NCBI GenBank assembly: GCA_034620365.1
Contig: JAQGEQ010000351.1
Location: 434,001-498,000, forward strand
Length of the DNA: 64,000 nt
Source: Pegea sp. RAD2-039
Taxonomy: Eukaryota; Chordata; Thaliacea; Salpida; Salpidae
Direction of reading: 5' to 3'
Shown here piece after piece: positions 1 through 64,000 of the stretch. How positions within the stretch are numbered: the first letter of the stretch is position 1; the number at the start of each line of letters is the position of its first letter. The notes under the pieces are model-generated. The model did no database searches. It was not told the DNA's origin and worked only from the letters and a program-made list of their open reading frames with translations. The position numbers and the translations under genes are program-made.

Positions 1-656
1 TAATTTTTGGTATATGTAATTAATAAATATTTGATGTCTTTTTATTATTTGATTTTAAGTTATTAAAATGATTTATCATCTTGATTATTAGAACATTTAA
101 AAATTTAAGTCCAATTTTAGTATTGGTTTTTTAAAGTTACAATTATTTTTTGTTAGAACCTTTGATTGTTAGTAAGAATATATTTAGATTAATTTATTTC
201 TTTAAAATCTATTTAGTTAGTTTCTAAATAAGAAGTTTTATTATTGGTAAGTATTAATCTATAATAAATGTAGCAGTACATCTTATCTATTAAAAGATAA
301 TAATGAATTATGCTTCTTATATCTCTGTTCAACGTTTATTTAATTAAAAGATTTTAAATTAATTATTTTATCATTAGAATAGATATTTTTAATTTATTTA
401 TTTTAAAAAAGTGCAATATATTTTTACATAGAATTATTTTTTAAATTTATGATTTAAGTTATCTTTAAATATATATTTTTTATGATATTGAAACTAATAA
501 ATATTGTTATAAATAAACTTAAAAAAAATGGAGAACACAAAATGATTTTTATTGTAATATTTTTATTAACTTTGCGTTTTTGGTTTATACTTTAGTGTAG
601 CAACATCTAATTAAAATAATTTTATTTTGTCACAACTTCTGCTATAATCTCTGATT
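1..656. other. AT-rich 5' flank, no gene seen
   Basis: Very AT-rich sequence with no reading frame or repeat that I recognise. The promoter of the gene starting at 657 presumably lies in its right part. An AG preceded by a short T-rich run near 600 could be the acceptor of a 5'-UTR intron or of a trans-spliced leader. Confidence 0.5.
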
Positions 657-1832
657 ATGGTTCTTCGGACTATCAACAAATTAAGCTACTCACTTCAAAG
701 CCATTTAAAATTTAGATATTATAGTTCTAATATCAAAGAAAAAGTAGTAGATGAAAGCTCAAGCATGATGATTGAAACTGAAAATCAGACTGATGCTTTT
801 GATGAAATCAAAAATAAGATAATACAAACAAGTAATTCAGATCCAGCTTTTTCAAGTTTGATTAATGAAGTTGAAATGAAGATTGGATTTTGGGAGGTAC
901 CAAAAAACATTGCTAGGTTTGATGCACCCTTAACACTTGCTGGTCGACTGTTGAGGTTGTTTACAAAGCCTGAATGGACTGAAAGATTATTTGAGTGGTC
1001 CTTATCCAATCATGCAAAAAGGTTAGATGCATTAAATCTTTATCCATTAGATAAAAATATTGGATTAGATAAAGATATTTTAGCAACTAAATTAGTTGCA
1101 AAATTAGGTGGTGCATTTAAATACATTGACTCTGATAGATGGGTTGATGATGAAAGAAAATTAAGAGCTAGAGATCGAAAGGATGTTAGAAGAGTTCGCC
1201 AAGTAAAAATCCATGCCTTGGACTTTAGAAGTAGTGCCCTTAATTATACAGGAACAAGAATATTTAAAGATCTTACTTATATAAAGTATTTAAATGTTGG
1301 TGATTGTAAAGAATTTGATAATTTATGTATGACTAGAGTTAATTATTTATGTGAAACTTTAGAGTATCTTGATATTAGTGGAACTAAAGTTGACTCAGAA
1401 GGGTTGACTTACTTACGTTTATTTCCTAAACTGAAATGGTTAAACTTGAGTAGATTAAATGAAGATGTCAAAGAAAATCTTCCATATATATTAGAAATCT
1501 TACCTGATAATTGTGTTGTTGTTCTTGATGATAATAGACCAGCTTTAAGTTATGGGACACCAATACCATTTCAAGATAAAAAAGATGTTAGTAAAGATCA
1601 TGTGTTCTTGGAAGATCCTGGAATAGGTGATCTGACTGTATTTGAAGAAAGATATGGTAAAGATTTGTTTAATCCAGCAGATGTCACTCATGTTCATCAG
1701 TTATGGAAAACACCTGCTATTTCCTTACATAGAAATGCTGTTTTGAATATATCAAAATCAACAAATATAGACTCTAAGAAAGTATTAGCAACTTATATAA
1801 AAAAAGCTGAACAGTTTCAACCTTTATTTTAA
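657..1832 (+). CDS. DMAC2: DMAC2-like (ATP synthase subunit s-like) mitochondrial assembly factor
   Basis: Single-exon gene of 391 residues. The family (DMAC2/ATP5SL) assists assembly of the distal membrane arm of respiratory complex I inside mitochondria. The region GGAFKYIDSDRWV (about residue 153 on) matches the family's GGAVKF.D..W motif. It is followed by leucine-rich-like strands (LDFRSSALNY, LEYLDISGTKV, LKWLNLSRL) and ends in LPDNCVVVLDD, like the LPNCEVVGVD end of the vertebrate protein. The N-terminus is rich in K/R/S and nearly free of acid for about 30 residues, as expected of a mitochondrial presequence. It is longer than the human protein (about 257 residues), with extra sequence at both ends. 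An AATAAA lies at 1928-1933, just before the next gene 157 bp downstream, so it may head an operon. Family assignment is firm; strict orthology is inferred. Confidence 0.8.
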   Translation: MVLRTINKLSYSLQSHLKFRYYSSNIKEKVVDESSSMMIETENQTDAFDEIKNKIIQTSNSDPAFSSLINEVEMKIGFWEVPKNIARFDAPLTLAGRLLRLFTKPEWTERLFEWSLSNHAKRLDALNLYPLDKNIGLDKDILATKLVAKLGGAFKYIDSDRWVDDERKLRARDRKDVRRVRQVKIHALDFRSSALNYTGTRIFKDLTYIKYLNVGDCKEFDNLCMTRVNYLCETLEYLDISGTKVDSEGLTYLRLFPKLKWLNLSRLNEDVKENLPYILEILPDNCVVVLDDNRPALSYGTPIPFQDKKDVSKDHVFLEDPGIGDLTVFEERYGKDLFNPADVTHVHQLWKTPAISLHRNAVLNISKSTNIDSKKVLATYIKKAEQFQPLF

Positions 1833-1989
1833 TTCATGAAATAGATTTTTGTTCTTTGCATTAAAGTATTTTTCTTCAATTTTTTATTGAGTTAAAATAC
1901 TATAAATTTTTACATAATTATGCAAATAATAAATTGAAATCTTTCTCTTTAGTTAACTCTCTATTTATTGATATTTTAGGTTGCTAATT

Positions 1990-3492
1990 ATGAGTTTGTT
2001 AAACCATGTATTATATTTTAAGTCCCAGCATAAAACTATATTAAGTGTTTTAAAACGAAAAGTAACTTTGATATCTACTCAATCATATGGAACTTCGGAA
2101 AAGATTTTTTCAAAGAATTGTACTATATTCAATCATAATTTCCCCAAATATCTGATCTGCAGAAGAAGCGCGTCAGTCAGTCAGAGATTTCTTACTACGA
2201 AAAATGATATTGACAATGAATCATCTTTAAACTTTCACTATAATCGATTGAATGAATTGCTTTTGAAGAAATCTTGGCGAATGAAAGCGTTCATGTCTTT
2301 AATTTTTTCTCTGCTTTCTGCAGCAGGTATTCTCTTTCTAGTTTAGTTTTCATGTATGATAAAATAGACTTTCAAACTAATAAATATAATAAAAATGTTT
2401 TTATTTTCACAGGATTTTATTTATATTTCTTTAGAAAAGAAGTCACTGATGTTGTAGCTGATACAGTATCTCAAGTGGCGAGTAAGAGTTTGGAAGATGA
2501 CTGTTTATTGACTAGTGCTCAATCACAAAGTAAAATTCTGATTACCAACATTTTCAATGACGTTGAAATGCAAAACCAAGCTACAGGTTTTGTTACAAGT
2601 AAGATATTTATGTAGTTAGTAATTTTGAATATTTTATAGTAGTATATTAAGTTGCTATTTTTCTACAATAGCTTTGATAATCTGAGACCTTTCTATTACT
2701 TACCTGCAGTCCTAACTTTTGTGTTTGCTGTAAGAGCTGTACAACTGGTAATTTGCAGCCATTTGTTGAATCAAATTTGTTTAAAGGAACTTTTAACTAA
2801 TTATTGCTTTTTATAGATATTCTAAATCAAAAAGAAACTAAAGAAGCAACAAATCATTTACTTTTGAGTGTAGTAAATGATCCTATATTTTATAACACAG
2901 TGGCTGCAAAATTACTGGTAACCATAAAATTGTCAATTTCTTATAAACAACATAATCTTATTTTGGTTGTTTGTTGCAGAATATCTCTGTAAATATTGCT
3001 AATTCAGAACAAATACGAAGCGTAATTTTTCACCAATTACATTCTGTTTTCACGGATCCTGCAACTAAGGAAGTTTTAAGTGGCTTATTACAAGATATCT
3101 TGAATCGCAAAGAAGTACATTTGCAAATTTTAATCTCTGCGCAAAGTTAATCTGATTTTAATTGACAGGTAAAAAATTATTCTGTAGAATTTGTGAATGA
3201 AGTGTTAGCTAGTAAAGAAGTTTACGAAGAAAGCAAAAAACTCGGCCTTTTTGTTGTTGATCAGGTTTGAAAATTGATAATTCTCTCTCTGTTTGAAGTT
3301 ACTTTAATCTCAAATTAATTTTTACTTCTGTAGATTTTAAACGATGAAACAATTAAAGAAAAAACCGCGGAAACATTTTGGTCAGTTATTAAATGTTCAC
3401 TAGTACCCTCAAAACTGTGGAGTAAGGGTCCTGCATCCAGTGCTGAGAAGATTGATCCTCAGATCGATGATCGATTTGATATAAACTTGTGA
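1990..3492 (+). CDS. Uncharacterised mitochondrial single-pass membrane protein, six exons
   Basis: Exons 1990-2326, 2413-2598, 2817-2917, 2980-3114, 3169-3264 and 3334-3492; all join with consistent phase and give 337 residues. I do not recognise the family. The first 80 residues are rich in K, R, S and T, with few acidic residues, like a mitochondrial presequence. A hydrophobic segment at about residues 98-117 (FMSLIFSLLSAAGFYLYFF) spans the exon 1/2 junction. The rest is soluble and helical, with repeated short modules (KEVTDVVADTV, KEATNHLLLSVV, KEVLSGLLQDIL, KEVYEESKKLGLFVV), which suggests an internal helical repeat. The ATG at 1990 lies 10 bp after a TATTTTAG acceptor. It sits between DMAC2-like and SPOUT1 genes with gaps of 157 and 176 bp on the same strand. 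That context and the presequence suggest an inner-membrane protein; the function is unknown. Confidence 0.75.
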
Positions 3493-3668
3493 TAAGCTAA
3501 TCCAACATATCTGTGAAAGAAGCCAATGAAAATCTTTGAACTTATAACCTAAACTGATTTGTTGCTAGATTGTAGCTTGTTTGAATTGTTGTTTTTCTGT
3601 TTTTATTTAATTCTGACTATTTCAATTTGTCATATTTCTAGTTTATTAGGATTTTATAAACATTAAAA

Positions 3669-4823
3669 ATGGTAAAAATTGAAAACAAGAAAAAAGTATT
3701 AGAGAAGAAAAAATCCAAAAGGAAGAAGAAAAAGCAATCAAATGAAAAAGTAGAGAAGAAAAAAGAGATTGAAGTTACAGAAGCAGCTAAAATAGAGAAG
3801 CAGCCAAACGGGAGAGATTACACAGTGAGTATCGCTCTACCAGGTTCAATCTTAGATAACGCCCAATCACCAGAACTACGAACTTATCTTGCTGGGCAAA
3901 TAGCGAGAGCTGCTGTCATCTTCAATGTAAGTTTAATTGCTAATTGAGTTGTTTACTTTAAATTTGTTCTATAGGTGGATGAGATCGTTATTTTTGACGA
4001 GTCGTGCGGTGACTGCAATGATCGAGACACAGGGGGCGATTTCAGTGGAGTTGGTGTTTCCAAATCCAATTCTTCTGGAAATATCGGTTTCAGCAACTGC
4101 AATGTTCAATTAGCTCGCATTTTACAATATCTAGAATGTCCGCAATATCTCCGCAAATCATTCTTTCCTAAACATCATGATCTGAAGTACGCTGGACTTC
4201 TGAATCCTTTAGATTCTCCTCATCATATGAGAGCTGATCAAAAAGCGAAATATCGAGAAGGGGTTGTACTAGACCGACCTACAAAACCAAACAAAGGTTC
4301 ATTTGTAGATTGTGGAATCGATAAATCAGTTCAAATCGATGTTAAATTAACCCCCAATACTCGAGTGACTGTCAGAATGTTAAATGAAAGAGGAAGTGAT
4401 GAAGATTTCAAGTTTTTAAAGGGGATAGCTGTGTCCCCTAACCAACCAAGGACTCATGATGGATTTTATTGGGGATATCAGGTCCGTTTAGCGAGCAGCT
4501 TAACTGCTGCAATAGCAGAATGTCCATTTGGTGAAAATTACGATGTAACTATTGGTACATCTGAACGTGGAAAACCAGTAGAAAGTTTCCAGTTTTCTGA
4601 TGGTTCGTTTAAACATTTGTTGGTTGTTTTTGGTGGTGTTAATGGTTTAGAAGTTGCTGTTGAAAATGATGAAACCTTGAGTGAAGTTGAAGACCCACAA
4701 AATTTATTCGATCATTATTTAAATACGTGTGCTAACCAAGGAAGCCGGACGATTCGAACTGAAGAGGCTGTTCTAGTCACTTTATCTGCCTTAGCTTCAA
4801 AAATTCCTCAAACGACTGCTTAA
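3669..4823 (+). CDS. SPOUT1: SPOUT-domain RNA methyltransferase (SPOUT1/C9orf114/CENP-32)
   Basis: Two exons, 3669-3926 and 3975-4823, separated by a 48-bp GT-AG intron; 368 residues against about 376 in human. The family is a SPOUT-fold, SAM-dependent RNA methyltransferase linked in vertebrates to centrosome/spindle function. A lysine-rich N-terminus (residues 1-45) precedes the core, which starts at YTVSIALPGSILDNAQSPEL. Family landmarks are LARILQYLECPQYLRKSFFP, DLKYAGLLNPLDSPHH, YREGVVL, FYWGYQVRLA and the C-terminal VVFGGVNGLE with the late SRTIRTEEA segment of the SAM pocket. The start at 3669 follows a TATTTCTAG acceptor 27 bp upstream. AATAAA occurs just after the stop at about 4864. 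Third gene of the + strand series; convergent with the small gene ending at 4911. Confidence 0.92.
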
Positions 4824-4910
4824 AGCTAATTTTTATTTTTCATGATAATGATTTTTGAATTTCAATAAATATTTCAATGATCAAATAAATAATATTTAAT
4901 GAGTTTTTAA

Positions 4911-5560
4911 TTAATTTGATTTGCCAAATGGTTGTGAGATAAGATTTCTTTGAGCAACTTCTTTTAGGACAATGTATAATTTGTAAGCTGTCAGAAGAGG
5001 TACTTGTGACTCAACAAATCTTGCCAAAGATGCCGCTGATAAAAATCTCCAGGTTAATCGCTATATTTTTTAGTTAAGTTTATTTGATTTACTGATATTT
5101 GCCATTCTGGACACCTTCACTTATACGGCGACTGACAGTTGATAGCTGAAGTCTTTTAGGTATTTCACGAATGATTGCTTCAAATGACTTGCAAGAAAAA
5201 CAGTTAGTTGCTCTTAAAACAGCACGCAAGAGAAAAATAAGTATATTTAAGATGAATCAAAAAATAAAACTAAAGAGTTAGCTATCTACTTTCATAAAAT
5301 ACTAGTTTCTTCAAGTATGAAATTGCGTATATAAGTTGATTTAGTAGGCAATAAAATTAAACTGAGCTAGTTGTCTTAAAGTATTTCAAACTTCTATTTC
5401 AAAAAAGATCTGATATGTCGGGAGAAATAAAGAACTTTTTTAGCTTTATGATTCACATTACCACGAAGGTTTCATCTGTAAATAACTTTTTACAAGAGAC
5501 TTCTTGTTCCATGAGCTGTATAGCGCAGTATGTTCTTTCGCTGTCTTGGAACTTGTTCAT
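4911..5560 (-). CDS. Small uncharacterised protein, three exons
   Basis: Model from splice consensus: exons 5462-5560, 5093-5187 and 4911-5046 on the minus strand, 109 residues, all junctions in phase. It begins MNKFQDSERTYCAIQLMEQE and ends RNLISQPFGKSN. I do not recognise it. It is a mixed-charge, mostly helical soluble protein with no signal or membrane segment. The exon 2 acceptor is very strong (an AACTAAC branch-like site, then CTGTTTTTCTTGCAAG). The exon 1 donor is GTAATG. The exon 3 acceptor, after CCTGGAG, is weak. Codons look ordinary, and the last two exons are less AT-rich than their flanks. It converges on SPOUT1 with 87 bp between stops. It may have further upstream exons: short coding-like stretches continue to about 5760 in other frames. 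Confidence 0.5.
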
Positions 5561-5982
5561 GAAAATAAATTATATATTTCGACTAGCAAATCGTCGAACT
5601 AAAGATTTTGTTAGATGTATTAATGGCTTATTAGCAATTTGGTTTATGAGACTAAAAATTGTATATCTGAGATGAATTCTCTTTTGCTAAAAATGGATTT
5701 ACTCGTTAATCTCATGACAGTAAATGCAACTGCAGTTTCTGATTTTATCCAGCTGTACTTTCTAGATATGTAATTCGATTTTGGACTGAAACATCTGCTA
5801 ACCTTTTGAAGTCGAATGAATACATCCTAATTTGGTAAAAATACTCAGAAAATTGTGTGTTGGGTGATGAATTACTTGTAAATAAAATATTTATATTATA
5901 AGATTGATTGTAAGCGATTAATTGACGACCATCCTAAGTAGTTTTTGCAAACTGCATGCTGTAAACCTTAATTCAATTGTCA

Positions 5983-6022
5983 GTAACAGAAATAAACTTG
6001 AAATTTTATAATAAAGCAACTT
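5983..6022 (+). repeat. 40-bp direct repeat, left copy (probable LINE target-site duplication)
   Basis: Begins GTAACAGAAATAAACTTG and ends AATAAAGCAACTT. It recurs at 6957-6996 with about one or two mismatches. The two copies flank a LINE remnant, whose 3' tail of ATT-like units abuts this copy. Confidence 0.75.
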
Positions 6023-6956
6023 AGTAATAATAATAGGTTCAGTTTCGGCCGAGAACGGCCATGCGGGATGTTCTCTGAGTAAAGATGTAAAAAAAAAGTA
6101 AGACACAATGAAACGCGGAGGAAATATAAGAGCAAGACTCGGTGAAATCTAATAAAAAAGGCTGCAAATTTTATTCTTTTCTTTAAAGCTGTTTTTTTCT
6201 TCTCTCTTCTTCAGTTGTTTACGAAGTAAAGAGCGCTATTCGGAGCGATTCGCTGCGATATCTTCCTAGTTGCTGGTATTGATGTTAAGCGATTTCATAT
6301 CGCACTTGCAGGTATCTTTGAGACGTAAACGGTAAATGTTGCGTTTACTTTTAGATAGCTCCCCGTATAACAGATCTTTTGGAATCCATCCGTCATCACT
6401 TCGACAGATGTGTCAGAACCATTGAAGCTTTTGCTTGCTTAGCATGTTTTACATTGCTGTCTGACCAGTGCGCCTTAAGACTTAACCGGCGATCTTAACC
6501 TATATTGTAGACCAGGACAAAAAGACAGTGGTGTCTATGGATGATGTTAGCCTATCCATTAAAGTAGAGAGTTTCACAATTTTCTCCAGAATGCGCATGG
6601 CGATAATGTTATGCGTGCGGTTTACGAGCTGTTCTTGCTTTTGACTCGCACTTTATTTTGCTTAAAAGACTCAACTTACAGCATACTAGAGAGTTATTGC
6701 TGTTGCCATTAACACTATGGTATGATCTTGTCAACGGCACATTGCCTAGAAACTACGTCTTACCAAGATGAGATCTAGCTGGTGCCAATGTTTAGAGCGT
6801 AATGTCTTTAGGAAACAATAAGCTATAAACGGTAATAAATTGAAAGTTGAATTTCAAAAAGAGCATTTTTTCAGAAGTTTGTTAGTCTAATAGATTCGAA
6901 GTTTTCATTTTGAAGGTATGCAATATAAAATTTTTCTAAATATTCTCATTAATCTT
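6023..6956 (-). mobile_element. RTE-like non-LTR retrotransposon, 5'-truncated degenerate copy
   Basis: Read on the minus strand, about 6180-6460 encodes the conserved tail of an invertebrate endonuclease-reverse transcriptase. In one frame stand MLSKQKLQW, then GWIPKDLLYGELSKSKRN, then LKDTCKCDMKSLNINTSN and LLRKQLKK, corresponding to the family's usual HRMxDGRIPKDLLYGEL, GRPxLRFKDVCKRDxKALxI and WR..L. Stops and frame shifts are scattered through it, and upstream (6460-6790) only shreds of the reverse transcriptase remain, so this copy is dead. The 3' end near 6023 is a short run of ATT-type units, typical of RTE-like elements. Direct repeats of 40 bp flank it. The sequence is distinctly richer in G+C than its surroundings. 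Clade is inferred from the C-terminal motif only. Confidence 0.8.
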
Positions 6957-6996
6957 GTAACAGAAATAAACTTGAAATTTTCTAATAAAGCAACTT
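6957..6996 (+). repeat. 40-bp direct repeat, right copy (probable LINE target-site duplication)
   Basis: Right-hand partner of the repeat at 5983-6022, adjoining the truncated 5' end of the minus-strand LINE remnant. Confidence 0.75.
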
Positions 6997-7864
6997 TTCT
7001 GTAACTATTGGAGATTTCATTGGTATGAGTATCTAGTAATCAGTAGAGTTATCGACTTTAATTATTTTTTTACTGTAAAAAATCTGCATCTTGCATCTGC
7101 TTCCAAATATTCTGTTTAATTTTTACATAATTATCTTGCTCCTCAATTTTTTTTTACTAATCGAACTACTAATAGAATTAAGTGAGAATCACAAGGCCCA
7201 ATTGTTCCTAACCCATTTTAATCAATTTCGATATAAACAGCAATATCTACAAAGTCAAAAAAAGCGCTTTGTTATATAATTGTTGTAATAACATAGAAGG
7301 TCCAATTTTCAAATCTCTTTCAACACTTGTTGTTTTTAAGTTATCATATATTTTCATAGAAATGTTTACAGATTGTCTTAAACTAAACTAATTAACCGCA
7401 GTTAATCAACATTTATTTTTATTATAATATGTTTTCTTGTTTAGTCTATTAGTCATCAAATTTTCACTGGACCTTGATATTACCTTAAAGTGATATTTAT
7501 TTTTTTAATTAAATAAATAGGTAAACATATTTTAAAATTGTCTTTTTACGCAGAACTTAAGAATGATTTAACACAGATTAAAAAAATTATTATTTTTAAT
7601 ATGGAGTTTAAAATGCAGAGAAATATCTCTTAAAAATGGATTAGTTACTTTACTTTTATTAATTATATAAATTTGTGATTATTTTTTAAGCTCTGTTTTA
7701 TATATCTTGTTCATGAGACTCTTTGGTATATGTTTGTTAATTATTATTATGCATTTGCTTTGAACTAAATAAATATGATATAATTATAGACAGAGGTTTG
7801 CATGTAATGATAATATGATATAAAAGTTATATTAAATAACAAATTATTATTTTTCATCAGTAGA
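6997..7864. other. AT-rich intergenic stretch, nothing recognised
   Basis: No supported reading frame. The right end presumably holds the promoter and leader of the J-domain gene. A TTTTTCATCAG acceptor ends at 7860, four bases before its ATG. Confidence 0.5.
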
Positions 7865-8437
7865 ATGAATTGTCAATCAAAAGTTTGTTTGAATAATTTA
7901 TTAGCAAGATCTGCAGTGATAAGGCAATGGAACTTTTCTTCATTTTCAACAGATGAAGGAAGAAGATTAACTAGAAATGAAATTAAATATTTTTCTGCAA
8001 TATTAGGTGTACCAGTAAATGCATCTGAAGATCGAATCAAGCAGGCATTTTATATGAAGAGCAAAGAGTCCCATCCTGATATCAACAAAGAAGAAGGATC
8101 TTCAAGATTATTTAGTGAGATAACTCAAGCTTATAAAGCATTAGTTTATGACAAAAAGTTTTCAGAAAACTCTTTAAAAAATAATAATATTCAAAATGTA
8201 GCCACTCATATAAGACCTTGGGTACAACCTAGAAAGAGGAAAGAGCCTAATAGCAATAGAAGTACATCTACAGCTGTTGATAGTGATGAGAGTTATCAGA
8301 GTGTACCAAAGCCAACTTCTTCATCTCAATTTTGTGATGCAGCTTATATGACAATGTTACAACGAGATGCTAAAGCTCATGCTGCTAAAAAAATTATGAA
8401 GACAGAAGATAATAATAAGAGCTGTAAACTTCAGTAA
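7865..8437 (+). CDS. J-domain (DnaJ-like) protein with mitochondrial-type N-terminus
   Basis: Single-exon gene of 190 residues. Residues 41-100 form a J domain: YFSAILGVPVNASEDRIKQAF (helices I-II), the invariant HPD at 70-72 in SHPDINKEE, then LFSEITQAYKAL (helix III). J domains stimulate the ATPase of Hsp70 partners. The first 34 residues contain K/R and S without acids before D30 and look like a mitochondrial presequence. The C-terminal 90 residues are polar, rich in S, N and K, with no membrane span or zinc motif. The size and layout are roughly those of DNAJC30-type mitochondrial J-proteins, but the membrane span of that family is missing, so I give no symbol. The ATG lies four bases after a TTTTTCATCAG acceptor. 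AATAAA lies about 130 bp after the stop. Confidence 0.85.
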   Translation: MNCQSKVCLNNLLARSAVIRQWNFSSFSTDEGRRLTRNEIKYFSAILGVPVNASEDRIKQAFYMKSKESHPDINKEEGSSRLFSEITQAYKALVYDKKFSENSLKNNNIQNVATHIRPWVQPRKRKEPNSNRSTSTAVDSDESYQSVPKPTSSSQFCDAAYMTMLQRDAKAHAAKKIMKTEDNNKSCKLQ

Positions 8438-9138
8438 ACAATTGAGTTTTTATTTGAAAACTTTCTCTATCATTGGTCTATGAACATTATTTTGGTGTGT
8501 TCACTCACTTATCAAATGCTGTCATTATATACAATACTTTTTATAGTTTTTCACGTTTTTATCATAATAAATGATTTGAAATTTTAATTGTAAGTTGCTT
8601 TTAGCTATTTAAGAAATGTAAAGAAAATATTTCTTAAAATATTAATATTTGCACCTTTTTAATCAACTTAAAACTTATAAATACCCACCTAACCTTCAAA
8701 TATATTTTCTTCAATATAGAAAGCCTTTACTATAAAAGCCTTCAAAGCTTTTCATAATTTTAATTTAATTAATAAAACAATTGAATTGATTTCAATCAAA
8801 CCTAAACAAATCTCATTTGAAAATTATATAATTTTTATGTTAAATTAACTCCAATAAACTTAAGAAGAAATCTCATCAAGTTTTATGGCAACTTTTTTGC
8901 AATTTTTTTAAACCCTCACACAGAATCAATTGCCACAAGCAAAACAGTTTTTTATTAAAAATAATTTTGTAAGAAATAATGTAAAAACAAAGATTATGTT
9001 AGAAGTACATGTAAAATGGAAAGAATTTTTAATATAATTTAATTAAAAAGAATGTGTGCAAAAAAAGTAAGCTGATAACTAAAATAAACAGTCTATAACC
9101 TAAAATTAAAACTACAAATAGTTACAAGAATGAAATCT

Positions 9139-10082
9139 TCAGTAATAAAATACTCCAAAAACAGCAGTCACACAAAACAGAGAACTCTGAAAATTAAAAC
9201 AAGTTGTCAAAAGTAAATGCAACAATTATCTTCGAAATTTACATTTGTGTAGACGTCTTGAGTGTAATTATCAGTATCTGAATCCCAGAAACACCTGCAA
9301 GCCATCTTAGCACCTTCTCCACGTTGCTCTCCTATTAAACATTGAACCACAATTTTGTATCTTTCATATCCAAGCTCTAAAATAAAGAAATTCAAACTTT
9401 AATAATTATGTCAAAAGATCTTTTAAATGATACAAATGATGTGAAGAAAGATTTATTAAGGAAACTTTAGGCAAAAATTAGATGGTAACTAGCAAAATTC
9501 ATTTTAGTATCTGCAACTAACAGTAGCCACAAATATATCAAATATTTTACAAATGAATATTTTACAAGTTGTTGTAAAATACCTCTATTGTAAATATATA
9601 CATAAAATATTGTTTAGAAACATTGAAGTAATAAACCTAGCTTAAAAATTTTAATTAGAAAGAAAAATTTAGCTCTGAATATTACACACAACACTTCTAT
9701 AACCTTTGATTTGCCTTTTAACTTCATTGGAAATATTTTGAGTCCAATCACCAACTTCATCACTTGCATATACTTTACCATCGAGTGTTTCTTCTAGTAC
9801 TTTATGCACTATATCTTTGACAATAGCTTTCTTGAATCTATAAGTTTTAAACTAAGAAATTAGTCAAATATTATAAACTATTTAAAGCTTAGATAGCTAT
9901 GAAAACCTACAAAAAAGCTACAAATGCCCTTTAACCTACTTATGCTCATAATTAGGCCTTATCATATAGGTGTTTTCTTCTAATTTTTCATTAAGCTTTA
10001 AGTTTGATTCATTTGGTGAAATGTTTGCAGCGACCGTCTCACCAGAAGTTTTTTCTTCGAGGTTAGGATCAGAATGAACCAT
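9139..10082 (-). CDS. DYNLT2B: Tctex-type dynein light chain, TCTEX1D2/DYNLT2B
   Basis: Four minus-strand exons: 9940-10082, 9704-9837, 9243-9376 and 9139-9186; phases agree and give 152 residues. DYNLT2B is a light chain of the cytoplasmic dynein-2 (intraflagellar transport) and axonemal dynein motors. Diagnostic stretches are ENTYMIRPNYEH, AIVKDIVHKVLEETL, GYERYKIVVQCLIGEQRGEG and RCFWDSDTDNYTQDVY. The last exon encodes SSLFCVTAVFGVFYY, matching the family's SLFCVVAAFGCFYY end. Reading through the last donor instead would give a false end at 9207. The start lies 136 bp after the stop of the C2orf68-like gene on the same strand, with an AATAAA and a CATTTTTTAAG acceptor-like site in the gap, so the two may be co-transcribed. 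Confidence 0.95.
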
Positions 10083-10218
10083 ACTTTATATTTATAAAAA
10101 GATCTTTATGAAAAATTATTTTTATTTTTATAAGCCTTAAAAAATGCAAGAGAAACAATGATAAACATGACTTCTATTAGAGAACAAATATTCATTAAAA
10201 ATCAGGAAAATTGATTAG

Positions 10219-10671
10219 TTAAGAGAAGTTTTTCATTTCAATCTTAATCTTCCATTGAAGACTCTTTATAAGTTCATTTGGGATATTTGCTTTGTTAGCA
10301 AGATCTTGACCAACTTTTTCTGGATTATCTCCAGCTTTGATAGTGATCTTATGAAGCTCATTACTATTATCAGTATAATGTAACTCAAATAAAACTTTGT
10401 TTTTCTCCATTAAATTATTAGTTTGTTTAGATATAGTCTTCATTCTATGAGGAGGTACATAGATATTTTTTTCAACTAATGCAGCATTTTTCTTCTTAAA
10501 GTTTTTAGCTTCAACTTTTTTCATCTTATCATAATTGTCCCGATTAATTTGGTTTTTTCTAATGTGATGAATAAAACCATGATTCATATTCAATCCAGGA
10601 TTTGGTTTAAATTCATCATGATCTGAAGATGATGAAAAATACTCATCAGAGTTTTTATGATCAGAAAACAT
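10219..10671 (-). CDS. C2orf68: UPF0561 (C2orf68) family protein
   Basis: Single exon, 150 residues (human about 166). Function unknown. The family hallmark LNMNHGFIHHIRKNQINRDNYDK is present at residues 28-50 (human LDMNHGFVHHIRRNQIARDDYDK). Next come a lysine-rich segment and a PPHR motif, then LFELHYTDNSNELHKITIK and DNPEKVGQDLANKANIP, which match the family's ubiquitin-like C-terminal part (YEADSGEVTSVIVYQGDDPGKV). The N-terminus is a short S/D/E-rich leader. The start at 10671 follows ACTATTTAG by six bases, again an acceptor-like site at the ATG. It is the upstream member of a close minus-strand pair with DYNLT2B. Confidence 0.93.
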   Translation of the reverse strand: MFSDHKNSDEYFSSSSDHDEFKPNPGLNMNHGFIHHIRKNQINRDNYDKMKKVEAKNFKKKNAALVEKNIYVPPHRMKTISKQTNNLMEKNKVLFELHYTDNSNELHKITIKAGDNPEKVGQDLANKANIPNELIKSLQWKIKIEMKNFS

Positions 10672-13600
10672 TTCCTTCTAAATAGTTAATTGAGATTAAA
10701 AAAAAAGACAACCCTTTGTTAAACCTGCTTTAGATAAAAACTATAGATACATCAGAAAAATTGTTTCTTATGGAAATCCTAATTTATTATAAGTTTAAAA
10801 AGATTACTCAAAAGCTAAATTTAGGTTTTTAATAGTATATTATTATAATCTGTTAATAACAAAATAATTATAACAACATCACTTTTTTATTTATTATCTA
10901 AAAATCATAATTTTTCATAAAAATGAAATATTTTAATGTTTACAAAACAGGAGAAAAATTTAATATTTAGTTTAACTTAATACATATATCAAGAGTTTAA
11001 TTTCATACAAAAGATTTTTTAAAATATAAGATCAAATCAGAATAAATATAAAACTTAGCGAGTTTAAAAAAATTTAAATTGACTAAAAAAAATAGTATTT
11101 TTTGAAAAATAAAAGATTTAATAATTCTAATAAAAGTTTCAAGAATAACTTCAAAAGCATTTCAATAAGTAATTTATGACAAAAGAAACGAATAAAAGTT
11201 ACAAACAGGAGGATAACGACAGCTGTACACCAGTAGTCAGCTGTAACTACGCATCTTTTTACACAAACGATTTTGGCTAAATTTAAATACAGCCGTTATC
11301 AACAAACAAAGTAAAACTTAAATTAGTAAATGATAATAATTAATATTACCATTAAACATAGAAATATCTATTAGTTTTGTTATTTTTCTAGTTTTATTAA
11401 ATTACATGACATTCAATCGATTTGGTATCCAATTATTTGATTTAAGATAGACTGATAAAAAATTCAAAATTTTTCTGCAGCTATAATTTTTTAGAAGAAA
11501 TAACTTTTTTTACAAAATAAATGATATAGCATTGTCACTATTTTTATTTTTCATATGACTACACAAAATACATAAATATGATTGCTTATTTTAGTTGCTT
11601 AAATTAATCATTAACTTCGTAGTTTAATTGGATTCTAGTGAATAAGTTTTTAAGAAAATATTTAGAAAAAAAAACATAAAATTAAAGAATTAATTGAAGA
11701 ATTAAGTTTTATATTTGAATTATATTAATACTTTTTAAACATCAACAATCTTTTCAAGATTTGTCGGTATTTTCAAAAACAAAAGAATGACATTTCAGTT
11801 ACCAAATAATACTTAAACTAAATAAAAAAAAGATTTTACTTATAAAGTCCTACTCGTCAAATGATTTTAAACGAGTTTCAGGAAGAGATTTATTTGTAAT
11901 TTGATCGTACTTTTGTCAGTTGTAAGATGAAATTGAAGAATTTTAGAAGACAACTTCTCTTATTGAAATTTTGAAGAAATTTTCTTAATTAAATTAAATA
12001 AGTCAAAAAATAAAGTTTATTATTGTGCAATTTCACATTTCAGCAACCAAAACTAAATAAATATTGATATTAGACAGTATTCAAATATTGTTAATAAAAA
12101 CTGTTTTGTTTTTGCTATGACATATTTTTGTATATTTAGGATGTAGACTGTCGGCTTAGATAAATTGTAAATATAAGCGTGAATGTTGTGCAGAAAAAGA
12201 TCTTCAATAAATACAAGAAAACCTAAGCCTAAACATATATATATATGCATATATATAAGATAAAAATAAGTTATAAAGAATTTAATTTGGTTATGAGAAA
12301 TATCCTCACATAATGATTAATATTGCAACAGTAAAACTTACCACTGATATGAGAGAAATAGTTATTAACCAAACCGTGAAGTGGCTCTGAAGGTGGCTCC
12401 AAAAGTTGATCAACATGATACTTATGTCTTACAATGTTTCTCACTCAAAGCTAGAAATGGTCTAGATGGGAATAAACATATTATATCCGTTAAACTTAAA
12501 CTAACTTATATAAACTCCTTCTTTATCGGGTGTTAAAAAAGAGATTCGAGGTATATGCTGCTAAGCAAGCATTTAAAAGGTTTTTAGGTCTGAAATTTAC
12601 CTCTTTATTCAACTTATCTGATATTGATTTATAAGAAATATTCACCAAATTCTAGTTGTGATGAATTTTCTGATAAAAGCGAAGAGATTTATTGGAAAAA
12701 CTAAAATGTGATTTTAAAATGTAATTTTAATTTCCTAAAATATTGTTCAGTGTCCTTGAAAAACCTGCAGCAAACCTCCAGGTATTAATGAATATTCTCT
12801 AAATTACTTGTAAGAAAATATCAAAGTAAACATGATCATTATATATTTGTCGTATCAATATCTAATCTTAAGGAAGTATCATTGATTTTGTATAGAGGCG
12901 AATTTCTAACACTTCCAAATGTGCCACATTGATTAAAATCATAAAAATCAGTGAGTAGATAAAAGCTTGGTAATTAAACCAATTACTATAAACTCAGTTT
13001 AAATAAAGATTTATTTATCAAATATTTAGCAATGAGTTAAGAAGATAACTTATCACATTAAAATTGTTTGCACTCACATAAAGTTTTATACAATTTCTGT
13101 AATTGTTCAAACAACGGTTTGAAATGATTAAAAATTAAATTAAATGATGAATTAAAATGAAGTTTCAAAAATAATTTTTATTTTTTTACGTTTGTCATAC
13201 TTTTTAATCACTAATTTTATTTGAAAATAATAAACTTTAAAAATCATTGATTTAAATTATTTAAATATTTGAAATTTTAATTGCTTTTTTAAAACTTAGT
13301 TTTTAATTCTGTAAAACTTGGATTTATTTTAAACAACTTATTGCTGGTACTTAATTATTATAAAACAAAAGTTTGCAGCTGAAACTATCACAAAAGTTTT
13401 CAAAAAATAATTATTTTTGATAGAATAAAACAATTTAAACATTTTCAAACAATCTAAAAAAATTATTTTTTCTTAAATGGATAATCACTTGAAGAAATTA
13501 TTATTCTTTTTGAAATCAGTTTAATTGCTTTGTTAGTTTTAGCCAGTTTAGTGGCTACAAGGTGTTTAAATTGTAGTTTTGTTTACTGTAAAGAAGCCCC

Positions 13601-13749
13601 TTCTTCACTGTAATTGAAGCTAATTAAAATGGTATCAACTTATTTGCTTTGTAAGTTTTATTAATACTTAATAAAAAAGCTTCAAAAAGACAAGCAGTGG
13701 TTGAGTTGATTAGCTGCTAATCCAATGTAATGTACATCCGTAAATTTTA
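10672..13749. other. AT-rich gene-poor region, left part
   Basis: No reading frame I can support. Upstream of the C2orf68 gene, at about 11210-11270, two CAGCTG E-box-like hexamers lie about 20 bp apart in a locally richer segment that might be regulatory. A short TA/CA-type dinucleotide run occurs near 12235-12258. A moderately coding-like patch around 12360-12600 has no consistent frame. Confidence 0.4.
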
Positions 13750-13865
13750 GCGTCAATTTACATGTGCCACTGCGGGTGCTTCAGAAGAAGCAAAAGATAT
13801 ACTAAACTCATACAGAAATGTTGACCTCATGTCACTGTCTTACCTCACCAAGAAGCAGATCTAAT
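13750..13865 (+). other. Orphan exon-like coding segment
   Basis: A GTAAATTTTAG acceptor-like site is followed by an open frame reading RQFTCATAGASEEAKDIL, then NSYRNVDLMSLSYLTKKQI and a TAA at about 13863. Base composition is clearly richer in G+C than the flanks, and codon use is balanced. No upstream exon with matching phase was found within a few kilobases. It could be the last exon of an unseen gene or a fragment of a duplicated or retrotransposed gene. Not recognised. Confidence 0.3.
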
Positions 13866-15961
13866 AAATGAGGTTGTTTAGTGGAAACCAATTTAACTTT
13901 CTTCAAATATAACTATTCAATTTTCAAATTTATATTCGAATATAGAAATAAGGAAATTAAAAAGAATAAACTATAATAGAACTTAAGTTTGATATCCTTT
14001 CAAGTATAACGAATATGTTCAAACAATTTCAAGAAAATTTATTTCAAATAATCTTTCAATTAAACTTCGCTTAATTAAATAATTTTTAATGGGTAATTAC
14101 CTTGATGACGTTTGAATGATTTTAATTACTTTAAGGCTTCACGAGATCTCCTTACAGTTAAAAACAAACTGACTTTTCTGTTGTTGATAACAACTGTAAA
14201 AGTCATAATTGACGCTTTGTCTGGACAAATAACTCGTTAAATGTTTATTCACAGAATAAGCAAGCTTCAATATACTACAAAACCTTAAATGTCGACGTTA
14301 AAAAGCGTTAAGTAAATGTTGATTCATCTGTTAAATAATTTTAGTTTTCTTGAAGAGTTTCTCATTGAGGTTGTTCAACTTTCTGGCAGCGAAAATGTTG
14401 AAATTAAATGTGGTTGTGAATAACTTAGTGGATGTTTTTGAAACAAGCTGAGATGATACTAACTTTAATTATTGATCGATTTAGAAGTAAATGACTTTAA
14501 GATAGCCAGATGAAATTTTGAATTTTTGGTTCAAATTTGTTTAGAAAAATATTTAATAATTTTTTTTATATGATGTGAAAACTTGATTCTTTCAAACAGA
14601 AAGTTTTATAACTTTTGAACAGGCTTAAAAACCCCTTGAAAAATAAACAAAAAGAGAACGTGACTACTGTCAGGTACTGAACGGAACATATTTGCTTCTA
14701 ATAGTTTGTTGACAGAAACTTTCCTTCAAAAATGCTTTTTTAATGATGTGTGAGTTTAACCCTTACGAAAGATTTTGTTTACCAGAATTAAAGACCAAAG
14801 TTCAGATTTCAGAAAGATAAATGATTAGTATAAAAGTAATAGCCATGTGAATCATAAGTAGATAAAACGAAAAGTTTTACAAGTCGTTTATAAATATTAA
14901 AACTAATATTTGAAAGTTTTTTTTTATATTTCAAGTTAAGTTATTTATAAGAAAAATTTCATTGTATTTTACTGAAGGCAAACTTGATTGTTTTATTACT
15001 TACTCAAGTAAGGAATTTTTCTTGATTTTCTAAAGAAGGAATAAGATCATAAATTAGTAAACCAATTTAATAAGTTCTTGCTCCTTAGTAATATTGCTAT
15101 TATTTAATTGCTGGTTGCATTGCATCAAAGAATTCGAAACAAATAAACTATGATTTAAATCACATTGTAAATTAAAACTAAATATTTGCTTTACACGGCA
15201 GCACATTATTAAAAAAACGATAATTTTAAAATATTTTAAGTTCTTTTCTGATATAACACTGATTAAAGACATGTTTACACTATTTAATAAAGTAAATAGT
15301 GTATTGGTGATTGCATTTCATTTAAAAGAGCTATGTGATTACAAATGTTTTGGCTGAAATGCTAGCAAATATTTTTTCAGAAGTATGTGCATATTGATTA
15401 AAGACAAGTTACAACAACTTCAGGCTTTATGTTTGGTTGCTTTTCAGTGTCTCATAGAGTCGCATTCAGTTACTTATAGTTTTTAATTTTTTAATAAAAT
15501 TAAGCTATTTAATTATTAAATCGACAATTTTATGACTTGCAAATGTGCTTTTTAGAAAAGGAAAAATTGCTTTAGAAGGCTATTAATTCATTGTTGCTTT
15601 CAGCTTTGTTCATAAAGTTTATTGAATACGAAAACTATAAAAATTAAACAAAGATAATATCTGAATAAGTCTCTTATTGTACCAGTGATTTTTAAACATT
15701 AGAAGCTCAAACTTGGTTCAAATTATCTAAATTATTTAAAATCGATAAATTAGAATAAAAAATAAATTAACTACTTTTTGAACTAGATAAAGAACAGTAT
15801 TGTATTACTTTTATCCAAATAATTTTCTTAATTTCATCAAAATACAATCACTACTCATTGTGATTATTCAAAACTCTCTAGTTATAACTCATTTATATTT
15901 TAATTTTTTAACAGCATATATATAGAATTGGTCAAAATCTGCTGTTTTTAACAAAACTGAA
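13866..15961. other. AT-rich gene-poor region, right part
   Basis: No coding region supported. The last 100 bp hold the leader of the ENT gene, with a TTTTTTAACAG acceptor-like site ending near 15914, about 48 bp before the ATG. Confidence 0.45.
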
Positions 15962-18900
15962 ATGAAGCCTGAAGACAAGTAAGTTTAATTAAACAGAAGG
16001 TTTTATTATATTCATATTTGGTTTGTTTCTAGATACAACTTAGTTCACAAACAATTCTATTTTCTTGGCGTCGTGTCGTTGTTGCCATGGAACTTTTTCA
16101 CAACTGCTGATAGTGTGAGTTTTACAAAATTGTTTTAAATCTCTTCTCGTACATTAATATTGCAACGAATACTTAAAGTGAGCTTTTAACAAGTTTAAAA
16201 ATGTTGGTTCTACTTTTAGTATTGGAGTGAAAAGTTTAGACCGTTGAATGAAGACAACTACACAATATATTTAGTTAACATAACAACAGCAACAACAACC
16301 AGTTTACAAACCAGTTTGACACCAATTGAAACCAGCCTAAATTTACAAAGTTTATTTAGAAGTTGTGTATCAGTTTGCTCTATGCTGCCTCATGTGGTTT
16401 GCTCTTTTATAGTGTCTCTTACATATAAAACGTAAGTAACATATTTCTTCATTCATTTATTCGAAAGAAACACAATGTTTATTTATTTCGATTATTTTGA
16501 AACGGAACACTTATAGATGTATGGATGATTTATACAAATTATAACAGTTGAACAACAAAATATTAACTTTTTGATCCATAATAAACTTAATACTTGTATT
16601 CTTAGGGCTAACGATAGAAAAAGAATGATTGTTAACCTTTCTATAATGGCAGGGGTTTTTGTAATCACAACATCTTTTGTCAAAGTAAACAGAACTTTTA
16701 ATTTTGTTCATATTTTCTAATCTCAAATTAATGATAACTTCAAAATCTTTTTTATTTTTAAAGTAAAACTCTTAAAAATACGGAAATATTATTCAGTGGG
16801 AACATTTTTTTGTGTTTACAGATCAATACTGATACCTTTCAAACAACTTTTTTCATTTTGACATTGGTAACAACTTTTATAGTCAACTGTTCATCAGCAT
16901 TTGTTCAAGCAACCTTATTTGGGTTTACAGCAGGCTTTCCTCAAAGCTACACTGTGTCTTTGATGGCAGGCCAGGTTAGACAGTTCTAAGTTGTGATGGA
17001 AGATTTTCATGAAATATTTCTTGTAGGGGGTGGGTGGAGTATTTGCCGCATCTGCTATGATTGTCGCTATTTCAGGTAAATGAAATAAGGAAAGTTAGTG
17101 ATAAAAATTCAAACAAAAACTTCATATTTTTTCAGTTGCTTCTAAACCTTCAGACTATGCTTTGATATTTTTCATTATTGCTCTTGTTTTGTTGTTGTTA
17201 TCAATCGTATGCTTCTTGTTGTTGGAAAAAAATGTGAGTTAAATATTTTCAACAAACAAATAGTATAATTAAGTTTAAACTTCTTTTTAAAAATCTAATA
17301 AAAAAGCTAACACAGTAAAAACATAATTAAATTATATACATATGCAGAAGAAAAAAATTAGATATGAATTTTTACAACCTCTGATTGTGTTCATTTACAA
17401 GATAATAATTTTCAAGGATTTGAAGAAAAGTAATCTTAAATAATTTTAGAAAGTTGTGTTGTTCAAAACAAAATAGTAAAAAGTTTTTTCAAATTTTCAT
17501 ATATGTAGCATATATGAAGGTTGAAACTGTTAGGTAAAAATTATAATGTTTGAAAAAAGTAGGTCCTGCCGAGATTTGAACTCGGATTGCTGGATTCAAA
17601 GTCCAGAGTGATAACCGTTACACCACAGGACCGGTTAAAAGTTTTAAATTTACAATAATAAATATAACAATATATATTTGTAGATTTTTGATCAAGTTGT
17701 AAATTGAACACTTAAAAAATACTTAGAAATTTTGTTGTTATTTATTTTTGTTATTATCTACCACTTAAAATCAACGATACTTTTTTACAGAAATATTATC
17801 AGTATTACAGAAGTAAAAATATTCCAAGTAAGTACCTTAGTTATCGTTATGTAATTAACTTCGAATATTTTCAATAATACCAAATAAGTTTTACTCAAAA
17901 ACTAGAAAACAACTTTTCATAAATGTTTGGTTTTAATTTGATTTTTAACAGTTAAAGACGATAGCACTTCAACAAACAACTTTTTGTTGGAAGATACAAC
18001 AAAACAACTAATATCTAAACATGAGGTTTAGAAACTATTCTTCTAATCTTTCACTAAATTTTAAAATTTTACAAACTGATTAAAATAGGTAATAAGAATA
18101 AACAATTAGAAATAAACTAAAATTTCTTTAGTAATATATTCATAAATTTAAGATTTATATACTAAACAAGTTTATTTTTGCAGCCGAAATATTTTGACGT
18201 TTTAAAGAAAATACTAATTCATTTTATTAGCTGCTTCCTTTTATACTTTGTGACTCTAGCAAACTATCCAGCAGTGACTGCTTCCATCAAATCGATGAGC
18301 ACAGGAACTACTTGGACAGGTAATAAATTTGATTTTTGGTCATAGTAAAACTAATTTATGTATTTCTGTTAAAAAATGAACTCAAGATATGTTTAGAGTT
18401 TTATATGGTCTGATAACTAATGTATTTTTAAACAGATGTTTATTTTACCCCTGTTTTGTGCTTTCTTCTATTTAATGTGTCAGACTTGATTGGACGGCTT
18501 TTGACAACCTACATATCATGGGTTAGTTTATTGCTATTCAAAATCGATACGAAATAAATAATTCAAGTTATATGAGCAAACTGGATTTAAAACCATTTTT
18601 TATATAGCCTTCAAAGGAACAAAAATTTACTTTACTGGCTTTATCTTCCTCTCGTGTGGTGTTCTTTTTCTTATTTGCTTTCTGTAACTCTCAACCAAGA
18701 AGATTTACTGAAGTAATATTTACTAGTGATGTTTACTACATAATTTTCATGATTTTGTTTGGATTATCCAATGGATATCTTGGAACAATTATAATGGAAT
18801 ATGCTCCACAGTAAGAACAATTATCAACAAATATTTGCAAATTGTATATTATTAAATTTGTAGAATGATTGAAAATCAAGCTGGAAGACAGTTAGCTGGA

Positions 18901-18978
18901 AAAGTGATGGCATTTGCTCTTGCAGTTGGAGTGGCCTCCGGAGCCACATTTTCTTTTGTTGTGGTTCTATTTAAATAA
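15962..18978 (+). CDS. Equilibrative nucleoside transporter (SLC29/ENT family)
   Basis: Thirteen exons: 15962-15978, 16033-16114, 16220-16431, 16606-16684, 16822-16974, 17027-17075, 17136-17233, 17791-17827, 17952-18025, 18184-18319, 18436-18521, 18608-18810 and 18864-18978. All phases close to give 446 residues, the usual family length. ENTs are polytopic plasma-membrane carriers (about 11 spans) that let nucleosides and nucleobases equilibrate. Signatures: LLPWNFFTTADSYW in TM1, a threonine/asparagine-rich first extracellular loop with N-x-T sites (residues 40-75), the TVSLMAGQGVGGVFA motif in TM5, a cytosolic loop after TM6, DLIGR in TM8 and a final span ending FVVVLFK. Introns are short except the 557-bp intron that carries an antisense tRNA gene. 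It is the only transporter in the window; subtype and substrate range cannot be told from sequence. Confidence 0.93.
17553..17558 (-). terminator. RNA polymerase III terminator of tRNA-Gln
   Basis: Six Ts on the minus strand, four bases beyond the 3' end of the tRNA gene; the standard Pol III stop. Confidence 0.7.
17562..17632 (-). tRNA. tRNA-Gln (anticodon TTG)
   Basis: A 71-nt nuclear-type tRNA read on the minus strand. Acceptor stem GGTCCTG pairs with CAGGACC. The D-arm holds GTGTAACGGTTATCAC. The anticodon arm CTGGA-CTTTGAA-TCCAG carries TTG (reads CAA). The T-arm CCGAG-TTCAAAT-CTCGG includes the B box GTTCAAATC. CCA is not encoded. It lies antisense inside intron 7 of the ENT transporter gene. 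Confidence 0.97.
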
Positions 18979-21900
18979 TATTATGTAAAAGAAATTTTCT
19001 CTTCATGATTTTTTTTACTGAAAATTTGCTTGTGTTCAGAGATTGTTGATGCTGGTGGTGATTGAAGTTTTGTTTAAGAAAATAATTTATAAAATAAAAC
19101 TCAACAGACTTACAGTTTAATTATCTATAATGCAAATGAACTCTTAAATTATAAGTTATTATTTAGAAAGAAGTCACTTTTTTTATTTAAATATTTGTAA
19201 TTTGTTTTCTAGCTTTCTTTTATAACTTCAAAAATTGTTTAGTTTGCAATATAAAATGTTTACTTTTCTTTTTGTTTCTTTTACATTTAAACCAAAATTG
19301 TATTAAAGTGAAGCATATTAATATATTTAAAAAAATTAAAAAAAGAACTAGAACCAAATAAAATTAAACATTTGTAATATCAGCAACACATATCTATTTT
19401 TGAAATAATATTATAATTTATTTACAATTAAACTAACTAATTTTTCAAATTTGTATACAAGTATAGAGCTATGCAAAGTAGAAAAAACAAAAAGGTTATT
19501 AAGGTATTTAGTCAGCTTTTGATTTAATATTAATTTAAAATAGGATTTTTCTACGCCTCTTTTAGAATCTTGCTTAGTTAGTTGCTGTATTTTCCGAGTT
19601 AGGTATATTTATATATTTGATATTGTTGCTGATAGATAGGTGGTGTTTCTTGTGATAGCAAACTTGATTTTGATTATCGTTGTCAAGTTAAATGAGTTGT
19701 TTTTCTCGCTTTACACGTTTATAATTTTCAACTTTTCGGAAATATTTGGTTTCCACGTTCTTTGATTACCGCTGTCGAAATATTGTATCAAGAATACTTT
19801 TGCAAAAGAACTTCTCAGGGTTGGCAAACATCCAAATATTGATAAATGATGCTTCTGTATCAGTTGCATGACGCTCTTTATAATATATCTAATTTTCTTA
19901 ATTATTTTATGAAAAATTAAATCATTTACACCTGAAGCTTCTTTTTTAGCTCATTTCATCAAAGTTCTATAATTGAACTTTTAGGTTGAAAGTACTAAAT
20001 TCGATTGCTTAAATTCAACAACTTGCTTATGCTCAGCTTCATCCAATTTCTTTATCAGTTTTAATCTATCTATAATTCTGGGACATTTAACAGGATCTTA
20101 AATAGTATAAGTTAGCTTATGTTTAAATTGAAAAAAGATGGCTGAAACTTTATTTAAAACTGAGAAGAACTCAGATATAAAAGGCTACTATCAGAAAGTT
20201 TAAACTTTTCAGTTCATGCCACAAGTAAATAGTTCAATGACTTTGTATGAAGGTTATAGATTTCTATCTAGATCTCACTTGCCTTTTTTAAACAAAAGAT
20301 CTTTTCATTTAAGTTGCTTTGAGTTGCTAACTAAGCCTAAGTTTATTCAAATAAAGCATACAAAATTATACCTACAAATATTTACTTTTAAGTTAATTTT
20401 AATTACAAGTTAGTTTTATAATATCAGGTATTTTCTTTCATATTTTAATTATAAATGTAACTGCTATTGAGTTTTGATAAGTATGTCTCTTATTGTAACA
20501 AAATTTTTAGTATAAAACTTGGATTTATATTTAATCTTCCATCTGGCAACTTATAATTCTATTTGTATGTAAACAGTCTTCAATTTTTTTCATAATAAGA
20601 AGTATCTAATTAATATGTATTTTGTTTTTGTTATACAAACCTTAATAAACTTTTTCTTATCTATAGTGCTATCTTTATTGTTTAAATTACTTAATATTTA
20701 AAATGCTCTGAATGAGATATTGTGAAAATTTCCCGTTTTTATTAGAATAACAAAAGGCTATCAAATTTATTTTATAAAATAATTAACTAAAATTAACCGC
20801 AAGGTGACCGCATTTATTACAATATTATCAATTTGTTTTATATTGATTGATAATTAATAACTTTTCAAATGAGTGCTAACCATAAAAATTAGGCCTAGAT
20901 TAGTTGCTGCAGTAGTACACTAGCTAAATCGCAAATCTGTTTTGTAAAAATTTATCTTTAAAGTTTGTTTTTTCATAAAAACTTCTTATAATGAAATTCT
21001 CGTTTTGAAAATTACTGTGTTCAAAATACTGGGCTGTAGAAATGTAGCAAACTAAACAAACATTTCAAACTGCTGAGTAGTCATAGCTACTTTGTAAAAT
21101 TACTTTAATTTTAGTGTTGTTTAAATGAGCTTACGAAAAGAGACTTTAAATTTACATTGAGAGTTTATTTCTAGGTGATCTTGTAATTTCTTATTTAATT
21201 AAAGTCACTTGCAAATGCCTTGTTCAAAAATAAAATTATTAAAACTAATATGTCAATATTAACAAAGCACAATTGTTTCAGCCATTAAATAATTCTAATA
21301 TTAAGGTATCAGAATTATTTTTAAACAACATATTATATTAAAATACTGCGTAGTTGTTATATACCTTATATATTTTCATCTATGTAAGAAGATTAAAAAT
21401 GTTGAAACTGAGTTTACATTATTAGCTAGATTGGTTTTGCATAATGTACTTTGTAAACAGATAATGTTACAACTTGTTTGTACAGTATAGGATTGCATTG
21501 TATCTTCAATCATGGTAGCTATCTCTGTATGTTACGTAATTTTTGAAATTAGGTAACATATTAATACGTAATGTATTTAGGCGTTTTAATATTTCAAATT
21601 AAGTTTGTACAGCTTTAAAAGTTTTTTGTATTTCTTTTTGTAAGAGATATATTAAGAATATTTCTTTGTTTGTTAACATTTTAAAATCATTTTTGTTAAG
21701 TTTTTGTAAATTAAGTTTTTAATCTAATTTTTGTTTATAACATTTAAAATTATAATGAATTATTACCTAGCTATTGCAAAAAAGTTTTATAATTACAATA
21801 ACCGAGCAATTGAATAGGTTGTTTAGTTATAATTTGTTTTAAATATTTGTTATTTGTTTATATACTTTAAATAATTCTAAAAAACTTTCTAAATCAAATT

Positions 21901-22161
21901 TTATTAACTGCAGAGTGTTTTCATAATGCTTCTGCATTTGTCAAAGATATATATTTAAAAATTATATTTAAAAAATATTTTATGCTTTAATCCACTTTAG
22001 CCACTCAGATAATTTCTTTCATGAAAATCTAATGTTTACAAATTATTGTGCTTTCATGCTTGAATTTACATTATCACAAAAATCAATATCCAATATCTAT
22101 ATGAATTTAGCAACTAATAATTAAATAATATTTTTTAGAATTTTAAGGTAAAGAAAGTATA
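18979..22161. other. AT-rich intergenic region
   Basis: Nothing supported as coding on either strand. The first 150 bp are the ENT 3' UTR (AATAAA-like sites near 19095). The last 100 bp are the sulfotransferase leader, with a TATTTTTTAG acceptor-like site ending at 22138. Confidence 0.5.
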
Positions 22162-24061
22162 ATGTGCTCTAATAGATATCCAACTTATAATTATGTTAAA
22201 CGGCCTGATAAAGGAAAATTTACTGTGACAAACGTTATAACTCAAGAGATATTTGATTCTGCTATCAACTATCAGCCACAGGATGATGATATATTTGTAG
22301 TGACATATCCAAAGAATGGCACCACCTGGATGCTGAATATCATCAACCAGCTTGTGAAAGGTGTCGATGTTGCTTCACATGTAAGTTTTAGCAAGTTAAT
22401 TAATTAATCGACCTGTTAAGTAAAGTATTAAACACTTTAACAACTATTTTATTCATATGTAGAAAGATAAAGTGTTGTCTGATTATTTCACTTTCCTTGA
22501 GTTTGAGGGTGCTCATGCCATCCATGAGAAAAAGAATGATCCAAGATTAATCAAGACACATTTACCGTTTGAGTTTCTTCAGTACAACCCAAACACCAAA
22601 TATATTTTTGTTGGTAAAAGTACTTTGTCATACTTTTAGTATAAACATTAAATATACAAAAAAGTAGTTTTTGATTTAGCATGTATTTGTTTAAATTTAG
22701 GTATTGCTTTACAAAAAGTTAAAAACCTGACATTTGGATTTAATTCCTACAACCTTTTAAGTAAATAGTTTTTACAAGTTTTGAGTGAATGATTATCTAT
22801 TTAAAAAACTGTTTAATGAAAAAACTGATTTATTCCATTGGAGCTCTTTTTTCAACTAGTCTTATCACCAACTTTTTATTATAGTTAGAAATCCAAAAGA
22901 TTGTCTTGTGTCATTTTATTATCACACTGTCGGATTTGGTAAATATTATGATTTTGAAAATGGAAAGTTTGACGATTTTTTCCAGTTATTTATTGATGGA
23001 AAATGTGATTTTGAAGATTATTTTGAAGTAATAGAGAAAAGATAACAATAATTTGATTTATAAAAGATTTTAATTTTGTTTCATATAAAAACTTCTAATT
23101 ATATAAATTGATTTTCTTTATCAAGAATAGTCTCATGAAGTTTCTAACGATTAATTTTTATAAATTCTTATCAGTCATTTTATAGATTAAATGGTGGGTT
23201 CGAATTAAATCTTTGAAATTTACTGCTTAGTTATCTTGTTCACAATTAATTGCAAATTATCAAAATCAATGGACAAATCATTTCTTAGAAAAAAACCTTC
23301 CCTTGATTTTAGATGGTATCAGGATGGTATGAGCAGTCTAAGTTAAGAAACAACATATGTTTCTTCTTGTATGAAGATATGAAAAATGATTTAGAAAAGT
23401 AAGTCATTTAAGAAGTGATTTTTGAATTGCTACTATTTGAGTAACTAATAATAAATTACTCATAATTTTTTAAATCTTATTTAGTATTAAATTGTAAAGA
23501 TATTAAATAAAGTTTTTACTTAAATTCAAGACAAGTCAGACGATTAGCTGACTTTTTGGGACCATCTTATAAATCAAAGCTAGATGAAAATGATCACAAG
23601 CTAATCAAAGAAATTTTAAAGACATCTTCAATAAGTTACATGAAAGAACATTCTGAAAAATATGTGAGTGAACTAAACTGAAATGTTTTGAAAATCGACA
23701 AAACTTCAATAAATAAAAGTTATATATTTACTTTTAACTATTTTATTTTTTAAATATTTATTACAAAAAATAAAACAAAAAAAGTTTGGAATTTAATCTA
23801 ACTCTAACTACAATTAAATTACTGTTTTCTTCATTTATTTCATTCAATAATTCTTTAAATAAATATTTTGTTTAGGTAACAAGCAAACGGTTAGAATATT
23901 TACCTTTTGTAAGAAAAGGTATAGTTGGAGATTGGAAAAACTTATTATCAATTGAACAAAGTGAAATCATTGATAAGAAAATTAAGGAAACTGCAAAATC
24001 AGTTTCAGGATTTGACCTGCTGTGGGTCAAATATATAGATTTTGTAAATTTTATTCACTAA
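22162..24061 (+). CDS. Cytosolic sulfotransferase (SULT family)
   Basis: Six exons: 22162-22380, 22463-22613, 22885-23027, 23313-23398, 23531-23663 and 23876-24061; 305 residues, the normal SULT size. These enzymes move sulfate from PAPS to hydroxyl or amine groups of small molecules in the cytosol. The 5'-phosphosulfate loop TYPKNGTTW is at residues 48-56. The catalytic histidine is in KTHLPF (about H106). The 3'-phosphate motif RNPKDCLVSFYYH follows, and RKGIVGDWKN closes the PAPS site near the C-terminus. MVSGWYEQ and FLYEDMKNDLEK are the usual mid-protein blocks. No signal or membrane segment. All catalytic residues seem present, so it should be active. Substrate is not predictable; invertebrate SULTs of this kind are often annotated as amine or 1C-type sulfotransferases. 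Confidence 0.95.
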
Positions 24062-25278
24062 ATTAATTGAACAAGCAATTAGAATTATTCGATGTATTCA
24101 TTTAATTAATGATTATTAAACTATTTAAATAATCATAGAAAATATTCAAAAAATAGAATTAAAGTTTATTTAAGCAATTTTTCATTGATGAACAGATCAA
24201 GGCTTTATTGCTTGAAACAGTTTGAAAATCGAGAAATTAGTTATTTAAAGTTAACTTTTGAAGTTTAACAATGATGATGAGTTAAATTTGAGTTTTTACT
24301 AAAGTGAGTCGTCAGTTATCTTAGAGTTATAAAAAGCTTTTTCTGATTACTTCACTATATTCTATTAAAATGTTAAGAATTTTACAAAAAATCAAACTTG
24401 ATGAAAAATTTATTACCTTTAATTTTTTAATAAAATTCTCTCAACAAAATCAATAAACACAAAAATTGAATTGAATGTTTCAAACATTTTTCTATATTTT
24501 GTGTGTTTTGATGAAGATTTGATAAAATACTTTAGTTGACATTTGAAAATCTAAAGCTTATAACTGCATAAATTAAAGAATATTGTAAAACTATTATAAA
24601 AATAACTCTAATATCCTAGGTAACACTGCTAGTTTCCTCGCTTCTTTCTTTCTATTTTGTCAAATTAAATTTTCCATTCATAATTTACGTTTAATCGATA
24701 CATCTACAGTGTTTGTATTCTTTCTGCATTAATCTTAAACTGTGATACCGAAGACCTTCCAATTATCACTTTGCTCGTAATACTTGGTTTTTATTCGCTA
24801 TAAGAACTGTTGGAATTGTCACTGGCAGCATTTAATAAATTAAATTATTATACATTAAACATAATATAATAAGAATTTCTGAATTGACTCCTTGACGATG
24901 TTAGAAAACCGTGAGTAAATAGTATTGACGTCTTCGGAAGAGTTGAGAAAAGAAACCTAGTCAACATCTGATAAAAACTTGTTAATACTATTATAATTTC
25001 CACAGTAAGAACTCCGTTTGCTTAGAGTTTTAGTGTTCATAAAAAAAGTTTGAAGAAGCTTCAATCATGTTGTGATCGCATGTCAGAGCAAAATTTTTTT
25101 TTTGATCAACATAGATAATGTTCTGAAAGTTTGAAGTGATAGAAGATCTAAAGTATTATCACTAACTTGAGTTGGAAAACTAACCATTTAGATAAGTTAT
25201 TGACATTGAGAAAGCTTAAAAAGGCATGACTCAAGATAGCTGAAATAGGATTCGAGTTATCACCTTAAAGTTTTTAAT
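24062..25278. other. Intergenic region between sulfotransferase and peptide array
   Basis: AT-rich with no supported gene. It ends at the sharp left edge of the 2,470-bp tandem array. Confidence 0.5.
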
Positions 25279-26677
25279 ATTGGTTTGCATACCTTCACAA
25301 AAGTAATTGATAAAAAGTGAAAAACTCCAGCTTTTAAAGCTTTTTACTTCCTTGTGCTGCATGTTTTTTACTGAATATTAGTAATTGCATTTGTTTTGCT
25401 TCCTTCAAAGCTTTCACATCAGGAAACAAACAATGTACTGATACAAACAAGTATATGTGACAAGGAAGAACTTTAATAATATCAGCTGCTGATTAATTGA
25501 AAAGTTTTTTAGATAACAATTCATAATAACTTTTTCCATAACTCTCTAATAAAACGAAACATTGATAAAATCTTTAAGTATCGATCTTTTCTAGTTTAAT
25601 TTAAATAGCATATTTTAAATTGTTTAACAACATTTTTTACATTTGATGATTATAGCTTTTTAGAATAAATATAGCAATAAATCTATTTGGCAAACTTTTA
25701 GCTATGATTTAATGTTTGATTTGAGACTTAAAAGTTAACATCTTTATAAATAAACAAGTAGTTTTGATGAGTTTAAACATAAAGATTTACAACAAAAAAA
25801 CTTTTATTCATCTTTCTCTATTACCCTTGAAAAGTTTTAATAAAAATTGTTTTAGTTCTTAAGTTATTCTGATTAATATTTACAATTTTAGAGTCTATGT
25901 TAATAGAAATTTTTTTTATTTATATTGTTATAGATAATTACAAGAGACTATAGTAAAAACAATTATTTTACTAACATTCTTAAACTAGATATTTAGCATA
26001 TTCGTATTCTGAAAACTTTTAGTTAAGTATATTTTTATCTAATAAAATTATAAAGAGTTTTGTTGCTGTAAAAAGGACATAAATGATTTATAATTTGTTA
26101 TTTATCAAATTTGAAACTTTTACTTGAGTTAAGTAAGTATGAAACAAATCTACAGAGAAATTTTATACAATTTAGATAAAGTTTATTAAGAAATTTTAAA
26201 GATTAAACATCGAAAAACAACTAATTCTTATTATTCAAAACACATAAAAATTATTATTGAAATAAGTATACTTATTTATTCAATTGATTTTTGAAAATTG
26301 ATTTAGTTAATTTATCACAAATTTTTCTTTCCTTGTTGTAAGCTATTTTGTAGACTCAGATATTTAAATCGACATAAACATTTATTTTGATAATTTATTT
26401 TGAGATTTGTACTAACTAATGATTTATGTAAGATTTATATCAATTATAATTAAAAAACTGAACTTTTATCAAGTTGCTAATCAAAATCAAAAATTGGTAT
26501 TGTTATGTTCAAACATTTGTAGAAAGATGATGTCCATTTGCTGAATAATATAAAAGCTTTTAATTTCCTTCTACTTCATCCTTTTATCAATCTATCTGTA
26601 TTGACGCTGAATTCAAATCAGACTTCCAATGAAAGAAGTTATTAAGTCAATAAAAAGTTAATTTGTTTTAAGAATAT

Positions 26678-26683
26678 TTTATT
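26678..26683 (-). terminator. Polyadenylation signal, peptide gene A
   Basis: AATAAA on the minus strand about 127 nt beyond the stop codon. It is kept at 29148 and 31618 in the other copies, and in the related + strand locus near 41897. Confidence 0.6.
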
Positions 26684-26809
26684 TGTGCAAACTATTTTTC
26701 TGTTATAACAACATGAAAAAAGATCAATTTAAATGATAATAAGAAGATTTAAGAAAGAAAATTTTGTTAGTCAACATTTTCAAGTAGTCCAGAGATCGTT
26801 TCACTTCGA

Positions 26810-27542
26810 TTAGTTGGAAAGATCAGTGTCTAGATGAGGAAGAGCTTCATCAAAGTTAAAGTCTTTCTTCGATGCTAAAAGTCGAAATTTAAAGTCAAAT
26901 GTTTTATCATTATATTATTTTGAAAATATATTAGATATTACTTTTAATATAAATTAGAAGCTTCTAAAATTACATTAAAACCAAAAATTCGAAATAATCT
27001 TGATTCTATTTTATAATAATTCTTTAAAAAGTCAATTTATCGACAATTTGTTCAAACCTGAGTTTGTAGCTTCAACATAACGAGCCATATCAGTAACTAA
27101 CATACGAGCATCTGTTTCTCCAACTTGATCACTTAAATCATTCAACAATGACACCAATGTCTTTTCATATTGATCGTGATCATATCCCTGTAAATGAATT
27201 ATGATGTTTGAAAAATGTTCAAACTACTTTCAATCTACCTGTTCATCTCCAAGGTAGGCAACAGCAGTATGAAGAGCTGCATGCTTGACTCCTTTCCATG
27301 CATGACGGACACTACAAAAAATTTCATGTTAATTAAATTAGATAAAATCATATAGAGATTTAAGCAAAGCAGTTTTCTGCAAGTTTTAATTTATAAGATA
27401 ATTGAATTGATTAGTTAGAAATCTGATGAAGGTTTGGTAGCTAATATAAAAGTCATATCACTTACAAACGGCGAAACCAATCAGCCTCTGAAGAACCAAC
27501 AAGGCATACAGCAATCAATACGAAAAGTATTTTGGCGTTCAT
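26810..27542 (-). CDS. Secreted cationic antimicrobial-peptide-like precursor, copy A (styelin-like layout)
   Basis: Four minus-strand exons: 27466-27542, 27239-27311, 27058-27187 and 26810-26874; 114 residues, all phases closing. Residues 1-20 (MNAKILFVLIAVCLVGSSEA) are a signal peptide. Next is a basic, His-rich amphipathic segment, DWFRRFVRHAWKGVKHAA then LHTAVAYLG (residues 21-47). An acidic tail of about 65 residues follows, with DEQGYDHDQYEKT and ending HLDTDLSN. Signal, N-terminal cationic helix beginning with W-F, a Leu-Gly-Asp boundary and an acidic pro-tail is the layout of ascidian styelin precursors; low-complexity resemblance cannot prove homology. There are no cysteines in the mature part. 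The exon 3 donor can be read through to a stop at 27032, but the spliced exon 4 keeps frame. The ATG lies 21 bp after a TTCTCAACAG acceptor. Inferred role: secreted host-defence peptide. Confidence 0.75.
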
Positions 27543-27674
27543 CTTGAGATTTTGAGTTTTTAACTGTTGAGAAATAATATGTTGGTTAGTTGCAGAGTGT
27601 TATGTTTTATGTAACAGATTTGAAGTTTTCTATACATTAATACAATGAATCAGAAAACTATGAGAATTGAACCA

Positions 27675-27753
27675 TTTATAACAGATATATTAAAGATATA
27701 ATAAAAGGATTTTAGATAATCAAAAGGAAGGTAAATCACAAAGTAATCATTGG
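27675..27753 (-). promoter_or_regulatory. Putative promoter of peptide gene A (CCAAT plus TATA)
   Basis: On the minus strand, CCAAT (27753-27749, beside an octamer-like ATGCAAA) is followed 69 bp later by TATAAA (27680-27675), about 135 bp before the ATG. A CAACAG acceptor in between implies a 5'-UTR intron or leader splice. The same sites recur in the other copies. Motif evidence only. Confidence 0.4.
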
Positions 27754-30220
27754 TTTGCATACCTTCACAAAAGTAATTGATAAAAAGTGAAAAACTCCAG
27801 CTTTTAAAGCTTTTTACTTCCTTGTGCTGCATGTTCTTTACTGAATATTAGTAATTGCATTTGTTTTGCTTCCTTCAAAGCTTTCACATCAGGAATCAAA
27901 CAATGTACTGATACAAACAAGTATATGTGACAAGAAAGAACTTTAATAATTTCAGCTGCTGATTAATTGAAAAGTTTTTTAGATAACAATTCATAATAAC
28001 TTTTTCAATAACTCTCTAATAAAACGAAACATTGATAAAATCTTTAAGTATCGATTTTTTCTAGTTTAATTTAAATAGCATATTTTAAATTGTTTAACAA
28101 CATTTTTTACATTTGACGATTATAGCTTTTTAGATTAAATATAGCAGTAAATCTATTTGGCAAACTTTTAGCTATGATTTAATGTTTGATTTGAGACTTA
28201 AAAGTTAACATCTTTATAAATAAACAAGTAGTTTTGATGAGTTTAAACATAAAGATTTACAACAAAAAAACTTTTATTCATCTTTCTCTTTTATCCTTAA
28301 AAAGTTTTAATAAAAATTGTTTTAGTTCTTAAGTTATTCTGATTAATATTTACAATTTTAGAGTCTATGTTAATAGAAATTTTTTTTATTTATATTGTTA
28401 TAGATAATTACAAAAGACTATAGTAAATACAATTATTTTACTAACATTCTTAAACTAGATATTTAGCATATTTTTATTCTGAAAACTTTTAGTTAAGTAT
28501 ATTTTTATCTAACAAAATAATAAAGAATTTTGTTGCTGTAAAAAGGACATAAATGATTTATAATTTGTTATTTATCAAATTTGAAACTTTTACTTGAGTT
28601 AAGTAAGTATGAAACAAATCTACAGATAAATTTTATACAATTTAGATAAAGTTTATTAAGAAATTTTAAAGGTTAAACATCGAAAAACAACTAATTCTTA
28701 TTATTCAAAACACATAAAAATTATTATTGAAATAAGTATACTTATTTATTCAATTGATTTTTGAAAATTAATTTAGTTAATTTATCACAAATTTTTCTTT
28801 CCTTGTTGTAAGCTATTTTGTAGGCTCAGATATTTAAATCGACATAAACATTTATTTTGATAATTTATTTTGAGATTTGTACTAACTAATGATTTATGTA
28901 AGATTTATATCAATTATAATTAAAAAACTGAACTTTTATCAAGTTGCTAATCAAAATCAAAAATTGGTATTGTTATGTTCAAACATTTGTAGAAAGATGA
29001 TATCCATTTGCTGAATAATATAAAAGCTTTTAATTTCCTTCTACTTCATCCTTTTATCAATCTATCTGTATTGACGCTGAATTCAAATCAGACTTCCAAT
29101 GAAAGAAGTTATTAAGTCAATAAAAAGTTAATTTGTTTTAAGAATATTTTATTTGTGCAAATTATTTTTCTATTATAACAACATGAAAAAAGCTCAATTT
29201 AAATGATGATAAGAAGATTTAAGAAAGAAAATTTTGTTAGTCAACATTTTCAAGTCGTCCAGAGATCGTTTCACTTCGATTAGTTGGAAAGATCAGTGTC
29301 TAGATGAGGAAGAGCTTCATCAAAGTTAAAGTCTTTCTTCGATGCTAAAAGTCGAAATTTAAAGTCAAATGTTTCATCATTATATTATTTTGTAAATATA
29401 TTAGATATTACTTTTAATATAAATTAGAAGCTTCTAAAATTACATTAAAACCAAAAATTCGAAATAATCTTGATTCTATTTTATAATAATTCTTTAAAAA
29501 GTCAATTTATCGACAATTTGTTCAAACCTGAGTTTGTAGCTTCAACATAACGAGCCATATCAGTAACTAACATACGAGCATCTGCTTCTCCAACTTGATC
29601 ACTTAAATCATTCAACAATGACACCAATGTCTTTTCATATTGATCGTGATCATATCCCTGTAAATGAATTATGATGTTTGAAAAATGTTCAAACTACTTT
29701 CAATCTACCTGTTCATCTCCAAGGTAGGCAACAGCAGTATGAAGAGCTGCATGCTTGACTCCTTTCCATGCATGACGGACACTACAAAAAATTTCATGTT
29801 AATTAAATTAGATAAAATCATATCGAGATTTAAGCAAAGCAGTTTTCTGCAAGTTTTAATTTATAAGATAATTGAATTGATTAGTTAGAAATCTGATGAA
29901 GGTTTGGTAGCTAATATAAAAGTCATATCACTTACAAACGGCGAAACCAATCAGCCTCTGAAGAACCAACAAGGCATACAGCAATCAATACGAAAAGTAT
30001 TTTGGCGTTCATCTTGAGATTTTGAGTTTTTAACTGTTGAGAAATAATATGTTGGTTAGTTGCAGAGTGTTATGTTTTATGTAACAGATTTGAAGTTTTC
30101 TATACATTAATACAATGAATCAGAAAACTATGAGAATTGAACCATTTATAACAGATATATTAAAGATATAATAAAAGGATTTTAGATAATCAAAAGGAAG
30201 GTAAATCACAAAGTAATCAT
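27751..30220. repeat. Tandem unit 2 (2,470 bp), with peptide gene B
   Basis: Full-length copy, no net length change from its neighbours and only scattered substitutions. Its left end shares several single-base variants with unit 3 but not with unit 1 or the partial fourth unit. Confidence 0.95.
29280..30012 (-). CDS. Antimicrobial-peptide-like precursor, copy B
   Basis: Same four-exon structure as copy A shifted by 2,470 bp: 29936-30012, 29709-29781, 29528-29657 and 29280-29344; 114 residues. The signal peptide and cationic mature segment are identical to copy A. In the acidic tail GETDAR is GEADAR (Thr to Ala). Splice sites, polyadenylation signal and upstream CCAAT/TATA are preserved, so the copy looks functional. 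Confidence 0.75.
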
Positions 30221-30223
30221 TGG
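30145..30223 (-). promoter_or_regulatory. Putative promoter of peptide gene B
   Basis: CCAAT (30223-30219) and TATAAA (30150-30145) at the same spacing as in copy A. Confidence 0.4.
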
Positions 30224-32690
30224 TTTGCATACCTTCACAAAAGTAATTGATAAAAAGTGAAAAACTCCAGCTTTTAAAGCTTTTTACTTCCTTGTGCTGC
30301 ATGTTCTTTACTGAATATTAGTAATTGCATTTGTTTTGCTTCCTTCAAAGCTTTCACATCAGGAATCAAACAATGTACTGATACAAACAAGTATATGTGA
30401 CAAGAAAGAACTTTAATAATTTCAGCTGCTGATTAATTGAAAAGTTTTTTAGATAACAATTCATAATAACTTTTTCAATAACTCTCTAATAAAACGAAAC
30501 ATTGATAAAATCTTTAAGTATCGATCTTTTCTAGTTTAATTTAAATAGCATATTTTAAACTGTTTAACAACATTTTTTACATTTGATGATTATAGCTTTT
30601 TAGAATAAATATAGCAATAAATCTATTTGGCAAACTTTTAGCTATGATTTAATGTTTGATTTGAGACTTAAAAGTTAACATCTTTATAAATAAACAAGTA
30701 GTTTTGATGAGTTTAAACATAAAGATTTACAACAAAAAAACTTTTATTCATCTTTCTCTTTTATCCTTAAAAAGTTTTAATAAAAATTGTTTTAGTTCTT
30801 AAGTTATTCTGATTAATATTTACAATTTTAGAGTCTATGTTAATAGAAATTTTTTTTATTTATATTGTTATAGATAATTACAAGAGACTATAGTAAAAAC
30901 AATTATTTTACTAACATTCTTAAACTAGATATTTAGCATATTTTTATTCTGAAAACTTTTAGTTAAGTATATTTTTATCTAACAAAATAATAAAGAATTT
31001 TGTTGCTGTAAAAAGGACATAAATGATTTATAATTTGTTATTTATCAAATTTGAAACTTTTACTTGAGTTAAGTAAGTATGAAACAAATCTACAGATAAA
31101 TTTTATACAATTTAGATAAAGTTTATTAAGAGATTTTAAAAGTTAAACATCGAAAAACAACTAATTCTTATTATTCAAAACACATGAAAATTATTATTGA
31201 AATAAGTATACTTATTTATTCAATTGATTTTTGAAAATTAATTTAGTTAATTTATCACAAATTTTTCTTTCCTTGTTGTAAGCTATTTTGTAGGCTCAGA
31301 TATTTAAATCGACATAAACATTTATTTTGATAATTTATTTTGAGATTTGTACTAACTAATGATTTATGTAAGATTTATATCAATTATAATTAAAAAACTG
31401 AACTTTTATCAAGTTGATAATCAAAATCAAAAATTGGTATTGTTATGTTCAAACATTTGTAGAAAGATGATATCCATTTGCTGATTAATATAAAAGCTTT
31501 TAATTTCCTTCTACTTCATCCTTTTATCAATCTATCTGTATTGACGCTGAATTCAAATCAGACTTCCAATGAAAGAAGTTATTAAGTCAATAAAAAGTTA
31601 ATTTGTTTTAAGAATATTTTATTTGTGCAAATTATTTTTCTGTTATAACAACATGAAAAAAGCTCAATTTAAATGATGATAAGAAGATTTAAGAAAGAAA
31701 AGTTTGTTAGTCAACATTTTCAAGTCGTCTAGAGATCGTTTCACTTCGATTAGTTGGAAAGATCAGTGTCTAGATGAGGAAGAGCTTCATCAAAGTTAAA
31801 GTCGTTCTTCGATGCTAAAAGTCGAAATTTAAATTCAAATGTTTTATCATTATATTATTTTGAAAATATATTAGATATTACTTTTAATATAAATTAGAAG
31901 CTTCTAAAATTACATTAAAACCAAAAATTCGAAATAATCTTGATTTTATTTTATAATAATTCTTTAAAAAGTCAATTTATCGACAATTTGTTCAAACCTG
32001 AGTTTGTAGCTTCAACATAACGAGCCATATCAGTAACTAACATACGAGCATCTGCTTCTCCAACTTGATCACTTAAATCATTCAACAATGACACCAATGT
32101 CTTTTCATATTGATCGTGATCATATCCCTGTAAATAAATTTTGATGTTTGAAAAATCTTCAGACTACTTTCAATCTACCTGTTCATCTCCAAGGTAGGCA
32201 ACAGCAGTATGAAGAGCTGCATGCTTGACTCCTTTCCATGCATGACGGACACTACAAAAAATTTCATGTTAATTAAATTAGATAAAATCATATCGAGATT
32301 TAAGCAAAGCAGTTTTCTGTAAGTTTTAATTTATAAGATAATTGAATTGATTAGTTAGAAATCTGATGAAGGTTTGGTAGCTATTATAAAAGTCATATCA
32401 CTTACAAACGGCGAAACCAATCAGCCTCTGAAGAACCAACAAGGCATACAGCAATCAATACGAAAAGTATTTTGGCGTTCATCTTGAGATTTTGAGTTTT
32501 TAACTGTTGAGAAATAATATGTTGGTTAGTTGCAGAGTGTTATGTTTTATGTAACAGATTTGAAGTTTTCTATACATTAATACAATGAATCAGAAAACTA
32601 TGAGAATTGAACCATTTATAACAGATATATTAAAGATATAATAAAAGGATTTTACATAATTAAAAGGAAGGTAAATCACAAAGTAATCAT
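30221..32690. repeat. Tandem unit 3 (2,470 bp), with peptide gene C
   Basis: Third full unit; slightly more diverged than units 1 and 2 are from each other in the peptide gene, but again exactly 2,470 bp. Confidence 0.95.
31750..32482 (-). CDS. Antimicrobial-peptide-like precursor, copy C
   Basis: Exons 32406-32482, 32179-32251, 31998-32127 and 31750-31814; 114 residues. Signal and cationic segment are identical to copies A and B. The acidic tail has GEADAR as in B, and SKND in place of SKKD at the start of exon 4, a Lys to Asn change. All splice sites are intact. Being most distal in the array, it draws its upstream sequence from the partial fourth unit. Confidence 0.75.
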
Positions 32691-32693
32691 TGG
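32615..32693 (-). promoter_or_regulatory. Putative promoter of peptide gene C
   Basis: CCAAT (32693-32689) and TATAAA (32620-32615) kept at the same spacing; the octamer-like element beside CCAAT has one change here (ATGCATA). Confidence 0.4.
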
Positions 32694-32979
32694 TATGCAT
32701 ACCTTCACAAAAGTAATTGATTAAAAGTGAAAAACTCCAGCTTTTAAAGCTTTTTACTTCCTTGTGCTGCATGTTCTTTACTGAATATTAGTAATTGCAT
32801 TTGTTTTGCTTCCTTCAAAGCTTTCACATCAGGAAACAAACAATGTACTGATACAAACAAGTATATGTGACAAGGAAGAACTTTAATAATATCAGCTGCT
32901 GATTAATTGAAAAGTTTTTTAGATAACAATTCATAATAACTTTTTCAATAACTCTCTAATAAAACGAAACATTGATAAA
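32691..32979. repeat. Partial fourth tandem unit (about 289 bp)
   Basis: Matches the first 289 bp of the unit, then diverges abruptly after ACATTGATAAA. At variant sites (GGAAACAAAC, CAAGGAAGAAC, AATATCAGCTG) it agrees with unit 1, not with units 2 and 3. Confidence 0.9.
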
Positions 32980-34467
32980 CTATTTAAATATTGACTTTAT
33001 CTGGTTTGATTCAAATAATAAAAGCTAGCTTATTTTAGTTTGAAACAGCTTCCATTGCTTATTTCATCATAAGACTTAATTTGCTTCGAAAAGTTTGAAA
33101 AAATAGTTTTTTGATTAAAGTAAATTTATGAAAACTGACTTTTAATTTTTAATTTCAATAATTTAAACTCTTTATAAAAAGCTTACTTAGACAGTTTCTA
33201 AGAACTAATCATTTGTTATTATAATTAATCATTTAATGATATAATCTGGCTTGATTAAATAGTTACTTTAGGAAAAAATCATGATCAATAATTTCCTGAA
33301 AATAATTTCAACAAGCAATAAATATTCTGTTAATTGATAATCAATTTTTGATAATCAATAAATTATATCTAAGAAACTGTTTTAATTTGTAATTAGTTTA
33401 TTGAATTTGTATTGTTAGCGATTCTTGCAAATTGATGGTGATAAGACCATTTAACAAATCGTTTTAAGTTTAAAACTAAAAATTTGAAATATTCATTGAG
33501 GACTTTGTAGTTTGAAACGATGAGATAATTTAAACATTTAATTAGTGATTTATTTGTCATAAGCTGATATCAATTTTGTTTAAATAAATATTTTCTTAAT
33601 AATGTTTAACTTAATTATCAGAAAACATTTGAACCTGTGAAACCGAAGTTATGAAATTTCGCTGTTTACCTCCCAGTTTAATTTCAAGTTTATTTGAATC
33701 TTTATTATTGTTAAAAGCATTTTAATTTTCCTAAATCGCTTTTGAACATTTTTATTTTAAGGCAATATATATTTACTATTTATCAGACAATTTGTTTTAT
33801 ACTAATCAATTTGAAATTTACAAGAAGTTTATCTGCAACAAATCTTACAGAGCGTATAAGAATGATCTTGTAACTGAATATCTAACACCTAGAAGCTCTT
33901 AGACGTAACTCTCAACAACTGCTAAAAAAGTAAACTTTCAAAGATTTTGATTGAAGATAAAACTTAATTATATCTTCTATTTTATATTCATTGTAATGAT
34001 CAAACTGATCCGCTTCCTTCAAAAGTTTGAAGACTTAAGTGTACCAGGACTACATGGCACTTGATATTTTTAAGGATTCAACTTTAAATTATTATCAAAT
34101 TCTACATTTCTAAGTGTAACAAATCTGTGGACCACTGAGACTAAAAGGCAACCTTTGATAGTTGGAAACCTTAGGTCTAGTCCTATATGTAGCTTAATAA
34201 ATAATCTTCATAAAAATTGGATTTTAATCTAAAAGTTTCCTTCCAACTTGATTGTCGTAAAATTCAACATTTTCCACTAAATTTTCTCATATTTGAAAAA
34301 TAAAACTTAAAAATGAACAAATTGAAATGGTTTGAGGTTTAATACAAACAATTAAACGAAATGATTTTACAGAATTGAAAATGTCATGATGATAGAAAAT
34401 GAAGATGACATGAAGATCCGCAAAAAGGCGAAATACGGAGTAAGAAAAACGTTGAAATATTAGCTGA
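32980..34467. other. Intergenic region between peptide array and GRTP1
   Basis: AT-rich; no coding region supported. The right end (about 34380-34467) is the 3' UTR side of the GRTP1-like gene. Confidence 0.5.
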
Positions 34468-35974
34468 TTAGCTATTGTAGGAGGAATATTTGTGGCGAAG
34501 TTGGTCGAGTGTTTGTTGGGACATTGGATTAGTTTTGATAATCATATTCTGTAGAAAGATTTTAAAACAATGAGCTTTTTTCAACCGGCTAGAATCGAAC
34601 TATTTAAATAAGTAGAGTCACCTCAATAAACGTGTGGCATGACAAGACACTTCGATCTTTTGATATATCTTCAAAAAGCTTTTTTACTTCTATCACATTT
34701 TTCTTTTTCTTTAATTCTGGTTCCTTGAGCAGATAAAGATACAAGGCAACCCTCATCAAAATTTTTGAACCTTCCATAAACATACAGTCCCAAACTCTAA
34801 GTAAGGTCTATAGGAAGATTAGGATGAGAAGAAGATAAGATTATTCAATACGTACCTCTATTGGTAGTACATCAACAAAAAGACAAATAAACCATTTTGA
34901 TGAAATCAGCATCCAGGGTTTCACGTCGTTTTTCAATATTTCACCAACCTCAGGTATTCTCTGTCTAAAATAGATTCAAGCAAAAGTTGGGTGCATATAA
35001 AAACTTACTCAACTAAATCTCCAAGAACATCTAGATCAGTCAAGACTCCGATCATCGATTTATCATGGTAGTTAGGTAAAATTTCTTCAGTGATGGTAGC
35101 TAGTAACCAAAAGCTCTTTTCTTCATCGTTTGTAATAATAAGAAGTATTCCAGCGATATAATTCAAACCCTGAAAGATAATTGAAGTGTATTTACAAAAT
35201 ACAAAAAGTAATTTAAACAAATTCAAGCAAGCAAAACTGACTTGACAGTAACCGATATGAGGGAAGCGACGTCCAAAACACTTCAAAACATTTCTTAGCA
35301 TCTTCTTTTTATTTTGAACAGAGTTATTTTCAAAATATATATTATCAGGAAAGGTTCGATGCAAATCAATATCAATTTCGTTGTCAATTTCAGCTAGAAA
35401 AATGGTATTTGAAAATCTATTATACAAGTTGCTTAAAAGTAATTACTTGGAGATGACAAAGAGTTTAGTGTGTCCCTGTACAAGGTGGGAACTTTCTGCA
35501 TCTTTTGTGTTGTTCCACTTAAATCCATCCAAGCCTAAAGATTAAATTACAACTAGAAACAATTGCAACTCAACTGAATACTGACCTGACTGCGAAATTG
35601 ATTTGGAATTCCTTTTCGGCAAAACCTTTTAACTGAAACAAAAGATTTGTGACAAATAGTTGATAGGAAGTAATTTATTTACTTTTAGAAGTTCGTTTCA
35701 TTTTTCCAGCTTCATCACCAACAAAACTATTCCATCTGATTGTTCTTCTGGTTAATACTGCTAAATATTCCGACATAAACTCTTGATATTGCACATAATC
35801 AAATGTTTCATCTCGTTTAAACCCATATTCATCTATTTGACTAAATCGAAATTGAATTATTTCAAATATGTGAACATCAATTTACCTTATCCTTTCTTTT
35901 GCGTTCATTTGCTCAATTTTCTTTCTATATTCATTTTCTGCATATTTTCCAGCTTTTTTAGATTTGTCAGACAT
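34468..35974 (-). CDS. GRTP1: TBC-domain Rab GTPase-activating protein, GRTP1 (TBC1D6) type
   Basis: Nine minus-strand exons: 35886-35974, 35683-35840, 35586-35632, 35447-35534, 35242-35393, 35009-35169, 34856-34964, 34622-34807 and 34468-34548; 356 residues (human GRTP1 336). TBC proteins switch off Rab GTPases with a dual arginine/glutamine finger. Both are present: R140 in IDLHRTFPDN and Q178 in YCQGLNYIAG. Also typical of GRTP1 are LLIITNDEEKSFWLL, SSKWFICLFVDVLP, VWDCMFMEGSK and LSCHTFIE. The lysine-rich N-terminus (MSDKSKKAGKYAENEYRKK) is soluble. The start lies 72 bp below the TDRD9 stop, and a GTCTTTTTCAG acceptor ends 17 bp before the ATG, so it is probably the downstream gene of a two-gene transcript. 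Confidence 0.93.
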
Positions 35975-36046
35975 TTTACAAAAAAATAAATCTGAAAAAG
36001 ACATAAAAACAATCTTAAGATAACTGAGAGGTAATCTGCGCTAAAA

Positions 36047-39000
36047 CTAGCTAGACAAAGATACATGTTTATGAAACGAATACCAACTACTAAAAGTTGC
36101 TTCATCTTTCAAATCTGGCTTCATCCAGCTGCATAAACCTTCAAACACCTTTTCGTCTTCAACTTTCTCTCGCTTCTTATAAATAAACGAAATTAACATT
36201 TCTCTCATTGCTTGCTGTCTTTTCTCAACATTCTGTTGACCACTTTCGTATTTTAAATCGTTAACCAACTCATTCATCAACTTTCTGATCTCATTACACT
36301 CATCAATATCTTCTCTCATAATTTTACGGTCAAAAAAAAGTTTAATATCACGTTGAAATAACATCGAATCCGGCTGGTCTTTGAACGTACCCAAACCACA
36401 TAAAGCACCACGGTAGGCTTTTTGATCACTACTTAATGTCAGTTGTACTTTTGGAGCAAAAAGTAGAGATACAAGCGAAGGAAGAGCTGGTAAAGCGGGT
36501 AGAACGGTTGTTTCCAGGCAGTTGAAACTAGTATCTGTTAGTCTAATATCACTAGCAACCATCAACACTTGGTTTGAATTTGTAAAGTCGGTACAAAGGT
36601 AATGTGAGTTGATTGAACATTTCATTATGTTGACATTTCGGTGAAAACTGGGTTTGGTCATCATTGGAACAAATGGTGTTTCTAATGTAGATGAAAAACA
36701 ACTAGCTGTAATTGAACGTGGATAAGTGAAATACAATTGGCGGTCCACATTTTTTGTCCACATACTGCTTGGTTCGCTTTGGTGAATAAAGTTAAAGTTT
36801 TCGTGACTTTGTTTTGAATATTCACCTTCTTCAACAAACTCACACATATCTTGCTCAATCAAAATTGTATTCAAGCATCTTTGATCTTCTGTAAACAACT
36901 CTACGCGATAGACACCAAAGACATAGCTAAAGATCTTTACTTTTACAGTCTCCAATCTACCTACTTGTTGAATAACAAATCGTTTAGAAATGTTACGATT
37001 CCCAACAGGATGAACTTTACACAGCTGAAACTTAATTGCTTGGTATGGAATCACCTTCAACTCATCAGAAAGAGAAACCAACATATCAAGGCTTGGAAGA
37101 GAGACTGTTTTGCCTATATCTACAAGAAACACCGAAGCAATTGGTTCAACTTCAAGTACTATTGCTCTGTAATATTGATCTTTATCATAAGGTGCCAGAT
37201 ACAAACGAGATGATGGATTAAACTTAGAAGCAACTTTCAGTTGTTTTTTTATCAATTGTTCGATTTTCATTTGAAGTTTCAAACTTTGTGGATTAGCTGC
37301 TACCCCCCAAAATGTTGTACAGGACTCAATAAACGTGATGCGAATGGGAATCAAATCATATGAATCGAGAATATTTGGTTTCAGTTTGTCAATGCTCACT
37401 TGATCATACAATAAACCAGAGCTTGGACTTCTATCCATTAAAGAGGAGGTTAAATCAATACGTTGGTTGTTACTTAGAGCATGATACACTGCTGGTAGCG
37501 TCGAGTCATGATTACAAAGCTGTTTGAATTCAATTATAGCCTTGCTACTATCATAATAAATTCTTTCAACTTCACCATACAATGAAGCAGCTTCTATTAA
37601 AGATTTTTTATATAAATGACTTTCATTAAATGGTAGAGATCTCAACATTACAGTTTTGAATGGATCTAACCCATTATTTGCATTATAAACATCTTTTTCA
37701 AAAATCTTTTGCTGTAGAAAGTAATTAGGGTAGAAAGTAGCAGCAATTGCTATCTTGAGTACAAGCGATGAGTCTTCATCTTCACCAACATTCGTGAAAG
37801 TACAAATGTTAACAGCATTCAATTTCTGTTTAATATCATTTATTTGTAATTCCACTTCTTTTAGTCGGTTTAAATTAACAAAATTCTTTTTACACCAACG
37901 CTGAATATCTTGATGTGGTATCTTTCCTCGTTTATGATCTATCCATTTGATCTTCCAAATTTTATAAACGTTTAAAGCCATGATACAATCAGATAATGAT
38001 CCTTTAGACCATTTGATCATATTTTTAGCAGCATCATGGTTTTTACTAAGTACAGAAACGAAAAAACCTTTTGTCATAATAGTAGCTGCGATTATTATAC
38101 AATCTTCAATACAGCCAAAAACATAACCCATCATTATTAATTTGCCCAAATAAATATCTAATTTCAGACAACATAAAATCTCTCCAAATACAGTTAAATG
38201 TCCATCTAGCTGCTTCTTGTCGCTTGAAAGAGCTCCAACTTCCTTTAGTAACATAACGGATTTAGCAATATGTGTTATGTGTGGTGGGGACAGAGCTTGA
38301 CTTAGCAACCTTCGCGGTGAGCCAACATTAAATTGTTTTAAATGAAGAATTGAATTAGCTAAACAACAAAATTGCATTTCTGGTTTAGAACACTCACTCA
38401 TAGTATTTTTCCAAAAACTTTTTGGTACTAAATGAAAAGATAAACCATCAGCTACACGCCCTGCTCTGCCTAATCTTTGTAATGAGTTAGATCTTGATGA
38501 CCAACACAATTCCAAAGATTCAAAAGTGCTGTCGTAATTCATAACTTTACGTTTCATCAAACAGAAATCAATCACATATTTAACATCAGGTACAGTTATA
38601 GAACTTTCAGCTATATTCGTTGATAGAATTACTTTTCTTATATTCACATTGGGTGGCTGAAATACTTCAAGCTTTTTTTCAAACTGGGTTAGTGAATGAA
38701 GTCGTATGATTTTCAGATGTTTTATATTTAGAACTGTTATATGTTCAGCCATTCTATTTATTTCAGAAATTCCAGGAAGAAAAACAAGAATTGTTTTCTT
38801 TTGATAAGATATAGTATCATCCTTACCATTCAAATATTCTATTAAATTAGCAGCAAGCTTATATCTTGAAATACCTATAATTGGATTATCTATTGAGAAG
38901 TTATTAATTTCACCAAATACTTTAAGATCTTCATAGAAATTTTGCTGTACATTAAACATTTTTTCTTGAACTATAATTAATGATGGTATAGAACCAATTT

Positions 39001-39802
39001 CACTAAAATATTTCAAAAAATGTGAACAATTAAGAGTGGCCGACATTAGAATAACCTTCACATTTGGTGAGTTAGTTCCAAGAAGTTTTTTGATTAACAT
39101 AAGAAGCAGATCAATATGAATACTACGTTCATGAACTTCATCTAATATAATATGTGAAAACTGATTCAGATTTTTCTTTGATATTATTATATTCAACAAC
39201 AATTCTACTGTCACATACCTTACTCTAGTTTCTCCTGAGATTCGTTTATCCAATCCAACTTGATAACCAACAACACTCCCAATTGGACATTTCAATTCTT
39301 CTGAAACTCTGTTAGCAACAGTGACTGTAGCAACCCTTGTAGGCTGAGTTACAATTATATTACAACTTTTATGATTTTTGGCATATTGCTGTAATATATA
39401 CTTAGGTACTTGAGTTGATTTACCACAGCCAGTTGTACCTTGTATTATTGTAACCTTATTTGTTGCTATCTCAGACAAAATAAAATCTTTATACTTAAAT
39501 ATTGGCAAATCATTACCACAAGTTGACATGTAATCACAATGTTGATAAGCTCCTGTGTCATAAGTTTTTATTTTCTTATCACCACAAGGAACCTCAACTT
39601 CATTATCAGATAACTCATCCTCAATTGCTTCCTTTATTTTAGGACTACCTTGAAGACTTCCTTCTATATCTGATTTGTTTTTATCTACTGTTCTCTCCCG
39701 TTGTAAAATCACTGTTGGTCTTACCTCTTTGCCCATACAGAACCAATCTAAACACTGATCTGTGGTTAATGAAGCAATCATTTTTGGCTGATGATTAGTC
39801 AT
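36047..39802 (-). CDS. TDRD9: TDRD9-type DEAH helicase with Tudor domain (piRNA pathway)
   Basis: One uninterrupted frame of 1,251 residues (human TDRD9 about 1,380, spread over many exons). TDRD9/Spindle-E works with PIWI proteins in germ-cell granules to silence transposons. The N-terminus LTTDQCLDWFCMGKEV matches the family start. Helicase motifs: Walker A GTTGCGKST (122-130), TQPTRVAT (motif Ia), DEVHERS (221-227), SAT (254-256), ILSTNIAESSIT (motif V) and LQRLGRAGR (motif VI). A helicase-associated region follows. A Tudor domain lies at about residues 860-920 (LYLAPYDKDQYYRAIVLEV, VFLVDIGK), the site that binds methyl-arginine. A zinc-binding type end (CSWMKPDLKDEATFSSW) is less certain. 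Complete absence of introns in a 3.8-kb frame is odd beside its nine-exon neighbour. The start follows a TTTTTATAG acceptor by about 34 bp. Confidence 0.95.
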   Translation of the reverse strand: MTNHQPKMIASLTTDQCLDWFCMGKEVRPTVILQRERTVDKNKSDIEGSLQGSPKIKEAIEDELSDNEVEVPCGDKKIKTYDTGAYQHCDYMSTCGNDLPIFKYKDFILSEIATNKVTIIQGTTGCGKSTQVPKYILQQYAKNHKSCNIIVTQPTRVATVTVANRVSEELKCPIGSVVGYQVGLDKRISGETRVRYVTVELLLNIIISKKNLNQFSHIILDEVHERSIHIDLLLMLIKKLLGTNSPNVKVILMSATLNCSHFLKYFSEIGSIPSLIIVQEKMFNVQQNFYEDLKVFGEINNFSIDNPIIGISRYKLAANLIEYLNGKDDTISYQKKTILVFLPGISEINRMAEHITVLNIKHLKIIRLHSLTQFEKKLEVFQPPNVNIRKVILSTNIAESSITVPDVKYVIDFCLMKRKVMNYDSTFESLELCWSSRSNSLQRLGRAGRVADGLSFHLVPKSFWKNTMSECSKPEMQFCCLANSILHLKQFNVGSPRRLLSQALSPPHITHIAKSVMLLKEVGALSSDKKQLDGHLTVFGEILCCLKLDIYLGKLIMMGYVFGCIEDCIIIAATIMTKGFFVSVLSKNHDAAKNMIKWSKGSLSDCIMALNVYKIWKIKWIDHKRGKIPHQDIQRWCKKNFVNLNRLKEVELQINDIKQKLNAVNICTFTNVGEDEDSSLVLKIAIAATFYPNYFLQQKIFEKDVYNANNGLDPFKTVMLRSLPFNESHLYKKSLIEAASLYGEVERIYYDSSKAIIEFKQLCNHDSTLPAVYHALSNNQRIDLTSSLMDRSPSSGLLYDQVSIDKLKPNILDSYDLIPIRITFIESCTTFWGVAANPQSLKLQMKIEQLIKKQLKVASKFNPSSRLYLAPYDKDQYYRAIVLEVEPIASVFLVDIGKTVSLPSLDMLVSLSDELKVIPYQAIKFQLCKVHPVGNRNISKRFVIQQVGRLETVKVKIFSYVFGVYRVELFTEDQRCLNTILIEQDMCEFVEEGEYSKQSHENFNFIHQSEPSSMWTKNVDRQLYFTYPRSITASCFSSTLETPFVPMMTKPSFHRNVNIMKCSINSHYLCTDFTNSNQVLMVASDIRLTDTSFNCLETTVLPALPALPSLVSLLFAPKVQLTLSSDQKAYRGALCGLGTFKDQPDSMLFQRDIKLFFDRKIMREDIDECNEIRKLMNELVNDLKYESGQQNVEKRQQAMREMLISFIYKKREKVEDEKVFEGLCSWMKPDLKDEATFSSWYSFHKHVSLSS

Positions 39803-40859
39803 ACTTTCAATAAAAAAATTGATACTAACTAATATCTATAAAAATATATCAAAAAATAACTTAATAAATTTTCTACAAAATATTATTTGAACATAAACAA
39901 TATAAAATTGAAAAAAAAACTGAATATAAAGAATATTAAAAATGTAATCAAATAAACACCAAGTCATTAAATACAGCTACACAAAATTTCATAGTTTAAA
40001 ATCTATTACATATTTTTGCATAATACTAAATCTTCAAGTAACTTTTTTTTTAAACAATTTGTATTAATAGTATCCTAAGCGAACGATTATGAAAACTTTT
40101 AGAAATATCAACAAATATTTAAAGTAAAAACTTTAAAAAAAATAAAACAAAATTTATTTGAAAGATATAATGTAAATAAATACCAAAACAGAATTGTAAA
40201 GCTACTTATGAAATGTAAACCAAAATACATCTATAAATAATTAATGAAAAACATTAAAATTTGTTGAAGTAAATAAAATATGATTTGTTTAAAATACTTT
40301 TTAAATATTGTGAAAATATATATTCTAACTTTTAACAATATAAAACTTGTTGGTAAATGCTTGTAATAAAACAAACATAAGTTACCAATAACAACAAAAA
40401 TATTTAACAAGTATAAAAATCAAATCACATCTAAACTGTGTAAATATTAAAAAAGTAAATTTAAGCTAAATCAACAAAGTATTTAACAAAGGCCATCAGA
40501 CAATTAACCAAATTAAAATAAAAAATATTGAAGATTTCTACAAACATAAATTAATTCTCTTATTTTTAAATAAAAGATAATATCTAAAATATTTAAACCA
40601 AAATAGAAATTTAAAAAAAGTAGTAACACGAATATCACATGAGAACAAATTCACTCTCATTCACAAACTCAATGAACACTAACTTGGAATTTTTTATTGG
40701 TTATCGAGCTCATTTCTAGTTAGATATAAAAACGCCATAAAAGTAAACATGACTGAAAAGGTTTTAATAAAAAAACGGCTTGTAACTTATTATAAATGAT
40801 TTAAATTATATATTCCAACACAATGACCTCGAATAAAAGCTCCTTTAATCGATATATCT
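39803..40859. other. AT-rich intergenic region upstream of TDRD9
   Basis: About 1 kb of A-rich sequence without a supported gene. The left end should hold the TDRD9 promoter. Confidence 0.5.
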
Positions 40860-41465
40860 GCCATATCAAGTTGGTGATATCAGAAAAATCGAATCTGTTC
40901 AGGCAACATTTACGAGATTGGTTTGCAGGAAACTTAATATCAAATACGAGAGTTATAAGCATCGTCTCAGCTTCTTCAATCTAGATACTACTTTGGAAAT
41001 CCGAAGAATTAAATACGACCTTATTCTGATTTTTAAAATTATTCACAACCTAATTGATCTTCAGTTTGATGACTTTTTCTCCATTAGTCCCTCCCTCAAG
41101 TTATATCAACTTAGAAGACATAAATTACATCTTAATAAGCCCACTCCACCAGCTACGTTAACCAGATTAAGTTTTTTCTCATACCGCACAATCAGTACAT
41201 GGAACCATCTGCCATCAGAGATTGTCATGTCAAAATCACTTATGCTGTTCAAGAAAAAGCTGAATTGTTATAATATCGCCAACATTGCCATTTCTAAACT
41301 GTGAATTTTTCTCTTTTACAATACTATGATTCTGTGCAATTCTTCATTGTCATATACTTTTTCGTTTACACGTCAAATAGATCTAATTTGTGAGAATGTG
41401 TGTTAGCGAGAGGTGCTCTTTTTAGGCACCCTCCTTCACATTTATTGTAATAAATAAATAGATAT
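40860..41465 (+). mobile_element. CR1/Jockey-like LINE, 3' end (copy A)
   Basis: 5'-truncated non-LTR element on the + strand. It encodes the last about 140 residues of a reverse transcriptase protein: IRKIESVQATFTRLV, LEIRRIKYDLILIFKIIHN, then FFSYRTISTWNHLPSEIV and a stop at about 41304. A 160-bp 3' UTR containing GAGAGGTGCTCTTTTTAGGCACCCTCCTTCA ends in a TAATAAATAAATA tail. The 3' UTR and protein tail match the copies at 50.06 kb and 59.13 kb. The intact tail frame suggests a young insertion. It abuts the decayed peptide-gene relative that follows. Confidence 0.9.
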
Positions 41466-41466
41466 A

Positions 41467-41682
41467 ATGCTATTCAGTAAAGGTCATTTTCATGTTTCTG
41501 ACGGATTTAAGAACTGTGGGTGGTACAGAGTGATTCTAGCAAAAAAATGGAAATGGAATAGCGGGAAACGCGGAATGCAACAATATAAAGGATGGGAAGA
41601 AAACAGAAGCGCTAAGAAGTTCGCTTTCCGGTTCATTAAGAGCTTTGTAAGTAAAAAGGTTGCTAAGAAGTTTAAAGTTTAA
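41467..41682 (+). CDS. Small strongly basic open frame next to peptide-gene remnant
   Basis: 71 residues from an ATG immediately after the LINE tail. Very rich in K, R and W, ending SAKKFAFRFIKSF then VSKKVAKKFKV. No signal peptide at this start. The last 24 residues could form a cationic amphipathic helix. A GTAAGT after SF (compare the exon 1 donor after RRF in the array genes) suggests it may be exon-1-like sequence of a diverged peptide gene whose 5' part was separated by the LINE. It may equally be chance. Function unknown. Confidence 0.3.
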   Translation: MLFSKGHFHVSDGFKNCGWYRVILAKKWKWNSGKRGMQQYKGWEENRSAKKFAFRFIKSFVSKKVAKKFKV

Positions 41683-41756
41683 AAGATTCAAAATCCATTT
41701 GACACATTTACACAAGCGGAAAAATGTTCTACTCTCCCCCAGTTCAAATGTACCAC

Positions 41757-42022
41757 TCTAATCGAATTGAAACGATCTCTGAAAGACCTTACAAATGTTG
41801 ACTAACAAACTTTTCTTTCTTAAATCTTATTATTATCATTTAAACTGAGCTTTATTTTCATCTTGTTATAACAGAAAAGTAATTTGTGCAAATAAAATAT
41901 TCTAAAAGCAAATTAACTTTTTATTGACTTGATAACTTCTTTCATTGGATGTCTCGTTTAAACTCAGTATCTATACAAATAGGTTTAAAAAAATGAAGTA
42001 GAAGGAAATTAAAAGCTTAAAT
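41757..42022 (+). pseudogene. Diverged inverted copy of the peptide-gene 3' region
   Basis: From TAATCGAATTGAAACGATC to GAAGTAGAAGGAAATTAAAAG this is a mutated reverse-complement copy of the 3' end and 3' flank of the array genes (equivalent to 26530-26812). It includes the stop codon position, the AACAAACTTTTCTTTCTTAA segment and the AATAAA. Array genes read on the minus strand; this one reads on the + strand, 9 kb away. No complete coding region with the array signal peptide is visible, so I call it a remnant, though a rapidly diverging paralogue is possible. Confidence 0.6.
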
Positions 42023-45000
42023 GCTGTTTTCAAGTTTAGTTTTTATGTAACAAAATATTAGATAGCTTAAAATTAAATCATGTAATAGTAATCAATAGTA
42101 ATAATTTAATGGTAAATCTGTTTTTAAAATTGAATATTATTTTGTAATATCAAGTAGAGGTCTTTGGTTTTTAAGCTTTGCTGTTTTTTCTTGTTTTTTT
42201 TTTCTTCTTTTATCTTGAGTAATTTAACCTTTTCTAAATAACTTGAATTTGATTATAAACTATAGACAATTGTAATTTAGCATAGCATACCTTAGAACTA
42301 TTTTTTGGACTATATTGTTTTAGTAAATGAGATTGGAAGCTTAAAAATATAATTTATGAACATAAAAGTTTTTATGTTTAAAGCTCAATTTTATTGAGTA
42401 TCTCCATCGTGCTTAGCGTTATTATAAAAAGTTTCGGGAATAGTAATGATGGGGTCGAATTTATTTCATTGTCTCGTGGCCCGGAAACTTGTGGACATGT
42501 AATATGGGCGACTCAACCTTATATACATGAATATTTTGAAATTAATAATTTGATTATTATTAAAACATATAATAAATCTTCTACCACCTCTGTGAGCCTT
42601 TTTTAATAGTTGTTGAATTGTTAGAAATTATTAAATTTTTTAATTTTAAAAGTTATATCCTTTTTCATTTTCTGCACTAATAAATCACTTTATTTTAGAA
42701 AATTAAATATATAATTAAATAACTAAAATATAATAAATTAAAAGATCGATTTTGTAAAATAAAATATATAATTTAAACATTTTATCATATATCAACCAAT
42801 AACGCAAAAATAAAAGTTAACTTGATGCATCAGCGTGGCTGGTTTGATTTTTATGCAGCATACAGTTAAAGCACTAGGCTATTCATAACTAATTTATTTT
42901 ATATTGGAACCTTTTGAAGCCAACTTTTTTTAACTACTTTAAAATCATATTTTTTCCGAAAGAACTGTCTTTTTGTGATCATATAGATCTTTTCAGCTGT
43001 GTGCAGTTTATACTATCAATTCACTTACTATAGTAAGCATAAAAGTTATATTACTTGTATTGCAAGTCCTTAGAAATCCTAAATTTGTTCTAATAATCAA
43101 TTAGCAGAAAGTTGTGTGACTAAAGAAGCTTACTCAGGTTGTTCTTTTAAATAATCCGATTCAGAATCAAACTTCTCAAAAGAATAATTTTAAAAAAATA
43201 GAGATTTAAATAAAACCAAATAAGTTATCAATTTGAAATTTACTTTTGTTGTAATTCGCTAGTTTTCAAACTCTTTTAATTTCACCAAATTATAAGAGCT
43301 TCATTGAAATTTAGTTGGGCATAGATATCTTATACAACATCCTTTTAAACTAAGACATTAAAATCTTTTGACATATAGTTGGAATTCATTCTTTATTTGT
43401 TATTTTAATAAGTTTATTTATCGATGTCTCGGCATCTAATCTCGATGTATTCCAAGAGAAATATTGATGGATAGAAAAGAAGATTGTAAAAGTGAAAATG
43501 ATGATTTCATTTTTTCAATCCAACCTCATAATCATCAAAGTAATACCTTACCATCGTGTCAATAATGCCTTGGGTGATTGTCGAGATAGTTTTGATGCGA
43601 ATATATTTCAGTTTAATCGCGTTTATGAATGAAAATTTCGTTGTGACGAAAAACTCTTCATACCTAAATCATGGATATGATGGCCTCAAACGACGTCTGC
43701 AAATCATGAGAATATCAAACCTACAGAAATTTACTGAAAAAATGACTTAAGTATTTTACAGAAGAGCAAATAACTTCAACAAAACCTTAACTGCGATAAA
43801 GTTTAAAACTTTTATGATGAATATGATGGAATAAACTAAAAAAATGGAGAATTTGTCTGATCGAATAAATTACAAAACTTTCTATGAATAATATTTTCAT
43901 AATTTGATGCCTAATTTGAAGTTCTTTCATTAATTTGTTGCTAATTTTTGTTACTTAAAAATGACTTGAAAATCTACAAACTAAAATCAACATTACAAGT
44001 TAATGTTGGTACTAACAAAAAATCCCATTAAAAGCTGTTAGAAGTAGCTGCGTTGCTTTTCTATTGTCAAAGTTAATAAAAGATTGTTCGAAAGTTTTGT
44101 AAAATTTATTTATTTAACTTTGATAGTTAAAAACTGGTGGTTTTTGAAAAGAAATCTTTGTGATTACTTCTGACAAATATTTGTAATATGAAAATAAAAT
44201 CATTTAATTAATAAAGAGTTTAAATACTTATAAGCTCACACTAAATCAGTTTTTTTAAAATCTCCTATTATTTTCAAGAGTAAAACATTTTTTGCATGAT
44301 GAAGCTATTTTGATGGTATATTTTATATTCTAGTGATCAAAAATATTTTTTGATATCAGCAAAATTACATTATTAACTAGATAGATGCAGAAGAAAATGT
44401 TTTCAAAAGGCTTGAAAATGTATTTTTATAATCCTGAAGTTTTTTTGTGAGTTAGATATTTTTGATATATATATGTGATAGGAAGTTTATTATCATAAAG
44501 GTTATGTTTCAAATTGTTTAATCACAATTGAATCTTAAAATATTTTAACTTTTTTGAGTTTTCAAAATTGTCTACTTTATCATAACAAATATCTTCTAAC
44601 TATAAAAATATATGCAAAACTGAATACAAATTATTAAATAAAATATTTAGTATAAAAGTTTCATTTCTAGCTATAAGTTTTACTTGTGTTATAAACAAAT
44701 TTGAAAATAATTTTTAGATAACTTGTAAGACTTTAAAATAATATGAATCAGTGAAGCTAAATTAGAAAAATTAGAAGCTGTATTTCAAGAAATTTTGAAT
44801 AAAAGCCTGTTGACTTTTGAACAAATGAAACAAAATATGATCTGCCCTCAAAAGACTATAAAAGAAGAAACAAATCATATTTAATCTGCTTAAGGTTACT
44901 TGTGAAATAAGAGTAATTTTCATGAAATATAAACGTATATCTGGAAAGTTTGTTATAATAACAACTAAAATTTGTCACAACGTCCCATAAAATGTTAAAG

Positions 45001-45678
45001 GAAAAGTGATTCAAAGTATTTCGTGTCATGATATTATGAAGGTATTTCTGATTTAATAATTTATTTTCGTTTCTATTTAAGTGTATTTTTGTTATTAAAC
45101 CAAATTTTGTTGTTAAAATATTTTAGACACCTTTACTTTGAATTGAAAAGTGTTTTCAAAGTCATTTTTTAAACTGCTTGTCTAAGTAAACTGTTCAAAA
45201 CCTTTTTTTTAAATTTATTGTTTTTTTAAGCAAACAGACCTTATTATTTCTTTGTTTTGTTAAATTATATATCAAAAAGTTCTTTGAATGTTTTAAGGCT
45301 AAGAGAAGTGAAAACCACCATGTGCGTGAAAAGATAACTCCTGTATTACTTCTTGTCGGTAGCCTTTAAAGATAATTGCCGTTCCAGTCAGTTGATAATA
45401 AAGTTGGTTTAACCTATTAGTTTGACTTATACATCTGAAATCATGATTTTGTATGAACCTGCTTTTCAGTTGTAACTGAATGAAAAAAACTCTTGCTTAA
45501 AAGAAATTTAGAAAACAAACTTTTAAGTACAAATACTTTCTCTATTTAACTCCTAGAAATAAAATTTATAAAAATTCAAGTCAACAATTACAAAAAAATC
45601 CCTTATGTAAAATAAATGACAAGATAGAAAAACAATAAAACTACAAAAATAGGGATTTTAAGTTCTCTTTTCTTGCTG
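42023..45678. other. AT-rich region with coding-like debris
   Basis: Mostly featureless. Two patches stand out by higher G+C and CpG: about 42410-42535, with an open frame reading GVEFISLSRGPETCGHVIW, and about 43440-43740, with short open stretches in different frames (DRKEDCKSENDDF, NALGDCRDSFDANIFQ, KFRCDEKLFIPKSW). They look like worn coding sequence, not live exons. Neither is recognised. Confidence 0.35.
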
Positions 45679-46590
45679 CTAGTTTGATATATTGACTGGA
45701 GATGCTTTTGACGTTTTCTGTAACAATAAAAAATATTTGTTAGAAGTTGAAATAAAGGTTTGAAAAGAAATGTGTATTTAAAATTTATAGTAGCAGACCA
45801 AAAGTTTTATTTATAGATATCTTCAAAAGCTCACCGATAAACGACCTCCGAAAAGTTCTATTTTAGAACTCACATTTCCAGATGGAACTAATTCAATCTT
45901 TTCACAGTAACCCTTTCCTTCTAGTTCTTTCTCAGTTTGTTGCTTATGATGTGGTAACGGGTCTTGCTTTGATTGAACCTTTCAAATTTAGTAAGAGTCA
46001 AAAAAAATCACTAATGACAGAAATTATTAAAGTTTTATCAAATAGTTGTTAAATAACTCTAGAGTTCATATTAGCAAAGGTGTACTTACCTGTTTTCATT
46101 GAGTTGTTTTTATTCTAATTAAAACAGAACCATAAAACAACAAGAAATACAATTTTTATAACGTTTGAACTTCAGTAGGTTTACGAAATTTTCAGTGTTC
46201 AAAGAATGTAACTTCTGCAGTACCAGCTTTTTACCAACTTACATTTTGTTGCAATTTTAAATTTTCTTTCTCCAAGGATACTATTCTAACTTCACTTTCA
46301 GCAACTTTTAAATTGAGATTCTTGTTCAACTCTTCACTGAAGTTAAGTTTTGTTTTTAAATCTTGGATTTTGCAATCTTTATCATCGAGTTGTGTAAGAA
46401 GATTTTGAATCTGTGTACGCTGTCGCTCAAATTTTCCTTGTCTTCGTTTCCTTTTTGCAGACGCTTTTTCATCAGATGCTTTTTCAGTAAGAGGAGCCTG
46501 TAAAATTATATGAAATAAAAAATGCCCAAACTTTCTAAACATGAAACTTACCAGTTCAGTTTCAGACCCCAAATTACTTATTGTACTCAT
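45679..46590 (-). CDS. Small coiled-coil protein, four exons, unrecognised
   Basis: Minus-strand exons 46552-46590, 46243-46497, 45835-45978 and 45679-45717; all phase 0, 158 residues. A short acidic N-terminus (MSTISNLGSETEL) is followed by a basic patch AKRKRRQGKFERQR (about residues 26-40). An uninterrupted coiled coil then runs over about residues 40-98 (LLTQLDDKDCKIQDLKTKLN, ELNKNLNLKVAESEV, LEKENLKLQQN). A polar C-terminus contains KIELFGGRLS and ends SPVNISN. The basic patch ahead of heptads recalls a bZIP, but the basic region lacks the conserved N..A..C/S..R pattern, so I do not call one. The exon 3 acceptor (TTTGAAAG) is weak. A TATATTTTCAG acceptor lies about 45 bp before the ATG. 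No signal or membrane segment. Confidence 0.65.
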
Positions 46591-49223
46591 TTTAATCTTG
46601 CTCCAAATTCACCAAAATTATTTTTAAATAAATTAGTCTGAAAATATAAGAAAATAATAAAATAAAAGTTAGGAAAATAAAAACAACCGAAAAAAAAACT
46701 CAAAGACTTCTAATTTGTTAATTGTAACAAGCTACTTTAAACATTGGCTGATATTTAAAGTGAACTGATAAATCAAATGCTAATAATACATAGAATCTAA
46801 ACTTAAAACAAGCAGTAGAAGTAAATTTATAAATTCTACAATTTCCTGAAAAGGCCTAACCCTGCGAGAACCAAAGTAAAAAAGAAATTTATCAATGACT
46901 AATTCGAAACGATATTTTTAAGCTACCAGACTTTTCATAAAAACTATATAGTGTTTCTAACCTCAAAATGTACTTTTACAAAAATGATTGCATCAATTAA
47001 ATTTTTCGCTCGGTAAAGACTACTCAAAATCAGAAGTATTTTCTACTAAACGTCCATAACCAACTAGCCAATTAAACTTTATCTTTTTACCAAGCTAAGT
47101 TTTAAAAATTAACAAAAGTTACATTTTAAGGAAACTTTAAAAGTAAGATTCGTAAGTTTTTAGTTAACTACTGTTAATAGAAATTTGTAACAGAGTTATT
47201 GGTTACAAGTTGCAGCTACTACAATCATAAAACGCTGAAAACTATTCTACTTCAACAGTTTCCATATTGTTATCAAGCTAAATAGAATTTTATATTATTG
47301 TATGATGTTTTCAGAAACTTATCATTAAGCAACAAGAAAACAGCAAACTTGCAAGACGTTAAATTGATGCAAGACATCAACCAAAAAGTTGATTCCAGTT
47401 CTACTAATACACTTTATTAATTAAACAACTTTCTTCTACAATTAAATTTTCTACTTTTTTTCAGAAAAGAATTCTTTCAATTTTAATCATCATATAAAAC
47501 AGTTTGATAAAAACTATTGATTTTTATACTGTTATTAGTAAAGGATAAAAACTATCGTCCAATAGTTTGGTTAAACAATTCTTGTACAACATTTCAAGTA
47601 TTTAAAAATTAAAGTTGTATGGTATAACAAATGTTTAGAAAGGTGTCTTGTAGAAAAGTGTTCTTCTAAATAACCCTGAAAAACTTATGCAACTAATTTA
47701 AGGTCAATATCTTGGATATTTTACAAAACTCTCACTAAATAAGTGATTTCTGATTCAGTTTTGATGTGAATTTTGCTTATCAAAGTCCTTAATATTAGTT
47801 TATATATAATTAGATTTAACCTAATAAATTTTCTTGAGAACCTACAAGTTAGAATTAAAATGAGAATTAAGGAAGTATTTCAATTTTCAAGTAAATATTG
47901 TGTATATATAATAAACAAACTCATAGCTAAAATTATAATTGCTTATTTGAACTTTCAAATATTTATATATAAAAAGGAAAGAGCCTTATAAAAATTATTA
48001 TCATTTATATTATCTAAATTTTGATTTTTGAAACTTTATTTACTTAACTAAACTTTTGATTATAATCTTAAGCAATGTAAGCCGATCTATTATTACTAGA
48101 TAAATTTGTAAAGTTTTTATAAACTTTTATAAACTGTTTAGGTTAATTTTGTGATCATAATTATCTCTAATACTAAATATGCATAAAGTTAATTTTTATA
48201 AAAAAGTAATAACTAGTAATAGTTTTTTTTGTTCATAAAATTTTGTTGGTAAAAATTGATGAAAAGTTGTGATAAACATTTTTGAAAATGTGAAATTACT
48301 TGTTATTATCAAATATTGAAATGTATTTTTAAAATAGCTATAATTACTCTATAACTAAAATAAAAATATAATCTCAGATAATTAAGGATTAGAACGACTA
48401 CAATTAATTGAGTGTTTTATAAAAGAGCTTTTGTTTAAAAAGTTTGGGGGAAACTAAAATGAAGTTTAAAAATAGTTTGCTTAAAGTTAGGCAAGAGTAT
48501 TCCCCAAACTCATAAAAGAAAATTGTGATTAGATCAAAGTTGGTTTCAGAGCAACATTTAAAATAGCTGAATTTTTATATTATGCAAATTAACTTACTTC
48601 ATTTACTTTTTGGTTTGTCAATCGAATATTTTAGTTTAAATTAAAAAGTAAATTAATTTTTTACAGATTTCTACCAGATAGAATAAAAGATTTTTTCTAT
48701 AAAATGATTTAAAACTTTTTTTTTTATCTTAATCTTAATTGAAATTTTGTTTTAGTGACAGATTTATTTTAAGCTAACTAAAGTGTCATGAGTCGGGTTT
48801 TCTTACAATTTTTTATATAAGATAATAAACTATTTTCGAGAAAATCGAAAAGATTTTAGAAGTAGTAAATGAAACAGTGTTTGTAACTTACCAAGTATAC
48901 ATTCACTTGAACCTTCAAATTTGAGTTACAAACCACTAGGTTTAGTTCTTTAATAAGTGAAGTTATCTTTAGTTATCTTAAAACAATGTTGAAATATTAT
49001 ATTGAATATTATATCCAGTCTCAGAATAGTTTACAAAAAAATATTGATAAAAGCTGTTACATAATAATAAGTTTGGAAGGAAGAGAATTTTTGAACGATT
49101 TTTCTAGATCCTTAATATTTTTGAAAAATTTTACTACATCAAATTCTAGAGAACTGTGAAAAGACTTTCCTGAAAGTTACACAACTTAATATTTCATTTT
49201 TTCTAGATTTAGGCATAATAAAT
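46591..49223. other. AT-rich intergenic region
   Basis: No supported coding region. The right edge is the LCCL gene leader, with a TTTTTTCTAG acceptor-like site ending 18 bp before its ATG. Confidence 0.5.
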
Positions 49224-52200
49224 ATGATTTGTAAATCGGTTAAGTTATTCTATTATTTCATAATTTTCTTTTCAGCTTATGCAAATGTAGCTTCGATTAA
49301 TGTTGATTTCAGTAAGTAAACAAACTTGAAATTTTTTAAAATATTAAATGATAAATAGCCAAAACTTTTATATATTTGTTTTAGATAAGCATAAATTCTA
49401 CACATACACAATTATAAAAAGAAATTAAATTGCACATTTACATCTATATAGAAATAAAATTTAGATTTAACTACTAGTTTAAAAAAACAAGCATTTGTGT
49501 TATACAACAAATATATGTTTTAAAAATGTTATAAATATAACAAATTTTGATTTGATGCAAAATTGCAGTTATAAAAATTTATAGAATTTAAAAATTATTA
49601 TCAGATGTTAGCTGTTCTGAAAGTGCGGAGTTTCTTTCTGCTGACTCTCGTAATAGTTGGGTAGTCAAATGCCCTATTTGTGATAGACGTTCCTTCGTAT
49701 TTGGAGGAATGTACATTCATAGAACAATAAATGGAAATATAATACAACTGCTTTACCAGCAAAGTACTTCTATATGCTTTTCAGGCATTCATGCTGGGAT
49801 TATAGTAAGAATTTAGATTCTACAAATAAGTAACATCTTTATAATAAAACTAATTTTATATTTAAATCTTTAGAATAAAACAGGAGGATACATTCGGATC
49901 GAAAAAATTTATTCTCCTTCAAAATTTACGGTTTTACCTGATCAAATCATAAGAAATGGATTACTTGCTATTCCGGTTCATATAGAAAATTATGGCTACC
50001 AATTGTATCAAGGTAACAAATAGTTCTTTTCAAAATATTGAAAGCTAGTATTCATTTATTTATTTATTACAATAAATGCAAAGGAGGGTACCTGAAAAGA
50101 GCACCTCTCGCTAACACACATTCTCACAAATAACATCTATTTAGTCAAAAATATAGAAAGCAAAAGATGTAATACATGGCATTTCGATATCACTCAAAGC
50201 ATATAACAGTGAACAATTACATAGAATGTTAATAGTATAAAAAAGAGAAAAATTATAGTTTAGAAATGATAATGTTGGCAATGTTATAACGATTCAACTT
50301 CTGCTTGAACAATGCGAGTGATTCTGACATGAAAATGTCTGATGGCAACTGGTTCCATGTACTAATTTTGCGGTATGAGAAAATCATTGCTCTGATTAAC
50401 GTACCAGGTGATATGAGCTTATTAAGATCTAATGGGTGTAGTCTGCTTTTATATAACTTGAGGGAAGGACTAATGGAAAATAAATCATCAAACTGAATGT
50501 CAATTAAATTGTGGATAATTTTAAAAATACGAATTAAGTCGTATTTAACTTGTCGAATTTCCAAAGTATCTAAATTGAAGAAGCTGAGACGATGTTTATA
50601 ACTATCATATTTAGTATTAAGTTTCCTGCATACTAATCTCGTAAATTAGGCCTGAATAGACTCGATTTTTTTGATATCACCAACTTGATATGGAATCTAT
50701 GCACTAACATTGTATTCAAGAATTGGACATACGTACAATTTGAAAATATTGATAAAAAAGCATGGGTCCTTAGAATTAAAGGTCTTTGTAATAAGAAAGA
50801 CAAAGTTGATTGATTTTCCAAGATTTTGGAAACATAATTGCGCTATTTAAAGTCAGATGATAGAACAATGTCAAGGTCTAGGACCAAAGATACTCGTTGA
50901 ATAATAAATCCATTGATGGAGTATTGGTTCAAGGAATTTACCGCTGGATTACGAGAAAGAGTTATAAGTTCAGACTTTGTGGGCTGGATTCTGACTTGCC
51001 AATTCGTAGACCAGTTTTCTACAGCGTGTAGTGCAGTTTGAAGTTTTGAAGGATTACAAGATAATAGCTTGATATCATCTGCATACACAAACTCACTGAC
51101 ATCATCTACTGCTACTAGTCTTCTGATGAGGTCTTCAATGAAAATTAAAAAGAGAAGGGGACACAGAACAGAACCCTGAGAAACACCACTAGTGATTTGA
51201 CTAGAAGTAGATACAGATCTTTCTACACGAGTCTCTTGGGTTCTACCTGATAAGTAATCTTCAATCCACTGTAAGATAAAGCTGTTGATTTTTAAGTTTT
51301 TCAATACAGTAACGAGCTTAGTGTGCGGGACAGAATCAAACGCTTTAGCAAAATCGAGATATATGTTGTCACGAGGAGTATTACTTTCATAATGGTCTGT
51401 AAGCTCATTAAGAAAAGTGAGATGTTGAGTCAGGGAAGATCTCCGTTTCACAAAGCCATGCTGGACATCAGATATTAGATGGTGCTCCACCAAATGACTT
51501 GTCATATGATTGTGAATGATATGCTCTTAAGTTCTGCAGATAACTGAAGTCAGCGAAACTGGTCTGTAGTTAAGTGCGGTGTTTCTTGGACCCTTAATTT
51601 GTTAAGCTGTAACCTTTTAAATGTGCATCGGGAGCCTTGATTAGTTCTGGCTTAACTTCAATGAAAATTTTTTTAAGTCAGCTTGATTAATTTAGTATCA
51701 AACACAAAGCCAAGAAACGATTACCAAACAGACAGCATTTGGCTTTAAAAAGTCTCTTAAAGTTGCACAAATGAATTTAGTGTAGCATCTGTTTTGATAT
51801 CTTGATAAATATTAAAAGTTGATAAATATTATAAAAATTGAATAAAATAAATCTTATGAAATGGTATTTAAAAAATATTTTTAAATGAAAAATTTAAATT
51901 AAATTTGTTGTTTTTATAGTTGATCACGAAATTACGACTGATGATGACTCATCAGTTAGTTACATTGTTGAATCGATAAGTCAACCAGACGAAAAAGCAA
52001 ATCAACCAAAAGTTACAACTAAACAAGCTAGAAAATCAACTAGTCAACACAAAGATGTTGTCAATCCACATGAATCAAATACTATTTTACAAGAAACAAC
52101 CAGCAGTCTACTTTATAAAATGACCAACCAACAGAAAGAGACAAACAAACAGTCAATCAAAATAACAAGTAAACCAACAAACAAGTTACTAACAGAAGAT

Positions 52201-53642
52201 GATAATCTCTCCAACTTGAAACTTTCTAGTTTAGCAAGTAAATATTTAATATTTAAAAGTTTTCTTTCCTAAATAATACTTTTATTGAATTGTCTTGCAG
52301 CTTTTTGTCGTATTCTTTCGAAACTTTGCTTTTTTAAACTTTAAAAGGCAACAAATTTTGTTTATTTAAGCTAATATTAGAATATCTAGATTTTATGCTA
52401 TTTTTGAAATAAATATGCTTCAGTATTTAAATATATTTCAAAATTGAGAATGAATTAACATCATTAAAGAAAATCGATATATTTTTATTTACTATAAAAG
52501 TGATGTTTTTAAGCTTAAACCTAGATAAAAACTGTCATATTACTAAGCATATATTAATGATTTCTTTGTAATTAATACATTATAATAAATATGTTATTAT
52601 ACTTTTTACAGCAGTATGTTTATTTATTTTGAATATATTTCTAAATAGTTGGTTATCTAATGTAAATGTAAACAATCATATAGGAAATACGTTTTATGGT
52701 TGCTTCAAAAATGGAATAAACTTTTTAGGAGTTCTACTATATGTATGAGAGCCTTTGTTGTTTTTATAGTTAATCACGAAATTACGACTGATGATGAATC
52801 ATCAGTTAGTTACATTGCTGAATCGATAAGTCAACCAGACGAAAAAGCAAATCAACCAAAAGTTACAACTAATCAATCAACTGAAATGAGCAGTGAACGA
52901 TTTAACAAGTTATTATTAGAATACTATGGTCTTTCCAAGCTGAAAGCTTCTGATTTATTACGTAAATATTTAATATTTAAAAGTTTTCTTTCCTAAATAA
53001 TACTTTTATTGAATTTTCTTGCAGCTTTTTGTCGTATTCTTTCGAAACTTTGCTTTTTTAAACTTTAAAAGGCAACAAATTTTGTTTATCTAAGCTAATA
53101 TTAGAATATCTAGATTTTTTGCTATTATTGAAATAAATATGCTTCAGTATTTAAACAAAATTGAAAAAAATCAAAATAGTTCCACTTACTACAATAAGAA
53201 TGTTTATCAAATATGCTAACTACTTTGCCAAATATGTTACCAAACAAAAACTATATATACTTTGTACTATATACTAGAAAAACTCTAATTTTAGCATTTG
53301 TTTTTATTTATTTAAAAACTCGGCAAACTGTTTTAGGAGCTCTTCTGTATGCAGTTGCTTTAATTGTTTCTGCTGTCGTTTTATATATGGGATTAATTTA
53401 TGCGGATTTCTGGTAAGTTGTTAAAAGAAAAATATAAATTTGATTCTTCTATAAAAAGTGTTAAACAATTATTTGTATTAGATGAGTTATTTGGTAACAT
53501 TTTGATTAGTATTTAAGAACAAGTTACTTTATTTGCTGTTATTTGTAAGCTTTTAAAATATAAATATTTTTGAATTAGTTGCAACAAAGACTCTGGAAGG
53601 GAAGGAGACGAAGAGAGTTTTGATATGATGAAGTTACGATAA
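49224..53642 (+). CDS. LCCL-domain secreted/membrane protein with duplicated linker exon
   Basis: Core exons 49224-49311, 49605-49804 and 49874-50012. Then linker exon 4a (51920-52237) and/or 4b (52770-52961), membrane exon 53295-53412 and tail exon 53579-53642. Residues 1-22 are a signal peptide (LFYYFIIFFSAYANVAS). An LCCL domain follows: SWVVKCPICD, FVFGGMYIH, SICFSGIHAGIINKTGG and IIRNGLL match the family's V-x-C-P, V-x-G, S-x-C-x-A-A-I-H-A-G and NG landmarks. LCCL modules occur in extracellular matrix and pathogen-binding proteins. The linker is rich in T, S, Q, N and K. The membrane exon encodes VLGALLYAVALIVSAVVLYM, followed by a short acidic cytosolic tail. All linker exons are phase 1 at both ends, so a, b or both may be used. 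A LINE sits antisense in the intron after exon 3. Confidence 0.75.
50055..51660 (-). mobile_element. CR1/Jockey-like LINE, 5'-truncated copy with reverse transcriptase (copy B)
   Basis: Minus-strand element inserted in the LCCL gene intron. Its 3' end (50055) begins with TTATTTATTTATTAC on the + strand, the complement of the family tail. Reverse transcriptase (about 50843-51640): NYRPVSLTSVIC, DVQHGFVKRRSSLTQHL, YLDFAKAFDSVPH, GVSQGSVLCPLLFLIFI and catalytic FVYADDIKLL. The C-terminal region is at 50253-50564 (IRQVKYDLIRIFKIIHN, IFSYRKISTWNQLPS). At least one stop lies in the N-terminal part of the RT and a frame break separates the two blocks, so it is dead, but long open stretches point to recent arrival. 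The 5' part, including the endonuclease, is missing. Confidence 0.92.
51905..52437 (+). repeat. Tandem exon-block duplication, copy 1 (LCCL linker region)
   Basis: Begins TTGTTGTTTTTATAG. Contains linker exon 4a and about 200 bp of the following intron. Pairs with 52755-53152. The first about 100 bp of the exon and the downstream intron are almost identical between copies. The middle and end of the exon differ and are 126 bp longer here. Confidence 0.9.
52301..52344 (+). CDS. Possible alternative last exon (soluble isoform), copy 1
   Basis: After a strong TTGTCTTGCAG acceptor, phase matching exon 4a gives TFCRILSKLCFFKL and a stop. An AATAAA at 52408-52413 lies 64 nt beyond. Use of this exon would end the LCCL protein before its membrane segment. 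Confidence 0.4.
52612..52748 (+). pseudogene. Degenerate copy of the LCCL membrane exon
   Basis: TTTTTACAG acceptor, in phase with exon 4a. It reads TVCLFILNIFLNSW and later INFLGVLLYV then a stop. The segment TTTAGGAGTTCTACTATATG parallels TTTTAGGAGCTCTTCTGTATG of the intact membrane exon at 53295. The copy is cut short where the second duplicated block begins, so it is either a remnant or an alternative terminal exon. Confidence 0.45.
52755..53152 (+). repeat. Tandem exon-block duplication, copy 2 (LCCL linker region)
   Basis: Second block, with linker exon 4b (52770-52961) and the same downstream intron. Shorter exon ending LKASDLLR before GTAAAT. Confidence 0.9.
53025..53068 (+). CDS. 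Possible alternative last exon (soluble isoform), copy 2
   Basis: TTTTCTTGCAG acceptor, same 14-residue end and stop as copy 1, AATAAA at 53132-53137. All three elements survive in both copies despite nearby substitutions. Confidence 0.4.
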
Positions 53643-55866
53643 ACTGAGGAGTAATTGAAAAAGATGAACATTAAAAGAAAAATAAATTGAGTTTAACTAT
53701 AACTCTGATTTCAATACTTTTGGATCATTTGATTCTAAATAAATATAAAAATTGAGTTTGAGTTTTTGTGTGTATTAAAAAAGAAGTAACTAAATGAAGT
53801 TTTGTGATTGTTGTTCGGTGGTAAAAGTCTATCATTGAAATTGAAATTAGTCTGGAAATGTCTAATAAAACCAACCCTTATTAATGTAAATCTGCATCAT
53901 AAGGACAGGAGTGCTTTTACATCAATAAACTGCAAGATTCTTATTTTTGTATATTATGTAAATTATTTTGTTGCTTTTTACATAATTTATCTTTACATAA
54001 TCCAGCAGTAATTCGGACTTTGCTATAGAATCCTTTATATTACAAAACACTTGATTCACTTTTTATAATTCAAAGTTATAAAACTTTACTGATATTATAC
54101 TAAAAGTTTTTTAAATTGGTTAAATCAAAGTGATGTAGGCTGATAGTGCTAAATAAGCATCAATTAATGTGATTTATAATCACTACAGAGATATTTACAG
54201 AAATTTCATTTAGTTATGGCTTCATTTATTAAAAAGAAAGAGTTATCACAATCTTCTCTAAAATCAAACTTTAAAGTGATAATCGAAGCAAATTTCAATA
54301 AAACTTTCACAAAGCTAATTTACTTAACGACTGTTTAAAAATAAATCTTCAGATATCTGAACAAGTCATTGAATAATAAATTAGGAGTTTTTAAATATAT
54401 TTTATTTTGTTAATAAAAGAAATAAGTTTGGGTCCATAGTTTTTAAAAATATTTAAAACGATATCTTAAAACTGATTATTGAAATTTATAAATTTTTAAA
54501 TCCAGCTTTTTATAAGTTCTAAAACTAATAAAAATTGCTTCTGTTGCAAAAGCTGCACGAATTTCTTAATGAATCAATAATTACTCAAGTAGTAAATCGG
54601 TATTTTTTCATTTAAAACGATACAACATTTTTATATATTTTCAATAATTTAGATCGAGTCGTAGGACTACAAGCTGATATTTTTAATTGATGGAAAACAT
54701 TCATTTTAAAATAACTGAAAAATTAAAGAAATTTAAATATTTTCAGTAATTTATATTCTGTAAATAAATCTATTTCCAATCGTTTACTTTCAACAACATT
54801 TAAAAAAAGAATATCAGTTTTATTATTTTAATAGAATATAAAATATTTATTATTTATTCAAGAAGTTGTAATTAATTATTTGAAAATGAAACAAAACAAT
54901 TTAGTTGAAAGTTATCAGAATCTATTTTAAGAAATAAAAAAGCAGCAAACTTATAATATTCATAAAATCATAAATTTAAAATGTTGATTGAAAATGTTCT
55001 TAGTTATAAACAAAAGATTGAATAAACTTGAAACGATGAAGTATCAAACCTAACTTTCCTTCTTAGTAATCGTTTCTTCATCAATGTGATGAATGTTACC
55101 ATACCCGCCTACTAGGTTCACAGTTCGGGCCCAGTTGGACACATATTGGCGACAAAGGTGAACATATCACACTGAATTGAATTTCGTGGTCAGCATATGA
55201 AAATATTTACAGATTCTTTTACAACATTAAAAATAAAATATGAAGCAAGAATATCTTAGGAAGAAATTTATCGACATCAAAATTAGTAACAGGTAAAATG
55301 TCAACGATACAATCAATAAGAAGATTATCAACATTGACTTACTCATAAGATGAAAAGCCATGAAGAGTCAGGAAGATTCAACATCAACCAAATCTCAAAT
55401 ACTTTGTTTCAAGTCCACTAACCATACGAGTTGTCATTTATAATAAAACATTTAATTTAAATTTGTTTAATATTATTATTTCTTTTTTAAATGTGGTAAG
55501 AAGAGGTTGTGTTTCAAAGTATAACTGATGTTAAATTTAACTATCAAATCAAAGTTATAAGATACTTCTTTTTCGCTTTAATTAATAATTTGTTTTTCAG
55601 ATGTAATCAGTTTTAGATCTAAGATATTACATTCCAGTTTCTCTGTATAACGATAGGAATGGAGAAGTCTTAAACAAGTTCTTTGTAATTTTGGTAAAAC
55701 CAAAAGTGTTTTTGCAAAGTCAACTTTGAAGAACTTTTTCTTCTATGAAGTTATCTGGGACCCTTAATTCGATCATAAGATCCTTAATTTATTTAATACA
55801 GACTTTGTAAGAAATTACACTGCCATCTAAGTTTCGAATATTTTGTTTGGATATGAGAAGGACTGA
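53643..55866. other. Intergenic region
   Basis: AATAAA of the LCCL gene occurs near 53681. Otherwise AT-rich with no supported gene. A richer patch at about 55080-55200 reads WARTVNLVGGYGNIHHIDEE on the minus strand over a short stretch; not recognised, perhaps mobile-element debris. Confidence 0.45.
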
Positions 55867-56343
55867 AACGTAGCACTTCGAAACATTTTCTTTCAACTGT
55901 TTCCTTCAAGTTGGCGATCACTTTCAAACTTAGCACTTTCAAGGACTACAGCTCTTGAAAGATGCGTACAAGAAACCAGTAGAAATTCTGACATAACGTT
56001 TACAAAGGACTCATATTGTGTATAAGCAGCAGTTATCAATGTTATTGTTTAGAAATTATTTAAAGATTTGAAATTACTAATAAGTAATAAACATAATAAT
56101 AAATTGTACTACAGAACTTAGAGCTTAACAAATGATTAAGAAAATATTTAGATAATTTAAACCAAAGTTTCAACTCAGTTTCGATTCTATAAAATTACGT
56201 TGACATATTATTAAGTTTGAAAAATTATCAGAATATCTTTTGAGATAACAATTTTGACCGACAGATTGAGTAACAATTTTTTGTTACAATTATTTTAGAT
56301 AAAATTGCTAAAGTCCTAATATCCTTAATAACATTTAGCAACA

Positions 56344-56603
56344 AAATAAGTATTTAGAAGACAGTTCAAAAAATACCTTTGCATAATCAAAAACTTTTCA
56401 AAATCTCATTGTTCTTAATAAGTGGTTTTCATTTTGCCTGAATCTGAAAACTTACTATTGCAACCAATAACTGAAACGTGGGAAAATTCAAACTTACAAA
56501 CTTGTGTTATACTGTGCGTGCATTGCAATGAAAAGGCTATAAAAGAACAAATTAAACAAAGTTAGTATATAAATCAGAAAATATTATTTTTTATTTTAGT
56601 ATA
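56344..56603 (+). repeat. Near-identical promoter block, copy 1
   Basis: About 260 bp nearly identical to 60603-60858, at the head of the duplicated coiled-coil genes. It contains CCAAT and TATA boxes. Confidence 0.9.
56464..56545 (+). promoter_or_regulatory. Core promoter of acidic coiled-coil gene 1 (CCAAT, ATTGCAAT, TATA)
   Basis: CCAAT at 56464-56468, a C/EBP-like ATTGCAAT near 56522, and TATAAAAG at 56538-56545. The same sites at the same 74-bp CCAAT-to-TATA spacing stand in front of the paralogue. Confidence 0.6.
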
Positions 56604-57026
56604 ATTTTAAGTATTGGATTGATTTAAGTTTATTGTTGAAGTTTGTAAAGTTATTAATGAGAAAGTTTAGATATTTTTTTATTGAATAAAGTATACTTAT
56701 GAATGTCAGCATATAAAGTTAATTAAGTTTTAAACAATTAAAAAAATAATTTAAATAGAAACTTCAAAAAACATTTTTGTGTATTGGCAAGCAAACAAAT
56801 TATTTCTAAATTGTTATTACTAACGTTTAGTTACTTCTCTTCATAATTCTAAATAAAGTTCTTAGTGTTGATGGTTTTATATTTTTTTAAAACTACTTTA
56901 AGTAGGGTATACAAGAGAGCATAATATGAATAGTAAGAATTAAACATTATATTTTTTGTTAAAATTTATTTTGCAGTAAATTTGAGATTTTAATAACAAA
57001 ACAAAACATTATTATCAACTTGTGTC

Positions 57027-58587
57027 ATGGAAAATTTAAATAAGGCTTCAGATTTCCCAAATGAAAAAAAAGAAATGATCAAACAGCGAAATGTTATAGG
57101 TACTTTTTGATTCACAAATTGTCTCATTAACTTTTAGCTATTGAAAAAACTTTAATCGAAGCAACTAATGCTAAACAAGTAGTTACTTTAGCAATCAATT
57201 TTCCAAAGGTAATAACATGTCTACTTTGTAATTCAAACTAGAAAATGAAGAAGACGTTGTACCAATTGCATTATCATATCAAAATCAGGAAACAGAACAA
57301 CTTCACATATCTTATAACTATAACAATTTCTTCAACAAATATAGTCAAGTGACTAAGAAGTTATCAAATATGTTTAATGAAGAAACTTTGAAAGAAACAA
57401 ATACACCAGAGTTAGTTGATTATAGAAAAAACAAACTAATCCCAATTTTAAAAATCTTTAATTAAATTTTAGAGCAGAATACTTACAAAGTAGTAAAGAA
57501 ATAGAAAGATTAAGAACAATGTTAGATGAAACTGACTCAGTGAGTTTGAATTATATCTGAACTAAATCAAAGTATTTTGAAGTAACGATTTACCGAACTA
57601 GAAATTAATTTTCCATTTTCAAAATCTTAAATCCTTGCTCAAATTCTTTGAAAGGAACTTTTAAAATGTGATGATCTCTTAAAAGATTATGAAGATCAGT
57701 TAGAACAAAATAACAAATGGCTTGAGTTATCAAAGATAGAAAACTGGAGCTTTGAAAGTGAGGTCAGGAAGTTTTTCTAGATTTCCAAGAAAAAAATAAA
57801 TTTTTGTAAAATGAAATATTATAAAATATGATAAATAGTTAATTATAATAATTGTTTATTAAATACCTTGCAACAATTCTTTCACTAAAAATGAAAATTG
57901 TATAGAGCTTAGATTCATTTGGAAGTCTTACTGAAATCTTAGAAGATGATGAAGAAGAAGATTTTGAAGCAGACGAACTTTTAACAAACTTTTGCAATCA
58001 CTTGAAAGACTTTGTAAGTTTTAGTTAAAAAAAGTAAAGCTAAGTTAGATGCGAGTTCAGTTTGTGTTAAATTTGATTCTTTATAACAAATAAAACTAGA
58101 AGTATATTCTGTTTATACATTTATAAAAATTTTGTTAAAGGAAAGCAAAAGTTTCATTGAAAACGAATCAAAAACAGATGATGGTTGTGAAAAAGTTACA
58201 CCAGAAATCAACGAAATCAAAAAAACTACTCAGCTTAGAATATTAAAAACTCCTCATAGTGAGACTTCTACTAAAGGTATTTTGAGTTTGGAATAATTTA
58301 TATAAAAAAGCAACTCTTATCACTTGTCCATTTAGATTTAATTAAAAAAACAACAACACAAAAAACACAGTGAGATAAAGGTTTTCACTGATGGATTTAT
58401 TAAAATTTGATTACAATATTCTTTATTAGATTCGAAAATTGATCGGACTGACTATGCAATGATACGCAAACTTATGTACTTTCATTGGCTATCTTTCATT
58501 CATGCCGGTAATATTTCTGAAGAGTTGTCTCTACCGCTTCAACTATTACGTCTTGGATTTTCTATCTTATTCTGCTCATTTCTCTAA
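57027..58587 (+). CDS. Acidic coiled-coil protein, paralogue 1
   Basis: Exons 57027-57099, 57242-57410, 57473-57539, 57655-57762, 57906-58013, 58141-58276 and 58430-58587; 272 residues with consistent phase. Not recognised. The N-terminus (MENLNKASDFPNEKKEM) has no signal. The centre is a coiled coil (AEYLQSSKEIERLRTMLDE, LLKDYEDQLEQNNKWLEL). An acidic run LEDDEEEDFEADELL and a lysine/threonine-rich segment follow. The end is hydrophobic (LLRLGFSILFCSF) and might anchor the protein to a membrane by its tail. The donor GTTAGT after exon 2 and acceptors ending AAAG are weak. A further exon-like stretch at about 57138-57208 breaks the frame if included. TATA promoter about 480 bp upstream, then a TTTTGCAG acceptor before the ATG, so a 5'-UTR intron is likely. 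Lineage-specific gene by appearance. Confidence 0.6.
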
Positions 58588-59128
58588 CGCATCATTACAA
58601 TAATTCGTAGATAAAAACTTTTGAAAATAAGAAAATATCTTTTAAAGAGTAAATAAAACTTCTACATCGAGAACCACCTCAATTAAAAAAATATTTATCT
58701 CTTCATAATATTTATGAATCAAATGAAAACCTGTTGATACCTTTCATTAAAATTTCTTACCAATAAAGTTCTTGATTATTTATTCAATGTTCAGTTGCAA
58801 GTGATAGATCATATAGCTTTTATAGCAAGTAACAAAATAATATGACTGAAAATATTTTAAGTTTAACATAACTAATGTAGAAGAAGAAGAACACTGCAAA
58901 GGTGTATTGAATATAAGTTTATGAATTATAAGCAATCAGTGGAGAAAACAAAAAAACTGGCAACATTTGAAATTACTAAGATCATATATTTTACACAACT
59001 TTGAAAGATGTGATAGACTTTATCTTAGTGATTAAATCGAAAATAAGATTCAAAGCTGTGTATGATTGTTGTATTGAAACAACTATTAGTCAACTGGAAG
59101 TTATTAAAGCTGTTAAATGGATTAATTT
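58588..59128. other. Intergenic region between paralogue 1 and LINE copy C
   Basis: AT-rich; nothing supported. Confidence 0.5.
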
Positions 59129-59856
59129 TTATTTATTTATTTATTGCAATAAACGCGAAGGAGGGTGTTTAAAGAGAGCACCTCTCGCTATCACATATTC
59201 TCACAAATAATATCTATTATATATAATCAAGTTGGAAATATAGAAAGCAAAAGATCTAACACATGGCATTACGATAGCCCTCAAAGCATTTAACAGTAAA
59301 TAATTTGTTAAATATATATAGAATGTTAAAAATAGAAAAAACGAAAAAAAAAAACAAAGTTTAAAAATGGCAATTTTGGCAATATTATAACGATTCAACT
59401 TCTGCTTGAACAATGCGAGTGATTCTGACATGAAAATGTCTGATGGAAGCTGGTTCCATATACTAATTGTACGGTATGAGAAAAAATGTGCTCTGATCAA
59501 CGTACCAGGTGATATGGGCTTATTAAGATGTAATGTGTGTCGTCTGAGCTGATATAACTTGAGGGAAGGACTAATGGAAAATAAATCATCAAACTGAAGT
59601 CAATTAAATTGTGGAAAATTTTAGTATTAAGAATTAAGTCGTATTTAACTCGTCGAATTTCCAAAGTATCTAAATTGAAGAATCTGAGACGATGTTTATA
59701 ACTATCGTATTTAATATTAAGTTTCCTGCATACTAATCTCGTAAATGTGGCCTGAACAGACTCGATTTTTTTGATATCACTAGCTTGATATGGAATCCAT
59801 GCACTAACATTGTATTCAAGAATTGGACGTACAACAATTTGAAAAGATTGATAAAA
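59129..59856 (-). mobile_element. CR1/Jockey-like LINE, 3' end (copy C)
   Basis: Minus-strand 5'-truncated copy. Its 3' tail is at 59129 (complement of AATAAATAAATAAATA), and the 3' UTR with GAGAGGTGCTCTC is shared with copies A and B. The protein tail includes FFSYRTISIWNQLPSDIFMS. Small deletions break the frame between about 59595 and 59640, so it is decayed more than copy A. It separates the two coiled-coil paralogues. Confidence 0.88.
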
Positions 59857-60337
59857 AAGTATTTTAAAACACTGATTACTAAAAGTTCAGTAATGTTTCA
59901 TATTAGAAATCGGTTATCTTAATATGTTGACTTCAGAAGATGAAAATAAATATTTTGTGTAATTTTTCGCAAATTAGAAATAAGTTCTTCTTGCTTATTT
60001 TCTTTTATGACAGAGTTTACAAAATCTATTCTGTAGTTATCTCAATTTGTTCCTCAGTTTTTATTTTTGAGTGTAAAAAACTATCTTTATTAATAGTTAT
60101 CCAGAATCTCTTAAACAAACTGAAATTAAATATTAATCTAATTTTTCACGATAAAGTAAAATTCATTTGTTGTACACTCAGCAAACGACCTAAAGGTGCT
60201 AGTTGTCCAATTTTCATCAGCCAATTTGGACCTTGGAATAAAAATTCAGCTTAAAAACGATAAACGTTATTAGGTAAGGTGTTAACGTTCCCCAGCCAAG
60301 CAATGTCCATCGAATGAAAGACGGACAGATCCCAAAA
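59857..60337. other. Intergenic region before paralogue 2 block
   Basis: An open frame at 59940-60254 lacks any known feature and is probably chance. Homology to the 55.87-kb region starts at about 60338 (AAACGTAGCAC, TTTCTTTCAACTGTTT). Confidence 0.4.
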
Positions 60338-60602
60338 GGGCTCAAACGTAGCACCACAGCCTTATAGGACTTTCTTTCAACTGTTTTCTTCAAGTTGGTG
60401 ACCAGTACTTGTCTGTTTACAAGAAACCAGTCAATTTAGTCAACTTCTGACTTGCACCAATTTTCAGGAAGTTATTATAGACGAATTTAAATTAAATATT
60501 CCAACCGATAGATTCAAATTTATCAAAAATATTTGAATAAGATTCAACATAAATAAAATTACTAGGGCTTGGTAACACTATTGACCAAAAAAGTCGATAT
60601 TT

Positions 60603-60858
60603 GGAAGACAATTCAAAAAATACCTTTGCATAATCAAGAACTTTTCAAAATCTCATTGTTCTTAATAAGTGGTTTCCATTTTGCCTGAATCTGAAAACTT
60701 ACTATTGCAACCAATAACTCAAACGTGGGAAAATTCAAACTTACAAACTTGTGTTATACTGTGCGTGCATTGCAATGAAAAGGCTATAAAAGAACAAATT
60801 AAACAAAGTTAGTATATAAATCAGAAAATATTATTTTTTATTTTAGTATAATTTCAAG
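60603..60858 (+). repeat. Near-identical promoter block, copy 2
   Basis: Partner of 56344-56603. Sequence to either side is much more diverged. Confidence 0.9.
60711..60792 (+). promoter_or_regulatory. Core promoter of acidic coiled-coil gene 2
   Basis: CCAAT at 60711-60715, ATTGCAAT, and TATAAAAG at 60785-60792, matching copy 1 in order and spacing. Confidence 0.6.
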
Positions 60859-61102
60859 TTTATATTTTATTCAAATTTATTAGAAAAGTTTAAAAATTTT
60901 CCTAAAAAATAAATTTGGAAATTTTATCAAAGAATATAGTTTTATTTTGTGATAGTTCGTCAGCATAGGAAGCCTTAATTAATCTAAAAACTAATTTATA
61001 GATTTAGTTTGAGATGTATCTCCTTGACTTCTGACAAAGTTTTTCCTTAAATGCTAGTCAACCATAATATTAAATTTGGTTTTAAAAATTGAATCGGAAG
61101 AC

Positions 61103-62095
61103 ATGCAAACAGAGTCTTATACAAATCAGGGAACAGATCAACTTATAGATTTTGTTAACAGGAAAAATTCGTTTATTCAATATAATCGAGTCATCAAAAT
61201 ATTACCAAATATTTTAAATGAAAAAAATTTGAAAGAAACAAATACACCAGAGTTAGTTGATTATTGAAAAACAAACTAATCCCAATTTTAAAAATCTTTA
61301 ATTAAATTTTAGAGCAGAATACTTACAAAGTAGTAAAGAAATAGAAAGATTAAGAACAATGTTAGATGAAACTGACTCAGTGAGTTTGAATTATATCTGA
61401 ACTAAATCAAAGTATTTTGAAGTAACGATTTACCGAACTAGAAATTAATTTTCCATTTTCAAAATCTTAAATCCTTGCTCAAATTCTTTGAAAGGAACTT
61501 TTAAAATGTGATGATCTCTTAAAAGATTATGAAGATCAGTTAGAACAAAATAACAAATGGTTTGAGCTATCAAAGATGGAAAACTGGAGCTTTGAAAAAT
61601 ATTTAATGGTTAGAAAAGTTCTTTTAAATAAAGTACTTGCTCTTTAATTAACTAAACTGAAAATTGTTTACTTCTATTTAAGGTTTTAAGCTCTCATTAA
61701 TTCAAAATTCTAGAATTCATTTCAATCACTTACAACTTCTTTTGAAGATTTTGAAGAAGAAAGTTTTGAGAAGAATGAAGTTTCAAAGAGCTTCTATGGT
61801 CATCGAAAAGTTTTTGTTCGATTAAGTGTAAGTATAAGACTCATTATGTGCTAAAAATGATTTGTTACAAATTTCTTGCTAGAAATAAATGAAAATTGAA
61901 TTACATCTTGCACTAATCATTTCAAAGTTTATAATTTAATTAAGTATTTTTGATAGAAGGTAAAAAAATAAATTAAATAAAAGCAATTTGCAGACAGACA
62001 AAGATTGTGAAAAATTATATTTGAAATCAATTTTTGCAAACAGAAAATTTCAAGAAAAGTACTCAGCCTACAAGATCAGAAAACTCCAAAAATAA
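61103..62095 (+). CDS. Acidic coiled-coil protein, paralogue 2
   Basis: Exons 61103-61251, 61313-61379, 61495-61632, 61714-61827 and 61994-62095; in phase, 189 residues from the first usable ATG. A first coding exon matching that of paralogue 1 was not found, so the N-terminus is uncertain. The coiled-coil exons (AEYLQSSKEIERLRTMLDE, LLKDYEDQLEQNNKW) and their introns are almost identical to paralogue 1 (61236-61597 against 57394-57755). The preceding exon (ESEDMQTESYTNQG, IKILPNILNEKNLKETNTPE) and the later ones (SFEDFEEESFEKNEV, then TDKDCEKLYLKSIF and KIRKLQK) resemble it only at protein level. The hydrophobic C-terminus of paralogue 1 is absent. Open frame and splice sites suggest it is still coding. 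Confidence 0.5.
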
Positions 62096-62179
62096 AACGT
62101 TTAGTTAACCGTATAAAATTTTTTCATTAATAAAATCTCTCATAAATGTTCTTTTTTGAAAGTTTTTTATTTATCTCTA

Positions 62180-62439
<260 letters not shown>

Positions 62440-64000
62440 GATTCAATGAACTTTCATTTTGCATCAAAATTTGTGAGAACTTATAAACATATGTGTGATA
62501 GAACTGATGCTATGTTCTGTGAATATTCAACATTTTGTTCTATCAAATGTTACATGTTACCTAATTTTCTTTTGAATTCAGTTTAATATGATTTAAGCAA
62601 CTTATTTAAAAAACTTATCATAAAGTCAAACTGTTTATTAATAAACTAAACAATTAAATTGATTTTCTATTATAACTATTATGTGCGACTGCTAGTTAAA
62701 ACTGTATGAAAATGCAGTTTATTTACACAGCACATTTTTTTACTTTGCTTATACCACTTTAAGTCGGTCAATTTCAAAGTTTCAAAAATTATTTGACAAA
62801 ACTGAAAAAGCAAATATTATTTTTAGCCAAACATTTCAAATCACCATTCTGTAGCAGAAAATGTACATTCATTAATCTATACGAATTTGAATAACTATTT
62901 TTAAGTAGTTCAATAGTTTAATCAATAAGCACCGTAATAAGTACTTCTTTTATCCTCTCATGTATTTTACCCCCTTTTTAAACTGATTTGTAGTTTTTAA
63001 AGCTTTACATTCTTTTAATATAGAAATAAATATGTCTCTTACAACTATTATTAAATAATTTGATATTCCCTGTAATTACAAAAATATTTTATAATTTATT
63101 ATTCTATATTTATTTTTCAAAACTGGTAGTAAAACTTACTTCCAAAATTAAGCAAACATTGTGATCATGTGCATCGAGAAACTTTTAGTATTTAACACTA
63201 CTTGTATTTTAATTTTGTTTAAGTTATTTGAAAATAAGTCTAGATATTTTTAAATAGGTTTTTGTATCTGGTAAAACAATGTGTCTAACAAAAATGTAAT
63301 AATAAATTATTAAGATTGATAATTGAAGTATAAGAAATGATCGAAAATTAGCAAACAATTTGTGTTGCGTATCGATTAAGTAAACACCTAAGTCAAATGG
63401 TGGCAAAATATTACAGTTTGATGACTTTACTTAAACAGCAGTAAGCATATATTGGAAATTAGCTTTATGCCAGTACTAAAATTAATGGTATTAATTAAAA
63501 GATTCTCTGTTTTTAACAGCCTCTTCTAATTTTTATCTTCAGTGTAATGACCAAATATTGAATAACTTAGAAAATGATATGTTAATTAAGTATATGACCT
63601 TAGTAAAATATTGACCTTTTCAAATGATATGTAGTTACCTGGCATAGCCAGTAAATCAGCCATGCTGCAATTTCTAAATGTCAAATTTATGATGTTATAT
63701 AATAGGAAGCACTCGAAAATTGTCATTATGAATGTCAATCATTTGTTAGTTCATGTAAAAACACAGCTTATTAAGAATTTATTGATTTAATGTTCAGTTA
63801 GCGATAAGTAGTTTTTACTAGCCAGTTTTTATTATTATCAAATACATTTTTGTTTAGTAAACAAAGCTTGAATTTGCTTTATTTTATTTTCAGTTTAATG
63901 ATGATATTCAAATTATTTGAATAATTTTCGTTTGTATTTCTTAAGGTGGGTTCATCATAAAATAGCATGCAAAAAATAGTCAATCATGAAAGGCAAAGGT
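62440..64000. other. AT-rich right flank, no gene seen
   Basis: No coding region, RNA gene or repeat recognised up to the window end. Confidence 0.5.

What the first reader, a model, noticed from the sequence alone, without database searches (positions are those of the whole stretch)
25279..32979. Three-gene tandem array of styelin-like cationic peptide precursors
Each unit carries a four-exon minus-strand gene for a 114-residue secreted precursor. It has a 20-residue signal, a His/Arg/Lys-rich amphipathic stretch starting DWFRRFVRHAWKG and ending AYLG, then a long acidic tail. The exon structure was found by phase matching and exon 4 would be missed by simple ORF calling. The order signal, W-F-led cationic helix, L-G-D boundary and acidic tail is that of ascidian styelins (established for Styela); homology to them is inference. 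A His-rich mature peptide suggests pH-dependent activity. The mature segment is identical in all three copies while the acidic tail carries two amino-acid changes.
Basis: partly seen in the sequence, partly recalled or inferred. Interest (0 to 1): 0.85.

Follow-up and report, generated by a model that had tools for sequence, protein, structure and literature searches.

The report
Tunicate defence-peptide precursors with hypervariable core
Three near-identical sea-squirt-type genes encode secreted precursors of a cationic peptide that probably kills microbes, and they belong to a much larger gene family in which the short peptide core can change fast while the parts around it stay almost fixed.

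Summary
Three minus-strand four-exon genes (77/73/130/65 nt, 114 aa) sit in 2,470-bp tandem units; the proposed mature segment is identical in all three, and the tail has two amino-acid changes. The genome is a tunicate's: a cellulose-synthase ORF lies just before a GH6 exon. The precursor has a signal-like start, a 27-residue cationic segment (+4, 3 His; 0 of 2,000 shuffles as amphipathic) ending LG|D, and a -11/-12 tail. Pfam's Styelin model does not match, but a 12-residue botryllin propeptide epitope fits the tail (10 of 20,000 shuffles as good).

The core is +4 to +7 in all 17 modelled group A/B genes, -2 to +3 in the 21 others. A sister array is 98% identical over the unit, yet its core differs by 15 amino-acid-changing and 0 silent substitutions plus a 12-nt deletion; the C189 genes show no such excess. 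Best reading: styelin-like antimicrobial precursors. Expression and activity are untested.

The parts
25279..32988 (-). tandem array: three 2,470-bp units plus a 300-bp partial fourth copy
   Evidence: the repeat finder, copies at 25279/27749/30219/32689, spacing 2470
32406..32482 (-). gene 1 exon 1: signal peptide and first residues of mature peptide (DWFRR)
32179..32251 (-). gene 1 exon 2: rest of mature peptide (to AYLG) and DEQ of the tail
31998..32127 (-). gene 1 exon 3: conserved tail, predicted as two helices
   Evidence: AlphaFold H4-22, H24-42, mean pLDDT 92.1
31750..31814 (-). gene 1 exon 4: acidic C-terminus and stop
29936..30012 (-). gene 2 exon 1
29709..29781 (-). gene 2 exon 2
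29528..29657 (-). gene 2 exon 3
29280..29344 (-). gene 2 exon 4
27466..27542 (-). gene 3 exon 1
27239..27311 (-). gene 3 exon 2
27058..27187 (-). gene 3 exon 3
26810..26874 (-). gene 3 exon 4
32504..32507 (-). splice-acceptor-like ACAG 21 nt before the ATG of gene 1 (5'-UTR intron or spliced-leader site); same ending at 30034 and 27564
   Evidence: reading as acceptor is inference
31618..31623 (-). AATAAA poly(A) signal of gene 1; same at 29148-29153 and 26678-26683
25279..25578 (-). upstream-region copy with no gene after it (end of array)

Best explanation
Each gene makes a secreted antimicrobial-peptide precursor of a tunicate. Signal peptidase cuts after SEA, leaving a 27-residue cationic amphipathic segment joined through LG|D to a 67-residue acidic tail with two predicted helices. 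The tail keeps the peptide neutralised and probably helps it fold or be sorted to blood-cell granules. A protease cuts before the D, as reported for styelins, and the freed peptide (perhaps amidated at the terminal glycine, perhaps stronger at acid pH through its histidines) disrupts microbial membranes. Tandem arrays raise dose, conversion spreads whole exon 1-3 blocks, and selection has rewritten the core in at least one sister array. Shown by sequence: exons, order, charges, conservation, core divergence. Predicted: tail helices. Inferred: processing, storage, killing, pH effect.
For: Exon plan and protein. Window core +4, hydrophobic moment 0.51, 0 of 2,000 shuffles as high; tail -11/-12. 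Group B: +7 core ending VVLG|D, tail -16 to -18. Tunicate marker: cellulose synthase ORF then GH6. Botryllin propeptide epitope KEHDRDEYDGAL (PMC9966394 Table 4) fits the family tail profile: 10 of 20,000 shuffles score as high with all groups pooled (5 to 133 of 20,000 with the five narrower profiles tried); its two other epitopes score negative. Ciona antimicrobial precursors have the same order of parts, and styelins are cut before D (PMC7387483, passages). Core-only divergence, gene 2 vs gene 533475: 15/76 nt in the core vs 30/1593 elsewhere, P 2e-10; 15 nonsynonymous, 0 synonymous, P 0.029; pooled over three comparisons (two share a gene) 26:0, P 0.0017. 51 substitutions in 2,458 aligned sites against the 531017 unit; 0 of 20,000 permutations have so dense a cluster.
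Against: No Pfam Styelin match. No expression, processing or activity data. The 21 modelled group C, D and E proteins share the tail but have cores of -2 to +3 and tails of +1 to +5, so the tail is not simply a counter-charge to a cationic peptide. Amphipathicity is clear for the window peptide, weaker for C189 cores (shuffle fraction 0.004-0.013), marginal for the 528-536k cores (0.05-0.09) and not significant for group B (0.24-0.31). Window vs the two C189 genes compared shows no excess of amino-acid change in the core (6-7 N, 2 S; pN 0.10-0.11, pS 0.11), and group-B cores are nearly fixed (0.4%). In group-D pairs the excess is not significant (P 0.17). No NF-kB-like site in 700 bp upstream of the seven genes scanned.
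Confidence: 0.7

Rival explanations
1. The conserved tail is the working part, a secreted helical module shared by all groups, and the segment before it (cationic in A and B, short and Asn/Ser-rich in most of C and D) is a fast-changing address or recognition tag, not a freed antibiotic.
For: Each tail HMM puts all modelled relatives (12 A, 5 B, 1 E; or 21 C/D/E) above all 5,000 shuffled decoys. Group-D signal resembles group A's (10 of 20 identical, 1 of 20,000 shuffles as good). In nine of the ten group-D genes on C6 the segment differs by 33.7% against 1.8% in the tail, 1.6% signal and 7.1% introns. Confident two-helix model of the window tail. Tails of the 21 modelled C/D/E proteins are net positive, +1 to +5.
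Against: In A and B the segment is strongly cationic and ends in a conserved G|D; the tail there is strongly acidic with an extra acidic exon 4. The C loci were first seen as weak tail hits (A query, E 0.07-0.27), so the decoy test is biased in their favour; the one group-C signal tested is no more like group A's than shuffles (4 of 20; 4,966 of 20,000).
Confidence: 0.15
2. The core was swapped between arrays by a short gene-conversion tract from a divergent paralogue, with no positive selection.
For: Block-like conversion is seen in this family: the two genes at C83:102-104k match window gene 2 at 90-100% per 30-nt bin from ATG to the end of exon 3, against 53-60% further upstream, 80-86% in the 30 nt before the ATG and 40-70% after exon 3.
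Against: A whole-genome DNA search with the 528k-array exon 2 finds only the four copies of that array; all 15 differences change amino acids and none is silent; unit length differs by exactly the 12-nt core deletion. The assembly is one genome, and a lost donor would not be seen.
Confidence: 0.12
3. The peptides are not antimicrobial but signalling or egg/sperm peptides made in quantity.
For: Secreted, tandem, fast-evolving peptides also occur in such systems (general knowledge, no call).
Against: Cationic core, LG|D boundary, botryllin-like propeptide stretch and tunicate precedent.
Confidence: 0.08

Closest known systems
Botryllin (Botryllus schlosseri, PMC9966394)
   Same: Signal, cationic mature peptide that begins with G-W and a longer propeptide behind it; a 12-residue propeptide epitope fits the tail motif D-x-D-x-Y-x-x-x-L
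Styelins (Styela clava, Pfam PF17562)
   Same: Cut before D (PMC7387483 passages); order of parts and tryptophan near the start (recalled)
   Different: No Pfam match at E up to 10 for the four A/B precursors scanned; core sequences were not aligned here
Clavanins and clavaspirin (Styela clava)
   Same: His-containing amphipathic peptides from blood cells or pharynx; pH-dependent activity reported (PMC5198042, PMC8719109, passages)
   Different: 23 residues, Phe-rich; sequences were read in a passage, no similarity test was run
Ciona Ci-MAM / Ci-PAP and other linear cationic helical peptides (PMC7387483)
   Same: Signal, cationic amphipathic helix, anionic helix in that order; acidic residue at the boundary; two listed helices carry W-V-R-T near the start, one beginning D-W-V-R (passages)
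   Different: The anionic helices seen in the passage are about 25-35 residues and show no D-x-D-x-Y motif by eye; no alignment was run

Membership tests
Styelin (Pfam PF17562) | match to the curated profile | tested here: not met
   hmmscan of 4 A/B precursors, E up to 10: no Styelin; genome search none, though a split exon could hide it there
Styelin-like tunicate precursor | signal, cationic peptide, acidic tail in that order | tested here: met
   (signal judged by eye, no SignalP)
Styelin-like tunicate precursor | boundary before an Asp | tested here: met
   G|D in 12 of 12 group A and 5 of 5 modelled group B proteins; actual cleavage not testable
Styelin-like tunicate precursor | propeptide sequence shared with botryllin | tested here: inconclusive
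   12-residue epitope only; 10 of 20,000 shuffles as good with all groups, 117 of 20,000 with A and B alone
Tunicate gene | genome carries cellulose synthase with a GH6 domain | tested here: met
   that the fusion is tunicate-specific is recalled, and the join of the exons was not modelled
Antimicrobial peptide | kills microbes | not testable with these tools
   no assay
Haemocyte peptide | expressed in blood cells | not testable with these tools
   no transcript data

The most novel reading that the evidence does not exclude
The window genes are one branch of a large tunicate superfamily of secreted cassettes: a near-fixed signal exon, a conserved two-helix tail, and between them a segment that evolution rewrites, sometimes into a cationic antibiotic (groups A, B), sometimes into a short Asn- and Ser-rich, often Cys-led tag (C, D, E). 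The tail would act as a common carrier for diverse secreted effectors, a tunicate counterpart in logic to cone-snail or frog-skin peptide families.
Probability: 0.4. Interest if true: 0.72.

Novelty: new variant of a known kind. Interest (0 to 1): 0.5.

Why it matters
It may tie styelin-type peptides to a definable tail module and a gene family of at least 42 loci in one compact tunicate genome. It gives a natural experiment, two sister arrays about 62 kb apart that are alike except in the peptide core, to test whether host-defence peptides are driven by selection on the core alone. If other tunicates hold the same tail, a tail profile would find antimicrobial genes that core-based searches miss.

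Tried and rejected
Pattern search with an unsplit codon pattern gave nothing, because the stretch is split across exons 1 and 2. PDB sequence search: only chance-level hits for the precursor (best E 0.074) and the tail profile (best E 0.073), none for a group-D protein. Foldseek of the tail: best E 3.3. Pfam: SEO_C at 18.4 bits on the window precursor is below its cut-off of 26; Spectrin_5 and Zn_ribbon on group B, and SurA_N_3, DUF659 (18.2 of 34.7), Conotoxin and others on group C/D/E are all below cut-off; DUF659 also comes up weakly for 7 of 26 tails (best E 0.0018). COX1 search, meant to read the mitochondrial code: no match at E up to 0.001. Naming the species by assembly size or genome papers failed (listings only); rotifer, louse and midge were considered from base composition and genome size and dropped once CesA/GH6 was found. 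A paper search for stretches of the window peptide and 'styelin precursor' found 0 papers; a five-term search for hypervariable tunicate peptides found 1 paper, on a coral lectin; styelin/tandem/paralog with two of three terms required returned 18,437 papers, 15 listed, one of them (insect cecropins) naming styelin. Those three searches of an open-licence library are the only basis for saying that I found no report of this family. One search stopped with an error after nine group C/D rows; the full 21 were computed. My first splice scan required phases 2, 0; the control over all nine phase pairs gives (2,0) as best in all 21 loci with any solution, (1,0) also possible in 5, no solution in 3 loci.
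Full report
Observation. Units of 2,470 bp repeat three times from 25279, with a 300-bp partial fourth copy to 32988. Each unit holds a minus-strand gene of four exons (77, 73, 130, 65 nt; phases 2, 0, 1) for a 114-residue protein. AATAAA starts 127 nt past each stop, and an acceptor-like ACAG ends 21 nt before each ATG. Acceptor-like sites near the ATG are also visible in most of the group B, C and D genes printed, so a 5'-UTR intron or spliced-leader trans-splicing is likely (inference).

Organism. The window lies in G000:C83:434001-498000 of a 105.7-Mb, 387-contig assembly. A GH6 exon at C14:74494-74718 scores 27.5 bits over a 27-bit cut-off (35 bits), and upstream of it an ORF matches Pfam glycosyltransferase and cellulose-synthase models and holds QRSRW. 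A cellulose synthase fused to a GH6 domain is, from general knowledge, a tunicate hallmark. The species was not identified.

Family. A protein search of the own genome found more copies. Group A has 12 genes: three in the window, two head to head at C83:102-104k, four at C83:528-536k and three on C189. Group B has 6 loci on C6 and C44, 5 of them modelled: exon 1 is again 77 nt, exon 3 again 130 nt, phases 2, 0, 1, with core DWSSAFIRRLFKGRRRTKPSIHHFMRVVLG (one copy M for I). Searches with a group C and a group D protein and a splice-aware scan added 9 group-C loci (6 modelled), 14 group-D and 1 group-E: 42 loci, 38 with full models. Two further partial group-D-like matches (C6:4263859 and C6:3508963) are not counted. 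The search tool scores only the best candidates, so 42 is a lower bound. The 21 modelled C to E genes have three exons. My scan required phases 2, 0; a control over all nine phase pairs gives 2, 0 as the best in all 21 and nothing in three loci. Cores of these 21 range from -2 to +3 and their tails from +1 to +5.

Tail. Profiles of C/D tails rank all 12 A, 5 B and 1 E above all 5,000 shuffled decoys (B and E only narrowly: E 0.004-0.03 against 0.29), and A/B profiles rank all 21 C/D/E above all decoys. Because C was first seen as a weak hit (E 0.07-0.27), this test leans in favour. Independent support: the free choice of splice phases, and the group-D signal, 10 of 20 residues identical to group A's (1 of 20,000 shuffles as good); the one group-C signal tested gives none (4 of 20; 4,966 of 20,000). 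AlphaFold on the window tail with 26 aligned tails gives two helices, residues 4-22 and 24-42, mean pLDDT 92.1, pTM 0.62. No Pfam or PDB match is convincing.

Charge and shape. The window core has +4 and three His, maximum 18-residue moment 0.51 (0 of 2,000 shuffles as high); its tail is -11 to -12. Group B has +7 against -16 to -18. The 528-536k cores have +4 with moments of 0.38-0.39 and shuffle fractions of 0.05-0.09; group B 0.24-0.31; C189 cores 0.004-0.013. So amphipathicity is clear for the window peptide and C189 relatives and weak for the others.

Link to known peptides. Botryllin's antibody table gives KEHDRDEYDGAL as propeptide beyond the mature end (PMC9966394: outline, passages, methods 4.7, Discussion and figure/table sections read). 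It fits the family tail profile in the register D-x-D-x-Y-x-x-x-L: 10 of 20,000 shuffles as good with all groups, 117 with A and B, 5 with C and D; the two other epitopes score negative. Ciona precursors have the same order of parts, and styelins and clavanins are cut before D and DD (PMC7387483, passages). Pfam Styelin does not match. So it works like a styelin precursor by plan, may share its tail, and is not filed as a styelin.

Core evolution. Against gene 533475, about 70 kb away on the same contig, window gene 2 differs by 1.5% upstream, 3.3% in the signal, 2.0-3.2% in introns, 1.5% in the tail and 1.3% downstream, but by 15 of 76 nt plus a 12-nt deletion in the core; all 15 change amino acids. 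Core against the rest: P 2e-10; N against S in this pair: P 0.029; pooled over three comparisons, two of which share a gene, 26:0, P 0.0017. Four of the 15 changes lie after the deletion and depend on gap placement (read from the alignment). Whole-unit alignment to gene 531017: 51 substitutions in 2,458 sites, and the only gap is the 12 nt; no permutation of 20,000 gives so dense a cluster. A DNA search with that array's exon 2 finds only its own four copies, so no donor is visible. Results against: window gene 2 with the two C189 genes compared gives 6-7 N and 2 S in the core, pN about equal to pS; the five B cores are nearly fixed (0.4%, introns 6.2%). In nine of ten group-D genes on C6 the segment differs by 33.7% on average, signal 1.6%, tail 1.8%, introns 7.1%, downstream 11.3%, upstream 29.8%, but the N:S excess in six disjoint pairs (12 of 14 genes) is not significant (P 0.17). 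The C83:102-104k genes carry the window core unchanged inside a block that matches from about the ATG to the end of exon 3 and stops there, which looks like conversion. Thus the core is fixed among some copies and rewritten in others.

Mechanism. Secretion, masking by the acidic tail, cutting before D, membrane attack, with acid-boosted charge through His. Only the sequence features are shown; each functional step is inferred from botryllin, styelins and clavanins (papers above).

Noticed in passing
36047-39835 (-): Single 1,262-aa ORF with DEAD/DEAH helicase, Helicase_C and Tudor domains; resembles TDRD9/spindle-E (name recalled).
   Followed up: partly
40849-41304 (+), 50253-51526 (-), 59201-59886 (-): Related ORF fragments that look like LINE reverse transcriptase pieces (by eye; no search done).
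   Followed up: no
51898-52272 and 52661-52996 (+): Two similar ORFs near each other sharing HEITTDD.SSVSYI.ESISQPDEKANQPKVTT, a local duplication of unknown kind.
   Followed up: no
62146-62586: Long simple repeat read as poly-Leu on one strand and poly-Ile on the other.
   Followed up: no
17561-17632 (-): tRNA-Gln (anticodon ttg), found by ARAGORN and Rfam.
   Followed up: no
L021 (C83:98500-108000): Two head-to-head group-A genes whose exon 1-3 block matches the window gene while flanks, intron 3 and exon 4 do not: a likely conversion block with sharp edges.
   Followed up: partly
L032, L033, L036-L055 (C6, C10, C59, C78): Large set of short secreted genes (groups C, D, E) with a conserved tail behind a variable, Asn/Ser-rich, often Cys-led segment; three C loci gave no gene model and may be broken.
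   Followed up: partly
G000 assembly: No COX1 match at E up to 0.001: the mitochondrial genome may be absent from the assembly.
   Followed up: no
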